From positions 1-64,000 of the forward strand of contig CAJXVM010000011.1 of NCBI GenBank assembly GCA_913061095.1: a stretch of DNA of 64,000 nt. Direction: 5' to 3'. Position 1 is the first letter of the stretch. Each line of letters begins with the position of its first letter. Both the position numbers and the translations under genes were made by a program. This DNA comes from an uncultured Ignavibacteria bacterium. Lineage in GTDB: Bacteria; Bacteroidota; Ignavibacteria; SZUA-365. Positions 1 to 64,000 of this stretch are shown one piece after another. The notes beneath the pieces are model-generated. The model saw only the letters and a list, made by a program, of their open reading frames with translations. It searched no databases and was not told the DNA's origin.

Positions 1-3000
1 AATCCGTCCGTAGCCCAGAATCTCGAGACCAATTATTTACCATTTTACGATAGCTATTCGCATCCAAACGAGGATCCAGCTTCATCCATGACTCACGGGT
101 GAATCTTGGCTCCCAAGCATCCTTCCACAGTTCAGCATATGCATTTGTAATGCACACAAGCTTAAGGACCCGTGAAATTATCGGATCCGCATGCAGTTCC
201 GAAATAGGAAGCATATCGGAGATTTCATTTCTGAAATTTGATTTCCCAGTTGACTTCACAAAGAAATCATACGGTATGGAAGAGGTAAGCCCCGAATAGA
301 GCAGTAACGTTGATGTATCTTTGAAAGTTGTCGAGAAAGCACCATCATAATGAGCTGAGTATCTTACCATCACCGCGCCAATGAGAGTTCGCTCCGCGGA
401 GGGACCAATCATCTTCCGGTGTACCGTCCGATAGTACTCCGTCACCCTCTTCTTCTCTCCCCACGGAACGCGAGGGGTACGTCGGCGGTATTCCTCGGAA
501 CTACAGTCGGGGACGTAGTTCGTGCGGGGCAGATAATCCTCTGGTAGGTCGGTGAGATCAAGCACGTCGTAAGCACGATTCGTATTACAGATGCTCCGTG
601 GTGTCTTGAATGCAGGATTTGCGACATAGAAATGTGGGCCTGAAAGGATCAGCTCATTCGCGCTTTTCGGGAAACGTGTTTCACGACGCATGGTGCCGTC
701 CTGCTGCGCATTGACTTCGTTCCAATGTTGCGTGGAATAATACTCTCCCTCAAGATCGCCGAGCCTTTGTGGCTGCTCGGCGAATTTCCTGAGTACATTG
801 AGCAACTCCTGTGCATGTAATATGGGAAGCCGTGCCTCACTTGCCTGCGTTCCTTCTTCATCGTACAGTCGAGCGAAGAGTGCAAGTTCGTCAATACCTA
901 TTTGAATGATTCTGTCTTTGTGACCGGCAGTATCCCATTTGTTCTCTTTGGTTTTGATACCAGGAATTTTCCCTGCTCCATTGTCGGCGTAACACTCATC
1001 GACCGTTCTCGGTAAGAAGAGGTTTGAGATGTGATCGAAAGAGACAGTGTCCCCGAGCATCCTACTGTAAACATTCACGCTGTATTTCGTGTGATTATCG
1101 ACATCCTCAAACAACTTGAATTCATTTTCGAATTGGAAGTGTTTTCGGATTCGCCTGTACAGAGATTGCCTGAACTCCCCGCCCATCGGGTCGTCATACA
1201 CGCCCTCCGGATGCAGAAATGCGGATACTCCCTCTGCATTCCCCGTCATCCAGGCCTGCGGGAGGAAGCATTTATACAAATTCGCCTTCATCCCCACCAG
1301 CAGTGGATAGTTCTGATAGGCGTTGAGAAAATTCTGCGTCCCCTCGGAGGTGGTGAATGCGTCGAGGTACTCCTCCAGCAATCCCGCGATACGTTCGAAG
1401 GTTTCGTCGCGGAGCTGGGCCACTTTGTTCGCCCTGTGCTTCCGCACAACGTAGAGCGGCTCGTAATCGCCTATGACAGCTGCCTCGTTCCATTCGATTC
1501 TTATCCAGGGCGGATTGCCGAGGACGAGGTCGAAGCCGCCGCGCTGGGCGAAGACTTCGGCGAATTCCAGCTCCCAGTGCAGGAAGTTCTGGTCATCGGC
1601 GATGCGCCGCGCGAGGCCGAGGCGCGGGTTCTCGCGGCAGAGTTCGTTGACATCCACGATGCCGTGGCGCTGCAGCAGCTCGAGGCGCAGCTGTTCGGGC
1701 ATGCTCTCCGCGAAGAGGTCGGACTGCGGGGGAGCGGATGAATCCACTTCCTTTCCCTCGAGGATGAGCGCGAGGTCGGCCAGGTACTGTGCCCGCGTGG
1801 GCAGCGTCGCGGCTTCGTCGATGGGCCAGAACCACAGGGCGCACCAGTAGTCCATGGCGAGCTTCAGACGGCGGTAGGGACTGCTGTTGCGCAATCCCTC
1901 CGCGTACAGCTCGCCCTCGAGGATGGCATCCTTCTCTTTCAGTGTCAGCCGCTGCCGGTGACCGCCGTCGCGCTCGTGCCCGAAGATGTCCATGTCATCC
2001 CGTGTGCGCTCGTCAATGCTCGCGCGCATGCGGAGGTGCTCCTCGTACAGTTCATCCGCCGCCGCACATAGCCGCTGCAGCGTGGTGATCTCCTCCTTGC
2101 CGAACGGCGCGATGAAGGACTTCTTCCATTCCTTGATCGCATCGAGGTCGTCCTTCACGAGGGATTTCACCACCCTGTCGTTGTACTCCGCCATCCCGCG
2201 GTCGGGCAGCATCCAGTGATAAACGGTGTCGACGGGACGCTCGTCCCCCGGCTCCACGCGTTCGGGCACTTGCTCCAGCCATGCATCCTGCCCCCTGCTC
2301 TTCTTCAGCGAGGCGGCGGGGAACACCTGCCGGCGCGCGCCGATGAGGGAATTGCCGGTGACGAGCTGATTGCCGAACCAGGGCACGATGCTCTCGCGGT
2401 GGATGGTGTTGAGCCAGAGCGAGACCTCGGCGAGCTCCACGGCGACGGCATTGAGATCCACCCCGTAACAGCAGTTGTCGGCCAGCCAGGCCTTGACCTT
2501 CTGCTTCTCCTGCACGTAGTCGCCGTGCGGGATGACGCGGCCGGACTCCTTCTGCTTCAATCGCAGGTAGGCCTCGGCCGCCTGGTTGACGTATTCGTTG
2601 AGGAAGGCCGCGCTGCCCATCGCGGGCTCGCACACCGCGAGTTCCAGGATGTCGTCGGCGCGTTTGTCCTTCAGCAGCTCTTTCAGCGCGTACTTCACGA
2701 GGCATTCGGTGAGCACTTCGGGCGTGTAGTAGGATGCGCTCTGCTCGCGTCCCCGTCCGGTCAGGCGGTAGATGAAGCTTCCCCTCTCGTAGCGCTTCAC
2801 CCTGCCATCCTCGCCCAGCACCTGCTCGTCCTTCCTGTACTTGTCCAGTTCATCGAGTGTGACGAAGTACGCCTCCTCGAGCGGCGTGGGATTCGTGCCC
2901 TTGCGTTTTACCTCGTACACGTCCTCCTCCGCGAAAAAGCCGGTGTAGGAAAGCAGTCCCTCGTACACCGCGCCGAGCTGGTTGATGCCCAGTTGCGCGT

Positions 3001-4318
3001 AACTGATCCGGCCTGGCCTCTTCCCCTTCTTCGGCCTCGAGAGGGACATGAGCCGGATGATGCGCTGCAGGACTTCGTTGCGGAATTTCACGCGTCCGAG
3101 CACGGGCGTGCGGGCGGGATCGAACAGGTGCGAGCGCAGCGGCGGCATGACAAAGGTGTCGTGCTGCGCCTCGGTGGGCATCTGCACGTAGCCGTGGTTG
3201 TAGCCCTCGTATACCAGTGTGAAGAGATGCTGCAGTGAATTGTGGATGTACACGCCGTCGCGTGCTTCCTCGGTGGTGAGCGGCAGCATTTCGAGGTCGC
3301 GCAGGGACTCCAGCGAGTAGCCCCGGAGGTATTCCTCGCTGTTCATGGGCGCGTAGCCGAGTTCGGGACGCGCCTCGATGTAGAACAGGAAGAGCAGGCG
3401 GTACACGTAGCGCAGGCATTCACGGCTCAGCTCCGCCGCGTCGAGCACGCCGTAGACTTTCTCCCTGCGCACGTCCAGCAGGTAGCGCACGGCCTCGTTG
3501 CCCAGCAGTTCCACGGCCTCGCGCATGGAGAATTTCAGGTCCTCCGACACCGCGTACGCGTGCCGGTGGGATCGTTCGTCGAGCGTATCGAGCAGCGCTC
3601 CTCCCTCGGCGGGAGCGACGGAGTCCCGGTGCAGGAGGGCGGCCATGGCGCGGAGCGTCGAGGACTCCCGCCGGTCGAGAATCTCACGCAGGTCGAATCC
3701 CAAAAGGCGCTTTTCCTGCCACTTGCCGCGGTCCACCAGCACCGCCATGCCGTGCGAGAGCAGCAGCACCCAGCGGGGCGGCTCGTCCATGCGGAAGATC
3801 TCGTCGTCGAGCAGTTCCTCGAGCGTTGCGTCCAGCGCCCGCGCATCGTCAGGGATGTTCTCCGGGTACTGCTCGGGCAGCAGATTGAGATCGAGGGGAT
3901 TCGCCTCGCCGTTTTCCCCCGCCCTGCCGTTCACCGGTGCCACCTCGACCGCCCAGAGCAGCGGTGAACCGTTTGTTCGCCGCAGGTTGCAGAGCACCGG
4001 GATGCTGCGTTCGGCGGCGGCCACGACCTCGCGTTTCACCGGATAGCCCAGCGCGTGCAGCAGGGAGGCGTTGAAGGGCTGCTGGAGATCCAGTACTTCC
4101 GTGGCGCCCCGGGCCTGCTCGAGTTCACGCCGGCTTTCGAAGAACATCTGCCGGAGTCCGCCCAGCGCATCCCACGGCGCGCGGAAGTCCTTTTCCTCCT
4201 TCGCACGGCGGGACCATTGCGAGAGCACTTCCTTCACATCACCCTCGAGGATGTCGCTCAGGTAATGCGCCGAGTAGAACTCGTTCTGGTTGATGATGCC
4301 GGTGAGGTTGAGGGACAT
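1..4318 (-). CDS. Large N6-adenine DNA methyltransferase, Eco57I/PglX-like, candidate DISARM DrmMI (C-terminus beyond window)
   Basis: An open frame runs without a stop from the ATG at 4318 to the left edge, giving at least 1439 residues; the C-terminus is missing. The N-terminal ~500 residues are a large unassigned region. The methyltransferase core begins near residue 530 with SYYTPEV. The AdoMet-binding motif I is EPAMGSAAF (about 564-572) and the catalytic motif IV is NPPW (935-938), typical of N6-adenine amino-methyltransferases. The ~370-residue gap between the two motifs is unusually long and resembles the large methylases of BREX (PglX) and DISARM (DrmMI). It lies 92 bases downstream of a SNF2 helicase on the same strand, the drmD-drmMI order of class 1 DISARM. 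Known: DrmMI methylates host DNA to mark self. Inferred: the DISARM assignment, since drmA, drmB and drmC would lie left of the window. No Shine-Dalgarno is visible before the ATG; three 23-base repeats sit there instead. A Type IIG-like enzyme or another helicase-methylase defence pair is possible. Confidence 0.82.
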   Translation of the reverse strand, partial: MSLNLTGIINQNEFYSAHYLSDILEGDVKEVLSQWSRRAKEEKDFRAPWDALGGLRQMFFESRRELEQARGATEVLDLQQPFNASLLHALGYPVKREVVAAAERSIPVLCNLRRTNGSPLLWAVEVAPVNGRAGENGEANPLDLNLLPEQYPENIPDDARALDATLEELLDDEIFRMDEPPRWVLLLSHGMAVLVDRGKWQEKRLLGFDLREILDRRESSTLRAMAALLHRDSVAPAEGGALLDTLDERSHRHAYAVSEDLKFSMREAVELLGNEAVRYLLDVRREKVYGVLDAAELSRECLRYVYRLLFLFYIEARPELGYAPMNSEEYLRGYSLESLRDLEMLPLTTEEARDGVYIHNSLQHLFTLVYEGYNHGYVQMPTEAQHDTFVMPPLRSHLFDPARTPVLGRVKFRNEVLQRIIRLMSLSRPKKGKRPGRISYAQLGINQLGAVYEGLLSYTGFFAEEDVYEVKRKGTNPTPLEEAYFVTLDELDKYRKDEQVLGEDGRVKRYERGSFIYRLTGRGREQSASYYTPEVLTECLVKYALKELLKDKRADDILELAVCEPAMGSAAFLNEYVNQAAEAYLRLKQKESGRVIPHGDYVQEKQKVKAWLADNCCYGVDLNAVAVELAEVSLWLNTIHRESIVPWFGNQLVTGNSLIGARRQVFPAASLKKSRGQDAWLEQVPERVEPGDERPVDTVYHWMLPDRGMAEYNDRVVKSLVKDDLDAIKEWKKSFIAPFGKEEITTLQRLCAAADELYEEHLRMRASIDERTRDDMDIFGHERDGGHRQRLTLKEKDAILEGELYAEGLRNSSPYRRLKLAMDYWCALWFWPIDEAATLPTRAQYLADLALILEGKEVDSSAPPQSDLFAESMPEQLRLELLQRHGIVDVNELCRENPRLGLARRIADDQNFLHWELEFAEVFAQRGGFDLVLGNPPWIRIEWNEAAVIGDYEPLYVVRKHRANKVAQLRDETFERIAGLLEEYLDAFTTSEGTQNFLNAYQNYPLLVGMKANLYKCFLPQAWMTGNAEGVSAFLHPEGVYDDPMGGEFRQSLYRRIRKHFQFENEFKLFEDVDNHTKYSVNVYSRMLGDTVSFDHISNLFLPRTVDECYADNGAGKIPGIKTKENKWDTAGHKDRIIQIGIDELALFARLYDEEGTQASEARLPILHAQELLNVLRKFAEQPQRLGDLEGEYYSTQHWNEVNAQQDGTMRRETRFPKSANELILSGPHFYVANPAFKTPRSICNTNRAYDVLDLTDLPEDYLPRTNYVPDCSSEEYRRRTPRVPWGEKKRVTEYYRTVHRKMIGPSAERTLIGAVMVRYSAHYDGAFSTTFKDTSTLLLYSGLTSSIPYDFFVKSTGKSNFRNEISDMLPISELHADPIISRVLKLVCITNAYAELWKDAWEPRFTRESWMKLDPRLDANSYRKMVNNWSRDSGLRTD

Positions 4319-4321
4319 GGA

Positions 4322-4390
4322 ACGTAAAGGCGTAAAGGGTGAAGACGTAAAGGCGTAAAGGGTGAAGACGTAAAGGCGTAAAGGGTGAAG
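4322..4390. repeat. Three perfect 23-bp tandem repeats in a translation-initiation region
   Basis: Three head-to-tail identical 23-base units occupy 4322-4344, 4345-4367 and 4368-4390, and a shorter degenerate piece (GGTAAAG) follows. Each unit contains two near-copies of GTAAAG. The array fills nearly all of the 92-base gap between the helicase stop and the methyltransferase ATG. It is non-coding, so unit gain or loss would change the leader length of the methyltransferase without shifting its frame. Confidence 0.9.
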
Positions 4391-4410
4391 GGTAAAGTCG
4401 TTGTTTGTGT

Positions 4411-7299
4411 CTATGATGAACCGGTGATGACGGCGGCGACGCGGATGTAGGGGGTGGACTCGGTGGTCATGACGTCTTTCACCCACTGTTCGTGTTCGTT
4501 GAAGATGCGGTCGAGGCGGCGGAGTTCATTTTCGCGGCGCTGTGCCCACATGGCCTGCACTTTTTCGCCCGCGGCGTCGTAGCGCTGCTCGAGCTGCCGC
4601 TGCTTCTTCTCGCGCAGCTTGCCGAGGCGCACGAGCTGTTCGGCCAGGCGTGCTTTCATGCGCTCGTCGAAGTCGTCATGCCGGTCCTGCATCCACGACC
4701 GCGCGCGCTCCACCGCCTCGGGCAGCAGTGTTTCCAGCTCCGCGATGTCGATCGCCAGACCGGCATTCGGCAGTTTGCCGTCCGCCAGTCCGGTACGCCG
4801 GAGCAGATCGTCGAAGTCCATGATGTCTGCGAACTTTCCGTCGCGGAAGCGCACACCGCACCAGTGCTGCAGGACGGTCTGTCCGCGACGGTTCGGGATG
4901 AGGCAGGAGATGACCACGATACTCTCACCGGGATCCAGCTTCCCTTCGAGCGGCAGCACGGGCGCCTCGCCGCGGCGGTAAGCGGAGAGGATGCCGTCGC
5001 CCAGCCAGTCCATCACCGGATGCAGTTCCCAGAGATACTGCAGCTTGGGCCAGGCCTGTTCGTCCTGCCGGCAGCGCGCGACCTCGTCCTGGATCGCCGC
5101 GGTGTTCGTCGTCAGCACGAGCTCCCGCGTCTCGGGGAGAATTTCCTTCGGCTGGAAGCGATAGCGCTGCAGGAGGTCCTCGGGCATCTGCAGGCGCGCG
5201 ACGTCTTCCCCGGTATCGTAGCCGAATGCGAACTCCTGTCCGCGCCGTTTGCGCACGGACTGCACGGCCTCGCGGAGGAAGCTCATGTCATCGGGGAACA
5301 GCGTCGCGGGACGCCGACATCGCTTGGACGGCGAGGGCGCGTCATCCGCCGGCTTCCCGCCGAGCAGGATTTCGAGCAGGCTCACGTCGGCCTCCCCCTC
5401 GATCATGCTGTTGAACTCTTCCTCCCCTGCCTGCTCCTCCACGGCCGCGGCCACGACACGCTCTTCGTCATCCACGTCGGCCAGTCCCGTGAATTCCACC
5501 GGATCGCCGATGTTCTCGTGCACATGCTGATCCTTCTCGATGAGCAATTCGAGAATGCGCCTGTCCCCTTTGATGCGTTCGCTCGTGCTGTCGGTAAGCA
5601 GATACAGGATCTGGGGATCGCGCTGCTGTCCGTAGCGATCCACGCGTCCGTTGCGCTGCTGGAAGCGGATGAGCGACCAGGGAATGTCGAAGTGAATCAT
5701 CCGGTGGGACAGGTAGTGCAGGTTGATGCCTTCCGATGCCACGTCCGATGCCAGCAGCAGTCGTACCGGCGCATTGTCACGCCCGAAATCCTCCACCACG
5801 CGGTTCTGATCCACGTCCGGGAGTCCGCCGTGCAGGATTTCCACCTGCTCCCCGGTGAGACCGAGGTCCTTCGGCAGGTGCTCCTCGAGGAAGCGCAGCG
5901 TGGCGATGCGTTCGGTGAAGATCACCAGGCGGTCGCGCGCGTCGCTGCCGTCCCACCCGTGCTTGCCGTCCCCGCGCAGCAATTCGAGCAGGCGCGCGTA
6001 CTTGCTGAAATCCTCCCTGCCGATGGCGTCAACCAGGTATTGCAGTTCCGCCAGCTGGCGCGCATCATCGGCGAAATCGTCCGCATCCTCCCGCTTTTCG
6101 ATCGTGCGGATGCGGTTCGCGAGCGTCTCGGAGCAGGCGGCCGGACTCGACAGCAATGACTTTTCCAGCGTCGTGCGGAACAGTTGTCCCGCCCCCTTGC
6201 CGCGATCGACTCGCCCGAGCTTCAGCTCCGCCAGGCGCTCGAACGCGGCCTCCTCGGCGGGAGTCGCCTCGGCGTGGGCGGTGTGTACCGTGCGGGGACG
6301 GAAAGACTGCAGCACCTGCGAGCGTACGTCTTTTTTGTGCCGGCGGATGAACAGTCCGCGGATATCCTCGCGCGTGTAGTTGTCCGGATCCGCGATGGCC
6401 GTCGGATCGAGCATGTTCATCAGCGAGGCGAACGACCGCGGCTTCCCGTCATGCGGCGTGGCGGTGAGCATGATGAGCGCATCGGAGCGTTCGGCGAGCA
6501 GCCGCGCCAGGCGGTGGCGCAGGTTGCGCGTGCCGCGATGCGCGACGGAGTGCGCTTCGTCGATCACGATGACATCCCACCTGCTCTGCTCCAGCCAGGA
6601 CCGGTACTCGTGGTCCTGCTTCAGCGTATCGATGGAGATGATACTGCGGTCATAGTAGTAGAAGGGATTGTGGTTCGCCGGGATGCGACCGCGGATGCGC
6701 TGGATGCCCACGGAGTCGAGGCGCACGAGCGGTATGGTAAAACGGCTCCACATTTCCTTCTGGAACTGCGTGAGCATGCTTTTCATCGTGATGACGAGAA
6801 TGCGCTTGCCGCGTCCACGGCGGATCAGTTCGCTCAGAAGGATACCCGCCTCGAGCGTTTTGCCGAGTCCCACCGCATCCGCCAGCAGGATGCGCTGCCG
6901 CGGCTGTTCCAGCGCCTGCAGGGCGGGCTGCAGCTGATATTCCACCAGGTCCATCGCCGCCCGGTGACCGATGCACAGATCGCCATCCGTCGGCGGCGTG
7001 CGGCGCAGCAGCGCCTCGATATACAGGCGCGTATCGCGGAATCCCGGCGAGTTGTCCGGCACCAGCGCCGTGCGTGCCGGATCCATCACCTCGATCGCAT
7101 CCTCGATCTGCGTCAGGAAAATCGCCTCCCGGTCACGCACGATATCCGACACCCCCGTCACATGGATCGCATGTCCCCCATCACTCGCGGCATCCACGCG
7201 CTTGATAATCCACTCCGCATCCCGGACGAGTATTCGGAGTCCGGGCGCGAGGTTGTGTTTGGATGTCGTATCAGATCGGGGCATGAATAAGAGCTTCAC
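4411..7299 (-). CDS. SNF2-family helicase/ATPase, candidate DISARM DrmD
   Basis: A 962-residue superfamily 2 DNA-dependent ATPase of the SNF2/HepA type. Visible motifs, numbered from the GTG at 7299: Walker A ADAVGLGKT (K147), DEAH box (247-250), motif III LTATPH, and in the second RecA domain SEGINLHYL followed by the motif VI-like QRNGRVDRYGQ (about 545-556). A basic, coiled-coil-rich C-terminus follows. The N-terminus (LAPGLRILVRDAEWIIKRVD) is a small domain before the motor. GTG 7299 overlaps the upstream lipoprotein stop as GTGA; an ATG five codons in (7284) is an equally reasonable start. With the large adenine methylase just downstream this matches drmD-drmMI of class 1 DISARM, an anti-phage system whose helicases act on incoming DNA. 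The motor assignment is firm; the DISARM role is inferred from gene order and size. A HepA/RapA-like or other defence helicase is the alternative. Confidence 0.88.
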   Translation of the reverse strand: MKLLFMPRSDTTSKHNLAPGLRILVRDAEWIIKRVDAASDGGHAIHVTGVSDIVRDREAIFLTQIEDAIEVMDPARTALVPDNSPGFRDTRLYIEALLRRTPPTDGDLCIGHRAAMDLVEYQLQPALQALEQPRQRILLADAVGLGKTLEAGILLSELIRRGRGKRILVITMKSMLTQFQKEMWSRFTIPLVRLDSVGIQRIRGRIPANHNPFYYYDRSIISIDTLKQDHEYRSWLEQSRWDVIVIDEAHSVAHRGTRNLRHRLARLLAERSDALIMLTATPHDGKPRSFASLMNMLDPTAIADPDNYTREDIRGLFIRRHKKDVRSQVLQSFRPRTVHTAHAEATPAEEAAFERLAELKLGRVDRGKGAGQLFRTTLEKSLLSSPAACSETLANRIRTIEKREDADDFADDARQLAELQYLVDAIGREDFSKYARLLELLRGDGKHGWDGSDARDRLVIFTERIATLRFLEEHLPKDLGLTGEQVEILHGGLPDVDQNRVVEDFGRDNAPVRLLLASDVASEGINLHYLSHRMIHFDIPWSLIRFQQRNGRVDRYGQQRDPQILYLLTDSTSERIKGDRRILELLIEKDQHVHENIGDPVEFTGLADVDDEERVVAAAVEEQAGEEEFNSMIEGEADVSLLEILLGGKPADDAPSPSKRCRRPATLFPDDMSFLREAVQSVRKRRGQEFAFGYDTGEDVARLQMPEDLLQRYRFQPKEILPETRELVLTTNTAAIQDEVARCRQDEQAWPKLQYLWELHPVMDWLGDGILSAYRRGEAPVLPLEGKLDPGESIVVISCLIPNRRGQTVLQHWCGVRFRDGKFADIMDFDDLLRRTGLADGKLPNAGLAIDIAELETLLPEAVERARSWMQDRHDDFDERMKARLAEQLVRLGKLREKKQRQLEQRYDAAGEKVQAMWAQRRENELRRLDRIFNEHEQWVKDVMTTESTPYIRVAAVITGSS

Positions 7300-8423
7300 T
7301 CAAAAACATCATAATACTCCCGCAGTGCCTTGCGCCACCCCGCCAGGCGGGTGCGGTATTCGCTGAATTCCTCCTCCGTGGCGACGCGGGCGTCTTCGAC
7401 CTTGTAGCCGCCGGTGCCGGTGGCTTCGAGGGCGATGAGGATTTTGGCGCGCTCCTTGAGCGGACCAATGAGGTATTCTCCTCCCAGCAGCACTTTGCGC
7501 CAGAGGTATGTGTCCGTCACATCGGTATAGTCGTCCTCTCCGTATCGGAAACTCACGGGGACGCTGATCTCGGCGTTTTCGAGCAGGTCGAGATAGGCCG
7601 CGTAGGCGAATTCGTCCCTGATGGGATTCGACCAGCTGGATGTCTGCAGTCGGATGCGGTACGGAACCGCCGGGGAGCTGAACCATTTGTTCTCGCAGTA
7701 TTGCTCAAAGAAGGTATCGGCCTTGTCCTCCCTGACCCGGGGCACGCGGGGTGCGACGCCGAGGTCCGGGAATTCACTGAACAGGAGCTGCAGGGGCAGA
7801 TACATCTCGGTCAGGATATCCTTCCCTTCCGATCGCCATCCGGCATCCCCCTTCCAGAGACTCTCGCCCGCACGGTTCTGCAGGGTAAGTGCGAGGGAGT
7901 ATTCAACCTGCATTTCGGGACGGTTGGACTGTACAACCTTGCTCGCGCTGCCGCTCGAGGATGCCGCAATGCCGATCAATGCGGCGATTGCGACACCAAC
8001 ACTGCCACTTTTCGAGTTCGACGAATTCGCGGCCGCCAGTCCGGCCAGGTACGAGGACGCAACCGCGCGGTTCTCCATGACCGTCGTGGAGCTCATCGTC
8101 ATCTGCGATCCCGCGCGGTACGAGAGTGTCAGGATCAGATCCGCGTCTCCCTGCGCGCGTTCGAATCCCCTCCTGCCGAGAAGGTCCTCGACAATTATTC
8201 CCATCTGCTTCTCGATGATTGCGGGCGAACCCACAGTCGTGTGATCCTCGCCCTCGACACGCAGGACGTATGGTCCGGGGTCAACGGACTCCAGCGTACC
8301 CACGGTCCGCGTCCACGGCCGCCAGACCGGGATCAGCGTCGTTGAGGAGCAGGCGCCCAGCGCCATGCCCGAAACAATGATCAATGGAAGTACTGCGTTC
8401 TGGAACGCCGGATTTAATCTCAT
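7296..8423 (-). CDS. Putative outer-envelope lipoprotein of unknown function
   Basis: 375 residues. The N-terminus has a hydrophobic stretch ending in a lipobox (ALGAC, then SSTTL), so it is probably a lipid-anchored envelope protein. A glycine/serine/alanine-rich segment lies near residues 125-160 (SSGSASK). Its N-terminal half (EKQMGIIVEDLLGRRGFERA, then DADLILTLSY) resembles DUF4136-type lipoproteins that recall curli/GNA1162 envelope factors; this is a weak resemblance by eye. The ATG at 8423 is preceded by GAGG. The stop overlaps the next gene by four bases (GTGA), so it may be cotranscribed and translationally coupled with a helicase that has no obvious functional link to a lipoprotein. 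A promoter and palindromic operator lie just upstream (8449-8500). Function unknown. Confidence 0.8.
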   Translation of the reverse strand: MRLNPAFQNAVLPLIIVSGMALGACSSTTLIPVWRPWTRTVGTLESVDPGPYVLRVEGEDHTTVGSPAIIEKQMGIIVEDLLGRRGFERAQGDADLILTLSYRAGSQMTMSSTTVMENRAVASSYLAGLAAANSSNSKSGSVGVAIAALIGIAASSSGSASKVVQSNRPEMQVEYSLALTLQNRAGESLWKGDAGWRSEGKDILTEMYLPLQLLFSEFPDLGVAPRVPRVREDKADTFFEQYCENKWFSSPAVPYRIRLQTSSWSNPIRDEFAYAAYLDLLENAEISVPVSFRYGEDDYTDVTDTYLWRKVLLGGEYLIGPLKERAKILIALEATGTGGYKVEDARVATEEEFSEYRTRLAGWRKALREYYDVFE

Positions 8424-8448
8424 ACCTCAACCCCGGAAGGCCACACTA

Positions 8449-8500
8449 TCAGGTCATGAATCAATGACCTGACGTTACGAATTCCGGACAATAAAGTCAA
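8449..8500 (-). promoter_or_regulatory. Sigma-70-like promoter with perfect inverted-repeat operator
   Basis: Read on the minus strand: -35 TTGACT (8500-8495), 17-base spacer, -10 TAACGT (8477-8472). Immediately downstream and touching the -10 is a perfect inverted repeat TCAGGTCAT-N6-ATGACCTGA (8449-8472), 26 bases before the lipoprotein ATG. This geometry is that of a repressor operator over the transcription start. Because the downstream genes are packed, it may control lipoprotein, helicase and methyltransferase together. Confidence 0.6.
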
Positions 8501-8586
8501 CATCTTACCACAGCAAAATTCCTGTTTTCGGCCCATCGCGGATATCTCAACCCGGAAAGACCTATATAATAGATAGCCAACTGGAA

Positions 8587-8624
8587 TTTTACCCGGGTAA
8601 AATAGGGTTTTTACCCGGGTAAAA
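8587..8624. repeat. Paired TTTTACCCGGGTAAAA palindromes
   Basis: Two perfect copies of the 16-base palindrome TTTTACCCGGGTAAAA at 8587-8602 and 8609-8624, centres 22 bases apart. The upstream flank contains AGATAGCCAA (8571-8580), shared with the 28.0 kb copy. They lie between the stop at 8705 and the start at 8423 of two minus-strand genes. The same element occurs at 28004-28041 and 39846-39937. Confidence 0.92.
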
Positions 8625-8704
8625 TTGCGAGTTTTAGGATATGTTAAAACATGGAATCCCTCAGCGAACCCGCTGAAACACGGGGCCGCCGGGGATTCGA
8701 GGGA

Positions 8705-11700
8705 TTATTTCGCGAGCAGCATCCGGATCGTGCGCACGATGCCGCGGTATTCGATTCGGCAGAGATAGATCCCTGAGGGATGCTCTCCGGCGGAGAAGAT
8801 CACACGATGCAGACCTGCAGTAAAACGGGCGTCGGCGAGGGTGGAAAGCTCCCGGCCGAATGCGTCGTACACGGCGATGCGCACGTGTCCCGCCGCCGGA
8901 ATGACAAACGGGATGGTGGTTTCCGGATTGAACGGATTCGGGTAGTTCTGGTGCATCGCGAACGTCCGATCCGGAATGCCGCCGCCGATATCCGTGGGTG
9001 TGGTGATCTCGAAGCTGCCCTGGCTGACGTCGAAAATGAGTTCGTCGTCCACATCGGTGATGCGGATCCGGCCCTGCAGCGTGAGCTCCGAGGGAACCGC
9101 CCAGGCGTAGATGCCGGTGCTGGAGACGTTGTCGGCGATCTCGGTCCAGGTCGATCCGTTGTCGCTGCTGTATTCGAGAAGCACGCGCGCCACGTTGACG
9201 CTGGTCCACTGAATACTGAAGGTGGATCCGGCCTCGATCTTTTCGCCGCCGTCGGGCGTGGTGAGCGTGACGGATTTGTTCGGCACGATGCCGAACTGCG
9301 CGTCGCTGATGTCGAATACCGAAGCGTCATCGTAATCACTGATGCGCACATAACAGACGTCGGATGGATGGTTCGGGATCAGCCAGTCCCAGCTGCGTTT
9401 CTCGGCGGGAACCGGACCGGCGATTTCCTCCCACGACTGCATGTCGTCATACGAGTACTCGATGCGCACTTCATCGACGTTGAAGGAGTTCCACGTGATC
9501 AGGCGCGATGTGCCGATGCGCCAGACTTCGGGACCGTTCGGCGTGAGCACTTCGATGTTCGGCGGTCGGCGGATTTCAAATACGCCGTTGCTCATGTCCG
9601 AGACGCCGGTATTGTCTTCGTCCCGCAGCAGCACGTAGCAGGTGTCGGACGGCGTGTCCGGGATATCCCACGCGTATTTCCCGTCACCTGCCGGCACACT
9701 GCGCGCAACATTCACCCAGCTACGCCCGCGGTCGTGCGAGTAATCGATGCGGATGCGCTGCACGCCCCTGCTCGTCCACGTGATGTAGCGCGACGCGCCT
9801 ACATCCCACATTTCACCGCCGTTTGGCGTGACCACGCGGAGCGGTGCGTCGTAGATCTCGAAGACCGCGTCACTGACGTCCTCCGCATGACCGTCGACAT
9901 CCGTCAGCCGCACGAGGCACTGCGTGGATACCACTTCGGGCACGTCCCATATCAGCGTCTGCCGAAATGCCGGGAAGCGCTCGGCGATACGCGTCCAGGA
10001 GAGACCCGCATCCGAACTGAAATCCAGGTTGACATACGAAACGCTCGATGCAGTCCACCGGATATTTTCGCGGGATCCCACCATCCAGCGCTCCCCGCCG
10101 TCCGGCGCGATAAGTACGAGCTCAGGGCGGCGGGAGATTTCAAACATGGCATTTGAGATGTCCGTCAGCGAACCGTCATCGGTCGCCGTCACGCGCACCC
10201 GGCACTGTTTCGATGGCGTGTCGGGGATAACCCAGTCGTGTCTTCCCGCCGAGGCCGGCACCGCCTGCCGCACCACGGCCCAGCTCGCGCCATCGTCGGT
10301 GGAATATTCGAGCGACACTTCCGCGATGCCGCTGGACTGCCAGGAAATGCGGTTCGTATCGCTCACGTACCAGACCTCGCCGCCGTTCGGGCGGATGACG
10401 CGCAGGTCGCGCAGAATGCGGATTTCGAAGTAGCCGTCGCTCACATCCTCGAGCGCGGGGTCCGTAACGTCGCGGATGCGCAGGAGGCAGTCGGTCGACG
10501 GTGTCGACGGCACAGTCCACGCCATCTGTCCGGTCGTCGCGTCAACGGAATCGGCGATGCGCTCCCAGGAGCCGCCGCCGTTGAAGGAATAGTCGATGGT
10601 CAGGAGTGTCGTCGCCGGTGCGTACCACTGGAGCGTGAACGAATTGCCGGCCGTGAGCACTTCTCCGCCATTCGGTTCCACGACGGTGATCTCCGGCGCC
10701 GGCGCTTCGATGGTAAACGCCGCGTCGCTGACGTCCAGCACGGACGGATCATCCTCTGAACGCACGCGCATGAAGCATTCGGTCGACGGCGCGTTCGGCA
10801 CCGTCCACGCATAGCTGCCGGACGCCGCATCCACTCCCGTAGCGGCCTGGTTCCACGTCGCCCCGTTGTCGGTGGAGAAGAAGAGGTCCACCTTCCCCGT
10901 AACCGTTCCGCTCCACTGTATCGCCTCGGTGTCACCCACGGTGAACACTTCGCCTCCGTTCGGACGAAGGAGTGTGAGACCCCCGGGCTGCTCGATGGTG
11001 AATACCGCATCGCTCATGTCACTGACGGTCGGATCCACGGCTGAGGAAATCCGGATGCGACACTGCGTCGAAGGTGTCGCAGGGACCGACCACTGGTAGC
11101 TGCCGCCTGATGCGGGGACCGAGGAAACAACAGGGAGCCATGACGTTCCGTCATCCGTGGAGTAGTCGATTGCGACCGTACTGATGTTGTCCGATGTCCA
11201 CGTTACCGTCTGCGTCGTACCGACAACCCACGTTTCACCGCCGTTCGGTTCCGTTACCTCTATACCTGGCGTTGCGACGTGATCCTCGAATTCGAGGAAC
11301 CATATTTCTTTTGATGAAGGATATGTGTGATCGAGATTATAATGCAGGCCAAATGCGATAAGCCTCTTGCGTGCGGTGTCACTGAACACCCTTGCTGCGA
11401 GGAACGGCTGCGGTTTGGGCTGCTCAACCGGCAGAAGATTGTAGTTCTGCGGCGCGGTTGATGAAAACGTATATGCCTCATTGGTATACGACGCCGAAGG
11501 ATTACCTCGTGAATCTACCAGCCGCCCCCCCACTGTATAGAAATCACCTCTATATCGTACGAGGTAATTGTTCGCCCAGTAGCGCGTATGGGATGTGTCG
11601 AGGAGCTTTGTCCACTTGCCGTTAGATACTGTGTAGGAGTAGATACCGTTGTTATTGAAATTACCTGCTCCGTTCCCTCCTATCATGAAAAAGGCGTCCA

Positions 11701-13603
11701 TAGAAGGCTCATAGGCGAGGGATGCTCCTGCTGTCGGCGGTGGGATATCTCCTGAAGCGGGTAAGGACACCCATTTGCTTGTACTGTAATCAAAGTATCG
11801 AAGAACATTTTTAAAGGAACCACCACCATACCCACCAAAGGTAACAATTCTGTCTCGTTTGGTATCATGGGCAATGCCACCAGCATACGCATCGGTGATC
11901 CGCGCCGACGTAAGTTCGTTCCACTGCAGTGAAGCCAAATCCAACTCCGCAGTCATATAATAACCGCTGTGCCACATGATCAGACGATTGTTTGCATTAT
12001 CAAAATGCAGACCGTAACTGTCTCGTGGATGCTCATCAATCCACGCGGGCTGATTGGTTGTCGATGTGCTGCTCCAGACACCTGTCGATAAATCCAATGA
12101 CCATAACGTGCCATTTGATCTCTGGATCAGATGGATTGTATTGGCAGCTTCATCGAACACCGGGACGGTCACTCCCGAGGGATATCCCAGGCCGGTCATC
12201 GGCGGATCATTTGATGTAGAGAGCTGTCTCCATTTGGGATACTTTCCTGTTGATCCACCGCTGACATCGCATCTCCAGAGATCACTGCGAACGTAGTTCG
12301 CACCATTTTCATATCCCCACGCACCGAATGTGATGATCTCATCCGGCCCGGTTTCCCAAGCCCATTTGATACGCCGTGGGGTCGGACAATTTGACGGACT
12401 TGGAATGCCAACCGTTCCATAGCTCCCGGGTTGATTTATCCCCTGCTGTCCGTGCATCCAGACCCACTGGTTTGTCGAACGGTCAAATTTCCAGGTATCA
12501 TTGAATGTTCCATTGAATACACCTGGAATATTCAGACAGCCTCCGAACATCCAGAAATCGCCCCTGCTGTCGACCCATGCAGGTGACCAGTATCGCCCGC
12601 CGGGCGTATTCCCGGCGGCAGCAACCCCCTTGTTCCCATAGGAAGCGCTTTCGTCGACATCTTTTGATCCGGCAATCCAGGTCCATTCTTCAGTCACCGG
12701 ATTGAAACGCCACATATCGCTGACATTTCCCTGCTGACCGCTTGCATTGATCCCGCGTCCTCCGTACAGCCAGAGATTGCCACTCTCATCAACCCACGTC
12801 GCCGGATTTCTCCGCGAACTGGGAAGGTAGGATGATGAAGACTGGCCTTTTGTGCCATAAGTACCCGTATGATTTTTCGTGTTCGTTCCGCCCACCCAGC
12901 GCCACTGCATCAGCGTCGTGTTGAATTGCCACATTGTGTTGTAGTGCTCCCCTTCGAAACCTCCTGCGAAGAGCCAGATATTATCATTTTGGTCAATCCA
13001 TATTGCCGGATACGGCAGTGCTGGCGGCTTATTCGCAGCGTCATAAACTCCTTTTGTCCCCAGCACGGCAGGCTGCTTTACCTTTTTATGACCCTTCACA
13101 TAATGCCAGAACCCAGAATTCAGATCCAGGTACCAGAGATCACCGAGAGTGCCAAATCGTCCATCTTCATCATACCCGGCGCCACCATAGAACCAAAGCC
13201 TCCCCTGTGAATCTGTTACTGTCATGCAGCTTTCTCGGGATCCGGGGTGAATATCCGCAGGATTCGACGCCGAATAGACACTACGAACGCCTGTTGCATT
13301 CGGTCCGGACAACCAGCGCCACTGCATCGTCGCGGGATCCAATTCCCAAACATCAGCATACCGCTTCACACGATGATCGAGTCCACCATAAAGAATCAGC
13401 CTCCCATCCCTTGCCGTCCACATCGCCGGTGCGGTTCGTGCACCAGGTGTGTTCGCCGGTGCATACACCCCTTTTGTGCCATGAACAGCAGTCTCACTGT
13501 GCTGGTTGGATCCTCCAACCCACGTCCACTCCTGTGCAGACAGACGAGAGGACAGCAGAATAAACGGAAGAATAAGCAAGAATCGCGCGTACCTGAGCAG
13601 CAT
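8705..13603 (-). CDS. T9SS-secreted giant protein: two kelch propellers plus eight Ig-like repeats
   Basis: 1632 residues. A signal peptide (1-23, ending SRLSAQ) is followed by six kelch-type blades (about 24-450; each carries W-x-W..GG..GTKGV and a (L/F)(W/I)xx(Y/F)GG strand). A second kelch propeller (about 455-780) is homologous to the divergent neighbour. Eight ~93-residue Ig/FN-like repeats follow (about 780-1530), each starting PNGGExW and ending DxSDxxFEI. The type A T9SS sorting domain (about 1545-1632) begins NYPNPFNPET. Known of such domains: proteins cross the outer membrane by T9SS and are attached or released at the surface. The kelch/Ig build suggests an adhesive or carbohydrate- or protein-binding surface protein; the ligand is unknown. 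Start chosen at the ATG directly before the signal peptide. It diverges from the 13812 gene across a 208-base shared upstream region. Confidence 0.93.
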   Translation of the reverse strand: MLLRYARFLLILPFILLSSRLSAQEWTWVGGSNQHSETAVHGTKGVYAPANTPGARTAPAMWTARDGRLILYGGLDHRVKRYADVWELDPATMQWRWLSGPNATGVRSVYSASNPADIHPGSRESCMTVTDSQGRLWFYGGAGYDEDGRFGTLGDLWYLDLNSGFWHYVKGHKKVKQPAVLGTKGVYDAANKPPALPYPAIWIDQNDNIWLFAGGFEGEHYNTMWQFNTTLMQWRWVGGTNTKNHTGTYGTKGQSSSSYLPSSRRNPATWVDESGNLWLYGGRGINASGQQGNVSDMWRFNPVTEEWTWIAGSKDVDESASYGNKGVAAAGNTPGGRYWSPAWVDSRGDFWMFGGCLNIPGVFNGTFNDTWKFDRSTNQWVWMHGQQGINQPGSYGTVGIPSPSNCPTPRRIKWAWETGPDEIITFGAWGYENGANYVRSDLWRCDVSGGSTGKYPKWRQLSTSNDPPMTGLGYPSGVTVPVFDEAANTIHLIQRSNGTLWSLDLSTGVWSSTSTTNQPAWIDEHPRDSYGLHFDNANNRLIMWHSGYYMTAELDLASLQWNELTSARITDAYAGGIAHDTKRDRIVTFGGYGGGSFKNVLRYFDYSTSKWVSLPASGDIPPPTAGASLAYEPSMDAFFMIGGNGAGNFNNNGIYSYTVSNGKWTKLLDTSHTRYWANNYLVRYRGDFYTVGGRLVDSRGNPSASYTNEAYTFSSTAPQNYNLLPVEQPKPQPFLAARVFSDTARKRLIAFGLHYNLDHTYPSSKEIWFLEFEDHVATPGIEVTEPNGGETWVVGTTQTVTWTSDNISTVAIDYSTDDGTSWLPVVSSVPASGGSYQWSVPATPSTQCRIRISSAVDPTVSDMSDAVFTIEQPGGLTLLRPNGGEVFTVGDTEAIQWSGTVTGKVDLFFSTDNGATWNQAATGVDAASGSYAWTVPNAPSTECFMRVRSEDDPSVLDVSDAAFTIEAPAPEITVVEPNGGEVLTAGNSFTLQWYAPATTLLTIDYSFNGGGSWERIADSVDATTGQMAWTVPSTPSTDCLLRIRDVTDPALEDVSDGYFEIRILRDLRVIRPNGGEVWYVSDTNRISWQSSGIAEVSLEYSTDDGASWAVVRQAVPASAGRHDWVIPDTPSKQCRVRVTATDDGSLTDISNAMFEISRRPELVLIAPDGGERWMVGSRENIRWTASSVSYVNLDFSSDAGLSWTRIAERFPAFRQTLIWDVPEVVSTQCLVRLTDVDGHAEDVSDAVFEIYDAPLRVVTPNGGEMWDVGASRYITWTSRGVQRIRIDYSHDRGRSWVNVARSVPAGDGKYAWDIPDTPSDTCYVLLRDEDNTGVSDMSNGVFEIRRPPNIEVLTPNGPEVWRIGTSRLITWNSFNVDEVRIEYSYDDMQSWEEIAGPVPAEKRSWDWLIPNHPSDVCYVRISDYDDASVFDISDAQFGIVPNKSVTLTTPDGGEKIEAGSTFSIQWTSVNVARVLLEYSSDNGSTWTEIADNVSSTGIYAWAVPSELTLQGRIRITDVDDELIFDVSQGSFEITTPTDIGGGIPDRTFAMHQNYPNPFNPETTIPFVIPAAGHVRIAVYDAFGRELSTLADARFTAGLHRVIFSAGEHPSGIYLCRIEYRGIVRTIRMLLAK

Positions 13604-13811
13604 CGTTTACCTCATTGCTTTGTGGAGGAGGCAGCCGGCCTGTTGTGACGGTTTCACCGTCATCTACCGGACGGAAGAGTTGTTTCCCTCTATTATTGCG
13701 GACAAAAAGAGCTTCTGGTGAAAAATGATCTCCGCAACTTTCACCAAAAGCGTGATCTGTCTGCAATAGAGCACTGTCCATCGAATCAATCTTGAGAGGA
13801 GGATCATATCC

Positions 13812-16646
13812 ATGCGCACTTTCTACCGTTTCAGTCTCGCAGTGGCATTCTTCGTGCTCACTGTTTTCACAGCTCATGCACAGAACCACGTGCTTGTGCT
13901 CGACGGCAACGACAACATCGATCTCCCGGAAACGGCAACCATGGCGTCGCCTTCATCGGCGATCACAATGGAGGCACTGCTGTACCTGGAGTCCTACCAG
14001 GACGGAAACATCATCGCGTCGGGGAATCAGAACGACTACAGTTTTGCCGTCCGGACGGACAAAAAGCTCTATGTGCACCTGTATGGCGTATCGACGGGAA
14101 CGACCGAGTTCGTCGGGCAGCATCCGCTGGCGCTGCATGTGTGGCATCACGTTGCGTTCACGTTTGACGGCACACACGGACGCTTCTACATCAATGGCGT
14201 GCTCGATGCCGAAATCGCACGTTCAGGCAGCATACAGACATCGCCGCAGTCCGAGCACTACTCCATCGGCAGCACGTTCTACAACGGCTCGTACAATTTC
14301 TTCACGCACGGGAAACTCGACGAGGTGCGGCTGTGGGATGTTGCGCGCTCGCAGGCGCAGATCCAGGCGAACATGTGCGCCGCCCTTGGCGCGAACGACA
14401 GGAACGGACTGCTCGGCTACTGGCAGTTCGAATCCGCCTATGCGGATGCATCGGGAAACGCCAACCACGGCATCCCCGTCGGCAATGCCTCAATCGCCGC
14501 CGAGGATGTGGATGTCTGCTCCTCTCCTGTCTGGCGGCAGCTTGCCACGACGAACGATCCTCCGGGAAGCGGGTTCGGTTATCCGACCGGCTATTCCGTC
14601 CCGGTTTTTGATGCTGCATCGAATGTCATCATGATTGTGAATCAGGCAAACGGCTATCTGTATACGCTCGACCTGCAGACTGGGGACTGGACGGAGACTG
14701 TAACGACCAACCGACCGGGCTGGCTGAACTGGGTGAATGGCGATCCCAATGGTCTGCATTTCGATACGCAGCGGAATAAGCTGTACTGCTGGCATTCGGG
14801 ATTCTTTTACACTGCAAGTCTTGATCTTGCCACCCACCAATGGTCGACGCTGACGACAGTGAAAGCAGATGATGCGTTTGCTAGCGGACTGACCTACGAC
14901 AGCAAACGAGATCGCATGGTGAGCTTCGGCGGTTACGGAATGTGGAGCTACAAGAACAGGCTGCGCTACTACGACAAAAGCCTGAATACGTGGTCGAACT
15001 ACCCGGCATCAGGCAGTGTGCCTGGACCCAGCACCGCGAATTCCATCGTGTACGAACCCGGTATGGACAAGGTGTTCATGGTCGGGGGCCATTCAAACAA
15101 CGACTGTGATATCCCCGGTATCTATTCCTACGATCTGACCACGCAGACATGGACCAAGCACCTCGATCCCGATCCCACACATCATCACGGTTGGAATAAC
15201 CTTTCCTTCATGGACGGCAGCATGTATGCGGCAGGGGGCAGAATTCTGGGCTGCGGATTCCCGACACGACCGAATGCCGCATCATACACGAATGACGTCT
15301 TTACATTCAGCAGCAGCGGACCATATCAATTCGATGTCCTGCAGGTTTCCGGTATGCGCCCCGAACCCTTCGATCCGGTGCGCGTTTTTGCCGATCCGCA
15401 GCGAAGCCGACTGATTGTTTTTGGTCCCCGCTACAACCTCCACATCGGCAGCCCGACCACGAAGGAAGTCTGGTTCCTCGAATGGGATGTCGATCCCATC
15501 GCGGATGCCGGTCCCGATCAGACAGTCGAATGTACCGCGGAGACGAAGACGAATGTGCTGCTCGACGGAAGCGGCTCCTCGGACCCGAACAACATCACGC
15601 TCACATACGAATGGTCACTCAACGGCAGTACGATTGCCGGTCCGACCTCGAATGCCTCATCGGTTGTGAGTCTTCCGGTCGGTGTACATACAGTTACGCT
15701 CACGGTAACAAATGGATCGAATCATTCAGCAACGGACGACGTCGTCATCACAATCGAAGACAATACCCCGCCGAGCATCGGTCCGCTCGCCGACGTGACC
15801 GTGCCCACCGATCCCGGTGTCTGCACGCGCAGTACTGCCACGCTGTCGCTTACCCCTCCGGCGGTTACGGACCTCTGTTCGTCTGCGATCACGCTGACAA
15901 ACGACGCACCGGCTGTGTTTCCGCTCGGAAGCACGACGGTGACGTGGACCGCCACCGACGGGTATGGCAACATATCATCTGTACAGCAGCTGGTGACCAT
16001 CATCGATGACACTCCGCCGCAGATTGCGGTTACACTTTCGCCCGGCATGCTCTGGCCCCCGAATCACAAGATGAAGACGATCAGCGCCGTTGTAACGGTC
16101 TCGGACAACTGCACCGCGACATATACCCTGCATTCCATTACCAGCAACGAGCCGGACAACGGCCTCGGCGACGGCGATACTGAGAACGACATCCAGGGGG
16201 CTGTGTACGACACGGACGACCTTTCGTTCTCGCTGCGCGCGGAGCGCTCCGGCCTCGGCAGCGGGCGCGTATACACGATCGTCTACCGGGCGGTGGACGG
16301 CAGCAGCAACGAGAGCTTCGCACAGGTGACGGTGACAGTGCCGCATGCCATGAACAAGGATGATGCCCCGATTGCCGGAGAGGCAGCACTGCGGCTCGAA
16401 CAGAATTATCCGAATCCATTCAATCCCTCCACCCTCATCAGCTACACTGTACCTGAACGCGGCCACGTGCACCTGAGCGTGCATGATCTCCTTGGACGAA
16501 GCGTACTGACTCTGGTCGATCAGGTGCAGAAGTCAGGTACATATCATGAGCCTCTGTCCCTGCACGATCAGCCGAGCGGAACCTACATATACCGACTCGA
16601 CTGGAACGGCCAGACCCTGATGCGGCAGATGGTATTGAAGAAGTAA
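13812..16646 (+). CDS. T9SS-secreted LamG/kelch/PKD/HYR protein
   Basis: 944 residues. Signal peptide (1-23, FTAHAQ), then a LamG/concanavalin-like jelly-roll (about 25-235; VWHHVAFTFDG and GKLDEVRLWD motifs). A kelch propeller (about 240-560) is clearly paralogous to the second propeller of the divergent 8705-13603 protein. A PKD domain (about 562-650, starting IADAGPDQTVEC) follows, then an HYR-like domain (about 653-730) and a module beginning with MLWPPNHKM (about 740-855) that recurs in the subtilisin at 42586. The type A T9SS domain NYPNPFNPS starts near 861. The ATG at 13812 follows GAGGAGG. LamG and PKD/HYR modules are common in extracellular glycan-binding and adhesive proteins, so a surface binding role is likely; no catalytic residues are evident. 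A strong terminator follows the stop. Confidence 0.93.
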   Translation: MRTFYRFSLAVAFFVLTVFTAHAQNHVLVLDGNDNIDLPETATMASPSSAITMEALLYLESYQDGNIIASGNQNDYSFAVRTDKKLYVHLYGVSTGTTEFVGQHPLALHVWHHVAFTFDGTHGRFYINGVLDAEIARSGSIQTSPQSEHYSIGSTFYNGSYNFFTHGKLDEVRLWDVARSQAQIQANMCAALGANDRNGLLGYWQFESAYADASGNANHGIPVGNASIAAEDVDVCSSPVWRQLATTNDPPGSGFGYPTGYSVPVFDAASNVIMIVNQANGYLYTLDLQTGDWTETVTTNRPGWLNWVNGDPNGLHFDTQRNKLYCWHSGFFYTASLDLATHQWSTLTTVKADDAFASGLTYDSKRDRMVSFGGYGMWSYKNRLRYYDKSLNTWSNYPASGSVPGPSTANSIVYEPGMDKVFMVGGHSNNDCDIPGIYSYDLTTQTWTKHLDPDPTHHHGWNNLSFMDGSMYAAGGRILGCGFPTRPNAASYTNDVFTFSSSGPYQFDVLQVSGMRPEPFDPVRVFADPQRSRLIVFGPRYNLHIGSPTTKEVWFLEWDVDPIADAGPDQTVECTAETKTNVLLDGSGSSDPNNITLTYEWSLNGSTIAGPTSNASSVVSLPVGVHTVTLTVTNGSNHSATDDVVITIEDNTPPSIGPLADVTVPTDPGVCTRSTATLSLTPPAVTDLCSSAITLTNDAPAVFPLGSTTVTWTATDGYGNISSVQQLVTIIDDTPPQIAVTLSPGMLWPPNHKMKTISAVVTVSDNCTATYTLHSITSNEPDNGLGDGDTENDIQGAVYDTDDLSFSLRAERSGLGSGRVYTIVYRAVDGSSNESFAQVTVTVPHAMNKDDAPIAGEAALRLEQNYPNPFNPSTLISYTVPERGHVHLSVHDLLGRSVLTLVDQVQKSGTYHEPLSLHDQPSGTYIYRLDWNGQTLMRQMVLKK

Positions 16647-16678
16647 TTCCTTTCTGTAAACAATCGGCCAAACGCTTT

Positions 16679-16718
16679 GAATGCACAGAACCCCGCTTCG
16701 GCGGGGTTCTGTGCATTC
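16679..16718 (+). terminator. Intrinsic-type hairpin, 18-bp perfect stem with TTCG tetraloop
   Basis: GAATGCACAGAACCCCGC (16679-16696), loop TTCG (16697-16700), perfect complement to 16718. It lies 33 bases after the stop at 16646 and before the promoter of the next gene. The T tract after the stem is short (CTTCATG), but the stem is long and closed by the very stable UUCG loop. Confidence 0.8.
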
Positions 16719-16783
16719 CTTCATGATTCCTCTGCTGACGTCGTTGCATGTGGCAACATTACGGAATATTAATGCTCCTTATC

Positions 16784-16812
16784 TTGATATTCACACCTCC
16801 TTCTACTATAAT
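16784..16812 (+). promoter_or_regulatory. Sigma-70-like promoter TTGATA-N17-TATAAT
   Basis: -35 TTGATA (16784-16789), exactly 17 bases, -10 TATAAT (16807-16812). It lies 45 bases upstream of the transglutaminase-like gene and after the 16679-16718 hairpin, so this gene probably begins a new transcript. Confidence 0.65.
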
Positions 16813-16856
16813 ATGACAAACTTGAGCGCTGTTCCACCGGACATTGGGAGCTCTCA

Positions 16857-18491
16857 ATGGACTCTACTGCAAGCTTCACTGGCCGATCGTGTTTCTATCG
16901 CCTGCTTCTCCTTTCCTCGCTATTGCTTTTCCCTCCCCGGCTCGCGGGACAAGATGTCGCTGATATCTACTTTTACAATCATCAACCGGTCAATCCCGGG
17001 ATTGCATCTGACATCTACAGGGAGGGAGGCGATTTTGTGATTCTGTATCGATTTATCGATCACTACGGCAACCCGCAGATCTTTCAGTTGAACTACCCAG
17101 CTGAGCATACCGTAAGCGCGATCAATCATTACGGCATTCCGCAATCCATGTTCGCGACATATGACAGGCGCGAAGCGGCTCTGCGGCAGGAGATTATCCG
17201 TCGAGGATTCTTCAAAACACAGGGAAACGTCATCACCATCGATCGCGATGCCCTGATCGAATACTACTCGTATGATTTCTGCCGACCCATAGCACGAAAT
17301 ATCGTTTCCGCACTCAAAAAATACGGCAGGGATACACGACGGGACAGAATCGAAATGACGATGAAATTCGTACAGAACATCCCGTACGCTGTTCCGAATT
17401 TCGATGACAATCAGTGGTACTATGGCGGTTACATCCCTCCCCCAATGGTGATGCTTTGCATGCGCGGCGATTGTGATTCCAAAGCAGTCCTTTTCGCTTC
17501 AATACTCGTTCATCTCATCGATGCGAATGACATCATTTTCCTGAGGACGAACAATCACCTGCTCAGTGCGGTGGCTGCCCATGAAACACATGGAATTTAC
17601 ATGAGTCATGCGGGTCGCCGGTATTACCTCGCGGAGACGGCAGGCCCCGCGCTGTTCTCACTCGGCCAGAGAGGACGTTATTACCGCCGCGGCTACTACA
17701 TTGAAGAACTCAATGTCAGCAGCAGCAATCTGAGGAATCCGATTCCACTGTCGACTTCGGGAAGCATAGCGTCCAATTCTCGGAGCGGCTATTCTCCTTC
17801 CTCGTATTCAGGAAATGGATATTCATCATCTTCACATACGACAAACCCTCGATACGGAGCTGGGAACAGGTCATCACGTTCCTCTTCAGGCGGGGTAACG
17901 GGCAGTTCCGGCAGCGGCGTTCGCAACCATGATGACTTCGAGTGGGAGCGACGCGGTTCCGAAAGCATGTTTGCTGTCAACGTCTCTACGTTCTTCAAAC
18001 TCGGAGGCGGAGTAAGCTATTACCAGGGTGATGTTTCCGGAGGAATTGAGGAATTCATCGATTCGTATCCGGCATATGTGGCCACCGCATCCTTCGGCAT
18101 CCCCCTTTCAAACCATCACTACCTCACGTTCAACGGGATGGCGGGACTACCCGATGCGGGTTCCGTCGCTGCTCAGCAGTATTTTCATACTGGCGTGCTG
18201 ATACAGGCATCAGATCTCGACAAGAGCGTCTTCTGGGAAGCCGAGGCCGGACTGCTGCTCTGGCGCTTCCTGCGCGCTTCAGTCGGTTACGGTCAGCAGG
18301 AAATCGTTACTCATGCAACCGCCCGCTCACCTGAGCAGAGAGCTCAGCTCGAATACTATTGCGCTACCGCAGGCATCGTACTCAATCTTGGCGGTTTCAG
18401 CATCGATCTCGGCATCACCGCATTCGACGGTCGAGATTATTCCCGCATGGGAGCGCGTGTCCACGGCGGATTGAGCTTCTATCTCTGGTAA
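16857..18491 (+). CDS. Transglutaminase-like domain fused to an outer-membrane beta-barrel-like domain
   Basis: 544 residues. Hydrophobic signal sequence (about 12-32, ending RLAGQ). Residues ~100-275 look like a transglutaminase/papain-fold domain: GDCDSK with candidate nucleophile C206, NNHLLS with H234, and a possible acidic third residue near E260 in YYLAETAG. A serine/glycine/tyrosine-rich low-complexity linker spans ~280-355. The C-terminal ~190 residues are alternating beta strands ending in the aromatic FYLW, the usual signature of an outer-membrane barrel. Inferred: a periplasmic or surface cysteine-protease- or amidase-like domain tethered to the outer membrane. It sits just upstream of the FHA/kinase operon in the same low-GC stretch, but a separate promoter lies between them, so a shared function is only a possibility. 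The exact enzyme activity cannot be read from sequence. Confidence 0.75.
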   Translation: MDSTASFTGRSCFYRLLLLSSLLLFPPRLAGQDVADIYFYNHQPVNPGIASDIYREGGDFVILYRFIDHYGNPQIFQLNYPAEHTVSAINHYGIPQSMFATYDRREAALRQEIIRRGFFKTQGNVITIDRDALIEYYSYDFCRPIARNIVSALKKYGRDTRRDRIEMTMKFVQNIPYAVPNFDDNQWYYGGYIPPPMVMLCMRGDCDSKAVLFASILVHLIDANDIIFLRTNNHLLSAVAAHETHGIYMSHAGRRYYLAETAGPALFSLGQRGRYYRRGYYIEELNVSSSNLRNPIPLSTSGSIASNSRSGYSPSSYSGNGYSSSSHTTNPRYGAGNRSSRSSSGGVTGSSGSGVRNHDDFEWERRGSESMFAVNVSTFFKLGGGVSYYQGDVSGGIEEFIDSYPAYVATASFGIPLSNHHYLTFNGMAGLPDAGSVAAQQYFHTGVLIQASDLDKSVFWEAEAGLLLWRFLRASVGYGQQEIVTHATARSPEQRAQLEYYCATAGIVLNLGGFSIDLGITAFDGRDYSRMGARVHGGLSFYLW

Positions 18492-18595
18492 GATGGCCCA
18501 GTGCATTTCTCCGCCCCGACATATGTCCGCCTGCCGAGCAAGCCGAGATGATCCACAAGCGTCCTGTCACGCCTGCTTCATGAAAGTCTGGCGTA

Positions 18596-18624
18596 TTGCA
18601 TCGATCTTCAAGACAATGTACATT
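18596..18624 (+). promoter_or_regulatory. Sigma-70-like promoter of the FHA/kinase operon
   Basis: -35 TTGCAT (18596-18601), 17-base spacer, -10 TACATT (18619-18624), 63 bases upstream of the first operon ATG at 18687. No other candidate was seen inside the tightly packed six genes that follow. Confidence 0.55.
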
Positions 18625-18686
18625 TCCTCTACAAATAGCCGCCGGAATGCGTGCCGAAAGCTGTATACTGATGAGGAGGATCATTG

Positions 18687-19247
18687 ATGAAACGTTGCAA
18701 TCATGGACATTTCTATGATGAGAGCAAGCACACGATGTGCCCGTATTGTGGAGTACTGGATGAGGAAGTGAATGCCACGATCCGGAAACGGCCCACCGAC
18801 CCTGACAGCAGCGAATCTGTTCATGCAACGAAAAGGATCGAAGACCCACGGAAGGATTCCCTCCAAGGAGAAACGATCCGCGTCGTCAAAAAACAAACCG
18901 GTGTTGATCCTGTAGTGGGCTGGCTCGTTTGTACGTCCGGTCCTGAAACTGGTCGAGACTACAGGATCCGCAGCGAGCGCAACTTCGTTGGGCGGTCTCC
19001 CGCCATGGATATCTGTATTCAAGGGGATGAGGCTATCTCGCGTGAAAATCATGCAATAATCAGCTACAACCCGCGAAGCATGAGCTTTTCACTTGTTCCT
19101 GGTGACAGCCGAGGCCTGGTTTATATTAATGGAGTGGAAATACTACAAGCGACGGCGCTTTCAGGATTCGACGAAATTGAATTCGGTCAAAGCAGATTCC
19201 TTTTCGTTCCACTTTGTGGAGATCGATTCCAATGGCCGTCCGAGTAA
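18687..19247 (+). CDS. Small cytoplasmic zinc-finger plus FHA-domain protein
   Basis: 186 residues without a signal peptide. The N-terminus (CNHGHFYD then CPYCG, residues ~4-23) is a Cys/His zinc-binding knuckle of the kind found before FHA domains. After a charged linker an FHA fold occupies ~75-180: NFVGRSP (GR loop), ISRENHAII (the usual SRxH appears as SREN-H) and the final strands FDEIEFGQSRFLF. FHA domains bind phosphothreonine peptides, so this is a likely cytoplasmic reader of the kinase encoded at 22613-24226. The substituted SRxH motif may alter or weaken phosphopeptide binding. ATG 18687 follows GAGGAGG; a TTG one codon earlier is less likely. The 3' end overlaps the next gene by 16 bases. 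First gene of the operon. Confidence 0.85.
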   Translation: MKRCNHGHFYDESKHTMCPYCGVLDEEVNATIRKRPTDPDSSESVHATKRIEDPRKDSLQGETIRVVKKQTGVDPVVGWLVCTSGPETGRDYRIRSERNFVGRSPAMDICIQGDEAISRENHAIISYNPRSMSFSLVPGDSRGLVYINGVEILQATALSGFDEIEFGQSRFLFVPLCGDRFQWPSE

Positions 19248-20605
19248 TCACGCTTTTTCTAACTGTCTTCTTCATTCTGCTCACAACGACTCACGCACAG
19301 TCACCCGTGAAAGAGCGGATCAGACATGCTGTTCAAATCCGTGATACATTGCATCTTTCACTGGCCCCGAAACTGCACAGCAACAGTACTCCGACCTCGT
19401 TTATTGACGGCAGAGAATTGCCGGTTCAATGGGAACCAAATGGGACCACCCGAACGCATGCGGTTCTGGTCGTGGTCGATATTTCGAAATCCATGACCCT
19501 TCGAAACATGAATTTCGTGAAACACTTACTGCTGAAGGTCTCCCATGCTCTCGACTCTTCAGCCATGCTGGGTATGGCAACGCTTGGAGATGACGTAGAA
19601 ATTCACGTATTCCCCACAATAAACCGTACCCCCATTCGTTCATGGACTGATTCACTTGAAGCCGTTGCATCCAACACGGGTCTGCGTGAGGGGTTGATTC
19701 GGATCATAACCTGGTTCCGCAACCAGATCTCTTTACCCCCCGAACGCTCCATTGTCTTTTTTACCGATGGCGTTGAGGATTCTCAATACGGCATGACACG
19801 TGAAGAAATGAAAGAGATCTTGGTACTTTCCGGCATTCCAGTTCATGTGATACCCGTTCGCAAGCCGGAAAGTGATGCGGGGATGGAAATAGCACTGGTT
19901 ACGCGATCATCAGGCGGGAATATACTTCCAGCTAGTACTTCCGCGATTGACAGTTCCGTCAGTGAGTTGGTACACTCGTTGATAGATCACACCAGCATGA
20001 GGATTCCACTTCCTTCAGAGATTTGTGATGGCGGCTCACACACTCTTGAAGTGGTATTTGAGCATCACGAAGATTACCGCCGAGTGCGCCGTGCTATCAC
20101 AATTGGCGCACTTGGTGACGAAGACTCCATGACAAACTGGTTGTTCGCAGCTCTCGTCACCATTGCCACAATCGCTGCGCTCCTGCTCATATTCAGAAAG
20201 AATCGCAACCGGGTGCAATGGAGACAGGGTCATACAGCACTCTCGAATATTTCTGATGCTGACACGACCGTCCACCTTCCTGTCACTGATTCAAAGTTTT
20301 TAAACCATATATATCTTTACAAACTGGGCCGTGGAGAAGACAACGTAATATCCTGGAAGGGGAGCAAGAACGAAGCAATTGCCGGCAGGCTGGATTCATG
20401 TGACCTTGTACTCGATGATGACGACCGCATCTCTTCCCGACACTGCCGTTTCAGATTTGCAGGGGATGGTGTTTTCCTGAATGATCTCAATTCCACGAAT
20501 GGTACCTACGTCAACGGTGTACGTATTGAGAACGAATACCTGCTTTCCGACGATGATGTCATTCTGGTGGGAAACTCGGAATATCGCTTACGAATAAGGC
20601 GTTGA
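19232..20605 (+). CDS. Membrane protein: periplasmic vWA domain, one TM helix, cytoplasmic FHA domain
   Basis: 457 residues. Signal sequence (1-23, TTTHAQ); von Willebrand A domain about 75-265 with the metal-binding MIDAS motif D83-I-S-K-S and the later TDG. A single TM helix lies at about 306-328 (LFAALVTIATIAALLLIF). The C-terminal FHA domain (about 365-457) has canonical GR, SSRH and LNSTNGTYVNG motifs. The predicted topology puts vWA in the periplasm and FHA in the cytoplasm. vWA domains bind protein ligands through a metal ion; FHA binds phosphothreonine. This protein could therefore pass a periplasmic binding event to the kinase/phosphatase pair, or anchor the complex. The start ATG 19232 is chosen because it directly precedes the signal sequence and overlaps the previous gene. 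It resembles TerY-like vWA proteins only in domain type, not in layout. Confidence 0.88.
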   Translation: MAVRVITLFLTVFFILLTTTHAQSPVKERIRHAVQIRDTLHLSLAPKLHSNSTPTSFIDGRELPVQWEPNGTTRTHAVLVVVDISKSMTLRNMNFVKHLLLKVSHALDSSAMLGMATLGDDVEIHVFPTINRTPIRSWTDSLEAVASNTGLREGLIRIITWFRNQISLPPERSIVFFTDGVEDSQYGMTREEMKEILVLSGIPVHVIPVRKPESDAGMEIALVTRSSGGNILPASTSAIDSSVSELVHSLIDHTSMRIPLPSEICDGGSHTLEVVFEHHEDYRRVRRAITIGALGDEDSMTNWLFAALVTIATIAALLLIFRKNRNRVQWRQGHTALSNISDADTTVHLPVTDSKFLNHIYLYKLGRGEDNVISWKGSKNEAIAGRLDSCDLVLDDDDRISSRHCRFRFAGDGVFLNDLNSTNGTYVNGVRIENEYLLSDDDVILVGNSEYRLRIRR

Positions 20606-20609
20606 TTTC

Positions 20610-21389
20610 ATGTTTCGAATATCTGTCAGTAATGCACAAGCAAAAGGTGCACGCAGTTTGCAGGAGGATGCCTTCGGCAGCTCACCTCTTCCAAAAGACG
20701 GTCTCCTTGCAGATGGTTGTTTCTCGGCGATTGTTGCCGATGGAATAGGCGGCCTTCCGCATGGAGAATACGCAAGCAGGATAGCGGTTCAGTCTTTTCT
20801 GGAATCCTGTGTCACCACACCAGCAGAAATCGATGCAGGGGAGCGTTTATTTATTGCACTGGAGAAAGCAAACACAGCCGTATATACCTTCCAACGTGAG
20901 TCATGTTCAGAGGATGGCCTCGGAACGACAATGATCGCAGTGTCAATACATAGTGATGGTCTTGATTGGATATCCGTCGGTGATTCACACCTGTATCTCT
21001 TTCGTGATGGTACATTGACACAACTGAATACTGATCATGTCTATCTGGCTGATCTCTTCGGTCTGGTGAACAGCGGTCTGCTCTCACGAGAAGAAGCGAT
21101 GCTCGATCCACGCAGAGAAGCACTTACAAGCTATATCGGTGACCAGGCAATCCCTCAAATTGACCGAAATCAGGAGCCAATGCCACTCAGGGTTGGAGAC
21201 ACCCTTCTTCTTTGTTCGGATGGTGTCTACGATTTTCTCAGTCGGGAAGAACTCTCGTTAGTACTGGCTGATTCCAAGACAGATCCAGCCGGCGATCTTA
21301 TCCATTTAATTGAAAAAAGACGTTTGAAGCATCAGGATAATGCAACCGCGATCGTCATTGGTATTTCCTCAAACGGAGAAAATGCATGA
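20610..21389 (+). CDS. PP2C-family Ser/Thr protein phosphatase
   Basis: 259 residues, the usual single-domain length for a bacterial PP2C. All key motifs are present: QEDAF near the N-terminus, VADGIGG (metal-binding Asp), GTTM, VGDSHLYLF, LLLCSDGV and DNATAIVI near the C-terminus. It is a soluble cytoplasmic enzyme that uses two metal ions to hydrolyse phosphoserine and phosphothreonine. It is the expected antagonist of the kinase two genes downstream and of phosphorylated partners recognised by the three FHA domains in the operon. It begins four bases after the vWA-FHA gene, and its stop overlaps the next start (ATGA). Confident family assignment; the substrate is inferred. Confidence 0.95.
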   Translation: MFRISVSNAQAKGARSLQEDAFGSSPLPKDGLLADGCFSAIVADGIGGLPHGEYASRIAVQSFLESCVTTPAEIDAGERLFIALEKANTAVYTFQRESCSEDGLGTTMIAVSIHSDGLDWISVGDSHLYLFRDGTLTQLNTDHVYLADLFGLVNSGLLSREEAMLDPRREALTSYIGDQAIPQIDRNQEPMPLRVGDTLLLCSDGVYDFLSREELSLVLADSKTDPAGDLIHLIEKRRLKHQDNATAIVIGISSNGENA

Positions 21390-22591
21390 TCTCGAAGTAC
21401 TCAGAAACATTCAGGCACAGTGCGTTCATGGCTGCCGCAATAATACTACTGGTATTGATCACGACCATTCCCCTGAATGCGCAAACGGCCATTGAGCGTG
21501 TCACAAGTATGACCGTCCGCCTTGAAACAGAGGAAGGGAATGGTTCCGGAGTCATTATCGGTGACGGCCACCATATTCTTACGGCTGCGCATGTGGCAAA
21601 CCAGCAGCATGTCACTGTCCGTACACCGGATGACAAGACTGTCGATGCACATCTGTTATGGAGCTCGAAAGATCTGGATCTTGCCCTACTGAAAACAGAT
21701 TCTCCTCTTGCGGACACCGTCCCCTCATTCGTCAACAAGAAGTCTGTCCAACGTGGATCGCGTGTGTACGTAGTTGGTTTCCCTTGGGGAGACCGCGACG
21801 AAGACCGCTCAACTGATGCGACTGTGACACAGGGAATCATCAGCCGTTTAACGACTGATGAAATAAAGCGTACACTCATTCAAATCGATGCCGCAGTGAA
21901 TCCAGGTAATTCCGGTGGTCCCCTCGTGGACGAGCAGGGACGCATCGTGGGTGTTGTTGTTGAGAAATTCATTGGAATTGGTGATGGAAACGTTTTTATC
22001 CCTAGTGAAGGAATTGCCTATGCCGTGCCGGCATACGAGACGTGGCCGCAATTGCAGTCACTTGGGATTCCGTTTACTGTGTATGAACCGCCCGAGTCAC
22101 AATGGTACGATTCATTATTCGATTTGTGGAAAGAGCAACCAGTTGTTGCAATCCTCATACTGATCCTTATCATTCTTATCATGGCGGTCTTTATTATGCT
22201 TCTTACCAAGCGTGGAAGATCTTTCGCCCGAGTGTCTATCTCGCATCGACTCACGAGACAGGGTGAACCCATCGAATATGAACTGCTTGGTATCACTGGC
22301 CACTGGCGGGATCAACGCTTTCCAATCAATTCTGAGAAGCTTGTGATCGGCCGTGATCCGATGGAGGCCAGTATCGTCCTGGCCAGCGAAGTTGTATCAA
22401 AGCGCCATTGCAGCGTAATGCGTGATAATGCCTCTGACCGTGTCATCCTGACTGACGAAGGTTCTTCAAATGGTACTCTGGCCAACGATACGATTCATCT
22501 TCAGTCCGGTTCCACGTACTCTTTGAGTTCTGGCGACCGGTTTTCCGTCGGCAGCAAGCAAAACGTATTCCAGGTAGTGAAAAAAGACTAG
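21386..22591 (+). CDS. Membrane-anchored trypsin-like (HtrA-type) serine protease with cytoplasmic FHA domain
   Basis: 401 residues. Signal/anchor segment about 12-32 (LLVLITTIPLNAQ). The S1C trypsin-like protease domain spans about 35-225, with a complete triad H69 (TAAHV), D98 (DLALLK) and S176 (NPGNSGGPL). There is no PDZ domain, unlike HtrA/DegP. A TM helix follows (about 252-277, AILILILIILIMAVFIML), then a cytoplasmic FHA domain (about 305-398) with VIGRD, SKRHCSV and DEGSSNGT. The layout therefore repeats that of the vWA-TM-FHA neighbour, with a protease as periplasmic head. Inferred: a regulated periplasmic protease whose activity or placement is coupled to threonine phosphorylation in the cytoplasm. 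The start overlaps the phosphatase stop by four bases, so translational coupling is likely. Fusion of S1C protease, TM and FHA is uncommon. Confidence 0.92.
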   Translation: MISKYSETFRHSAFMAAAIILLVLITTIPLNAQTAIERVTSMTVRLETEEGNGSGVIIGDGHHILTAAHVANQQHVTVRTPDDKTVDAHLLWSSKDLDLALLKTDSPLADTVPSFVNKKSVQRGSRVYVVGFPWGDRDEDRSTDATVTQGIISRLTTDEIKRTLIQIDAAVNPGNSGGPLVDEQGRIVGVVVEKFIGIGDGNVFIPSEGIAYAVPAYETWPQLQSLGIPFTVYEPPESQWYDSLFDLWKEQPVVAILILILIILIMAVFIMLLTKRGRSFARVSISHRLTRQGEPIEYELLGITGHWRDQRFPINSEKLVIGRDPMEASIVLASEVVSKRHCSVMRDNASDRVILTDEGSSNGTLANDTIHLQSGSTYSLSSGDRFSVGSKQNVFQVVKKD

Positions 22592-22612
22592 TTTAACTGT
22601 GTTTTCAAGTTG

Positions 22613-24226
22613 ATGACACACCGTCCTATTGATATTGATCCCTCTGCTCTCTGCCCTGGCTGCTTCCAGGCAGACTATCCGCGTATCCGGTGTGCTGGAT
22701 GCGGCTTCCGGCCGTCTGACCAGACTCATCTCCTCGCTTTGCCACACGGCAGCCTCCTCGGCAAGGTCTACTTCGTAGGCAAGATCCTTGGAAGACCGGG
22801 CGGATTTGGAATCACCTATCTGGCATGGGACCGCACCTTGCAGATGCGCGTCGCAATAAAGGAGTATCTCCCGCGAGAGCTGGCGCATCGAGACACAGCC
22901 AGTAATACGGTTACGGCCTACTCTCATGCCGATGCAGAACTCTATCACAAAGGGCTTGAACAGTTCCTGCAAGAAGCACGCTTGCTGGCGCAATTCAATC
23001 ACCCCAATATTGTACGTGTACGCACATATCTCGAAGAAAACGCCACGGCTTACCTTGTAATGGACTTCGTCGAGGGCAGAACGCTCGAAGAGTATGTTCA
23101 TAGCCAGGGTGGGCAACTGAAGGAAGATCTTGCCATTCGTATGCTGCTGCCAGTCTTGGATGGTTTGCGAGCCTTACATTCAAAGGATATTGTCCATCGT
23201 GACATAAAGCCGCAGAATATCTATCTCGCAGAGGATAAGATCCCTGTCCTTCTCGATTTCGGTGCGGCACGCTCAATCCTCGGTTCACATGGCCGATCAC
23301 TCTCGGTCATTGGTACTCCTGGCTTCATGCCCCCAGAGCAGTTTCATGGAACCACGCAACAAGGTCCATGGACTGACGTTTACGGGCTTGCTGCGACTCT
23401 GTTCTACCTCGTGGAGGGTAAAACATTCTCAAGGGTGGGAATGGACTCGTCTATGCATTCCGCTGAAAAGGAAAGGACTTTTACAAGAACTTCTGACCGT
23501 CTTCGCAGAATTCTTCAGAAAGCACTTGCAGCCGATCCATCTGAGCGCGTTCAGAACGCAGAACAATTATTGACTGAGCTGCTTGCGATTGCAGAACCCA
23601 GAAAGACTGTTTATTCTGAATCAAGTACTGCATCCGAGATTTCGAAAGATCGTCACATTTCGCCTCTGCGGCACCTACTTGCTTTCGGATGGATATCAAC
23701 CTCAACTTCAGCGTTACGGCAAATAACAGACGATATATCATATGCGTTACAGAAGACGTATTCGCGACATCGAGTCTTTTTTATTGGCCTTCCAATGCTG
23801 CTCCTGCTTCTCTGGATATCCTATACACTTCTCGACCCTTCAGAGGAAGAGACAGAGAACCATACGCTCATATTACCGTCGTCTGAACCAACGGAAGTAG
23901 CCGAAGAAATGACTGCTGACGAGGTTGGGGAAACCATTCCACGGCCAATCGGCAAACGGGAATCAGTTGAGAGGTCGACTCCGTCGAGAGCACGTGAGAC
24001 AATATGGGCTCCATCAGCCGAGGCTATTATCAAAGACGTCTTGCGACATGATTACAGGTTCCAGACTGGGTACACATCAAGCGAGGTGCGAGAAAAACTA
24101 AAAGAGATACGTCGGCGACCCGGTGTCCTTGATGAGACAATTCGCAGGTGGCGAGAGATTCCTCTTCCTTTGTTCAATGACCGCACCGAGGAGGAGATAC
24201 GCAAAGCAATGAAGAAACGCTTCTGA
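22613..24226 (+). CDS. Transmembrane Ser/Thr protein kinase with N-terminal zinc ribbon
   Basis: 537 residues. Residues 11-32 form a four-cysteine zinc ribbon (CPGC...CAGC). The Hanks-type kinase domain spans about 45-325: GGFGITYLA glycine loop, K83 in VAIKEYLP, HRDIKPQN with catalytic D197, DFG D215 and PPEQF in place of APE. A juxtamembrane stretch, one TM helix (about 384-406, FIGLPMLLLLLWISYTLL) and a ~130-residue C-terminal part predicted to be periplasmic follow. That part is acidic/Ser-Thr-rich and then helical and basic. All catalytic residues are present, so it should be active. It is the only kinase in the operon and the natural source of phosphothreonines for the three FHA readers and the PP2C. 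ATG 22613 is preferred over the TTG directly before it. The GGFGITY and KEYLP signatures resemble kinases of T6SS-type threonine phosphorylation pathways, but no T6SS genes are seen here. Confidence 0.93.
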   Translation: MTHRPIDIDPSALCPGCFQADYPRIRCAGCGFRPSDQTHLLALPHGSLLGKVYFVGKILGRPGGFGITYLAWDRTLQMRVAIKEYLPRELAHRDTASNTVTAYSHADAELYHKGLEQFLQEARLLAQFNHPNIVRVRTYLEENATAYLVMDFVEGRTLEEYVHSQGGQLKEDLAIRMLLPVLDGLRALHSKDIVHRDIKPQNIYLAEDKIPVLLDFGAARSILGSHGRSLSVIGTPGFMPPEQFHGTTQQGPWTDVYGLAATLFYLVEGKTFSRVGMDSSMHSAEKERTFTRTSDRLRRILQKALAADPSERVQNAEQLLTELLAIAEPRKTVYSESSTASEISKDRHISPLRHLLAFGWISTSTSALRQITDDISYALQKTYSRHRVFFIGLPMLLLLLWISYTLLDPSEEETENHTLILPSSEPTEVAEEMTADEVGETIPRPIGKRESVERSTPSRARETIWAPSAEAIIKDVLRHDYRFQTGYTSSEVREKLKEIRRRPGVLDETIRRWREIPLPLFNDRTEEEIRKAMKKRF

Positions 24227-24244
24227 TAATTCAAAAGAATCAAT

Positions 24245-24727
24245 ATGATCAGGCTGTTCATTGTCGGATTACTATCCATCTCTATTGCAGGCTGTGCAAC
24301 CAAAGAGGTCATTGCACCGTTCTACGTGAGTACGGGGGGAAACTGGGATTCACGGACGGAATTTCGATTGCATGACTGCGGTCCTCTGAATACCTCTGAC
24401 AATCATGGCAGCACGGGCTATCTCGTTGGCATGATTGCAAGTGGCGTTCTTGGTCTGAAAGTCCTCACAGACAGCAAAAACTCTGGTTCCCAGTTCCTTG
24501 GATTGACTCTCCTTGGCGCTGGTGGCTATCTATATTACCTCTGGTCTTCAAACAATAAGACCTACAGCGCTGTCGCGACCGGCAATAACTACAAAAGCGA
24601 TGTGACACTCAATGGCTGCGTAGTGGAATTCCCGTATCCACCGGGATCAAATTGCCGATTTATCACACTCGAATTTAAAAATGGAAGCACGATCCGGGTT
24701 GACCTGAAGGATCCCATCATCGAATGA
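24245..24727 (+). CDS. Small putative lipoprotein ending the FHA/kinase operon
   Basis: 160 residues. The N-terminus MIRLFIVGLLSISIAGCATK is a clear lipoprotein signal with lipobox IAGC. Two further hydrophobic, glycine-rich stretches lie near residues 60-75 and 85-100 (LGLTLLGAGGYLYYLW) and could form a membrane hairpin. Two cysteines in the C-terminal half (NGCVV, SNCRF) could pair in the periplasm. No family recognised. It starts 18 bases after the kinase, so it is probably the last gene of the same transcript and a periplasmic partner of the membrane complex. Its function cannot be read from sequence. Confidence 0.8.
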   Translation: MIRLFIVGLLSISIAGCATKEVIAPFYVSTGGNWDSRTEFRLHDCGPLNTSDNHGSTGYLVGMIASGVLGLKVLTDSKNSGSQFLGLTLLGAGGYLYYLWSSNNKTYSAVATGNNYKSDVTLNGCVVEFPYPPGSNCRFITLEFKNGSTIRVDLKDPIIE

Positions 24728-24819
24728 ATTCTCATACTTTTACTTCTTTATGCCAATACATCATTGATTGCGACCAGTTCGCCCGAAGAATTATAATCAC
24801 ACGATTCGAGAGTTTTTTA

Positions 24820-27435
24820 TCACTCCCATTTCGTAATAATACTTGATTTATATTCTCCATCTACTTCCACTCGTAAAACATATTTTCCTTTCTTTAAGTG
24901 ACTGATATCCAGAAGCTGATGAAGAACTTCTGTAAATTCAATCGGCGTGCGTTGGAATACTATCCTTCCCATCATGTCATAAATGGAAAGAGACACAACG
25001 TGTGAGCCGTCCTCCCGAATACGCACGGTGAGACTACCATCATTTGGCTCCGGGAATACCCAGAGATCGAAACTCTTTGTTGTAACAGGCAGATCCACAT
25101 CGAGAACCGTAACGATCAATGGGCTTGACATGTTCTTGCATCCATTCAAGTCTGTTATTTCCACAGCATATGTTCCGGTTTCCTTCAGGACGTATATCTG
25201 TGTTCTCGCTTCTGGAATTGGCGTACCATTCCGAAACCATTGCCAGGCATTTGCCGGACTGGCAAACAGGACATTACCGTTTCGTGCGATAACAGGTTTC
25301 TCTGGAACAGGGTATAGTGTGATCCTGCGTGCAGGAGAGGTCCCTTCGCAGCCTGGTGTATTGCTCACAGTCACATAAAACTCGCCCTCTCTACGGACAG
25401 TGATCTTCCTGGTCGTCTCTCCGGTGTTCCATTGGTATGCGCTCCAATCACCAGCATCGAGAATGAGTGAATCACCGGGACAGAGGGGATTCGAACCGGT
25501 GACCGTTATAACTGGGGATGGATTCGGATGCACCATTACCTGAAGCTTGTTGGATAATCCTTTCTGTCCTTGCGCATCTTGAACTAGCACCCAGTATTGG
25601 CCAGATTCTTTCACTGTAATCTGTCGAGTGTCCGCACCATTTGACCACTCATAGGAGGTGTATCCCGTTCCTGCATCAAGGATGACGCTATCACCCTCGC
25701 AAAACTCGACTGGTCCCTGCGCTGTCAGCGTCGTGCGAAAGGAAAATTCAACCTCCGGAATATATAGGGGCCGTTCGCATATCGTCTCAGTTGTGTCCTC
25801 CGTGAACGCCCGCACTCTCACCAGATATTCCTTATTGGTCATCGACAATGGGTGCTGCAAGTGCCACTGCACTGTACCCTGCTCTTTTGGTTTGAGAATC
25901 ACAGGCTGCACATGTTTCACATAGTTATCCGGCGCATCCGCACCTGTCAGAGACAGGTCTCCGTCAATTATTATCTCTGCGAACACCGAGTCGGTCTCAT
26001 GTGGACTCCTGTTCACCACCGTCACATTAACCGGGAATGGAACGTATTGCATGTTCGCAGTGTCCAGTCTGATAGGCGGTATATCGATGGTACATCCCAG
26101 TGTCACTTCGCGAGGGATAATACACACTTCCCCTGGATCGATGATGGGAATGTGGCATCCCTGTTTGAACACTGCATCGATCGCTTTGATTTCGAAGCAC
26201 GTTGTATCCACCAGGTCCGAAGCATGGAACGTGAACTCCATCAAGAACCCTTTTTTGTATAGTAGTTTTCTGTCCATCATCTGAACGTATACGCCTCCCG
26301 GCACTGCCGTCACGTTTATCGGTATGCCTTCCAGCATGGATCCCGCAGGCGCTTCAACGCTCTTGTACTGCATGGCCCCCTGGTCATAATTCAATGTGAA
26401 TTCCAGAGGATAGAACATTGCCTCCGGGACCATCGGAGTGACTAGGTTCAGCGGAATCTTGATATCCGAATCCCCCTTTCCTTCGCTGCTACCCAGCTCC
26501 ATGACAAGATCAGTGTAAGTAGACGGATCCAGCGGCGCGCGGTACGTCTTTGTCTTCACGTCCGTGCCGCCGCAGAAATTCACCATCTGCAACTCTACTG
26601 TGCGCATCCCGCCGTCTGCGCAGTCACGTTGATAAGTGATCACGCACTCCTGGAAGCTCTCGAAAATAATCGTTGATATCTCCCTATAGATTGATGCCAG
26701 CTGGCTTGTATCCAGGGTCTGATAGTGCCGCCCGCCTGTCTGCAGCGCGATCTGCTGCAATTCTGTCTCGTTTGTAGAAGTCCCGAGAGAGATAGTGAAA
26801 ATGTGTATGCGGTTCCGGTTGGCAAGCGAGATGACATTATTAGGGGTATACGTGGATGAATTGTCCCCGCCATGTGCCAGCACGATCACTGCTCGGCACT
26901 GATTGACGCCCCTATTGATCACCTCCTCGACGCCTGCGTAGGTACCATCCCACACAGAGGTGGGCCCGCTGGCTGGCAGCCTATCGATGGCCGAGTAGAG
27001 CATTGGCTTGTCTGAGGTCATTTCTTGTCCGGTTGTCACCCTGTAGGCATACCAGATTACTGCGGCTTGATCAACGATACCGTCCATTTGATCGACGAAA
27101 GCCCGGGCAGCAGCTTTTGCGCCCGCGTTACCTGTCCCGCTCATTGACCCTGACGCGTCGAATACCAAAGCGACTGAACTCGCACAGCGAACGGTGTGAT
27201 CCGGGCATTTAAGCGCAAAACCCTGGACCGGAACACCGTTCTCGTACACTTTGAAATCCTGTTTGGAAACGTTGGAGCCATATCCGCCGTTACATCCCGG
27301 GTAGAAGTACAGCTCTATCGTTGGGTAGTTGACCGTGATGCGCTTGAAGTTCAGGTTCGGCTGGGCTGTTGCGGTATATCTGAATCCCAGCAGCAAGAAT
27401 AGGGTTACCAGTATGAACGTTGAGTTTCGACCCAT
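24820..27435 (-). CDS. T9SS-secreted von Willebrand A protein with Ig-like/gliding-type repeats
   Basis: 871 residues, convergent to the kinase operon. Signal peptide (1-24, TATAQ). A vWA domain lies at about 85-265 with MIDAS D93-ASGSMS and a conserved WDGT segment; a cysteine pattern surrounds it. A cohesin- or anchor-like beta region follows at ~300-430. Three short Ig-like repeats lie about 570-790; the first two have the ILDAG..YxWxxGxxTxxIxVxxxGxYxVxV pattern of surface proteins in this phylum, and the third is a variant. A T9SS type A-like sorting domain (about 795-871) has VFPEPNDGSLTVRI and ends SSIITKWE. Likely a surface-exposed adhesion or scaffold protein with a metal-dependent ligand site. 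Its vWA domain and the periplasmic vWA of the neighbouring operon differ in layout; a functional link is only suggested by position and by similar lower GC. Confidence 0.88.
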   Translation of the reverse strand: MGRNSTFILVTLFLLLGFRYTATAQPNLNFKRITVNYPTIELYFYPGCNGGYGSNVSKQDFKVYENGVPVQGFALKCPDHTVRCASSVALVFDASGSMSGTGNAGAKAAARAFVDQMDGIVDQAAVIWYAYRVTTGQEMTSDKPMLYSAIDRLPASGPTSVWDGTYAGVEEVINRGVNQCRAVIVLAHGGDNSSTYTPNNVISLANRNRIHIFTISLGTSTNETELQQIALQTGGRHYQTLDTSQLASIYREISTIIFESFQECVITYQRDCADGGMRTVELQMVNFCGGTDVKTKTYRAPLDPSTYTDLVMELGSSEGKGDSDIKIPLNLVTPMVPEAMFYPLEFTLNYDQGAMQYKSVEAPAGSMLEGIPINVTAVPGGVYVQMMDRKLLYKKGFLMEFTFHASDLVDTTCFEIKAIDAVFKQGCHIPIIDPGEVCIIPREVTLGCTIDIPPIRLDTANMQYVPFPVNVTVVNRSPHETDSVFAEIIIDGDLSLTGADAPDNYVKHVQPVILKPKEQGTVQWHLQHPLSMTNKEYLVRVRAFTEDTTETICERPLYIPEVEFSFRTTLTAQGPVEFCEGDSVILDAGTGYTSYEWSNGADTRQITVKESGQYWVLVQDAQGQKGLSNKLQVMVHPNPSPVITVTGSNPLCPGDSLILDAGDWSAYQWNTGETTRKITVRREGEFYVTVSNTPGCEGTSPARRITLYPVPEKPVIARNGNVLFASPANAWQWFRNGTPIPEARTQIYVLKETGTYAVEITDLNGCKNMSSPLIVTVLDVDLPVTTKSFDLWVFPEPNDGSLTVRIREDGSHVVSLSIYDMMGRIVFQRTPIEFTEVLHQLLDISHLKKGKYVLRVEVDGEYKSSIITKWE

Positions 27436-28003
27436 TTCACTCTTCCAATTCTTCTGTGTTTATAATAGTTAATAAGACAGATTACTCTAAAAGTCGTGTA
27501 CGCCTAGCAATCTGCCAATTCCTGAGTCCAACATGCCCTGCATATTCGGGAGATTTCTTTAGTATTGCTCTACACCGGGGTCTATCCTCCTGAACAGAAA
27601 CGGGAATACATACTTTATATTGCATACAACAATTGCGCTGTTACTTAATGCCTCAGCGATGCCACTCGAGACCCGATCGTTGAATAAGACAAGACTGTCA
27701 TCGAGATCTCTTCGCGGTTATATTGATCATAATCACGCTGCTGCATCGGCATCACTCCATGGTTGTGAAGTCAGTGGGATTACGTCCGTTTCATTTCGGT
27801 CAGGACATCGGACTACAGGTACACGGCCTACTGACATTTCAATCCGAAGAGCAGTCCATGGTTGCCGTTTCGACTCACCTCAACTACGTGAAACAGCTTT
27901 CAGTTTATTGGAAAATCCAGATGGAAACCTCTGACACTATGAATTCTGGCCAACATCATCAAGCTCCTGATGTAAATGCATTTATATAGATAGCCAATTC
28001 GAT
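27436..28003. other. AT-rich intergenic region without a credible gene
   Basis: 568 bases upstream of the 27435 start. Short frames exist on the plus strand, but they have no ribosome-binding site, no recognisable domain and atypical composition. The stretch is AT-rich and probably carries the promoter of the vWA gene (AT-rich boxes near 27460-27490). It ends in the flank of the palindrome pair at 28004. Confidence 0.6.
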
Positions 28004-28041
28004 TTTTACCCGGGTAAAAACCCTATTTTACCCGGGTAAAA
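28004..28041. repeat. Paired TTTTACCCGGGTAAAA palindromes, second locus
   Basis: Two perfect 16-base palindromes at 28004-28019 and 28026-28041, centres 22 bases apart exactly as at 8587-8624. They are preceded by the same flank AGATAGCCAA (27988-27997). They begin 15 bases after the end of the minus-strand lipoprotein gene at 28056. Confidence 0.92.
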
Positions 28042-28055
28042 TTGTATATTTTCTG

Positions 28056-29129
28056 CTACTGCCGCGTCATGGCGCCCTGGCCTTTGAGGATGGCGGTGTG
28101 TTCGCCGGTGCGCTCCATGGTCGATGTCGCGTATTCGCTGCCCATGGCGTAGGTGACTTCGTTGCCGTCGATGGAAATGATCCAGGTGCGGACTGTATGC
28201 CGCTTCTCCACATCGCGCAGCGTGGACGCGTTGACGGTGCCCATGGTGACGGTGCCGCCGCCGGTACGCGCATCGACCTCGAAGATCTGGATGAATTTGA
28301 CGTCCATGCCCATGGTCCGCGCGTAGAATCCTTCGTCCTGCACCCAGATGCCCGATCCCGCCCCGAGCCATCCGAGGGCGTCACGCGCGGAAGTGAATGC
28401 CATAGCGGATGCCCTCTCCGCTTCCCGCCGGTCTTCGTACCACTGCTCGACGAGCGCTTTCTTTTCGTCGATGCGTATTTTGAAATCCTCGAAGCGGTGC
28501 CGGACATCGTCCGTGAGCAGGGTCGTGAATGCGCCGACGGGATCGGTGTTGGCAAACGCCGCATGTTCGTAGAGCTGCGGGGTGTCGTACCCGTAGTCGT
28601 ATGGCTCGTAGAAATCGTGTTCCTGCGGTTCGTAATCGAAGGAGGTCAGCACGCGGAAGTAGAGTCCCTCCGCCGGTATGTCCCCGCCGTCGAGTTCCCA
28701 GGCGGTCTCGTAATCAGCATCGAGATATTCCCGGATCTGTGGTTCCCGAAACGAGACCTTGAACCAGAGGAGCACGTTCTTCGCTGCGTTGAACAGCGGA
28801 TCGTCCGGATCGAGATGCAGCACGTACATTTCTGTTGTCTCACCACCGACTTCCGTCTCCGTCGTTGCGTTCAGCGCCTCCCATGCTTCGTCCAGGCTGC
28901 CGTCTTTCGTGAGTTGTCCGACCTCTGCGAGCAGGATCCCAGCGTGCGGATTCATCGGAACGGTAGCATCCACCGCCGCGGCGTCGATCTCCTCGAATGC
29001 CTGTTTCGCTTCATCGAATTGCATCTGCGCCAGCAGATCCACCGCTTCGCGGTATCGATCCTCCGGACTCTGGCATCCCGTAAACAGGATTGCCGTGACA
29101 AGCAATGCGTATCCCGTAACAATTCTCAT
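28056..29129 (-). CDS. Putative lipoprotein with an N-terminal TPR-like helical repeat
   Basis: 357 residues. Signal with lipobox (AILFTGC, then QSPED), so probably lipid-anchored. Residues ~25-55 (YREAVDLLAQMQFDEAKQAFEEI) form a TPR-like helix pair. The middle is rich in acidic and aromatic residues, including a short stretch with YEPYDYGYDTPQ. The C-terminal ~110 residues look like a small beta domain (GIWVQDEGFYARTMGMDVK onward). No family is recognised. The ATG at 29129 is preceded by GCAGGTGC. It stands alone between a long upstream gap and the 28004 palindromes. An envelope role is likely from the lipobox; nothing more specific is supported. Confidence 0.82.
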   Translation of the reverse strand: MRIVTGYALLVTAILFTGCQSPEDRYREAVDLLAQMQFDEAKQAFEEIDAAAVDATVPMNPHAGILLAEVGQLTKDGSLDEAWEALNATTETEVGGETTEMYVLHLDPDDPLFNAAKNVLLWFKVSFREPQIREYLDADYETAWELDGGDIPAEGLYFRVLTSFDYEPQEHDFYEPYDYGYDTPQLYEHAAFANTDPVGAFTTLLTDDVRHRFEDFKIRIDEKKALVEQWYEDRREAERASAMAFTSARDALGWLGAGSGIWVQDEGFYARTMGMDVKFIQIFEVDARTGGGTVTMGTVNASTLRDVEKRHTVRTWIISIDGNEVTYAMGSEYATSTMERTGEHTAILKGQGAMTRQ

Positions 29130-29520
29130 ACTGCACCTGCGTTGTGTTCGCTGAAATGGGCTGGAATGAAGACCGTGATTCTATGCTCCATGTATATTGC
29201 GGCCAGTTCGGCTGGATGGTGAATTCCGGGCGATGCGTCTCCTCTCGCGGGTGTGAACAATCCTCAGAACTCCCGCGCTTTTTGTGAGGATGTTTCACGG
29301 GCATTCTCACGTCCCTTCCCCATATGGTGCATATACGGCAATTCCGTGCCGGTGCGTCCGCTGGCACGGAGTTTGCTAACTATATATATGTAGCCCTGTT
29401 TCCACTCATTGGTGCTGATCAGTCCTTTGATACCTCCGTATTTCCAGCCGCTGCTATTCTTCGGTCTCCGGGCCGGCGGGATGCGGCGGTTTTCAGTCAT
29501 CTCTTCCCAAGGAGGGTATC
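29130..29520. other. Divergent intergenic region with one hairpin
   Basis: 391 bases between divergent genes. It contains an inverted repeat TCCGTGCC (29343-29350) and GGCACGGA (29363-29370) with a 12-base loop, then an AT-rich TATATATATG tract (29380-29390). These could be an operator or leader hairpin and a -10 region for the 29521 gene. No reading frame here is convincing. Confidence 0.45.
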
Positions 29521-30351
29521 ATGAAACGACTCATCATCATCCTGGCACTGCTGGCGTTTGCCCACGAGGGCATGACGGCACAGACGGACCACCTCCCTTC
29601 CAATGACTTCGCCATCGTCGTCTACAAGTACAATGCGACGGTGAATATCCTGGCACGTGAGAGCGCGAGCGCCCCGTATGACGTGCTCGTCACGGGCGGA
29701 CTGCATCGCTCGTTTCCCACCGGTCCGAAGGTGCTCTACGGCGACGAGCGCATTCCCGAAGGGATCTACGAGGCGCGTATCGTTCCGGACGGGTCGTCGG
29801 TGCGCATCGAGTTTCCCTTCCAGTCCCTGCCCGGCATCTTCGAGCACTATCGCGTCACGGGTCCGACACTGGACCGCAACGTGATTCCCGCGCACGCGGA
29901 TGTCTTCGAGGATATCACGCGCGCGGCGGCGGCGATGCATGCGGTGGGACGCCGGACGATTCCGGTGATGATCCTGCCCGGCACGCTGGAGCCGGCGGTG
30001 GCCGAGCGGCTCGAACGGGCGCGCAACGTGAAGCCGTGGCAGTCGCTCGACGCGGTGCGCGCATCCTGCCTGCGCTGGAAGCCGGTCGAGGAATACTTCA
30101 TCCGCACCGGATACATCCCCGAACTGCGCTTCGACGGGGAGGATATCATCATCGTGCCCGCCGCGCGGGAGCGGGAGCAGTGCCCTGTATCCCTCTTGGC
30201 CGAGCCGTTGGCTCGGCCCTACCATCCAGCGTTCTGCAACCCTGGTCGATATATGACAACGATCCTCGCGTGCCCTGTATCCCTCTTGGCCGAGCCGTTG
30301 GCTCGGCCCTCTCGCGCATGGTCCCACGCAGCAGTTTTGACATTTTCATGA
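29521..30351 (+). CDS. Secreted L,D-transpeptidase-like protein, catalytic motif not seen, C-terminus altered by DNA repeats
   Basis: 276 residues. Signal peptide (1-20, HEGMTAQ). The segment TGPKVLYGDERIPEGIYEA (about 63-81) matches the GPK..GD.RTPEGxY signature that starts L,D-transpeptidase (YkuD-like) domains, which cross-link peptidoglycan. The SHGC catalytic motif of that family is not seen, so it is either a degenerate or non-catalytic relative or a coincidental match. Two copies of a 40-base hairpin repeat lie within the last ~57 codons and are translated as CPVSLLAEPLARP twice; the original C-terminus probably ended near residue 220. ATG 29521 follows AAGGAGG. The gene itself is well supported; the family call is tentative. 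Confidence 0.75.
   Translation: MKRLIIILALLAFAHEGMTAQTDHLPSNDFAIVVYKYNATVNILARESASAPYDVLVTGGLHRSFPTGPKVLYGDERIPEGIYEARIVPDGSSVRIEFPFQSLPGIFEHYRVTGPTLDRNVIPAHADVFEDITRAAAAMHAVGRRTIPVMILPGTLEPAVAERLERARNVKPWQSLDAVRASCLRWKPVEEYFIRTGYIPELRFDGEDIIIVPAAREREQCPVSLLAEPLARPYHPAFCNPGRYMTTILACPVSLLAEPLARPSRAWSHAAVLTFS
30181..30310. repeat. Two copies of a 40-bp hairpin-forming direct repeat inside a gene
   Basis: Identical 40-base units at 30181-30220 and 30271-30310, exactly 90 bases apart. Each contains the inverted repeat GGCCGAGCC-GTT-GGCTCGGCC (first copy 30198-30218). The composition and hairpin suggest a REP-like dispersed element that landed at the 3' end of the 29521 gene and was duplicated. 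Confidence 0.9.
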
Positions 30352-30418
30352 CAACGCGCCGGTGTGCTATGGCCATCTTACGACAGACAACGTCGGAAAG
30401 AGTGAAATGGAGGTGAAC

Positions 30419-31417
30419 ATGAAATCCCTTAATATGTGTATGCTTTTCTGCCTGCTCGCGCTCACATGCGCGTGCAGCGAGGAGGATCCGGTCAGCGCTC
30501 CGCCGGACGACGATCCCCAGACGACGATCGACACACCGGAAATTCTCTCACCTGAAGCGGACGCACTCTGCTCGGTTACCGGTATCCGCTTCGAATGGAA
30601 AGCCATCAAAAACGCACACCGCTATCAGCTGCAGCTCGGCCGCACCGAACTGTCCGCATTCGAGGTGCTGTTCGATACGACACTCACCATAACACTGTGC
30701 AGGCCGGCGTTGGATCTCGCCTACTGCGGCGGCACGTTCGCCTGGCGCGTTCGCTCGCTCGGGTCCGGCACGGAAGTCTCTGACTGGTCCGATCTCCGGA
30801 AGCTCCGATTCCAGAGCGTCGAGGAAGAATTCTCGAATCGTACACTGCGGCTGCAGATGACCGCACTGCAAACCGTGTACCTCACTGAAGACCGGCTCTG
30901 GCATCCGGGCGACCCGCGGATCGGTGACCCGGACGAGGACTATGCGCTTTATCATGACCTGTACTTCGAATGGTACGGGACAAACGGAGACCGGTTCGAA
31001 TATCTGGCGGTCAATAAAACCGTGAATCCGTGGTGGCATGAAGACAGCGTGCGCCTTACGGTGCGGTTCAGCGAAGACTGGATGCGCATCACGCACGCCG
31101 ACATGTCGATTCATGAACAGGGCAGATATTATCACACGGGAAGCGGAGGTGGACGATACAACGACGGCTACCGGCGCGATCTTGATCTGCGGCTGACGGA
31201 ACTGGAACACGGGCCGCAGCCCTTCGCGTGGACGGCGGAGGGCGAGCGCAGCATCGATCATATCCTCAGCTACAGTGATTCCGCGCGGTTTTCGGGTTCC
31301 GCCACCGTCCCGAGCGGTCACGGCGGTTTCAGCACGTACACAACGGAAGATCTCCTGATTCAGCTCCAATCGTACAGCGCCACGGCGGAGACGCACATCA
31401 CGCTTAGCTGGAACTGA
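30419..31417 (+). CDS. Putative lipoprotein with a fibronectin-III-like domain
   Basis: 332 residues. The start ATG 30419 is chosen because GGAGGTGAAC precedes it and it begins a lipoprotein signal (LLALTCAC, then SEEDP); an in-frame upstream extension to 30362 adds no signal-like sequence. A proline/aspartate-rich linker follows the lipobox. Residues ~45-125 look like an FN3/Ig domain of the type TPEILSPEAD...FEWKA...YQLQLG...FAWRVRS, frequent in envelope lipoproteins of this group. The remaining ~200 residues are beta-rich with many aromatic and acidic residues and are not assigned. Probably a surface or periplasmic lipoprotein; function unknown. Confidence 0.85.
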   Translation: MKSLNMCMLFCLLALTCACSEEDPVSAPPDDDPQTTIDTPEILSPEADALCSVTGIRFEWKAIKNAHRYQLQLGRTELSAFEVLFDTTLTITLCRPALDLAYCGGTFAWRVRSLGSGTEVSDWSDLRKLRFQSVEEEFSNRTLRLQMTALQTVYLTEDRLWHPGDPRIGDPDEDYALYHDLYFEWYGTNGDRFEYLAVNKTVNPWWHEDSVRLTVRFSEDWMRITHADMSIHEQGRYYHTGSGGGRYNDGYRRDLDLRLTELEHGPQPFAWTAEGERSIDHILSYSDSARFSGSATVPSGHGGFSTYTTEDLLIQLQSYSATAETHITLSWN

Positions 31418-31426
31418 TATCGGATC

Positions 31427-31454
31427 TTGCGATCCCGTTAATTTCTTTTATATT
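31427..31454 (+). promoter_or_regulatory. Sigma-70-like promoter TTGCGA-N16-TATATT
   Basis: -35 TTGCGA (31427-31432), 16-base spacer, -10 TATATT (31449-31454), located 139 bases upstream of the 31593 ATG and just after the previous stop. Confidence 0.5.
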
Positions 31455-31592
31455 CCGCTGTATCAGTACGCAACGAACATACTGACGTTTCGGGAAACGG
31501 CATGGCCGCCGTCCTTCACCCCTGCGTCCGATGAAGGGAACATCGGCGGTCCTTGCCATCTCAATCCACGGACGTACCATCCTGGAGGGATT

Positions 31593-34500
31593 ATGCGACT
31601 TCACGCCGGATTTTTCGCACTGACGTTCGCGGGACTGCTTCTCTGCGTCCCGCTCGCGGGACAGCAGACCGCGTCTGATTCCCCGCCCTCGACGTTGACC
31701 AATGAAAGCTACGTGAAGATGGAAGGAAACGACGTGGGGATCTGGATTGCGAACAACGGGAGCATGTCGCATAATCCGCTGACCGATGCATCCGGATTCG
31801 AATGGCCGCTCGGCTCGCTGAAATACCTGCTGTACCAGGAGGGATTGCTTTTCGGCGGGAAGGTGATGGGCGAAGTCCGCATTGAGGGATCGACGTATCG
31901 TTACGGCCTGCAGGCCGGACCCATCCGTCCCGATGGTACGCCCGAGGATCCCTCCAATCCGCGCTTTCGCGTGTACCGTGTTCGCCAGCTTGACCGCTCG
32001 GAATACAACCGCCTCCAGTCCGCCGAACAGCAGCAGCTGCGCACGGACTTCCTCGCATGGCCGGTCGATGACGGCGCGCCGTGGGTGGATGCCGACAGCA
32101 ACGGAACGTATGAACCGGATTTCGACGCATGGCTGAATGGCAGCAAAGCGTATGACACGCCCGTCTTCCCCGGCCGTGAGGTTCTGTGGTATGTCGCCAA
32201 CGATCTCAATCCCTCACGAACGACCACCCTCTACGGCTCACCACCGCTGGGGCTCGAGTTCCAGGTGCTCGCCTGGTCGGGGTCGGGCAGCGCTGTCGAG
32301 GAGCGCACGGTGTTCGTCCGCTATACCATCATCAACAAGAGTATCAACACCATCACCGACGCGTACATCGCCCGCTGGGTGGATCCCGACGTGGGAGACG
32401 CCTCCGACGACCTGGTCGGCGTGGATACGACGCTCAACATGATGTATGCGTACAACGGCAGCATCATCGACGACGTGTACGATGCGTCTCCGCCCGCAGT
32501 GGGCATCACGTGGCTGCAGACCCCCGCGGTGCCCTCGCCCGGCAGCACGGCGCGCTGGGGTGACGGACTGCGCGAGGGATACCGGAACATCCCCATGAGC
32601 GCGTTCGCGTTCTACATCAACAGCGATCCCATCTACCAGGATCCGGATCTGGGCGTGCCCATCGGATCGGTGCAGATGTACAACTACCTCACCGGCGTTC
32701 TGTATGATGGCCAGCCGTATGTCGATCCCGTCTCGAGCGAAACAGTGACCTTCCCGCTCGCCGGGGATCCGCTTTCCGCGACGGGCTGGACCGACGCCAT
32801 TGTCCACCCGCCCGATGACCGGCGCATGATGTCCTCCTGCGGTCCCTTTACCCTCGCTCGCGGAGACACGCAGCAGGTCGTTCTGTCCACGACGGTCGGA
32901 CTCGGCAGCTACCCGTCCCTCGCCGTGCAGGATCTGCGTCATTCCGCCCGGAAACTGCAGCGGGAATACATCGACGGGATCACGGAACTTTCCCTCGCGG
33001 AGATCTCCCATGCACTCACCTGGCCGGAGGAGGACCGCTTCGCGCTCACGGTGTCTAGCGCGCGTGCCGCTCCCCTGCTGCGGCAGCTGGTCGCCGTCGT
33101 CCGCAGTCGGACCGGAGAGGAATTGCTGCGTTTTCAGCTCTACGATGACGGGCAGCACGGCGACGTCGGAGCGGATGACGGCGTCTATGCGAATACGCTC
33201 ACGCATGCCGCGCTGCAGACGGGCGGCGACCTGTTCATCGCCGCGGTAGAGGGAAACGACATCCGGGAAGAAACGCTGATCGCCGAGATGCTTCCGCTCG
33301 CCGGCGACGCGGGCCTCTCCGCATTCACCATCCTCTCCGATCACCTCGACTTCAACGGTGCCGCCTCCCCGGGTGAAAATGTGATCTGCGGACTGACGCT
33401 CAGCAACCGCGGCGCACAGGAACTCGGCGGTTGGTCGTTCGTCTCGCAGATCGCGGACGACGCATCCTTTGCGCGGATTTCCGAAACCATCGCGGGGCAG
33501 GAGAGCCTCGAGATCGACGGACTGACGCCCGGTATCGGCGACCTGCTGCAATTCGATATCCCGGCCGACGCGCAGCCGGGATCGACCGTGCGCATGCCGC
33601 TGCTGTTCATGAGTGATCAGTACTGCCTGTGGCGCGACACCGTGGAGATCCCCGTGACCGCGCCTTCGCGTCCGCAGTACACCGGACTGCTCGAGCATGT
33701 CGACGGTCCGGCCTTCGGCACGCTGGGATATACGGTCGTCGATCCCGCCGCGCTGCCGGAGCAGAGCATCCGGGTCAGCGTGCAGGGAGACGATTTCGGC
33801 GCGAAGACGCTGACGGTCAGGGATCACCGCAATCAGGTGCTGGCGGACAATGTTCCGCTCCCGGATGCCTACGGCCACCGCACGACGACGGTGGCGGGCC
33901 TGCGGCTGCTCTCCGGTTCGGCCACGATGTCGCTGGAGAAGCGGCAGGACGGAACAGTCATCCCCGAGCCGCTGCATTGGTATTTCGACGAACCCCGGCG
34001 TGCGTGGTTCGATCCGTATGCGGGGTATCTCACGTATGGATTCAATTTCTTCGGATCCAGCATCACGAGCCTGTTCGACATTCCCCCGGTCATGCTGGAA
34101 TTCGACCGCACCGCCCCCCGGAAGGCGTATGTCTATCTGCGCGGCGGGAGTCCGGATTACGGCTACCAGGGCTACTTCGACGGCGCCCTGCGTGCGTTCG
34201 ACATGAGCGACAGCACGAATCCCCGTCCGCTCTCCGTTGCGTTCGTCGAGCAGAACGGCAGCGCGGCGCATGACAGCACCTGGTATCCGACGAGAAATCC
34301 GGGTGACCGCGAATACCTGTCCATTCTGGATGAGATGTATTCTGAGACCCCGAATCCCGCGTACATGGTTCCGTTCAACGACAACGCGGGAGATTTTCCC
34401 ATTCTCTATTCGATCTGGCCGCTGCTGGTTTCGGATACGCTGACCTTCGAGGACGGCGACCGCTACCATATCATCCCGCGTGTGCCGATCTCGTCACGTG

Positions 34501-34826
34501 ACACGTACATGCTTGACATGACGACCGTGGGTGCGCGCCGCGACGCGCCGCCGCTCGCTGCCGATGCGGCCATGCTGTACCCGAATTATCCGAATCCCTT
34601 CAGCGGCGTGACGCGTGTGGCCTGGCGCCTCCGCACCGCGGGACATGCCGAGCTCGCCGTGTACGATGCGCTGGGACGGAAACTTCGCACGGTCGAATCC
34701 GGCTGGAAGGATGCCGGGATGCATGTCAGCACGCTCGCGCTGGATGGCGCACGTCCGGGTGTGTATTACTGCCGACTGACCGCCGGCGGCCGTACGATCA
34801 CGCGCAGGATGGTGCTGCTGCGGTGA
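31593..34826 (+). CDS. Large T9SS-secreted protein with choice-of-anchor X-like segment
   Basis: 1077 residues. Signal peptide (1-24, VPLAGQ). The first ~450 residues resemble long extracellular proteins of this phylum that begin with NESYVKMEGNDVGIWIANNGS and carry ALxAR-like beta segments. Around residues 490-560 the text LYDDGQHGDVGADDGVYAN matches the choice-of-anchor X type domain. The middle and later parts are beta-rich and unassigned. A type A T9SS domain (about 990-1077) begins YPNYPNPFSGVTRV and ends RRMVLLR. ATG 31593 follows GGAGGG. No catalytic motif is evident, so a structural or adhesive surface role is the most that can be said. Two tandem hairpins follow the stop. Confidence 0.88.
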   Translation: MRLHAGFFALTFAGLLLCVPLAGQQTASDSPPSTLTNESYVKMEGNDVGIWIANNGSMSHNPLTDASGFEWPLGSLKYLLYQEGLLFGGKVMGEVRIEGSTYRYGLQAGPIRPDGTPEDPSNPRFRVYRVRQLDRSEYNRLQSAEQQQLRTDFLAWPVDDGAPWVDADSNGTYEPDFDAWLNGSKAYDTPVFPGREVLWYVANDLNPSRTTTLYGSPPLGLEFQVLAWSGSGSAVEERTVFVRYTIINKSINTITDAYIARWVDPDVGDASDDLVGVDTTLNMMYAYNGSIIDDVYDASPPAVGITWLQTPAVPSPGSTARWGDGLREGYRNIPMSAFAFYINSDPIYQDPDLGVPIGSVQMYNYLTGVLYDGQPYVDPVSSETVTFPLAGDPLSATGWTDAIVHPPDDRRMMSSCGPFTLARGDTQQVVLSTTVGLGSYPSLAVQDLRHSARKLQREYIDGITELSLAEISHALTWPEEDRFALTVSSARAAPLLRQLVAVVRSRTGEELLRFQLYDDGQHGDVGADDGVYANTLTHAALQTGGDLFIAAVEGNDIREETLIAEMLPLAGDAGLSAFTILSDHLDFNGAASPGENVICGLTLSNRGAQELGGWSFVSQIADDASFARISETIAGQESLEIDGLTPGIGDLLQFDIPADAQPGSTVRMPLLFMSDQYCLWRDTVEIPVTAPSRPQYTGLLEHVDGPAFGTLGYTVVDPAALPEQSIRVSVQGDDFGAKTLTVRDHRNQVLADNVPLPDAYGHRTTTVAGLRLLSGSATMSLEKRQDGTVIPEPLHWYFDEPRRAWFDPYAGYLTYGFNFFGSSITSLFDIPPVMLEFDRTAPRKAYVYLRGGSPDYGYQGYFDGALRAFDMSDSTNPRPLSVAFVEQNGSAAHDSTWYPTRNPGDREYLSILDEMYSETPNPAYMVPFNDNAGDFPILYSIWPLLVSDTLTFEDGDRYHIIPRVPISSRDTYMLDMTTVGARRDAPPLAADAAMLYPNYPNPFSGVTRVAWRLRTAGHAELAVYDALGRKLRTVESGWKDAGMHVSTLALDGARPGVYYCRLTAGGRTITRRMVLLR

Positions 34827-34842
34827 TGACGCATCCCCGAAA

Positions 34843-34887
34843 CCGGGGCTGCGCCCCGGGCTGAATCGTGTCGCCCTTTCAGGGCGA
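34843..34887. repeat. Two tandem GC-rich hairpins after a stop codon
   Basis: CCGGGGC-TGC-GCCCCGG at 34843-34859, and TCGCCCT-TTC-AGGGCGA at 34871-34887. This paired-hairpin layout is typical of REP-like intergenic elements in several phyla and could also act as a terminator for the 31593-34826 gene. Confidence 0.7.
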
Positions 34888-34924
34888 ATACATGGATGGA
34901 TCTCCGCAGGGTTCCCTGTTCCAA

Positions 34925-34971
34925 AATGGGTGGTACCACCCATTGACATCCTGAATTTTTCTGCGTACCCT
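34925..34971 (+). promoter_or_regulatory. Promoter with 20-bp perfect palindromic operator overlapping the -35 box
   Basis: Palindrome AATGGGTGGTACCACCCATT at 34925-34944 runs directly into -35 TTGACA (34943-34948); 17 bases later comes TACCCT (34966-34971). The gene served is the beta-propeller protein at 35127. Related AATGGGTGG elements flank the divergent promoters near 62.2 kb. Confidence 0.65.
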
Positions 34972-35126
34972 TCCTCTGTCATTAGTCCCATTGTACCGGG
35001 ATCTTCGCGATCACGCATGAATCGCGGGGATCATCATATCAAGGGCATCCGCAGCGCGGATTGCCCTGCTGTGCGTTCCGTATTCTTCTCAGTTCCTGTC
35101 CCACAAGCCGATCCGCGGAGGACGCC

Positions 35127-37691
35127 ATGACTACGACAAAGAACGAGAGAACCCGCGCCTGGTGTGCCGCCTGCATGTGCGGCATCCTCGCCCTGCTGTG
35201 CCTGAGCACACACCTGCCGGCACAGGAGTCACACGAGTTTATATATACCGCCCGCAATTCCGCCAGAATGGATGCGCGTGGTGTCGCTGTCGGACCGGAA
35301 GGAAAAATTTTCCTGGCGAACGCAGAGGGCGGAATCAGGATGTACTGCTGCGACGGGATGCACATGACCTGCAAAGCAGAAGTATTCGATCTGGTTTCTC
35401 CGAGGAATATTGCGATACGAAACGATGGCACGGTGTTCGTCGCCTGCGGAGATGAGGTGCGCGCCTTCCGCTGCGACGATTCGACACTCTGCTGTACCGC
35501 GCAGCTCACTGTTGGCTCGGCGGCCGAAGACGTCGCGGTCGGTCCGGACGGAACATTGTTCGTGGCCTGCGCGAAGGAGGGCGTCCGCGCATATCAGTGC
35601 TCGGAAAACGCGTTTGTCCCCGTAGGGTACGTCAATGATGTGCCGCCCAACGGATTGGTGCGCGGCATCGGTATCATGCACGACGGCACGGTCATCGTGG
35701 CGACGGAGGGCGACGGACTGCGCGCCTATACGCACGCGGGAGGTTCCTTTGCTCCCGTCGCGTCACTGCAGATCGTCGGTGATGTTCGCCGCCTCGATAT
35801 CGGCGGCGACGGCACCGTGTATCTCGCGCAGGGCAACAGCGGACTGCATGCCTATCGACTCGAAGATGACACGTTTCTGCACCATGCGTCTGAATATCAC
35901 AACGTGTTCGTCAGTGACGTCGCCGCGGGATCGAACGGGCTCGTCTATGCGTCGGCCGATGACGGCCTCCACGCCTATACATCCACTCCGCATACGCTGA
36001 CGCTGCTGGCAACGGCAGCCGAGGAAACTCCCGCAGAAGGCGTTTGTGTGCACCCGGATAACACCGTCCTCCTTGCCTGCGGCACACACGGCCTGCACCG
36101 GTATGCGCTGCATGGGTCCGAGTTCTTCGGTGTCGCGTACGTGGACAACGACGTTCCCTATCGCGGTGAGGCGCGGGACGTGCAGATCTCTGAAGAGGGC
36201 ATCGTGTTTCTCGCCAATGGAATCGACGGGATTCATGCATACGAGTATACCGACGGCAGGCTCCGGCAGACGGCGCACACCATCGACAACGGAGCAGTGC
36301 TCAGTATCGGTGTCGGTCTGGACGGTTCGATCTGGATCGGCAACGACGAAAACGAGCTGTCACAGTATGGCTACGACAACGATTCCCTCGCGTTCTGGGG
36401 GGAGTTCGGGAGCATCGGCTCCGACCCGGAGGCGTATGTCACTGACTTTCTCTTCCCGGACCCTGACCGTGTCATTGTTTCCACGAGCGCGGGAGAACTG
36501 ATCCTCATCATGTCCGTCGGCGGGATGCCCTGGGATATCGCGGATGTGCGGCCGGGGGAAACGATCAGCTCTCTGGCTCTCGGACCGAGCGGCGAAATCA
36601 TCACGGCCGGCAGCGCGGGTATCGTCATCTATCGTATCGTCGACAACGATTTCGAAGAGATCGTTCCCGCCGATGACGGAGAGGTGGCAGTAAGCGTCGC
36701 CGTCGGACCGGATGGCACTCTTTTCGCACTCAGGGACTTCGGGACACTGTACGCCTACGAAATCGACGGGGATTCCCTGCACCGCACGGCATCCATTGAT
36801 CAACCGTGGGGGTATGGCTTCGGAGAGACCGGCATCGCGGTGGGACCGGATGGCACGGTCTTCAGCAGCGGTTCAGCGGGGACATACGCCTACCGCTATA
36901 CCGGGAGCGCCTTCATCAAAACGGCGACATTGCAGGGAACATCGGAAGGGATCGCGGTGGCACCGGACGGCACGGTATTTCTTCCCCGGGGGGATGCGGG
37001 GATGTTCGTCTACAGCTACACGGCAACGTCCGCGCGCGTCCCGCAGATCAGCGTGCAACCCCAGGCGCTGGATTTCGGGGATGTGCTCATCGATCAGCCG
37101 CGGCAGTACAGTCTCACCATCAGCAACACCGGCAGCGCCGCGCTGGAATTTTACGTGGAGATGCTGACCGGCGCGGATGCGGAGGATTTCCGCCTGAGCG
37201 CGACACTGCCGGATGACATCCCGGCGAATTCCGATATCGAGCTTGGCATCGTGTGCTATCCGCTGAGCGGCGGATCCAAAACCGCCGCCGTGCAAATCGG
37301 CACCAACGATCCGGTCAACCCGCTGATTGAAATCCCCCTGACGGCACAGGCCGGTCTTGGTCCGCTGGCGGACGAACAGCGTCCGGTGTCGGACGGCATC
37401 CGGCCGCGTCAGGACGTCCTGCCCTCGACAACCGCAACGCTGTCGCGGAATTACCCGAATCCCTTCAATCCCTCGACCACCATCGCATTCACCATCCCGC
37501 GCGAAGGACCGGTGCGGCTCACCGTGCGCAATCTCCTGGGCCAGGACGTCGCCATGCTCACCGACGGCGTGCTGCAGGCGGGGCGTCACACCGCGCGTTT
37601 CGACGCCACGGCACTGCCTTCGGGTCTCTACTTCTGCCGACTGGAATACGGCGGCCGCGTGCAGACAATGAAGATGACGCTGATGAAATAA
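35127..37691 (+). CDS. T9SS-secreted beta-propeller protein with choice-of-anchor D-like domain
   Basis: 854 residues. ATG 35127 (preceded by GCGGAGGACG) begins a signal peptide ending LPAQ. About fifteen ~42-residue units of the VAVGPDGTVFVACxxGLRAYxYxxxxF type (residues ~45-640) form one or two beta-propellers, similar in style to NHL/LVIVD repeat proteins. A choice-of-anchor D/ASPM-like Ig domain (PQALDFGDVLIDQP...ISNTGS) occupies ~655-755, and the T9SS type A domain (about 775-854) starts NYPNPFNPSTT. No active-site motif is visible; a binding or scaffold role at the surface is likely. The operator-bearing promoter at 34925-34971 precedes it, and the prolyl oligopeptidase follows after 70 bases. 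Confidence 0.9.
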   Translation: MTTTKNERTRAWCAACMCGILALLCLSTHLPAQESHEFIYTARNSARMDARGVAVGPEGKIFLANAEGGIRMYCCDGMHMTCKAEVFDLVSPRNIAIRNDGTVFVACGDEVRAFRCDDSTLCCTAQLTVGSAAEDVAVGPDGTLFVACAKEGVRAYQCSENAFVPVGYVNDVPPNGLVRGIGIMHDGTVIVATEGDGLRAYTHAGGSFAPVASLQIVGDVRRLDIGGDGTVYLAQGNSGLHAYRLEDDTFLHHASEYHNVFVSDVAAGSNGLVYASADDGLHAYTSTPHTLTLLATAAEETPAEGVCVHPDNTVLLACGTHGLHRYALHGSEFFGVAYVDNDVPYRGEARDVQISEEGIVFLANGIDGIHAYEYTDGRLRQTAHTIDNGAVLSIGVGLDGSIWIGNDENELSQYGYDNDSLAFWGEFGSIGSDPEAYVTDFLFPDPDRVIVSTSAGELILIMSVGGMPWDIADVRPGETISSLALGPSGEIITAGSAGIVIYRIVDNDFEEIVPADDGEVAVSVAVGPDGTLFALRDFGTLYAYEIDGDSLHRTASIDQPWGYGFGETGIAVGPDGTVFSSGSAGTYAYRYTGSAFIKTATLQGTSEGIAVAPDGTVFLPRGDAGMFVYSYTATSARVPQISVQPQALDFGDVLIDQPRQYSLTISNTGSAALEFYVEMLTGADAEDFRLSATLPDDIPANSDIELGIVCYPLSGGSKTAAVQIGTNDPVNPLIEIPLTAQAGLGPLADEQRPVSDGIRPRQDVLPSTTATLSRNYPNPFNPSTTIAFTIPREGPVRLTVRNLLGQDVAMLTDGVLQAGRHTARFDATALPSGLYFCRLEYGGRVQTMKMTLMK

Positions 37692-37761
37692 CACCGCGCG
37701 AAAGATCCCATACTGCGCCGCTGTGATTTGTGCGGAGCATCACCCATCATGGAGGTACATC

Positions 37762-39843
37762 ATGAAATGCAGCACATCACTGACGGTCATCTGCATCGCC
37801 ATCCTGCTGCCGGCCACTCTGCTCTGCCAGGAAGACGATCCCTACCTCTGGCTGGAAGACATCCAGGGGGAAAAAGCACTCGCGTGGGTCGGCGCGCAGA
37901 ACGACAGAACGGTTGACGCGATCGCCGGAAATCCCGCCTTCGACGGCATGAAGGAGCGGATTCTCTCGATCCTCAATTCGAAGGATCGCATCCCGAGCCC
38001 ATCCATCAGGGGCGAATACATCTACAATTTCTGGAAGGACGCGGTGCATGCGCGCGGCATCCTGCGGCGCGTGCCCCTTGAGGGGTATTTCACCGACGAC
38101 CCGGATTGGGAGACCGTGCTGGACATCGACGCACTGAGCGCGGCAGAGGGCGTGAACTGGTCCTTCGGCGGAGCGCAGTACCTGTATCCCGATTATGACC
38201 GCTGCATGATCCGCCTCTCGCGCGGTGGCAGCGACGCGGTCGAAATGCGTGAGTTCGATCTGACGACCGGGACGTTCGTGCAGGGCGGATTTTTCCTGCC
38301 CACGGCGAAAGCCTTCGCGGGTTGGATCGATGAAAACACGCTGCTGGTTTCGACGGATTTCGGGGAAGGAAGCACGACGCAATCCGGCTATCCGCGCATC
38401 GTGAAACGATGGAAACGCGGCACATCGCTGGAGGAGGCGGAGACACTGTTTGAAGGAGAGGAAAGCGATGTCGCGGTCGTAGGGTTCGTCGTCGACACAC
38501 CGGAGCGGCAGTATCTCGTGGTCTACCGTTCCATCACCACATTCACTTCCCATGCGCACGTTCTCGAGGACGGCGCGTTCGTGAAACTGGACATCCCCGA
38601 GGATGCGCAGTTCGGCGGATTCTTCAAGGGCAACCTGCTCGTCTTCCCTCGTTCGGACTGGGACATCGGCGGGCGCAGCTACCCGGCGGGGGCGATGCTC
38701 GCCATCAATTATGACGCGTTTCTCGAGGGTGACCGGGCGTTCGAGGTCCTGTTCACACCGGAGGAACGGACAAGTCTTGACACCTTCGGCGCCACCCGGG
38801 ATGCGATGCTGGTTTCGGTCCTCAACAATGTCCGCAGTGAACTCTACCGGTGGAGTTTCGAAGACGGCGCGTGGTCGGTATCGCGGATCGATCTGCCGGA
38901 GAATGGCAGCATTTCGGTCGGCTCGGCCGATGAGTTTTCCGACCGGTTCTTCTTTTATTACGAAGACTTCCTCGAGCCCCGCACGATGTATTATGCATCG
39001 GGGGAAAAGCCGGATATTCGCGTGGCGCGCAGCCTTCCGCATTACTTCGATGCAGAGAATCTCGAGGTGCATCAGTATGAAGCGAGGTCAGCGGACGGCG
39101 AACAGATTCCCTATTTCGTCGTTGCGCGCAACGATGTTCCGCTGGACGGCAGCAGTCCGACACTGCTCTATGCGTATGGCGGATTCGAGGTCGCGATGCG
39201 TCCCCGGTACAGCGCCACGGTGGGCGCCGCATGGCTGGAGCATGGCGGCGTGTACGTGATGGCGAACATCCGGGGCGGCGGGGAGTTCGGTCCGAAATGG
39301 CATCAGGCCGCCCGGCGGGAGAAACGTCAGACGGCGTTCAACGATTTCTACGCCGTGTCGGAAGACCTGATCCGGCGAAAGGTCACCTCGCCCGCGCATC
39401 TCGGCATCATGGGTGGCAGCAACGGGGGGCTCCTGGTCGGCGTTGCACTGACCCAGCATCCGGAGCTCTACCGCGCCGTCGTATGCAGCAATCCCCTGCT
39501 CGACATGAAGCGGTATCACACCCTGCTGGCAGGTGCGAGCTGGATGGACGAATACGGTGATCCCGGCAATCCCGACGACTGGAAATTCATCAGCCGATAC
39601 TCTCCGTACCATAATCTCTCGGTTGCGGCGCACTATCCTGCCGTTCTTTTCACCACCACCACGCACGACGATCGCGTCCACCCCGGTCACGCCCGAAAAA
39701 TGGCCGCGAAGATGACGGAGCTGGGACACGACATCCTGTACTTCGAAAACACCGAAGGTGGCCACGGATCCGGGGTCACCAACGAGCAGCGCGCGTACAT
39801 GACGAGCATCGAGTTCGCGTTTCTGCTGAACACGCTGAAATAG
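37762..39843 (+). CDS. Secreted prolyl oligopeptidase family serine protease (S9A)
   Basis: 693 residues, the usual length for prolyl oligopeptidase. The ATG at 37762 follows GGAGGTACATC and begins a signal peptide (ILLPATLLCQ). An N-terminal S9 segment starts DDPYLWLEDIQGEKALAWV. A seven-bladed propeller covers the middle, and the alpha/beta-hydrolase domain starts near residue 430. The catalytic triad is visible: S553 in GGSNGGLL, Asp in HDDRVHPGH (636-637) and H668 in EGGHGSG. These enzymes cleave short peptides after proline. The signal peptide places it in the periplasm or outside, where it may degrade peptides released by secreted proteases such as the S8 enzyme at 42586. Palindrome repeats begin three bases after its stop. 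Confidence 0.95.
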   Translation: MKCSTSLTVICIAILLPATLLCQEDDPYLWLEDIQGEKALAWVGAQNDRTVDAIAGNPAFDGMKERILSILNSKDRIPSPSIRGEYIYNFWKDAVHARGILRRVPLEGYFTDDPDWETVLDIDALSAAEGVNWSFGGAQYLYPDYDRCMIRLSRGGSDAVEMREFDLTTGTFVQGGFFLPTAKAFAGWIDENTLLVSTDFGEGSTTQSGYPRIVKRWKRGTSLEEAETLFEGEESDVAVVGFVVDTPERQYLVVYRSITTFTSHAHVLEDGAFVKLDIPEDAQFGGFFKGNLLVFPRSDWDIGGRSYPAGAMLAINYDAFLEGDRAFEVLFTPEERTSLDTFGATRDAMLVSVLNNVRSELYRWSFEDGAWSVSRIDLPENGSISVGSADEFSDRFFFYYEDFLEPRTMYYASGEKPDIRVARSLPHYFDAENLEVHQYEARSADGEQIPYFVVARNDVPLDGSSPTLLYAYGGFEVAMRPRYSATVGAAWLEHGGVYVMANIRGGGEFGPKWHQAARREKRQTAFNDFYAVSEDLIRRKVTSPAHLGIMGGSNGGLLVGVALTQHPELYRAVVCSNPLLDMKRYHTLLAGASWMDEYGDPGNPDDWKFISRYSPYHNLSVAAHYPAVLFTTTTHDDRVHPGHARKMAAKMTELGHDILYFENTEGGHGSGVTNEQRAYMTSIEFAFLLNTLK

Positions 39844-39845
39844 AT

Positions 39846-39937
39846 TTTTACCCGGGTAATATCCCTGAAAACGGGGGTTTTACCCGGGTAATAATACGTT
39901 TTTACCCGGGTAAATTGCCATTTTTACCCGGGTATTA
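39846..39937. repeat. Four-copy cluster of the TTTTACCCGGGTAAAA-type palindrome
   Basis: Four CCCGGG-centred sites with TTTTACCCGGGTAA cores, centres at 39853.5, 39885.5, 39907.5 and 39929.5. Spacings are 32, 22 and 22 bases, close to three, two and two helical turns. The outer arms are imperfect (for example GGTAATA, GGTATTA). The cluster sits between the protease stop at 39843 and the barrel gene start at 40055. Confidence 0.92.
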
Positions 39938-40054
39938 TTTGCAATCACTGTTCAGATTCACCGGCCTGCCAGCGGGATGTCTTGAATTTTCGCATTCCTT
40001 TCGCGATGTTGCGCCTGTCCCGATGCAGCGTTTTTCCATTGTCCCGTTACCGTC

Positions 40055-40726
40055 GTGCGCAGTCTTATCACAGCATTGCTTGTTCTCTGCATTCCTCCGT
40101 TGCTGAGCGCCCAGCCCGCGACGCGGCTCGGCGTATACGACGGGATGGGATTCTCGGTGATCGAGTACAATTTCTACGGCCGCGAGCATGACCGGAATTT
40201 CGAATCGATGGCGCATCTCGGACTGGTGGTCGGGATTCCGCTGGCGGACAACCTTCTGCTCTCGGTGCGTCCCGCGCTGACGACGCTGAACGGCACGGCA
40301 GGACTCGCGGCCCGGTTGCGCGACGACGGCGGCACGCGAAGCTACCGCGGGATGATCAAGGAACAATGGGTGCTTGAAACACCCGTGCTGGCGAAGATGG
40401 TATTCAACGGCGAGGAAATGCGCCCGTACCTGGCCGCTGGTCCCTACCTGATCTTCAACGGCAATCCTGCAGAGATCGAGGTGACCGGAGACGTCGATCC
40501 CGCCAGTCCCGTGACGGCAACGTATCCAACGCTGAGCGGCGGAGTGATGGCGGCCGTCGGTGTGGAGATCCGTGCCGCCTCGATGCTCATCATCGCTCCC
40601 GAGCTGGCCGTACGCCAGGGTTTCGCCGCTCCGATCGACACCCCCATCCTCACCCAGTCCAATACCCCCCGTTTTCTCTTCAGCGTCGGCATCATCTTCC
40701 CCATTTCACACGAGCGCTGGAAGTAA
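40055..40726 (+). CDS. Outer-membrane beta-barrel-like protein
   Basis: 223 residues from a GTG start at 40055, directly followed by a signal sequence (LITALLVLCIPPLLSAQ). The remainder alternates hydrophobic and polar residues in strands of 8-10, with glycines and aromatics (LGLVVGIPLADNLLLSVRP; FLFSVGIIFPI), as in PorT/OmpW-type small barrels. It lacks the terminal aromatic F/W signature in clear form (ends HERWK). No better start was seen. The upstream region holds the four-copy palindrome cluster, about 120 bases before the start, which may be an operator for this gene. Function unknown; outer-membrane location inferred. Confidence 0.78.
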   Translation: MRSLITALLVLCIPPLLSAQPATRLGVYDGMGFSVIEYNFYGREHDRNFESMAHLGLVVGIPLADNLLLSVRPALTTLNGTAGLAARLRDDGGTRSYRGMIKEQWVLETPVLAKMVFNGEEMRPYLAAGPYLIFNGNPAEIEVTGDVDPASPVTATYPTLSGGVMAAVGVEIRAASMLIIAPELAVRQGFAAPIDTPILTQSNTPRFLFSVGIIFPISHERWK

Positions 40727-40939
40727 CACAGCCGCAGCACACCGGCGTTTCACCTCCACACAGTGCATCACACGAACGCATGCAGTCCATTCCGCATCCC
40801 CCGGAACGTCTTCCGCCGGGGCACGGTTATGTGAACAACGCATGACCATTGAAGCGGATCTGACGATCCCGCCGGCCGGCAATCCACGATACGCTGGAAC
40901 CCGGCTGCGCCGAAACCGGAACATGAGAGGCGGTGCAGG

Positions 40940-42280
40940 ATGACAAAAAAGAAACGTGTGGTAGTCCTCGGCGGCGGTTTTGCCGGCGCTTACTGCGCGC
41001 AGCAGCTCGAGCGGCGCGTCGACCGCAGCGCGGTCGAGATCATTCTCATCGACAGGCGGAATTACTTCATCTTCTATCCCCTGCTCGTCGAGGCGGGGAC
41101 GGGAAGCCTGGAGCCGCGGCATTCCGTCGTGTCGCTCCGGCATTTTCTCCGGCATACGACACTGCGGATGGGTACGGTGCGGGATATAGATTTCGCGCAG
41201 CGGACGGTGTACTTCACGCAGGACGATCCGCTCGGCGAAAGCAGCCTGGCGTATGACCATCTCGTCATCGCGCTCGGCAGCGTCACGATGATTCCGCCGA
41301 TCCCGGGCCTGCGGGAACACGGATTCGAACTCAAGGAACTGCGCGATGCCGTGGCCCTGCGCGACCGGGCGATTCAGCTTCTCGAACTCGCCGACGCGAC
41401 CGAGGACGAGGCGCAGCGGCGAGCCCTTCTGCATTTCGTGGTCGTGGGCGGGAGTTTCACCGGCGTCGAGGTGGCGGGGGAGTTCGACGTGTTCCTCAAG
41501 GAGGCTTCGCGCGACTATGCCAACGTGCGGGCGCGGGACTGCCGGGTCACGCTGGTCGAGATGCAGAAGCGCATTCTGCCCGCGCTCGACGAGGAACTCG
41601 GGGAGTACGCGGCAGAGCAGCTGCAGCGGCGCGGCGTGCGCATCATGACGGAGGAGACGGTGTCGTCCGTGCACGCGGATCACGCCCTGTGCGAGAGCGG
41701 CGAGCGCCTCGACGCGCACACGCTCATCTGGGCGGCGGGCATCGCTCCTCCTCCCCTCGTCACGGATCTCGACCTCCCCACCGACGAGCGCGGCTACATT
41801 CTCTGCGAGCGCGACCTGCGTGTGCAGGGCCGCGACGACGTGTGGGCCATCGGCGACTGTGCCGTGAACATTGACGCGGACGGGAAGCCGTATCCCGCCA
41901 CTGCGCAGCATGCCGTGCGCCAGGCGGAATCGGCGGCGAAAAACATCGCGGCGGTGCTGCGCGGGCAGGCGGCACAGCCCTGCGACATCACACCCCGCGG
42001 CACGCTCGCGGCGCTCGGCTGCCGCACGGCCGTCGCGCGCATTTTCAACATCAAGCTTTCGGGCTTCCCCGCCTGGTTCCTCTGGCGCACGGTGTACCTG
42101 ATGAAGATGCCCGGCTGGGCACGGCGCCTGCGCGTGGCGCTCGACTGGACGATGTCGCTGTTTTTCCGCCGCTCCGTCGTACAGCTCGGGATACACCGGC
42201 GGGACGCAGGACGCCGGCAGAAGGATGACGCTTCGGACAGCGGGACCAGTGAACGGCGGCATGAGCTGGAAGCGACATAA
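40940..42280 (+). CDS. ndh: Type II NADH:quinone oxidoreductase (NDH-2)
   Basis: 446 residues. The N-terminal FAD-binding Rossmann motif is VVVLGGGFAGAYCAQQLE; the second, NADH-binding motif is VVVGGSFTGVEVAGEF (near 170); the second FAD motif VWAIGDCAV lies near 306. The C-terminus carries an aromatic and basic amphipathic helix region (PAWFLWRTVYLMKMPGWARR) that attaches NDH-2 to the inner face of the membrane, then a polar tail. The enzyme passes electrons from NADH to quinone without pumping protons. ATG 40940 is chosen for its direct fit to the FAD motif; GGTGCAGG precedes it. It is the only central-metabolism gene in the window and stands alone; the 213 bases upstream show no feature. 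Confidence 0.93.
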   Translation: MTKKKRVVVLGGGFAGAYCAQQLERRVDRSAVEIILIDRRNYFIFYPLLVEAGTGSLEPRHSVVSLRHFLRHTTLRMGTVRDIDFAQRTVYFTQDDPLGESSLAYDHLVIALGSVTMIPPIPGLREHGFELKELRDAVALRDRAIQLLELADATEDEAQRRALLHFVVVGGSFTGVEVAGEFDVFLKEASRDYANVRARDCRVTLVEMQKRILPALDEELGEYAAEQLQRRGVRIMTEETVSSVHADHALCESGERLDAHTLIWAAGIAPPPLVTDLDLPTDERGYILCERDLRVQGRDDVWAIGDCAVNIDADGKPYPATAQHAVRQAESAAKNIAAVLRGQAAQPCDITPRGTLAALGCRTAVARIFNIKLSGFPAWFLWRTVYLMKMPGWARRLRVALDWTMSLFFRRSVVQLGIHRRDAGRRQKDDASDSGTSERRHELEAT

Positions 42281-42343
42281 CTGCCGTTTTTCCATCCCTT
42301 CCGCAGCCGTTTCCCCTCATCAAAAATAAACATGGATGACAGG

Positions 42344-42372
42344 TTGACATTAGGGATGTCCTCCTGTATATT
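42344..42372 (+). promoter_or_regulatory. Sigma-70-like promoter TTGACA-N17-TATATT
   Basis: -35 TTGACA (42344-42349), 17-base spacer, -10 TATATT (42367-42372). It serves the subtilisin-like gene with a ~205-base leader; an upstream in-frame extension exists in that leader but is not needed. Confidence 0.7.
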
Positions 42373-42585
42373 TTCCATGCAACTTTAACGCTAAGATATT
42401 TTTTTAGCCAGCCGCCCTGCGATGGCCGGGTTTTCGCCTGATGGTATTTCATGCCCTTCCGACGGAAGGCCCTTCCATTCATGTTGACCGGCGGTGTGTC
42501 CATCCCGATCCCCCGTATTGCGTGCCATGTTCCCGGCCGCGGTGCGGTACACACACTATTCTTTCCATACATCAATGGAGTATCC

Positions 42586-45252
42586 ATGAATTCCGTTTTG
42601 TCCATATACAGACGCATCGGTGCCGCGTGTTTCGCGGTCATTCTTCTGACATCGCTTTCCTGGACTGCCGACGCACAGGAACGCGGACGAGCCGACAACG
42701 ACCGGGACCTGAAACCGAGGAAACTTGCCGAAAAGCCGAGACACACACCTGCCCGCGACTGGGATGACACGAAGCGTATCGAGGTAAAGTTCATGGACGG
42801 CCTCCGTTTCGACGTCACTCCCTCCGGTGTGCTCATTGAGCGTCCCCAGCGGGGCCTGCGCAGTGGGCTCTCACGTGCCACGCTGGCGCGCATCATCAGC
42901 CAGGGCGGACGCTGGCATCGCATGGTGCCCGTGCCGGAAGAGGAAATGGACCGTCTGCAGGGAAAAGCGGAGCGTAATCTCGGCAGGGAAATCGCCGACA
43001 TGAACAGCTACTACATCCTCACCGTACCCGAGAAGTCCATGTCCGAAGAGTGGATCAATCTGCTCAACGATCTGCCGGATGTGGAAATTGCGACATTCAT
43101 GCCGCTTCCTCCTCCCATGCCATTGCCCGGCGACTACGAGGCGGACCAGGATTACCTGGAAGCGGCCACCGACGGCATCGATGCCAATTCCTACGCATGG
43201 AGCGTTCCCGGAGGTACAGGCGCGAATGTGCGGATCGTCGATCTCGAATATTCCTGGAATCTGAATCACGACGACCTCCCTTCGGTCACCACGCTGATCC
43301 CCGCCGGTCGTACGGCACAGGATCCGTTCAGTGACGACAACCACGGCACGGCGGTCCTCGGCGAGTACGGAAGCCTGAACAACGGCTGGGGAACCACCGG
43401 CAGTGCGTACGACGCGCAGCTGTTCGTCGCACCGGTGAGCTGGGACAACGGCTACAACCTCGCTGCCGCGATTACGAACGCCATGAGCTCCCTTTCCGCC
43501 GGTGACATCATGCTTATCGAGCAGCAGACGCGGGGACCGAACTATATCGACAATACGTCACAGTTCGGCCTCGTGCCGTCTGAATGGCAGAAATCCGTGT
43601 ACGACGCGATTGTCGTTGCCGTCAACAACGGGATTCACGTCGTGGAGGCAGCGGGGAACGGAAGCCAGAACCTGGACGCTCCGGAATACAGTTCGGGCAA
43701 CGGCGGACATCATCCGTTCGACGGCTCGATCAACTCGGGTGCCATCATTGTCGGCGCCGGCGCGGCGCCCGGCGGCTCGACAACCGACCGCTCGCGGCTG
43801 GGGTTCTCCAATTACGGTTCGCGTGTAAATCTGCAGGGCTACGGCCAGTCGGTGATGACGACCGGCTACGGCGGTCACTATTCCGCCGAAGGCAAGGACC
43901 GCTGGTACACCAGCACGTTCAGTGGAACCTCGAGCGCCTCACCGATCGTCACCGGCGCTGTCGCGCTTGTCAACAGTATCCATGAGGAACTGAACGCCGG
44001 CACTCCCGTCACACCGGCGGCGATGCGCACGCTGCTGATGGCCACAGGATCGCCGCAGCAGGCCGGCACCAATCCGGTATCGGAAAATATCGGTCCCCGC
44101 CCGAGCATCCTCGCAGCCATTCAGTCCATCGAACCGTGTGTTCTCACCTGTCCCGCCGACATGACGGTTTCAAACGATCTTGATGAATGCGGGGCGTATG
44201 TATCGTACCCCGCGCCCATATCGAGTGCCACCTGCGGAACGGTCACCACATCCCCGGTGTCGGGATCATTCTTCCCCGTGGGGACCACGACGGTGAACGT
44301 ATCCACCGCTTCAAACGACAACTGCTCGTTCACGATTACGGTTGAGGACACGCAGAAACCTTCGATCGTATGTCCCGCCGACATCACTGTCGGCAACGAT
44401 CCCGGCCAATGCAGTGCCGTTGTGAATTTCACTCCGACGGTGTCGGACAACTGTCCGGGCGTCACGTATGTCTGTTCGCCTCCCTCCGGCTACGCGTTCC
44501 CTGTCGGCGTCACCACGGTGACCTGCACGGCGACAGATGCCGCGAACAACACCGAGGTCTGCACGTTCGACGTGACGGTCAATGACGTGGAGGATCCGAC
44601 CATCACCGTGTCGGTGGATCCCACGATGCTCTGGCCTCCCAATCACAAGATGAAGAAGATCAATGCCACGGTGACGACCACGGACAACTGTCCGGGCGAA
44701 ACCTTCGTGCTGACATCCATCACGAGCAACGAGGCCGACAACGGGCTCGGCGACGGCGACTTCCCGAACGACATTCAGGGTGCGTCGTACAACTCGGATG
44801 ATCTCATGTTCCGTGTGCGCGCCGAGCGTTCCGGACTGGGCAGCGGTCGTGTGTACACGGTGAAGTACACGGTCACCGACGCCGCGAACAACATGGCCTC
44901 GGCTGAGGCGACGGTTACCGTACCGTTCGACATGGACAAGCGCATCGCGCCGTTTGCCAGCGCGCCCGAGAGCTACAGCCTCGCGCAGAACTACCCCAAC
45001 CCCTTCAACCCGACGACCATGATCCGCTACGCGCTTCCCGCCACCGCCACGGTGACGCTGCGCGTGTACAACGCACTCGGACGCGAAGTCGCCGTTCTCG
45101 TCCGCAGCGCGGAGCAGCGTGCGGGCATGTACGAAGTCGCCTTTGACGGACTGGACCTGCAGTCCGGAGTCTACTCGTACTCCCTTGTCGCCACCGAAGC
45201 CGGCTCGGATCGCGTCTTCACGCAGACGCGAAACATGGTCCTCATGAAATAA
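42586..45252 (+). CDS. T9SS-secreted subtilisin-like (S8) serine protease with HYR domains
   Basis: 888 residues from ATG 42586, chosen because a signal peptide (ending WTADAQ) follows directly and GGAG precedes it. The peptidase domain (about 195-510) has the catalytic triad D219 (RIVDLEYSW), H253 (DNHGTA) and S449 (GTSSASP). Two HYR domains (about 520-675, CPADMTV and CPADITV starts) follow, then the MLWPPNHKM module (about 680-785) also found in the 13812 protein, and a type A T9SS domain (about 800-888, NYPNPFNPTT). Extracellular subtilases of this kind degrade environmental protein or mature other surface proteins; HYR modules mediate adhesion. The call rests on a full triad. Confidence 0.94.
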   Translation: MNSVLSIYRRIGAACFAVILLTSLSWTADAQERGRADNDRDLKPRKLAEKPRHTPARDWDDTKRIEVKFMDGLRFDVTPSGVLIERPQRGLRSGLSRATLARIISQGGRWHRMVPVPEEEMDRLQGKAERNLGREIADMNSYYILTVPEKSMSEEWINLLNDLPDVEIATFMPLPPPMPLPGDYEADQDYLEAATDGIDANSYAWSVPGGTGANVRIVDLEYSWNLNHDDLPSVTTLIPAGRTAQDPFSDDNHGTAVLGEYGSLNNGWGTTGSAYDAQLFVAPVSWDNGYNLAAAITNAMSSLSAGDIMLIEQQTRGPNYIDNTSQFGLVPSEWQKSVYDAIVVAVNNGIHVVEAAGNGSQNLDAPEYSSGNGGHHPFDGSINSGAIIVGAGAAPGGSTTDRSRLGFSNYGSRVNLQGYGQSVMTTGYGGHYSAEGKDRWYTSTFSGTSSASPIVTGAVALVNSIHEELNAGTPVTPAAMRTLLMATGSPQQAGTNPVSENIGPRPSILAAIQSIEPCVLTCPADMTVSNDLDECGAYVSYPAPISSATCGTVTTSPVSGSFFPVGTTTVNVSTASNDNCSFTITVEDTQKPSIVCPADITVGNDPGQCSAVVNFTPTVSDNCPGVTYVCSPPSGYAFPVGVTTVTCTATDAANNTEVCTFDVTVNDVEDPTITVSVDPTMLWPPNHKMKKINATVTTTDNCPGETFVLTSITSNEADNGLGDGDFPNDIQGASYNSDDLMFRVRAERSGLGSGRVYTVKYTVTDAANNMASAEATVTVPFDMDKRIAPFASAPESYSLAQNYPNPFNPTTMIRYALPATATVTLRVYNALGREVAVLVRSAEQRAGMYEVAFDGLDLQSGVYSYSLVATEAGSDRVFTQTRNMVLMK

Positions 45253-45280
45253 TCCGCAAACGGCGATCAATCATCTGTCC

Positions 45281-45313
45281 GAAGACGCCCCGCTTCATCC
45301 GCGGGGCGTCTTC
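45281..45313 (+). terminator. Hairpin terminator, 13-bp perfect stem
   Basis: GAAGACGCCCCGC (45281-45293), loop TTCATCC, GCGGGGCGTCTTC (45301-45313), 29 bases after the protease stop. The run after the stem (AGTTTGC) is T-poor, but the placement before the next promoter fits termination. Confidence 0.75.
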
Positions 45314-45353
45314 AGTTTGCTGAAGAAACTCGTGGATCCGAACCCGAAAAGGC

Positions 45354-45382
45354 TTGACATTTTGCGCGAAAGGCCATACATT
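45354..45382 (+). promoter_or_regulatory. Sigma-70-like promoter TTGACA-N17-TACATT
   Basis: -35 TTGACA (45354-45359), 17-base spacer, -10 TACATT (45377-45382), about 165 bases before the small secreted protein gene. Confidence 0.7.
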
Positions 45383-45546
45383 TAGGAGTTCATTTATCCT
45401 AAATATACCCTTCGCGCTGATCACGCGATTCACACACTGCTTTCCCGATCATTTCCGATCGAAGAGCTGTTTCCATGGCCGGATTTGCCTCCCGTGTGCT
45501 CGAACGATCGCAATCATCAACATCAATCCATATGGAGGATACAGAT

Positions 45547-46005
45547 ATGAAGGTACTCACTCTTTTTGCGGCCATTCTGGTGATGACCTGCACGGGTTAT
45601 GCACAGAGCGGAAACGGGAACGAAAACGGCAATGGCGCCATGCAGTTTTTCGATCTCCAGCTCCCGGGGATAGTCTACAATCCCTGCTGTGATGAGTGGA
45701 TTGACATCGTGGGAACCGCCCACGTCGTGCTCCGCAAAGATGGTTCGTATCATCTCAATGTGAAAGGTGTGACTGGAACTGCTTCTTCGAGCGGGAACAC
45801 ATACACGCAGCGCGGAGTCTCCACCCAGAACGACCGCTATAGTATCCCCGATGCAAATCCCGGTACTGTAACGTTCAACATCCAGCTCGAAAGCGAAGAC
45901 GGCTGCAGCTTCATTCTTACGCAGGTATACCACGTCACATACGCCGCTGACGGGGAAACTCCGATCGTGAACTTCGAGAAGGAATTTGTGCGCTGCCTGG
46001 ACTGA
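45547..46005 (+). CDS. Small secreted protein of unknown function
   Basis: 152 residues from ATG 45547 (GGAGGATACAGAT precedes it). Signal peptide (1-19, CTGYAQ), then an asparagine/glycine-rich stretch (NGNENGNG) and a compact, probably beta-rich domain with four cysteines (a CC pair near residue 40, then DGCSF and a C-terminal VRCLD). The frame extends upstream to 45475, but without signal-like sequence. No T9SS domain is present, so it is likely periplasmic or released by another route. No family recognised. It is flanked by its own promoter and a strong terminator, so it is a single-gene unit. Confidence 0.8.
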   Translation: MKVLTLFAAILVMTCTGYAQSGNGNENGNGAMQFFDLQLPGIVYNPCCDEWIDIVGTAHVVLRKDGSYHLNVKGVTGTASSSGNTYTQRGVSTQNDRYSIPDANPGTVTFNIQLESEDGCSFILTQVYHVTYAADGETPIVNFEKEFVRCLD

Positions 46006-46070
46006 CAGGTATCCCTTCCGTGCGCGCAGTCACGGATTCATATCCCGCCAGACAACGTGCGGCAGTATAG

Positions 46071-46107
46071 AACGACACCCTGATCACCAAGTGGTCAGGG
46101 TGTCGTT
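46071..46107 (+). terminator. Hairpin terminator with T tract between convergent genes
   Basis: A 17-base stem (46071-46087 with 46091-46107, one G-T wobble) closed by a three-base loop and ending in TTTTT (46106-46110). It terminates the 45547 gene; the facing minus-strand gene ends at 46164. Confidence 0.85.
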
Positions 46108-46163
46108 TTTGCATCATGCAAGTGATCTGTGTCATCATCCAGAAGCAATGACTGCTGCCTCAT

Positions 46164-49100
46164 TCATCGCACGCGGACCATCCTCCGCAGAGACATCACA
46201 CCTTCGGACTCCAGTCGATACGAGTAGATGCCCGGCGGAAGACCCGTCGCGTCAAAGCGCAGCGTATGCCGTCCCGACGGATAGACGGTATTCACAATGG
46301 GCATTGCAACCGTGCGTCCCAGCGCGTCGGTGACGACCAGCGTCACCGCGGCGGAACGTGGCAGCGTGAAACTGATCGTCGTGACGGGATGAAACGGATT
46401 CGGGTAATTCTGATGCAGCACTGCGGTGCGCGCGACAGGCGGGTGCTCCGCAGCGGTGCTGATGTCGGGCACGGGCAGCGAACGGATGTCGGTCCAGGTA
46501 CCGCCGCTTCCGGCTGTCATGCGCACGGCGATCGGCAGGAAGTCCGTGCCGGGTTCGATGTCCAGATCCAGCGTACCCGCATATGCCGCAGTCGGTGTGA
46601 TGCTTCCCGCGTCGTAATCCTGCGGACCGATCGCCGCGCCCTCTGTGCAGAGCAGCTCGACGCGCAAAGCAGCGTCGGACGCATCCGCGCCGCCCACGTT
46701 TTTCACGGTGAAATACAGGCGGTAGCGCTTCGGACCATCCTGCACCCGCCCGGAGAGGCTTGCCGCGTCGAGGGTCAGCGCGGGCAGCGAGACCAGCGAG
46801 GCGCTGCGGGCGAGTTCGGCATCGATGCCGTCGGCAGCTCCGTAAAGCGCACCGATGATGGTATCGATCTCTGCCGCCAGCGGATCGACTTTGAAGTCCT
46901 GCGGGTCGAGCAGGTAATCGGAGAGTGATACCGACAGTACCGCGCGCAGCAGCTTCGCCTTCTGCACGTATGCCATGGTCCGGTAATAATCCCCGCGGGG
47001 GCCTTCCCACTTCGCCAGGATATCCGAAAGCGGAATGCCGAAGAGCGGCCGCTGCGCGGTCTGCAGCATTTCGATGGAGGCGCGACCGAGCCGGCCCAGC
47101 GCGGTGTATTCGGCTTCGATGTAGGCGGCATCCTTCTCGAGCACTTCCGCGCGGAGGGCTTCCAGTGCGGCGCGGTCGGTGTCCAACACCGTGCGGTCGA
47201 CTCCTGCCGGTGCAGGTGTGGCACCGCTCCGCGACACGCTCTGCTTCCGGAATCCCGAAGAGGGATCGAAGATGGCCGCCGCGACATCCTCAAGCTGCCG
47301 CGGAAGTGTCTCCACAAGATAAAGCGTCCGCTCCGCCGGCACATCGGCCGCCTCGACCGCCCGCCACATCGCGTGGACCATGTCGGGTTTGAGCACGGTC
47401 ATCTTGCGCATGAACAGCGACAGGTTGCTGTTGATGGAGGAGGATATGGTATAGCCCACATCGAGTCCGTAGCAGATGCCCCTGTATGTGTCGAATTCCG
47501 TCACCAGATCCTCGGTTTCGGAACGCACGTCATCGATGAATGCGGAGTACCGCTGATCGGCCTCGAGGATGCTTCCGCTGTACCAGATGTTCCGCGTCTG
47601 CGACGCGTAGTACGGGATCAGCGGCTGCGTGGCACGAATGTAGCTGTCCATCAGCGTCAGCTCCTGGTAATAGGTGCCGACGAGCGGAATGGTCGTCGTG
47701 CTGATTTCCGCCGGCGAGCAGCAGCCGCGCTGCATGGCCGCATAGACATCGGCGAGGGTCCCCTGTCCGGTTCCGGTGAGGGTGAACAGGGTCTGTGCCG
47801 CGTCGAACGCCGACCAGCTCAGGTCCTGCATGGCCCGGTCGAGGGAGACACATTCCGCGCTGCCGAGCAGTGCGCGTTCGTCATGCCACGCGACACCGAG
47901 CGCGAGGAGATCCTTTGCGCAGAGGGACGGCGCCAGCACGGCCTGCCGCGCGGTTTCCCGTGCGCCCGGAACAGGTGGTTCGAGCTGATCCGATCCGACG
48001 GCTTCGAGCATGCTGCGCTCCAGCAGCGTGTAGCGCCGCAGCGCGCTGATGGCGTTCTGTGCGCCGTCGGGCTGTTCGGCCCGCCAGTCGGTCAGCAGGT
48101 CGCGTGCCGCAGATTCGTCGTAGCCACGCGGGTAATCGCCGAGCGCCGTTCGCAGGGCGCCGAGACGGTGATCGTCTGCCACACGCAGCTGCTCGAGCTG
48201 CGGGATGTATTGCTCCTTTGCATCCATGGCCGCCAGAAATTCCGGTGACAGCGGTTCATTCAGCGTCGTGGCGGAGACGATGGCGGAGTACGGTGATGTA
48301 CCGTGTTCATTGAAGGCACGGATGCGATACCAGTATGTCGTCTTCGGACTGAGTCCGACGTCCGTGCGGGAGCGCACATCGAATTCCGGATCGGGGGGCA
48401 TGCGGGTGAAATCACCCGGATCACCGGTGAGCGAGCGCTCGAATTCAAATCCCGCTGCAAGAGTGGGATCGGGCATGGACCAGTCGACGCGGATTTCGGT
48501 GTCACTGAGCGCAACGGCGGTGACGTTGAACGGGGCGACAGGAATCTTCTGCTCCCTGCGCAGCGTCGTGGTGCTCGCGATGTTCGACCATGCCGATGCT
48601 CCGGACACGTTCACGGCACGGATACGATACCAGTAGGTTGTCTCCGGCTGCAGTCCCTCGTGATCGAAGCTGCGATCGCCCCGCTGCGGCGCGGGAAGCA
48701 GCGCGGCGAAGTCACCCTCGTCGCCGCTGAGCGAGTACTCGAGTTCGAAGGCATCCTCGAACGATGGATCGGGCATGATCCAGGTGACGCGGATGCTGAA
48801 CGGTCCGCCGGCCGTGGCCATCAGACCGAACGGCACATCGGGAATGGGCATCGGGTAGGTGACGGCTGTGTCTTCGGCCCAGCCGGATGCGCCGACGTCG
48901 TTCAGGGCGTGGATGCGATACCAGTACGTTGTGGATGCCTGCAGGTGTTCGTCGGTGACACTGCCGTCGCCGGGACCGGCGGTGTGGACAATGCGCCAGT
49001 CCTCGGCAGCGCTTTTGCGTTCGATTTCGTACTGGTCCTCGTTTTCCGAACCGCGCAGCCAGCTGATGGTGACCGTCTGGTGATCGATCGCGGTGCAGGT

Positions 49101-52100
49101 GAATTCCAGCGGCGGGGCGGGTTTCGTTTTGGTCAGCACCTCCGCGACGTTGGACCACGAGGATGCCGCTTTCACCCCGACTGCCCTGACGCGGAATCCG
49201 TAATGCGTGCGCGGCACCAGCCCCTGCAGGGTGTATGTCTCCGCATTGGCCGGCAGGGTTGTGACGAGCGTCCAGTCCCCCGACTCGTGTCTCTGCTCGA
49301 GCTCATAATTTTCTTCACCATCGGCGTTATCCTCCCACATAAGAAGCACTTCAGTCTCCGAGTTCACCGTGGCGGTGAGATTCGTGGGCGCGTTCAGGAA
49401 GAGCCATGTGGTCGCCGTGGCTTCGTTGGAGACGGGCGAGGCGATGATTCCCTCCACCGCTTTCATCCGGAAGGTGTATTCGGTGCTGGGCTGAAGACCG
49501 AGCACCGTATGTTCCGTCTCGTTCGGGCCGGCGGCATCCACTTCGTCCCACACGCCGACGTTCTGTTTGATTTCAAAGATGAATCCCGACTCATTGGTTG
49601 AGTGATCCTCCCATGTCAGCTTCACCGCGTCGGAAGACACGGCTTCGGCCTGCAGGTCGCCGGGCGCCATGAACGGGGGCGTTGTGGCGGATGCGACGTT
49701 CGTGGGATCGGATGTAAATTTGCTGTTCACCGCGCGCACGCGGAAGCGGTGTTCCATTTCCGGCTGGAGGTTGACGACGATATGTGTCACGAGATTCGCG
49801 GCAACGGAATCGATGCGCTGCCACTGATTCGACACGTGTTCGTACTCGATCACGAACCAGGTTTCATTGTTGGAATTGTCCGTCCACGCCAGTGAGACTC
49901 GCGTCGGTGACAGTGCGGTGGCGGAAAGCGCAGCCGGCGGGAGCGGCGGTGTCACGACCAGGCCCTGCGACGAGAGGTGAAGAAGAAATCCGTCGGTGCC
50001 GCCTCCAATGGTCGACTGCTCCGGCGCCTCGAGCGGGAAGTCGCCGCTGTTCGTATAGCCGGCCACGACGATATCGTTGTCCGGCGTAAATGCGCCCTGA
50101 TAGGCGTCGTCCCCGCCGCTGCCGCCGTAAAATGTAGACCAGTGAATGGTGCCGTACTTCGACATCACGAGCACGTAGAGATCCTCCCCGCCGGCGATCG
50201 TCGGCTGCAGCGCATCCTTGATCGGGAAATCCGCGCTGGAGGTGCTTCCGACCAGAAGGATATTCCCCTGGTCGTTCACCGTGATGGTGCCGCGGTTGAT
50301 GTCGTCGTATCCCGCGCCGCCGAGATAGGATGCCCACTCGATGCTGCGGCCGTTCTGCGGCGTGGGAGTGGCGCGGTACTTGATGATGTGAATATCCTGA
50401 CTGCCTGCGAGCGCGGCCTGCATGGGATTGACCGTCACCATGTCGGTACTCTGGCAGCGGGACGCGATGTACAGCGCACCGGCATTGTCGGCGCACATGC
50501 TTCGCGCTGCGTCGAAGCCGTCTCCGCCGAGATATGATGACCACAGCAGCTGTCCGTTCGCACTGAATTCCGCCGCGTATCCATCCTGGCTGTTGCCCTG
50601 ATACACGCCGTCGTGTTCATGCAGCAGCGGCAGGTCGGTGCTGGTGGTGCGGCCGCAGATGCCGACCGTGCCCTGCGGAGTCACCCCCACGCCCTTGCCG
50701 TGTTCCTCGCTGCTGCCGCCGTAGTACGTGGACCACAGATGTGCGCCGCTGGCTGACAGCTTGATGAGAAATGCATCGACATTGCCGTGAACGGACGACT
50801 GCCACGCGCTGATCACGGGGAGATCCGTGCTGGTCGATGCGCTGTGGAAAAAGATGTTACCCGCCTGGTCACAGCCGAGTCCCTGCCCCGCAAATCCGTC
50901 CCCGTCCGCGTCGCTTCCGCTGCCTCCGAAGTAGGTGGCCCAGATGCGGGAGCCGCTGTCGGTGAGACGCAGGATGAATGAATCCGTGCCGCCGCCGCTC
51001 GCGGGCTGAAAGGCGTTCTGGACGGGAAAATCCGTGCTGGAGGTATTGCCACCCACCACGACTCCCCCGCTCGGATGGGGAGTCACCGTGGCGGAGGCGT
51101 CGCCGCTGCTGCCGCCGTAAAACGTGGCCCATTGCAGCTGTCCGCTGACATTATATTTCACGATCATCGCATCCTGGCCACCTCCATTGGTCATCTGAAC
51201 ACCCGCTTTCACGGGGAAATCCGCACTGGAGGTACGGCCGCTTGCGTAGATGCCGCCCTGCGCGTCACAGACCATGGCGAGGAACTGCTCGCTGCCGGAT
51301 CCGCCGTGATAGGTGGCCCACGGGTCGATGATCAGCGTCCTGTTCCGGTCATAGGCACCGAGGGTGAACGTGGCGACGTCCTTCTCCATGCGGAAGGCGC
51401 TCTGCACGTGCGGACCGCCCCGGGTCCAGCTCTCCGCCGCGCTCTCTTCGATGCGTCCGAGCGCGGTCGCAACGACGATACCGCCGTCACCGCGAAGACC
51501 GCATTGCTCCGCTCCGCGATACCGCATTCGTATCCGCGACGGATCTCCGCCGGGACGCACGACGAATTCCGATTTGACCCGTCCCTCACGGAAGCGAATG
51601 ACCATGTCGATGGAGGGATAGACGTCCTCGTATACCAGCGTGCGCCAGGTGGGCACGTGCAGGATGCCTTCGGGGCAGTGGGCGTAGTAGAAATTCCTGT
51701 ATCCCGGCAGTTTTTCGCTGGCTGCGAGACGTGCGTTCGGATTCCCGTTCTCGAAATCCATGTCGACGCGCAGCAGCGTGGTTTCGTTGCGCTGATGCTC
51801 GGCGGCAATGCGTGTCAGGTCGTAATCCCGGCTGCGATCGAGCGGCGCGGTTTCGCTGCACCGGACGAACACGTAACTGATGCCGTGTTCCGTGACATAC
51901 AGCCGGGTGCCGCTGACATCGGCGTAGTACCGGATGTCAGGACGCGGATTGCCGTCGGTATCTCGCAACTGTCCGCGATTTTCGATAAAGCAGAGACCGG
52001 ACGTGCGGTCGATGGAGTTTTCATGGAGGAGCGAGGTCGTCGTGGCGGACACATCGCCCGGAACCTGTGACACGCCCGTGGCGGTCAGGAAGGATATCAT

Positions 52101-52142
52101 CAGGGTGAAGACAAGGCAGAAACTCGGATTGATGCCGCGCAT
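46164..52142 (-). CDS. Giant T9SS-secreted SBBP/fibronectin-III protein (paralogue A)
   Basis: 1992 residues from ATG 52142, chosen because it precedes the signal peptide (ATGVSQ) and has AGGTG upstream; an in-frame extension to 52274 has none. Order: DUF7948-like N-terminal domain (about 45-260, CFIENRGQ...YYAHCPEGI), seven SBBP beta-propeller repeats (about 265-690, each with a DFP or DLP turn and WxTYYGGS), six fibronectin III domains (about 695-1290), a ~450-residue helical domain with no recognised family (about 1290-1740), a CARDB-like Ig domain, and a type A T9SS domain (about 1910-1992, NYPNPFHPVTT). The same plan occurs in the 55723-62055 protein. A surface-exposed scaffold or adhesin is the likely role; no catalytic motif seen. 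Confidence 0.92.
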   Translation of the reverse strand: MRGINPSFCLVFTLMISFLTATGVSQVPGDVSATTTSLLHENSIDRTSGLCFIENRGQLRDTDGNPRPDIRYYADVSGTRLYVTEHGISYVFVRCSETAPLDRSRDYDLTRIAAEHQRNETTLLRVDMDFENGNPNARLAASEKLPGYRNFYYAHCPEGILHVPTWRTLVYEDVYPSIDMVIRFREGRVKSEFVVRPGGDPSRIRMRYRGAEQCGLRGDGGIVVATALGRIEESAAESWTRGGPHVQSAFRMEKDVATFTLGAYDRNRTLIIDPWATYHGGSGSEQFLAMVCDAQGGIYASGRTSSADFPVKAGVQMTNGGGQDAMIVKYNVSGQLQWATFYGGSSGDASATVTPHPSGGVVVGGNTSSTDFPVQNAFQPASGGGTDSFILRLTDSGSRIWATYFGGSGSDADGDGFAGQGLGCDQAGNIFFHSASTSTDLPVISAWQSSVHGNVDAFLIKLSASGAHLWSTYYGGSSEEHGKGVGVTPQGTVGICGRTTSTDLPLLHEHDGVYQGNSQDGYAAEFSANGQLLWSSYLGGDGFDAARSMCADNAGALYIASRCQSTDMVTVNPMQAALAGSQDIHIIKYRATPTPQNGRSIEWASYLGGAGYDDINRGTITVNDQGNILLVGSTSSADFPIKDALQPTIAGGEDLYVLVMSKYGTIHWSTFYGGSGGDDAYQGAFTPDNDIVVAGYTNSGDFPLEAPEQSTIGGGTDGFLLHLSSQGLVVTPPLPPAALSATALSPTRVSLAWTDNSNNETWFVIEYEHVSNQWQRIDSVAANLVTHIVVNLQPEMEHRFRVRAVNSKFTSDPTNVASATTPPFMAPGDLQAEAVSSDAVKLTWEDHSTNESGFIFEIKQNVGVWDEVDAAGPNETEHTVLGLQPSTEYTFRMKAVEGIIASPVSNEATATTWLFLNAPTNLTATVNSETEVLLMWEDNADGEENYELEQRHESGDWTLVTTLPANAETYTLQGLVPRTHYGFRVRAVGVKAASSWSNVAEVLTKTKPAPPLEFTCTAIDHQTVTISWLRGSENEDQYEIERKSAAEDWRIVHTAGPGDGSVTDEHLQASTTYWYRIHALNDVGASGWAEDTAVTYPMPIPDVPFGLMATAGGPFSIRVTWIMPDPSFEDAFELEYSLSGDEGDFAALLPAPQRGDRSFDHEGLQPETTYWYRIRAVNVSGASAWSNIASTTTLRREQKIPVAPFNVTAVALSDTEIRVDWSMPDPTLAAGFEFERSLTGDPGDFTRMPPDPEFDVRSRTDVGLSPKTTYWYRIRAFNEHGTSPYSAIVSATTLNEPLSPEFLAAMDAKEQYIPQLEQLRVADDHRLGALRTALGDYPRGYDESAARDLLTDWRAEQPDGAQNAISALRRYTLLERSMLEAVGSDQLEPPVPGARETARQAVLAPSLCAKDLLALGVAWHDERALLGSAECVSLDRAMQDLSWSAFDAAQTLFTLTGTGQGTLADVYAAMQRGCCSPAEISTTTIPLVGTYYQELTLMDSYIRATQPLIPYYASQTRNIWYSGSILEADQRYSAFIDDVRSETEDLVTEFDTYRGICYGLDVGYTISSSINSNLSLFMRKMTVLKPDMVHAMWRAVEAADVPAERTLYLVETLPRQLEDVAAAIFDPSSGFRKQSVSRSGATPAPAGVDRTVLDTDRAALEALRAEVLEKDAAYIEAEYTALGRLGRASIEMLQTAQRPLFGIPLSDILAKWEGPRGDYYRTMAYVQKAKLLRAVLSVSLSDYLLDPQDFKVDPLAAEIDTIIGALYGAADGIDAELARSASLVSLPALTLDAASLSGRVQDGPKRYRLYFTVKNVGGADASDAALRVELLCTEGAAIGPQDYDAGSITPTAAYAGTLDLDIEPGTDFLPIAVRMTAGSGGTWTDIRSLPVPDISTAAEHPPVARTAVLHQNYPNPFHPVTTISFTLPRSAAVTLVVTDALGRTVAMPIVNTVYPSGRHTLRFDATGLPPGIYSYRLESEGVMSLRRMVRVR

Positions 52143-52627
52143 ACCGCACCTGTCTGCTGAATGTATGAAAGGATGAAACGAATACGATTGTGGATACTGC
52201 ACGTGCATGCCGCACATGGCGCACATTCCGTGGCGGGAACGACCGCACCGGTCCCCGTGCAACGGGGAGGGCACTCCACGCGGAATGCATCACGAAAGAT
52301 GATGTCAAGATGACGTTGTCACCTGATATTCGGAAAAAAGTATCGGAAGGTCAAGAAAAAAAAGCCGCATTCCGCGTCGCCGGAAGAGACACATAACAGC
52401 AGATAATGTCATCCGGATATTGACATCAGCGTCACTGCGACGTACTTTCCAGTAACGCATTCTCACCACATTTCGAATCCTGCATCAGCGCACCCCACGA
52501 GGGTCTTTCCGCGTTCGTTCGCCGTTTCAGTGTACAACCGATCCTGGCAGTGCTGCAGGTCGACAGAGGATACAGGCATCGATTGATCCCGATGATCATA
52601 TAACATGCAACCACTCGGAGGTCTCCA
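52143..52627. other. Divergent intergenic region with one plus-strand promoter
   Basis: 485 bases between divergent genes. A sigma-70-like promoter TTGACA (52420-52425), 17 bases, TACTTT (52443-52448) points to the S74 gene. An AT-rich purine tract (AAGAAAAAAAAG, 52354-52365) lies upstream of it. Short frames on either strand lack support. Confidence 0.6.
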
Positions 52628-54343
52628 ATGAAACGGCAACGGACACTGTATATCGCACTGCTCATTCTCCTTCCACTCGCCTTCGCCGAACGAGCAAGCG
52701 CGCAGGACATCGAGACGATGGTTGCGGGCAGCGGAAATGCGAATGGCTTCACCGTGCTGAACAACCGCAGTGACACGCTGCTCACAACCCGGGGTAACGG
52801 ACGCACGAGCATTCCCGGACTCCTGACAATCGGGAGCAGCGATCCGGAGTTCGAACTCACCATCACGGGCGGCATCATCGCCAGGGGCACCCTCGATGCA
52901 GGGAAGGCTCTGCAAACATCCGGTGAAGGGGCTCGCATGCTGTGGTATCCACGCAAGGCAGCATTTCGGGCGGGATACGTAAAATCAAGTCACTGGGACG
53001 AGACCAATATTGGCAAATACTCCTTCGCCACGGGAGAAAGCGTTACTGCCAAGGGCGAAGCGTCGGTGGCTCTCGGGAAAAACACCTCGGCGGGCGGCGA
53101 TCAGGCGCTCGCATCCGGGTCAGGCTGCGTGGCGAGTGGCAATCGGGCATCCGCCCATGGACACCAGTGCCAGGCGGGAGGCACGGGATCAACAGCATTC
53201 GGATACTACGGGAAAGCATCAGGGGATTATTCGTTCGCCGCAGGGATGAACAGCGAGTCGAGCGGCTCACACTCCTGTGCCATCGGCGGCAGTGCGACGG
53301 CCTCGGCCAGCGGTGCGGTCGCGCTGGGGGAAAATGTCGAGGCCGCGGGTTCGGGTGCCGTATCGCTGGGTATCAGTACATACTCGACGGAATGGGGCAG
53401 CACGGCAATGGGGTACCAGTCCCGCGCCACCGGGCTGAACGCAACGGCGATCGGCTTCAGCGCGCAGGCTTCCGGATCGAACGCCACGGCGATCGGCCGA
53501 AGCACGAAAGCGACCGGGAGCTATTCCATCGCCATGGGTGACAGCACTCTCGCCAGCAAAGCGGGAAGCACTGCCATCGGATCATTCAGCGAGTCAACGG
53601 CTCCCTTCGCGATCGCGATAGGCAAGGAAGTGTCGGCCAGCGGGACGTATGCGATGGCCTTCGGAAGACAGTCCGTGGCGTCCGGGGAGAGCGGTATTGC
53701 TCTGGGCATGCAGACGACGGCAAGCGGCAAGCGTTCCATCGCCCTCGGCTCATACGTCAGCAGCAACGGCAATGAAGGAGTGCTGACCCTGGGCGACAAC
53801 AGCACGACGACCGTGCACTCCTCCGGATGGAGCAACTGTCTCGATGCGCGTTTTGCGAACGGGTACTTTCTGTATACGAACAGCGGATGCTCAATCGGTG
53901 CGCGGCTGACGGCCAACGCATCGTCTTGGTCCTCCATTTCCGACTCCACGAGAAAAATCCGATTCACATCCGCGGATGACGAAGCAGTGCTCCGCCGTTT
54001 CTCGACGCTCAGGCTCGGGAGCTGGAATTATCGCGACGACCCGGATCCAGCGCACAGACATTACGGTCCGATGGCGCAGGAATGGTACGCGGCGTTTGGC
54101 CATGACGACATCGGCACGATCGGGAACGATACCATGCTCAGTTCAGCAGATGTCGACGGTGTTCTCTGCATTGCAGTCAAAGCGCTGGCGCGGCGGACAC
54201 GCGAGAATGCAGACAGGCTCCGCGCACTGTATTCGCGTATCGAGAATCTGGAAGCACTGCTCACCGCGCGGGAAGAAGAGCTGCATGCCGCGAAAGCGGA
54301 AGTCCGGGCCCTTCGCACAGCGGAATCACGCGCACAGAAGTAG
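52628..54343 (+). CDS. Secreted YadA-head-like repeat protein with S74 intramolecular chaperone domain
   Basis: 571 residues. Signal peptide (1-26, ERASAQ). From about residue 110 to 400 there are many ~14-residue YadA/Hia head repeats (S-x-AxGxxxxAxGxxS), which build a trimeric left-handed beta-roll. At the C-terminus is a peptidase S74/intramolecular chaperone domain (about 435-530): SDSTRK places S438 and K443 where the Ser-Lys cleavage dyad sits. A terminal coiled coil (about 530-565) follows. In phage endosialidases and fibres the S74 domain drives trimer folding and then cleaves itself off. No autotransporter barrel and no T9SS domain is present, so the export route is unclear. ATG 52628 follows GGAGGTCT. 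Likely a trimeric surface fibre or adhesin. Confidence 0.92.
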   Translation: MKRQRTLYIALLILLPLAFAERASAQDIETMVAGSGNANGFTVLNNRSDTLLTTRGNGRTSIPGLLTIGSSDPEFELTITGGIIARGTLDAGKALQTSGEGARMLWYPRKAAFRAGYVKSSHWDETNIGKYSFATGESVTAKGEASVALGKNTSAGGDQALASGSGCVASGNRASAHGHQCQAGGTGSTAFGYYGKASGDYSFAAGMNSESSGSHSCAIGGSATASASGAVALGENVEAAGSGAVSLGISTYSTEWGSTAMGYQSRATGLNATAIGFSAQASGSNATAIGRSTKATGSYSIAMGDSTLASKAGSTAIGSFSESTAPFAIAIGKEVSASGTYAMAFGRQSVASGESGIALGMQTTASGKRSIALGSYVSSNGNEGVLTLGDNSTTTVHSSGWSNCLDARFANGYFLYTNSGCSIGARLTANASSWSSISDSTRKIRFTSADDEAVLRRFSTLRLGSWNYRDDPDPAHRHYGPMAQEWYAAFGHDDIGTIGNDTMLSSADVDGVLCIAVKALARRTRENADRLRALYSRIENLEALLTAREEELHAAKAEVRALRTAESRAQK

Positions 54344-54369
54344 AGGCGCCCGGGAAAGCCTCATTTGAC

Positions 54370-54613
54370 GTGTCCGATCGTGATATCGATGCTGCAGCCC
54401 GCAGTGAAGGATGCCTCCTGCAGGGTGAAAAGATCGGTATATTCCTTATCCAGGGCCGCTACGAACAGGCGCTGCAAACCTACCGGCGAAGCCTGGCGAT
54501 CAACGATTCGCTCGGCAGCAAGGCCAATGCCGCCGGATCGCTGCTGAGCATCGGGAATATCCTGTTTCAGCAGAGCAGCTACGAAGAGGCTCTTCGCGCA
54601 TTCCAGCGCGGTC
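54370..54613 (+). pseudogene. Remnant TPR region of the adjacent histidine kinase, out of frame
   Basis: From a GTG at 54370 the frame encodes two TPR-like units (GRYEQALQTYRRSLAINDSLG and SSYEEALRAFQR). The similarity to TPR then stops near 54606, and the frame becomes arginine-rich nonsense until 54717. In another frame, TPR-like coding resumes (AARAYRIAEEIGAIEQ) and runs into the histidine kinase. The simplest reading is that a longer TPR sensor kinase lost part of its TPR array together with a frameshift; the N-terminal signal or leader part is also missing. A sequencing error is possible. Confidence 0.65.
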
Positions 54614-55720
54614 GTGTTCGCAGCCCGCGCATACAGGATTGCCGAGGAGATCGGCGCCATCGAGCAGCTGATGGAGGCGTCAAAAACGCTGAGCGAAACC
54701 TATGCGGCGAAGCGTGATTTCCCCCGCGCCTACGAATACCAGCTGGCGTACTCGGCGCACAGGTATTCCCTTTTCAACACCGAGAACATCCGGTCCATCA
54801 ACGAAATGGCGGCGAAGTACGAAGCGGAGCGGCGGGAACAGAAAATCGCCCTGCTCGAAAAGGAACAGCTGCTGCAGACCCAGGCGCAGCTCATCCACGC
54901 GGAAAAAATGGTGACGCTCGGCGAGATGACCGCGGGGCTTGCGCACGAGATCAAGAATCCGCTGAATTTCGTGACGAATTTCTCCCATGTGGCGAATGAA
55001 ATGCTGACCGACCTGGAACACGCCCCGGACGACGGAACGCGCGCCGACATCACCGCAGAGCTGCGGGAAAACCTCGGCAGGATCAGGGAACATGGCCTGC
55101 GGGCGGATACCATCGTCAAGGGCATGATGCTGCACGCCCGCGGCGTCGCGGGAGAACGCATCCGCACGGACGTAAACGCCGTCGTCGAGGACGCGGTGGA
55201 ACTGGCGTACCAGGGGATGCTCGCGGTTCACGGCTCCGCCGACGTTACGCTTGTGCGCGACTACTCCTCTGAAGAACTGGGAGCGATTATCGTGCCGCAG
55301 GAGATCGGGCGGGTGGTACTGAATCTCGTCAACAATGCGATATATGCCGTCCGAGAACGGCCGTCCGCATCGGGACCGATTCCCGCCGGACCGGAAGCGA
55401 CCGCTCCGGAGGCGACAGCATCAGAAGGAGGTTCTGCTCCTCCCTCCGCGCTCACGTCGGGAGCACAGCCCACGGTGTGGATCAGTACTGCGCTTCATGG
55501 TGGGAACATCGAAATCCGGATCCGCGACAACGGCCCCGGCATTCCGAACTTCATCCAGCAGAAAATCTTCCAGCCCTTCTTCACCACCAAGCCCACGGGA
55601 GAAGGCACCGGACTCGGTCTTTCCATGAGCTACGACATCGTCGTCAACGGCCACGGCGGAACGATCCGCTGTGAGAACAGCGACGACGGCGCGGCGTTCA
55701 TCATCGAGCTTCCCGCGTAG
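54614..55720 (+). CDS. Soluble TPR sensor histidine kinase (N-terminally truncated frame)
   Basis: 368 residues from GTG 54614; ATG 54671 is another possible start. The first ~60 residues are the last TPR helices, then a coiled coil (EAERREQKIALLEKEQLLQ) with no TM helix. The dimerisation/phosphoacceptor domain has H111 in GLAHEIKNPLNF, and the ATPase domain has NLVNNA, DNGPGIP and GTGLGLS motifs. A proline/alanine/glutamate-rich insert of ~35 residues lies between the N and G1 boxes (about 255-290), where related kinases have a short loop. Catalytic motifs are intact, so the kinase part may still work. The likely response partner is the receiver at 62319, about 6.6 kb away, but that pairing is inferred. 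It ends three bases before the convergent giant gene. Confidence 0.85.
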   Translation: MFAARAYRIAEEIGAIEQLMEASKTLSETYAAKRDFPRAYEYQLAYSAHRYSLFNTENIRSINEMAAKYEAERREQKIALLEKEQLLQTQAQLIHAEKMVTLGEMTAGLAHEIKNPLNFVTNFSHVANEMLTDLEHAPDDGTRADITAELRENLGRIREHGLRADTIVKGMMLHARGVAGERIRTDVNAVVEDAVELAYQGMLAVHGSADVTLVRDYSSEELGAIIVPQEIGRVVLNLVNNAIYAVRERPSASGPIPAGPEATAPEATASEGGSAPPSALTSGAQPTVWISTALHGGNIEIRIRDNGPGIPNFIQQKIFQPFFTTKPTGEGTGLGLSMSYDIVVNGHGGTIRCENSDDGAAFIIELPA

Positions 55721-55722
55721 AC

Positions 55723-58700
55723 TCAGCGCGCAAGGACCATCCGTCTCATCAGTACTGCGTCTGCGGTTTCCAGCCGGCAGGAGTACACTCCCGACGGCAG
55801 GTTCGCCGCATCGAAGCGTATCGCATGTCGTCCCGCTGAATGCATCGTGCCCGTCACAGGACGTGCCACGACTCGTCCGAGCGCATCGGTGATGATCAAC
55901 GACACGCGCATCGGACGCGCAAGCGTATAGCTGATCGTGGTCGCGGGATTGAAGGGATTCGGGTAGTTCTGATGCAGCACGCAGGATGCAGGATGCATCG
56001 GTGAAGCATCCACGCCGGTTGTGGGGGGCGGTGGAACCGGGATCGTCCTGCGGTCGACGAAACTGCGGCCGCCGGTCTCGAGAGCGGCACTGATCGTCAC
56101 ATGCGTGATGTCCTTCGGGATGTCGACATCCATGCTGTCCCGAGCGGAGGCAGCCGCCTGCAGGGTACCGAGGGAGAACGCACTGTCACCGACAACCGTC
56201 ACACCGGCAGTCAGAACATCAATGCCGGCATTCGTGCTGTTCGCCTCCGCACCTCCCACGTTTTTCACCGTGAAGCGGATACGGCAGCGGTCGCTCCCCG
56301 ATGCTTCGTTTCGCACCATATCAGCGTCGACGAGGGAGAGCGCCGGCAGTGTCATCAGGTTTCGCGTGCCGGTGACCATGGTCGTGAGATCGTCAACCGC
56401 TGCGTCCAGCGGACCGATGATCGAATCGATTTCCGCGACCAGGGCGGTCTGTTTCGATTCGCCAGGACCGAGAACATAATCCGCCAGAGCAACCGACAGC
56501 ACGGCGCGCCGCGTCTTCAGCAGCTGCGCGCGCGCAAGCACGCCGTAATAATCGGCGCGCAGATTCTGCTGCGCGTACATGTCCGCCGGCGCGATTCCCA
56601 GCAGCGGCCGCTGCATCGTGGAAACTTCCGCGATCATTTCCTGTCCGCTGCGCCGCAGCGCATCGAAGTGCGCGGTGATGTAATCGGTATCCGCATCGAG
56701 CACCTCCCCGCGCAGTTGAATAAGCATATCGCGATCATCGGAGACACCGAAAGCATTGGCCGTTCCCATGCGTTGCATCGAGGGCACAGCACCCATTTCA
56801 TTCCTTCTCGTGCTACTGCTCCTGCTCCTGCTCGTGCTACTGCTCCCTCCCTGCATGCCGCTATTCACCGGATCAAAGCTTGCCTCGCCGGCATCCCGCA
56901 GCGCGGCCGGCATCGAACCGAGATCCGGGATGGCATCGGGTGACGTCAGAAAGAGGAAGCGCTCGACCGGCACCCCTGCCCGTGCAATGGCATCATGCAT
57001 GCCGTCAACGAGCCGAGGCCGGACATTCCTGAGTTTGAGCATGAAAATGTCGCGCGGATTGCCCGCGGTCTGCGTGATCGGGTAGGCCGCATCGAGGCCG
57101 TAGCAGATGCTGCTGTATTCACTGAAGTCCGCGCTCAGGGCGTCGACGTCGCCACGCAGTGATTTGATCGCGGCATCGCGCTTCGTTTCCGCATCGGACT
57201 GCGTCCCGGTGATATCGAGCTGTTCGGTGCGCTGCGCGAACGCGCCGATCAGCGGATTCACCGCAGGGATGAAGTACCTCCCCAGCATCCGCTCCTGCCA
57301 GTAGTCGAGCGTCGACAGCATCAGGGGCGCCGTCAGATCCGGAACATCCCCCTTATTGCGCAGTATTTCCGACATGAACGCATGCATGTCCGCGCCGTCC
57401 TTCGATCCCATCAGGGTATGCAGCAGCACCAGGTTATCCGCGAGGGAGAGCGTGACGTCTTCCATGCCGGCGGTGACATACACATCCTCTGCCTGCAGAT
57501 ACTCCCGTTCCTGTTTCCACGCCAGCGCCAGCGCGATGAGATTTTTGCTCAGGATGCCGCCGGCGCGACCGGCCTGCAGAGCGATGTCCCGGGCTCCCGA
57601 GACAGGAGGAATCGCAACCGCATCGCCCCAGCTGTCGAGAATGGATTCTTCGAAGAGGATACAACGCCTCATTGCGTCTGTGGCAAGAACGGGATTCTCG
57701 GGATGCACGGCACGCCATCCGGTAATCAGCGACCGCACCTCCGATTCATCGAATTCCCTGTCATAGCTGCCGAACAGCGTGCGCAGGTCGGCCATGTTCG
57801 CATCCCCGGCGGGGAGCATTGTTTCGAGACGGGCGATCAGCTGCTCCTTGGAATCGAAGGCCGCGCGCAGCTCGGGCGGGAGCGGCTCTTTCATCGTGGT
57901 GGCGCTCACGACCTCCGACCAGTCCGATATCCCTTCTGTGTTGAATGCGCGAATCCGGTAATAGTACGTCGTCTGTTCCGAGAGGCTGCCATCGGTGAAC
58001 GTCCGTATTCCGGCACCCGGATCCGCCGCGATGGGCTGGAAATCCGCGGTATCGCCGGTGAGTGAGCGTTCGAGGTTGAATCCATCCTCCTTTGAAGGAT
58101 CCGGCATCTCCCAGCTGATTTCGATCTGAGTATCGCTCAGAGCCGTCGCCGCGACATTCCGAGGGACGGATGGAAAATTCACCTTTTGTGTCCGTGCGCT
58201 TGCGATACCGGAGAAGTCAGACGCACCTGATCCGTTCACCGCACGAACGCGGAACCAGTATTCCGTAACCGGCTGCAGCTGCGTGACCGTATAGGTCACA
58301 GCCTTTCCGTCCGCATCAGGGAGGATCCTGTAGAAGCTTCCAGGATCACCTGAGGGGGACATTTCGATTTCGATGGTCTCCGCAAACGACGGAGTCGGGA
58401 GTATCCAGTGCAGTCGGATGGAAGTGGGTCCCGCCGCTTCCGCCCGCAAACCGAATGGCGCGGATGGAATCGGTGAATCCATCGTCGTCGCACTGTCCTC
58501 TTTCGACCAGTCCGACACCCCCTGGTCGTTCTTCGCCCGAACGCGATACCAGAACGTTGTTGTCTTCGGGAGATTTTCATCGAGAATATCTCCGTCACCG
58601 GGACCTTCCGTTGTCAGCGGGTCCCAGCTTCCCCCCTCCTGCTTCCGCTCGACGTCGTACCCGTCCTCGTTTTCCGAACCGCGCTGCCAGGTGACGCGGA

Positions 58701-61700
58701 TGGACGTATGATCGACGGCGGAAGCGGACAGATTGAGCGGCCGCGCCGGCTTCATGCGTGTTTCGATCGTGACAACGTTCGAATATCCGGACGCCGCCTG
58801 GTCTCCTACTGCGCGCACGCGGAAACGATTCGCGGTTCGCGGCGTCAGTCCCTGAACGTCGTACATCGACGCATCAGCGTGCGTCGTATGCAGCGTCACC
58901 CATGCGTTATCATTCTCACGGTGTTCGATCTCGTACCCGGACTCGCCCGTTGCGTTGTCTTCCCAGTTGAGCACGATGTTTGTTTCCGACATGAGCACGC
59001 CGGAGAGGTTTGTTGGTGCGGCGAGATAGAGCAGGGTCGTGGCCTGGGCGATGTTTGATGCAGCGGATTGAAGATCATTGGACAGCGTTCGGACGCGGAA
59101 TTCATATGATGTTGCGGGCTGCAGATCGCTCACCAACCACTCCTCAGTCTCGGGGGACACAGTATCCGCGACCTGCCACACACCACCCGCTGGTCTGAAT
59201 TCAATGAGAAAACCCGATTCCCCATCGATTCTGTCTTCCCAGGTGAGGCGGACTTCGACCGCTGAATGGGCTTTCGCCGCAAGATTCGCCGGTGCGAACA
59301 GGTCCAGCGTCGTGATCGATGCGACATTGGAGGACGGTGACGGAACAGATCCTTCGACGGCATAGACGCGGAAGCGATAATACGTCAGCGGTGCCAATCC
59401 CGTGATTCTGATGGATGTACTGTCCTTTTCAACGGTTCGAATGATCTTCCATATAGAGGAGCTTTCCGATTTTTCAATAACAAATGCGTCCTCATGATCG
59501 GATCGGTCCTGCCATTGAAGCAGCAGGGAGGAAAAAGACACCGAGTCCGCAGTCAGGTTCCCTGGTGCCGGGAAAACCGGCATCGTGATCTGGATGGTAT
59601 TCGAATAGTCAGACTCGTAGAGCGCATTTATGGCCTTCACTCTGAAATAATGTGTTTGGTCGGGCTGCAGATTAATCGCGGTCAGCGCACTGGCGTCCAT
59701 CCCGGTCGTGGCAAAAATCTGCCAGTTGGCATCCCCCGCATGGTGCTCGATTACGAACGAGGATTCACTGTTCGAATTGTCCGCCCAATTCAACAGGGCT
59801 TTGGTATATGTCAGTGCGGCACCAGTAAGACCGCTCGGTGAATCCGGCGGGGTAACTGATGCGTCGAAGAATGAGAGAATCATGATGTCCTGTCCCCCTC
59901 CATTCGATGCCTGGATCGGATTCTGAACAGGCAGATCGGAGCTTGTTGTCGATCCTGCTACGACTACCCTGCCTGCATTATCAATGAGCACACCTTCAGC
60001 GATATCAAGCGCTGATCCGCCGAAATACGTCGACCAGTTAATGCCGCCACCGGTATCTGCACGTGTAACGAATGCATCTGACGAACCGGCGAGCGCGGTC
60101 TGCTGAGCAGCTACGAGAGGAAAATTCGAGCTGCTTGTCGATCCTGCGATAATCATCCTGCCGTTCGCATAAAACGTGATGCCCAAACCTTCATCTCCGC
60201 CATTTCCTCCCAGATATCCGCCCATAACAAACCTGCCGGAAGAATCGAGTACGGCTATCAATGCGTCCTTGCCGCCCTGTGCGCTCGAATATATTGCGTT
60301 CCTGACAGGAAGATCCGTGCTGTTTGTTCCCGCTGTTATTGCGACCATTGCGTCCGGCCCGCATGCAAGACTCCCTGTTCGGCCGTTTATCGGATCCCCT
60401 TCGTAGCCACTTCCCCCATATCGTGTGGCGCGGATGAGATGGCCGGATGAACTGATTCGTCCAATGATCAAGTCATCACCGCGCGAAGGAACAGACATCG
60501 ATTGATTTGGCAGGGGAATATTCCCGCTTCGACTCAAACCGGAGAAGGCGGCATTTCCATTGGCATCCACATCGATCGCACGCATGTAGTCCAATGCACT
60601 GCCGCCATAGTAGGTTGACCATTCAAGAGCACCGGTTCCTGTCAACTTGAACAGAACAATATCAAAATTTCCCGCAATGCTATTTTGGAATGGTTTTTTC
60701 AGTGGAAAATTGCTACTCTCTGTCGTCGCACCCGCAAAAATCGATCCATTTTCATCCATCGCCACCGCACTGAACCGTTCCTGTCCGCTGCCGCCGAAGT
60801 AGGTCGACCATTGAACTGTTCCGGTGCTTCCCAGTTTGACTAAAAAACTATCCCCGTTCCCTGCCTGGTTGGGTTGTATCGCATTCCGAGTCGGGAAATC
60901 GGTACTGCCTGTCGATCCAATCACCACGATATCCCCCGATGCGTCTGCCGCAACATCATAACACCCATCCCCCTCACTGCCACCGTAATATGTCGCCCAT
61001 TGCAGTACTCCCCCAGGGCTCACTTTGATGATGACGGGATCGTATGCTCCGCCCTGATATGATGTCTGAACAGCATGTTGCACCGGGAAATTGGTGCTCT
61101 CTGTAAATCCCGCCACAATCACATTATTGCTGCCATCGATCGCTGCTCCATTGGGTGCATCCAACATGGAGCCCCCGTAATACGTCACCCAGGGATCGAT
61201 GATCAAATCTCTTGCGCGATCGTATTTCTGAACCGCAAATCGCACTTCGGTACCATCGACAAGAAATGAAGAGGGAATATTATCAGAGTATTGCTGATAG
61301 GTCAGTGGTTCAGATTCGCGCACGGATCCGAGAGCAGTGTGCACTTCGATACCGCCATCAAGTTGATGGACAAGCCTGGTTGCACCGCTGTATCGCAGAC
61401 GGATTTCGCTGACATTCCCGCCGGGATGAACGATGAATTCATACTTCAGCCGCCCTTCAATGATTCTGAAGCGCAGATCGATGTTCGAATAGATATCCTC
61501 ATACAAGAGTGTGGCGAATCCAGGGACAGCGGCGATGCCCTGCGGACAATGGGCGTAATAGTAATTCGTGTATCCATCGAGTCTGTCTCCGGTCACAAGC
61601 GGTACACCGTGATTGCATCCTGTAAATCGGATATCCAGTCGATGGTACGAGGTCCTCCTCACACCGATAAAATCCTCTGTCTCCGTCTTTGACCTATCCC

Positions 61701-62055
61701 CTGTCGCCTCACTGATTCCCTGCTCGGTCGTTTCACTCTCTGTGAACACCACACTCATCTGATCCCGCATGAAATACAGCTGTGCATTGCCGGCATCGGC
61801 ATAATACAACACGTCCGGAACGGGATCTCCATCGGTGTTCACCAATTGTCCGCGATTTGGAACGAATCGAAACAGCTGCGCATCTACAGCGGTCCTGGAT
61901 ACCTGCGGCATCACCATCATGTCAACGGGGACAACTGCAGCACCCGGTGTCCCTGTCCGACCGTGCTGCTCTGCGAGAGCACTGTTCACAAGCAGGATGG
62001 AGAGAACTACTGAAATACAAGACAGGGTACAAGACTTGAGACGGAGAATGAACAT
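55723..62055 (-). CDS. Giant T9SS-secreted SBBP/fibronectin-III protein (paralogue B)
   Basis: 2110 residues from ATG 62055, chosen because AGAAGGAG precedes it and a signal peptide (VNSALAEQ) follows; the in-frame extension to 62298 crosses the promoter region. Order as in the 46164-52142 protein: DUF7948-like domain, seven SBBP repeats, seven fibronectin III domains (one more than the paralogue), a ~450-residue helical domain starting PPELRAAFDSKEQ, a serine/arginine low-complexity insert (about 1815-1835, coded by an AGC/AGG-rich repeat near 56810-56850), a CARDB-like Ig domain and a type A T9SS domain (NYPNPFNPATT). Probably a surface scaffold or adhesin. The two paralogues are in the same orientation and flank the S74 and histidine kinase genes. 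Confidence 0.92.
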   Translation of the reverse strand: MFILRLKSCTLSCISVVLSILLVNSALAEQHGRTGTPGAAVVPVDMMVMPQVSRTAVDAQLFRFVPNRGQLVNTDGDPVPDVLYYADAGNAQLYFMRDQMSVVFTESETTEQGISEATGDRSKTETEDFIGVRRTSYHRLDIRFTGCNHGVPLVTGDRLDGYTNYYYAHCPQGIAAVPGFATLLYEDIYSNIDLRFRIIEGRLKYEFIVHPGGNVSEIRLRYSGATRLVHQLDGGIEVHTALGSVRESEPLTYQQYSDNIPSSFLVDGTEVRFAVQKYDRARDLIIDPWVTYYGGSMLDAPNGAAIDGSNNVIVAGFTESTNFPVQHAVQTSYQGGAYDPVIIKVSPGGVLQWATYYGGSEGDGCYDVAADASGDIVVIGSTGSTDFPTRNAIQPNQAGNGDSFLVKLGSTGTVQWSTYFGGSGQERFSAVAMDENGSIFAGATTESSNFPLKKPFQNSIAGNFDIVLFKLTGTGALEWSTYYGGSALDYMRAIDVDANGNAAFSGLSRSGNIPLPNQSMSVPSRGDDLIIGRISSSGHLIRATRYGGSGYEGDPINGRTGSLACGPDAMVAITAGTNSTDLPVRNAIYSSAQGGKDALIAVLDSSGRFVMGGYLGGNGGDEGLGITFYANGRMIIAGSTSSSNFPLVAAQQTALAGSSDAFVTRADTGGGINWSTYFGGSALDIAEGVLIDNAGRVVVAGSTTSSDLPVQNPIQASNGGGQDIMILSFFDASVTPPDSPSGLTGAALTYTKALLNWADNSNSESSFVIEHHAGDANWQIFATTGMDASALTAINLQPDQTHYFRVKAINALYESDYSNTIQITMPVFPAPGNLTADSVSFSSLLLQWQDRSDHEDAFVIEKSESSSIWKIIRTVEKDSTSIRITGLAPLTYYRFRVYAVEGSVPSPSSNVASITTLDLFAPANLAAKAHSAVEVRLTWEDRIDGESGFLIEFRPAGGVWQVADTVSPETEEWLVSDLQPATSYEFRVRTLSNDLQSAASNIAQATTLLYLAAPTNLSGVLMSETNIVLNWEDNATGESGYEIEHRENDNAWVTLHTTHADASMYDVQGLTPRTANRFRVRAVGDQAASGYSNVVTIETRMKPARPLNLSASAVDHTSIRVTWQRGSENEDGYDVERKQEGGSWDPLTTEGPGDGDILDENLPKTTTFWYRVRAKNDQGVSDWSKEDSATTMDSPIPSAPFGLRAEAAGPTSIRLHWILPTPSFAETIEIEMSPSGDPGSFYRILPDADGKAVTYTVTQLQPVTEYWFRVRAVNGSGASDFSGIASARTQKVNFPSVPRNVAATALSDTQIEISWEMPDPSKEDGFNLERSLTGDTADFQPIAADPGAGIRTFTDGSLSEQTTYYYRIRAFNTEGISDWSEVVSATTMKEPLPPELRAAFDSKEQLIARLETMLPAGDANMADLRTLFGSYDREFDESEVRSLITGWRAVHPENPVLATDAMRRCILFEESILDSWGDAVAIPPVSGARDIALQAGRAGGILSKNLIALALAWKQEREYLQAEDVYVTAGMEDVTLSLADNLVLLHTLMGSKDGADMHAFMSEILRNKGDVPDLTAPLMLSTLDYWQERMLGRYFIPAVNPLIGAFAQRTEQLDITGTQSDAETKRDAAIKSLRGDVDALSADFSEYSSICYGLDAAYPITQTAGNPRDIFMLKLRNVRPRLVDGMHDAIARAGVPVERFLFLTSPDAIPDLGSMPAALRDAGEASFDPVNSGMQGGSSSTSRSRSSSTRRNEMGAVPSMQRMGTANAFGVSDDRDMLIQLRGEVLDADTDYITAHFDALRRSGQEMIAEVSTMQRPLLGIAPADMYAQQNLRADYYGVLARAQLLKTRRAVLSVALADYVLGPGESKQTALVAEIDSIIGPLDAAVDDLTTMVTGTRNLMTLPALSLVDADMVRNEASGSDRCRIRFTVKNVGGAEANSTNAGIDVLTAGVTVVGDSAFSLGTLQAAASARDSMDVDIPKDITHVTISAALETGGRSFVDRRTIPVPPPPTTGVDASPMHPASCVLHQNYPNPFNPATTISYTLARPMRVSLIITDALGRVVARPVTGTMHSAGRHAIRFDAANLPSGVYSCRLETADAVLMRRMVLAR

Positions 62056-62153
62056 GATAATCTCCTTCTGTAATCCAGGCAATGACGCAATAGTCCCACC
62101 GCTGCTGCGATGGAGTTTCCGGGCTGATCGCTGTAATCGGAAATGGACACCAA

Positions 62154-62260
62154 ATATTACGAAAATTCTCTCCAGAAAGGCAATGCGTAGTTCCACCCAT
62201 TTTGGGTGCGTGCGGCACACACGCACCTCTGTCAATGAAAAATGGGTGGAACTACGTATT
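62154..62260. promoter_or_regulatory. Divergent regulatory region: nested inverted repeats at two promoters
   Basis: An 18-base perfect inverted repeat, CGTAGTTCCACCCATTTT (62186-62203) with 62239-62256, encloses a second hairpin GGTGCGTG...CACGCACC (about 62206-62228). On the minus strand, AAAATGGGTGG is followed by -35 TTGCCT (62183-62178), 18 bases and -10 TAATAT (62159-62154), serving the giant gene that starts at 62055. On the plus strand the second arm points to the response-regulator gene; a -35-like TTGAAT lies at 62259-62264 but its -10 is poor. The element matches the operator at 34925. Confidence 0.6.
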
Positions 62261-62318
62261 GAATCCATTCGAAACCATGCGTTCCTTTCTGCTGACAACG
62301 CACAACCCGGACAACGTC

Positions 62319-62693
62319 ATGCGCATTCTCATCGTCGACGATCAGCCGAAAGTCCGTGCAATGCTGCGCGCGCTGCTGGCTGGCATGGATCTCGAGTTCG
62401 ATGAGGCATCAAATGGATCGGAGGCTGTCGAGCGATATGCCTGCGTGTCCAGTGATCTCGTACTCATGGATGTGCGCATGCCGGTGCTGGATGGCATCGC
62501 AGCCACCAGACGCATCCTGGCATCGGATACCGGCGCGCATATCGTCGTGGTTACGGATTATGACGACGAGGACTGCAGGCGCGAGGCCATGGCGGCCGGG
62601 AGCAGGGCTTTTTTCTGGAAAGGGGATCCCATGGCCCTCCGTGCCTATGTCCGGCAGCTTGCCGCAGACGGATTCCCTGACTCGATCAACTGA
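62319..62693 (+). CDS. Stand-alone response-regulator receiver protein
   Basis: 124 residues from ATG 62319, the normal start of a receiver domain (MRILIVDDQPKV); ATG 62277 is an in-frame alternative, and longer extensions cross the inverted repeat. Acidic pocket D8-D9, phosphoacceptor D51 in LMDVRMPVLDG, the conserved Thr in VVTDY and K101 in FFWKGD are all present, so it should accept phosphate. There is no output domain, so it works like CheY/Spo0F, as a shuttle or through protein contacts. The TPR histidine kinase at 54614 is the nearest candidate donor. It diverges from the giant gene and shares its regulatory region, which carries paired AATGGGTGG elements. The secreted ELWxxDGT gene follows after 65 bases. 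Confidence 0.92.
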   Translation: MRILIVDDQPKVRAMLRALLAGMDLEFDEASNGSEAVERYACVSSDLVLMDVRMPVLDGIAATRRILASDTGAHIVVVTDYDDEDCRREAMAAGSRAFFWKGDPMALRAYVRQLAADGFPDSIN

Positions 62694-62758
62694 ACAGGAC
62701 ATACGACGCATATCTCCAGAATACATGAAATCTCTTCACAGACTATCGAGGTAACAAA

Positions 62759-64000
62759 ATGAAACAGGTATTGTTGTTTTCACTTCTGACTGCATGTTCA
62801 CTATTGATGGCGAGGGGACTCGAAGCACAGAGTCTGAGGATGATTACTGATGTCTATCCGGCCAGCACGGCCAATGATCTCACCGTCTGGTCCCGCACGG
62901 TCTTCGACAGCAAGATTTTTTTCGCGGGGAATGATGGCGGTTCCGCAAAGCTGTACACGATGGATGCGAGTGGCGCAAACGGTTTTCTCCCCCAGCTTAC
63001 ACTGACTCCCGGCGCGTCATTGAACCACAAGCTGCACAATGCCGGGAATTACCTGGTGTTCTGGGGAGATGACGGCAAGAAGGGCGCGGAGCCATGGAGC
63101 AGCGACGGGACGGCAGGCGGCTCCGTCATGCTCGCAAATCTCGATAAAAAAGACGGTTCGCAGCTCTTCCATTCCATCGTCAGTATCGGTTCACAGACAT
63201 ATTTCGGATGCTTCGAGTCGTACAGCACCCTGCCTCTGAAAAGTGATCTGGGACTATATGAGACTGACGGGACGCCGCAGGGAACGAATGAGATATTCGA
63301 TGACCTGTACGTCAACAAGCTCATCGGTCTGAACGGGCAGCTTGTCATCGACGGATCGGACAACACCTCCGTCGGACGCGAGCTCTGGCTCTATGATGGC
63401 AGTACCGTCACCCCGATCGGCGTCCTCTCTCCTGGATCGGTCGCCGGTGATGACGATTTCCCGTATGCGCAGTGGTACAGCCGGCATGTCTACAAAAGAC
63501 ATGAACCCGTCGCCGCCGCGAACTGTGCATTCTTCAATACATGGAGCGACGGCGAGGGTAATGAGCTCTGGTGCACCGACGGAAACGCGCTGCGTCAGAT
63601 CACCGGAATCGGCAATGGAACATACTCCACGTATCCGGTTCAGATGACCGTGATGGATGGTACGCTGTACTTCGTCGGATTGGACGCCATGCATGGCGCC
63701 GAACTCTGGAGTTTCCCTCTCGGAGATCCAATGAATGCCGGCACTGCCTCGATTGTGCAGGATCTTACGGGCGATGCCACGCGCTCTGAGCCCTGCTGGC
63801 TCACGGTGTATAACGGCGAGCTGTACTTCAGTGCATACACCGAGACGACCGGCAGGGAGCTGTTCCGATATGACGGTTCATCCATCACACTCGTCGCCGA
63901 CATCAATCCCGGTCCGGCAAGTTCGAATCCCAAGTATGCTCCGGATGAGGTAAGCCCTTTCTGGTTCGAAATGTGGGAAGATGACCCGAGCGGGCTTTCC
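62759..64000 (+). CDS. Secreted ELWxxDGT-repeat protein (C-terminus beyond window)
   Basis: The frame is open from ATG 62759 to the right edge, 414 residues so far. CGAGGTAAC precedes the ATG. Signal peptide (1-24, RGLEAQ). The body consists of repeats of ~45-60 residues with the signature (A/G)xELWxxDG or LYETDGTPQGT (ELWLYDG, ELWCTDG, AELWSF, ELFRYDG), the ELWxxDGT family, which folds as a beta-propeller. No enzymatic motif is seen. By analogy with other long secreted proteins in the window, a T9SS sorting domain is expected at the missing C-terminus. It lies 65 bases after the response regulator and may be cotranscribed with it. Confidence 0.88.
   Translation, partial: MKQVLLFSLLTACSLLMARGLEAQSLRMITDVYPASTANDLTVWSRTVFDSKIFFAGNDGGSAKLYTMDASGANGFLPQLTLTPGASLNHKLHNAGNYLVFWGDDGKKGAEPWSSDGTAGGSVMLANLDKKDGSQLFHSIVSIGSQTYFGCFESYSTLPLKSDLGLYETDGTPQGTNEIFDDLYVNKLIGLNGQLVIDGSDNTSVGRELWLYDGSTVTPIGVLSPGSVAGDDDFPYAQWYSRHVYKRHEPVAAANCAFFNTWSDGEGNELWCTDGNALRQITGIGNGTYSTYPVQMTVMDGTLYFVGLDAMHGAELWSFPLGDPMNAGTASIVQDLTGDATRSEPCWLTVYNGELYFSAYTETTGRELFRYDGSSITLVADINPGPASSNPKYAPDEVSPFWFEMWEDDPSGLS

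Follow-up and report, generated by a model that had tools for sequence, protein, structure and literature searches.

The window analysed here, 64,000 nucleotides of a contig from an uncultured Ignavibacteria bacterium, carries six co-oriented forward-strand open reading frames (ORFs) at 18684-24727 (Table 1). In order, they encode a zinc-knuckle FHA protein, an exported vWA protein with a transmembrane (TM) segment and FHA tail, a PP2C phosphatase, an S1C protease of the same plan as the vWA protein, a Hanks kinase that has a zinc ribbon and a single TM, and a lipoprotein. With the likeliest starts (ATG at 19232 for the vWA gene and at 22613 for the kinase gene), the intergenic gaps are -16, +4, -4, +21 and +18 bases. 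All ORFs were present and Pfam confirmed the domains of the first five, in agreement with the first-pass annotation, which had described a six-gene block with gaps of at most 21 bases. It had also assigned the block one promoter, and this did not hold up: a scan for sigma-70-like sites gave no forward-strand site 5' of the first gene and showed no excess over the whole region (6 versus 7.6 in shuffles), Bacteroidota-type promoters lying outside the scan's model.

Table 1. Features of the operon, in coordinates of the window, with Pfam E-values.
Feature	Position	Strand	Description	Pfam
ZF-FHA protein (proposed phospho-acceptor hub)	18687..19247	+	Zinc knuckle C-x3-H-x9-C-x2-C, disordered linker, FHA	FHA 6.7e-8
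Thr64 codon (GETIRVV)	18873..18875	+	Thr preceding the FHA domain; predicted phosphosite; invariant in 14/14 relatives	
SP-vWA-TM-FHA protein	19232..20605	+	vWA ~19463-19984, TM 20138-20194, FHA 20381-20572 (Pfam, AF2 model)	FHA 4e-20; VWA 5e-7
PP2C phosphatase	20610..21389	+	No TM	PP2C_2 4.3e-12
SP-S1C (HtrA-type) protease-TM-FHA protein, PDZ-less	21386..22591	+	Protease 21512-22003, TM 22142-22198, FHA 22343-22552	Trypsin_2 1.2e-29; FHA 7.7e-13
Hanks kinase	22613..24226	+	N-terminal zinc ribbon 22652-22705, one TM 23774-23830, tail of ~130 residues predicted extracytoplasmic	Pkinase 5.3e-39
Lipoprotein	24245..24727	+	SIAGC lipobox read from sequence; co-oriented	

Components and genomic setting of the operon

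The zinc-knuckle residues of the first protein (C5, H9, C19 and C22) are invariant or nearly so among 14 relatives, its linker (residues 24-68) is disordered in the predicted structure model, and its nearest solved relatives, by sequence and by fold, are GarA and OdhI. In a strict test on 35 zinc-knuckle members, 25 had a T-[VIMLQ] motif no more than 24 residues away from the FHA domain. TV[AGS] was enriched in the linkers, both in total (47 versus a shuffled mean of 8.6 and maximum of 17, counts that take in tandem repeats of a few proteins (L091)) and in the number of sequences bearing it (24 versus at most 14 in shuffles); the juxtamembrane segments of the vWA, protease and PP2C proteins showed no excess of linker motifs over shuffles. 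This first FHA protein is likely the phospho-acceptor hub. It is possibly not the sole kinase substrate, because the vWA-FHA linker in the window has a DTTVH stretch.

The vWA protein has a signal segment at residues 5-23, a TM segment at 309-327 and the MIDAS motif DISKS; its AF2 model consists of a signal helix, a vWA fold inside a beta-sandwich, a TM at 304-329 and an FHA domain. For the protease, the predicted segments are 12-30 (signal) and 253-271 (TM). Proposed earlier for these two proteins, the shared plan of a signal, a head in the periplasm, a TM and an FHA domain in the cytoplasm is borne out among their relatives, with the FHA domain on the K/R-rich side of the TM in 19/20 vWA and 20/24 protease proteins.

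Of the trypsin ORFs in block loci, 27/29 bear FHA, and the catalytic triad H69-D98-S176 is kept in 26/27 protease-FHA proteins. A Pfam search matched no PDZ domain in the window protease. The protease-to-TM spacer spans at most 64 residues in 27/29 relatives, which therefore have no room for a PDZ domain, and the spacers of the other two are coiled-coil-like. Three chains are PP2C-TM-protease-TM-FHA fusions with complete domains and consistent topology; a reversed-order architecture, FHA-FHA-TM-trypsin, also exists, and its predicted sidedness is unchanged.

The PP2C matched the NCBIfam Stp1-like model at 7.9e-39, yet under its cut-off. The kinase, with its ribbon (residues 15-32) N-terminal to the kinase domain and its TM at residues 389-407, has in common with its relatives a CPGCF...CGF ribbon and the motifs VAIKE, HRDIKPQN and DFG. 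Kinase ectodomains are long and variable, with PASTA in 16/56 and also FGE-sulfatase, Ig-like, TPR, LRR and beta-helix domains. For the lipoprotein, no Pfam family exceeded its cut-off and phmmer at E 0.1 over 84 compared loci matched only the protein itself; having no relative in any other block locus, it was ruled out as a sixth conserved component.

The operon was probably acquired horizontally, because it is GC-poor and absent from 11 same-family genomes. In an empty-site comparison, orthologues of the gene upstream were limited to a single congener (G236) and a single further genome of the family (G248), whereas the gene downstream comes from a family that numbers dozens in each genome. 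The operon PP2C is the sole PP2C_2 match of its genome, and its kinase is one of two Hanks kinases there. An FHA screen found no further strong FHA proteins in this genome, a screen that was non-exhaustive, since it missed the zinc-knuckle FHA protein.

Recurrence across phyla and comparison with known systems

The first five parts are found again in Pseudomonadota, Nitrospirota, Bacillota, Thermodesulfobacteriota, Latescibacterota and other Bacteroidota, and eight further loci hold all five together. This recurrence was recovered with two independent baits, the kinase and the zinc-knuckle FHA protein; in loci recovered solely with the latter, PP2C adjoins the hub in 20/22. N-terminal zinc-ribbon kinases had FHA/PP2C neighbours in 35/47 loci, compared with 8/31 for close kinases without the ribbon (Fisher p 2.8e-5). 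Component distances co-diverge (r 0.51-0.88, 0/500 permutations), a correlation that shared species history could also produce. Because recurrence spans phyla, the arrangement is beyond chance, and the block can be regarded as a unit, as first suggested: homologous neighbourhoods in several phyla keep its genes together and their distances correlate.

Composition differs from locus to locus. Many loci are without the vWA or the protease head, so neither is obligatory, and 'six genes' was rejected as a definition of the system, since hub loci in the same phylum pair the hub with vWA-FHA or protease-FHA, rarely both. The recurrent block, which includes the window operon, comprises the zinc-knuckle FHA protein, PP2C, the kinase and a membrane FHA protein with a vWA and/or S1C head; extended variants include MotA/ExbB-family and ExbD-like genes. 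The block is usually single-copy and patchily distributed, and its carriers include gut Clostridia and cultivable species, among them Desulfosporosinus acididurans (L065) with all five parts, Methylomonas lenta (L073) with hub, vWA-FHA, PP2C and kinase, and Azospirillum lipoferum 4B (L178). We found no description of the layout in the open-licence papers searched, consistent with the novelty claimed for it; as it recurs in at least six phyla without a name, the set looks like an overlooked signalling circuit.

Several named systems resemble parts of it. The hub is like the GarA/OdhI switch (PknB/PknG) in that it is soluble and that a conserved Thr, here of predicted phosphorylation, lies in a disordered stretch N-terminal to its FHA domain. 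The window hub differs in having an N-terminal zinc knuckle and in sitting in a membrane protease/vWA operon, and it scored only 26.1 of the 200 bits set for the OdhI equivalog NF041660 and 20.7 of 125 for FhaB. The protease, whose best solved relatives are HtrA and DegS, is like DegS, DegP and MarP a membrane-anchored periplasmic S1C trypsin fold with an intact His-Asp-Ser triad, but has a C-terminal TM and cytoplasmic FHA instead of PDZ and scores under the cut-offs for all three.

The T6SS threonine phosphorylation pathway (PpkA, PppA, Fha1; TagH) similarly clusters a membrane kinase, a PP2C and an FHA effector, whereas the window block has three FHA proteins, two of them transmembrane with periplasmic heads. 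The T6SS sheath gene VipB/TssC was not found in the window's genome by a search that was positive in an E. coli control. TerY-P triads have three of the five parts in common by domain (vWA, PP2C and zinc-ribbon Hanks kinase), but their zinc ribbon lies on the C-terminal side of the kinase (PMC11090510), not on the N-terminal side as here. Moreover, the window vWA is exported, TM-anchored and FHA-tailed rather than stand-alone and TerY-like, and the block has extra FHA proteins and a protease; Pfam matched no TerY-C domain and the genome yielded no TerD. Ribbon position, vWA architecture and the absent TerD and VipB thus uphold the earlier statement that the operon matches neither layout. In archaea, ArnA and ArnB are FHA and vWA proteins joined under kinase/phosphatase control (PMC6509490, PMC12852372, PMC7472852), with the vWA inside a beta-sandwich as in our AF2 model. 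The Arn proteins are cytoplasmic and protease-less and work with a PP2A-type phosphatase, whereas the window joins vWA and FHA on one transmembrane chain.

Proposed control across the envelope and alternative readings

At the sequence level the block comprises a kinase that looks active and has a tail predicted to be periplasmic, its PP2C, the soluble hub with zinc knuckle and FHA domain, and a pair of membrane proteins whose FHA domains are cytoplasmic, one with a periplasmic vWA head and the other with a PDZ-less periplasmic HtrA-type protease, its triad intact. We propose, with a probability of roughly 0.55, that genes one to five are a self-contained system for Ser/Thr phospho-signalling across the envelope, spread horizontally and exerting inside-out control of the protease and vWA heads. 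The kinase tail would sense an envelope condition, and the activated kinase would phosphorylate the hub, which may act like GarA/OdhI, within its disordered linker, at Thr64 and at further sites of the Thr-Val type. Phosphothreonines of the hub or kinase could then serve as docking sites for the FHA tails of both membrane proteins, and phosphorylation in the cytoplasm would thereby cluster or activate the heads outside, an inside-out control that may stand in for the PDZ input of DegS/DegP; PP2C would reset the phosphorylation state. We take the protease to be the most probable output, with the vWA protein as the most probable partner for Mg-dependent capture or adhesion.

Signalling might instead run outside-in, with the vWA and protease heads as sensors and the kinase and phosphatase downstream: cleavage or ligand capture outside would alter the inner FHA platform, gating kinase activity and the phosphorylation of the hub, which would then control a cytoplasmic target, much as GarA does for metabolism. 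The likeness of the hub to GarA/OdhI, controllers of cytoplasmic enzymes, is consistent with this direction, and sensing does not have to fall to the kinase, because in 5/83 zinc-ribbon kinases the tail is missing or no longer than 36 residues. The ectodomains of most kinases, however, are long and diverse and show binding-type folds, and an intact protease triad is what an effector requires, although DegS is both sensor and effector; we consider this reading unlikely.

That the operon derives from T6SS threonine phosphorylation, or regulates another membrane machine such as the ExbB/ExbD-like complex of the extended variants, appears improbable. The kinase-PP2C-FHA logic is common to both, and on a Pantoea plasmid a related kinase adjoins tssH in a cluster that also holds TagH and PP2C; against this, besides the missing VipB, the window block is without an ExbB/ExbD-like gene, and protease-TM-FHA and vWA-TM-FHA proteins are not among the parts of the pathway as known.

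We regard as very improbable an anti-phage defence or abortive-infection module akin to TerY-P, KKP or PD-T4-6 kinases. The kinase matches the PADLOC mad6 and PD-T4-6 models, the window encodes an IIG-type methyltransferase together with a DrmD-like helicase 11 kb upstream, and the distribution is patchy and horizontally moved. The PADLOC matches nonetheless reflect generic kinase similarity: for MADS, PD-T4-6 and RT-protease, similarity was limited to kinase and trypsin domains, with no complete system and no enrichment in flanks. Defence families were about equally few in block flanks (100 proteins) and control-kinase flanks (84 proteins), the block flanks are mostly housekeeping, no nuclease or other evident toxic effector was found in the block, and the hub matched in no phage record. 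The first-pass suggestion of phage sensing and the T9SS neighbourhood that it proposed to check were not supported, the former for want of any excess of defence genes over the flanks of control kinases and the latter as neighbours vary and are elsewhere mainly housekeeping. Mere clustering of promiscuous signalling domains with no joint function, which the varying composition might suggest, is refuted at the level of gene linkage by the FHA/PP2C neighbours of ribbon-bearing kinases, the fusions and the co-divergence, and scarcely merits consideration.

Returning to inside-out control, we advance a broader version tentatively: a widespread unnamed system in which interchangeable envelope-sensing kinases may write a cytoplasmic phosphothreonine code on the zinc-knuckle FHA hub and transmembrane FHA tails, with FHA replacing PDZ, may control from across the membrane a periplasmic HtrA-type protease and vWA head, extended versions being coupled to an ExbB/ExbD-like complex. 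HtrA-type proteases are known to be controlled from the periplasmic side via PDZ domains. If our proposal is true, Ser/Thr phosphorylation inside the cell would be a further way in which bacteria control such a protease, and a single operon would supply the dedicated kinase and phosphatase along with three FHA readers. With its usual single copy, its patchy and horizontal distribution, its occurrence in cultivable species and gut Clostridia, and its place here as nearly the whole Hanks-type repertoire of the genome, the block is a compact system in which to study target recognition by bacterial FHA proteins.

A six-gene block and its predicted products

Six open reading frames (ORFs) in one orientation make up the block, with intergenic gaps of −16, +4, −4, +21 and +18 bases if the likeliest starts are taken. 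ORF reading and Pfam bear out the gene and domain set proposed in the first-pass annotation, and its signal and transmembrane (TM) segments agree with hydropathy; its single promoter found no support in a consensus scan. The first protein, a zinc-knuckle FHA protein that we call the hub (N terminus MKRCNHGHFYDESKHTMCPYCG), was rightly labelled a zinc finger, because C5, H9, C19 and C22 do not vary across 14 relatives. The sixth was judged a lipoprotein by its SIAGC lipobox.

Features of the block, its surroundings and compared loci
Feature	Coordinates	Strand	Pfam or content
Whole block	18684-24727	+	six ORFs
Hub	18687-19247	+	FHA
vWA protein	19232-20605	+	VWA + FHA
PP2C		+	PP2C_2
Protease	21386-22591	+	Trypsin_2 + FHA
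Kinase	22613-24226	+	Pkinase
Lipoprotein		+	none above cut-off
Restriction-methyltransferase and helicase	1-7299	-	IIG-type (truncated by window edge); DrmD-like SNF2
vWA/Ig protein	24820-27435	-	T9SS sorting tail
Second Hanks kinase	C11:96369-97118		outside window, inside 1733-residue open frame
L091, hub-like FHA protein	290-1558	+	DDDNRTIAFS repeats
L177, Leisingera plasmid	7659-15568		kinase, FHA, PP2C, dynamin genes
L179, Ruegeria plasmid	1-11169		kinase, FHA, PP2C, dynamin genes

An AF2 model of the vWA protein (pLDDT 81) comprised a signal helix, then a vWA domain flanked by beta strands, a TM segment and an FHA domain; its fold came closest to inter-alpha-inhibitor heavy chain and to archaeal ArnB/vWA2. 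In archaea the FHA protein ArnA has ArnB as its phospho-regulated partner (PMC6509490), so a soluble FHA–vWA pair controlled by kinase and phosphatase is already known there. A strict MIDAS motif was present in 17 of 21 vWA-FHA proteins, including the window's own.

Among the trypsin ORFs of compared loci, 27/29 carried FHA, and 26 of these 27 retained His-Asp-Ser. None had space for PDZ save two, whose spacers look coiled-coil-like. Two arrangements varied the plan: a single-chain PP2C-TM-S1C protease-TM-FHA fusion with full PP2C, carried by three proteins (L050, L055, L190), and, in another family of the phylum, an inverted FHA-FHA-TM-trypsin order shared by three genomes (L157-L159), still predicted to place FHA inside and protease outside. 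By K/R balance, FHA or kinase lay on the cytoplasmic side in 19/20 vWA, 20/24 protease and 68/80 kinase proteins.

Recurrence and comparison with known systems

With a kinase alignment as bait we searched 84,980 species and annotated the 80 top-ranking loci with purpose-built HMMs; ORF calling was mechanical and several contigs terminate within the block, and the full sample joined these nearest loci by kinase to a hub-based set. Parts of the block recurred, and hub, vWA-TM-FHA, PP2C, S1C-TM-FHA and kinase occurred jointly in loci from Comamonadaceae (L048), Nitrospirota (two, L050 and L055), Sporomusaceae (L052), Desulfosporosinus (L065), Lachnospiraceae (L088), Azospirillum lipoferum plasmid p4 (L178) and a genome (L190) from the class of a Chromatiaceae bacterium (G420). 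FHA or PP2C neighbours were present in 35/47 loci of kinases with an N-terminal zinc ribbon versus 8/31 loci of equally close ribbonless kinases (Fisher P = 2.8e-5).

A hub-only search, run to avoid the kinase bait, found the hub in 13/296 genomes of the organism's own phylum and 10/369 of the class of G420, nearly always as one copy. Within six genes of 22 such hubs lay PP2C (20/22; the two exceptions on contigs <5 kb), a membrane FHA protein (15/22) and kinase (13/22). Both baits indicate that homologous neighbourhoods keep these genes together. Distance matrices between components correlated at r 0.51–0.88, to which common descent may add (observed value attained in 0/500 permutations). Some variant loci lacked the protease and others the vWA protein, showing that neither head is obligatory.

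Extended variants (L048, L049, L085, L104, L109, L112, L153, L154, L195, L196, L197) contained a MotA/TolQ/ExbB-family protein (PF01618), often with an ExbD-like protein (N terminus NIFNLSMLDVISG) bearing a coiled coil or vWA domain; the two may form a proton-driven partner complex. On two plasmids (L177, L179), bacterial dynamin genes adjoined the kinase, FHA and PP2C genes.

The expectation that the block matches neither TerY-P nor T6SS layouts held. Its kinase ribbon is at the opposite end from that of TerY-P, its vWA is exported and TerD was not found in the organism's genome, all of which set it apart from TerY-P; VipB was likewise not found there, which speaks against the T6SS pathway. 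The suggested role in phage defence was not supported: PADLOC matches of the kinase were generic, and defence families were no commoner in the flanks than beside control kinases. The earlier observation is confirmed and its interpretation supported in part: judged by sequence, the block is a recurrent variant of bacterial kinase–PP2C–FHA signalling in which protease and vWA heads are tethered to FHA domains across the membrane. The variant is apparently nameless so far, its layout not found described in the open-licence papers searched.

Predicted hub phosphosites

The best solved relatives of the hub profile by sequence were GarA and OdhI (5e-8), and a fold search with the hub AF2 model retrieved GarA. 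Residues 24-68 are probably mostly disordered (pLDDT <50). Within them, Thr64 is invariant in 14/14 relatives, and its context (for example, ETVGVFRSK) recalls ETTSVFR, the site of GarA/OdhI. Across 44 hub linkers, TV[AGS] occurred 47 times, whereas shuffled linkers averaged 8.6 and never exceeded 17; 24 sequences contained it, versus ≤14 in shuffles; vWA and protease linkers had no such excess. Some linkers repeat a Thr motif. This hub-specific excess, invariant Thr64 and the repeats point to the hub as phospho-acceptor, a prediction and not a demonstration. In L091, DDDNRTIAFS recurs ~9 times in the linker, a possible multi-phosphosite array.

Host genome, probable origin and ectodomain diversity

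Whole-genome screens found one PP2C_2, that of the block, two Hanks kinases (the block's and one 73 kb off) and two strong FHA proteins, both in the block; the FHA screen overlooked the weaker hub FHA and is thus not exhaustive. By these counts the operon is close to the organism's entire Hanks/FHA/PP2C repertoire. No vWA-TM-FHA was found in four congeners, seven further family members or 185 other class members sampled, save four FHA-only matches in the last. The block has GC 0.48-0.51 and GC3 0.39-0.53, versus 0.57-0.64 and 0.66-0.79 in most other window genes tested; its two flanking genes are intermediate (GC 0.51-0.53). Nearest versions of hub, protease, PP2C and kinase were all from Pseudomonadota, where the hub tree also placed the hub, though local support was weak. 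All this is most simply explained by horizontal acquisition.

Elsewhere in the window, the methyltransferase/helicase pair, DISARM- or BREX-like, lies 11 kb upstream of the block in this one genome. The vWA/Ig protein has very many paralogues: its own genome contains 51 matching segments, and 11 family genomes contain 19-52 each.

Zinc-ribbon kinase ectodomains ranged from 0 to 1156 residues and included PASTA (16/56), FGE-sulfatase (6), Ig-like and InlB-type repeats, TPR, LRR and beta-helix types. Six clostridial loci (L061, L069, L074, L083, L087, L118) each held at least three tandem zinc-ribbon kinases differing in ectodomain length. The block kinase's own tail, ~130 residues, has no known domain. 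Varied sensors on a constant core are what would be expected of a modular envelope-sensing system.
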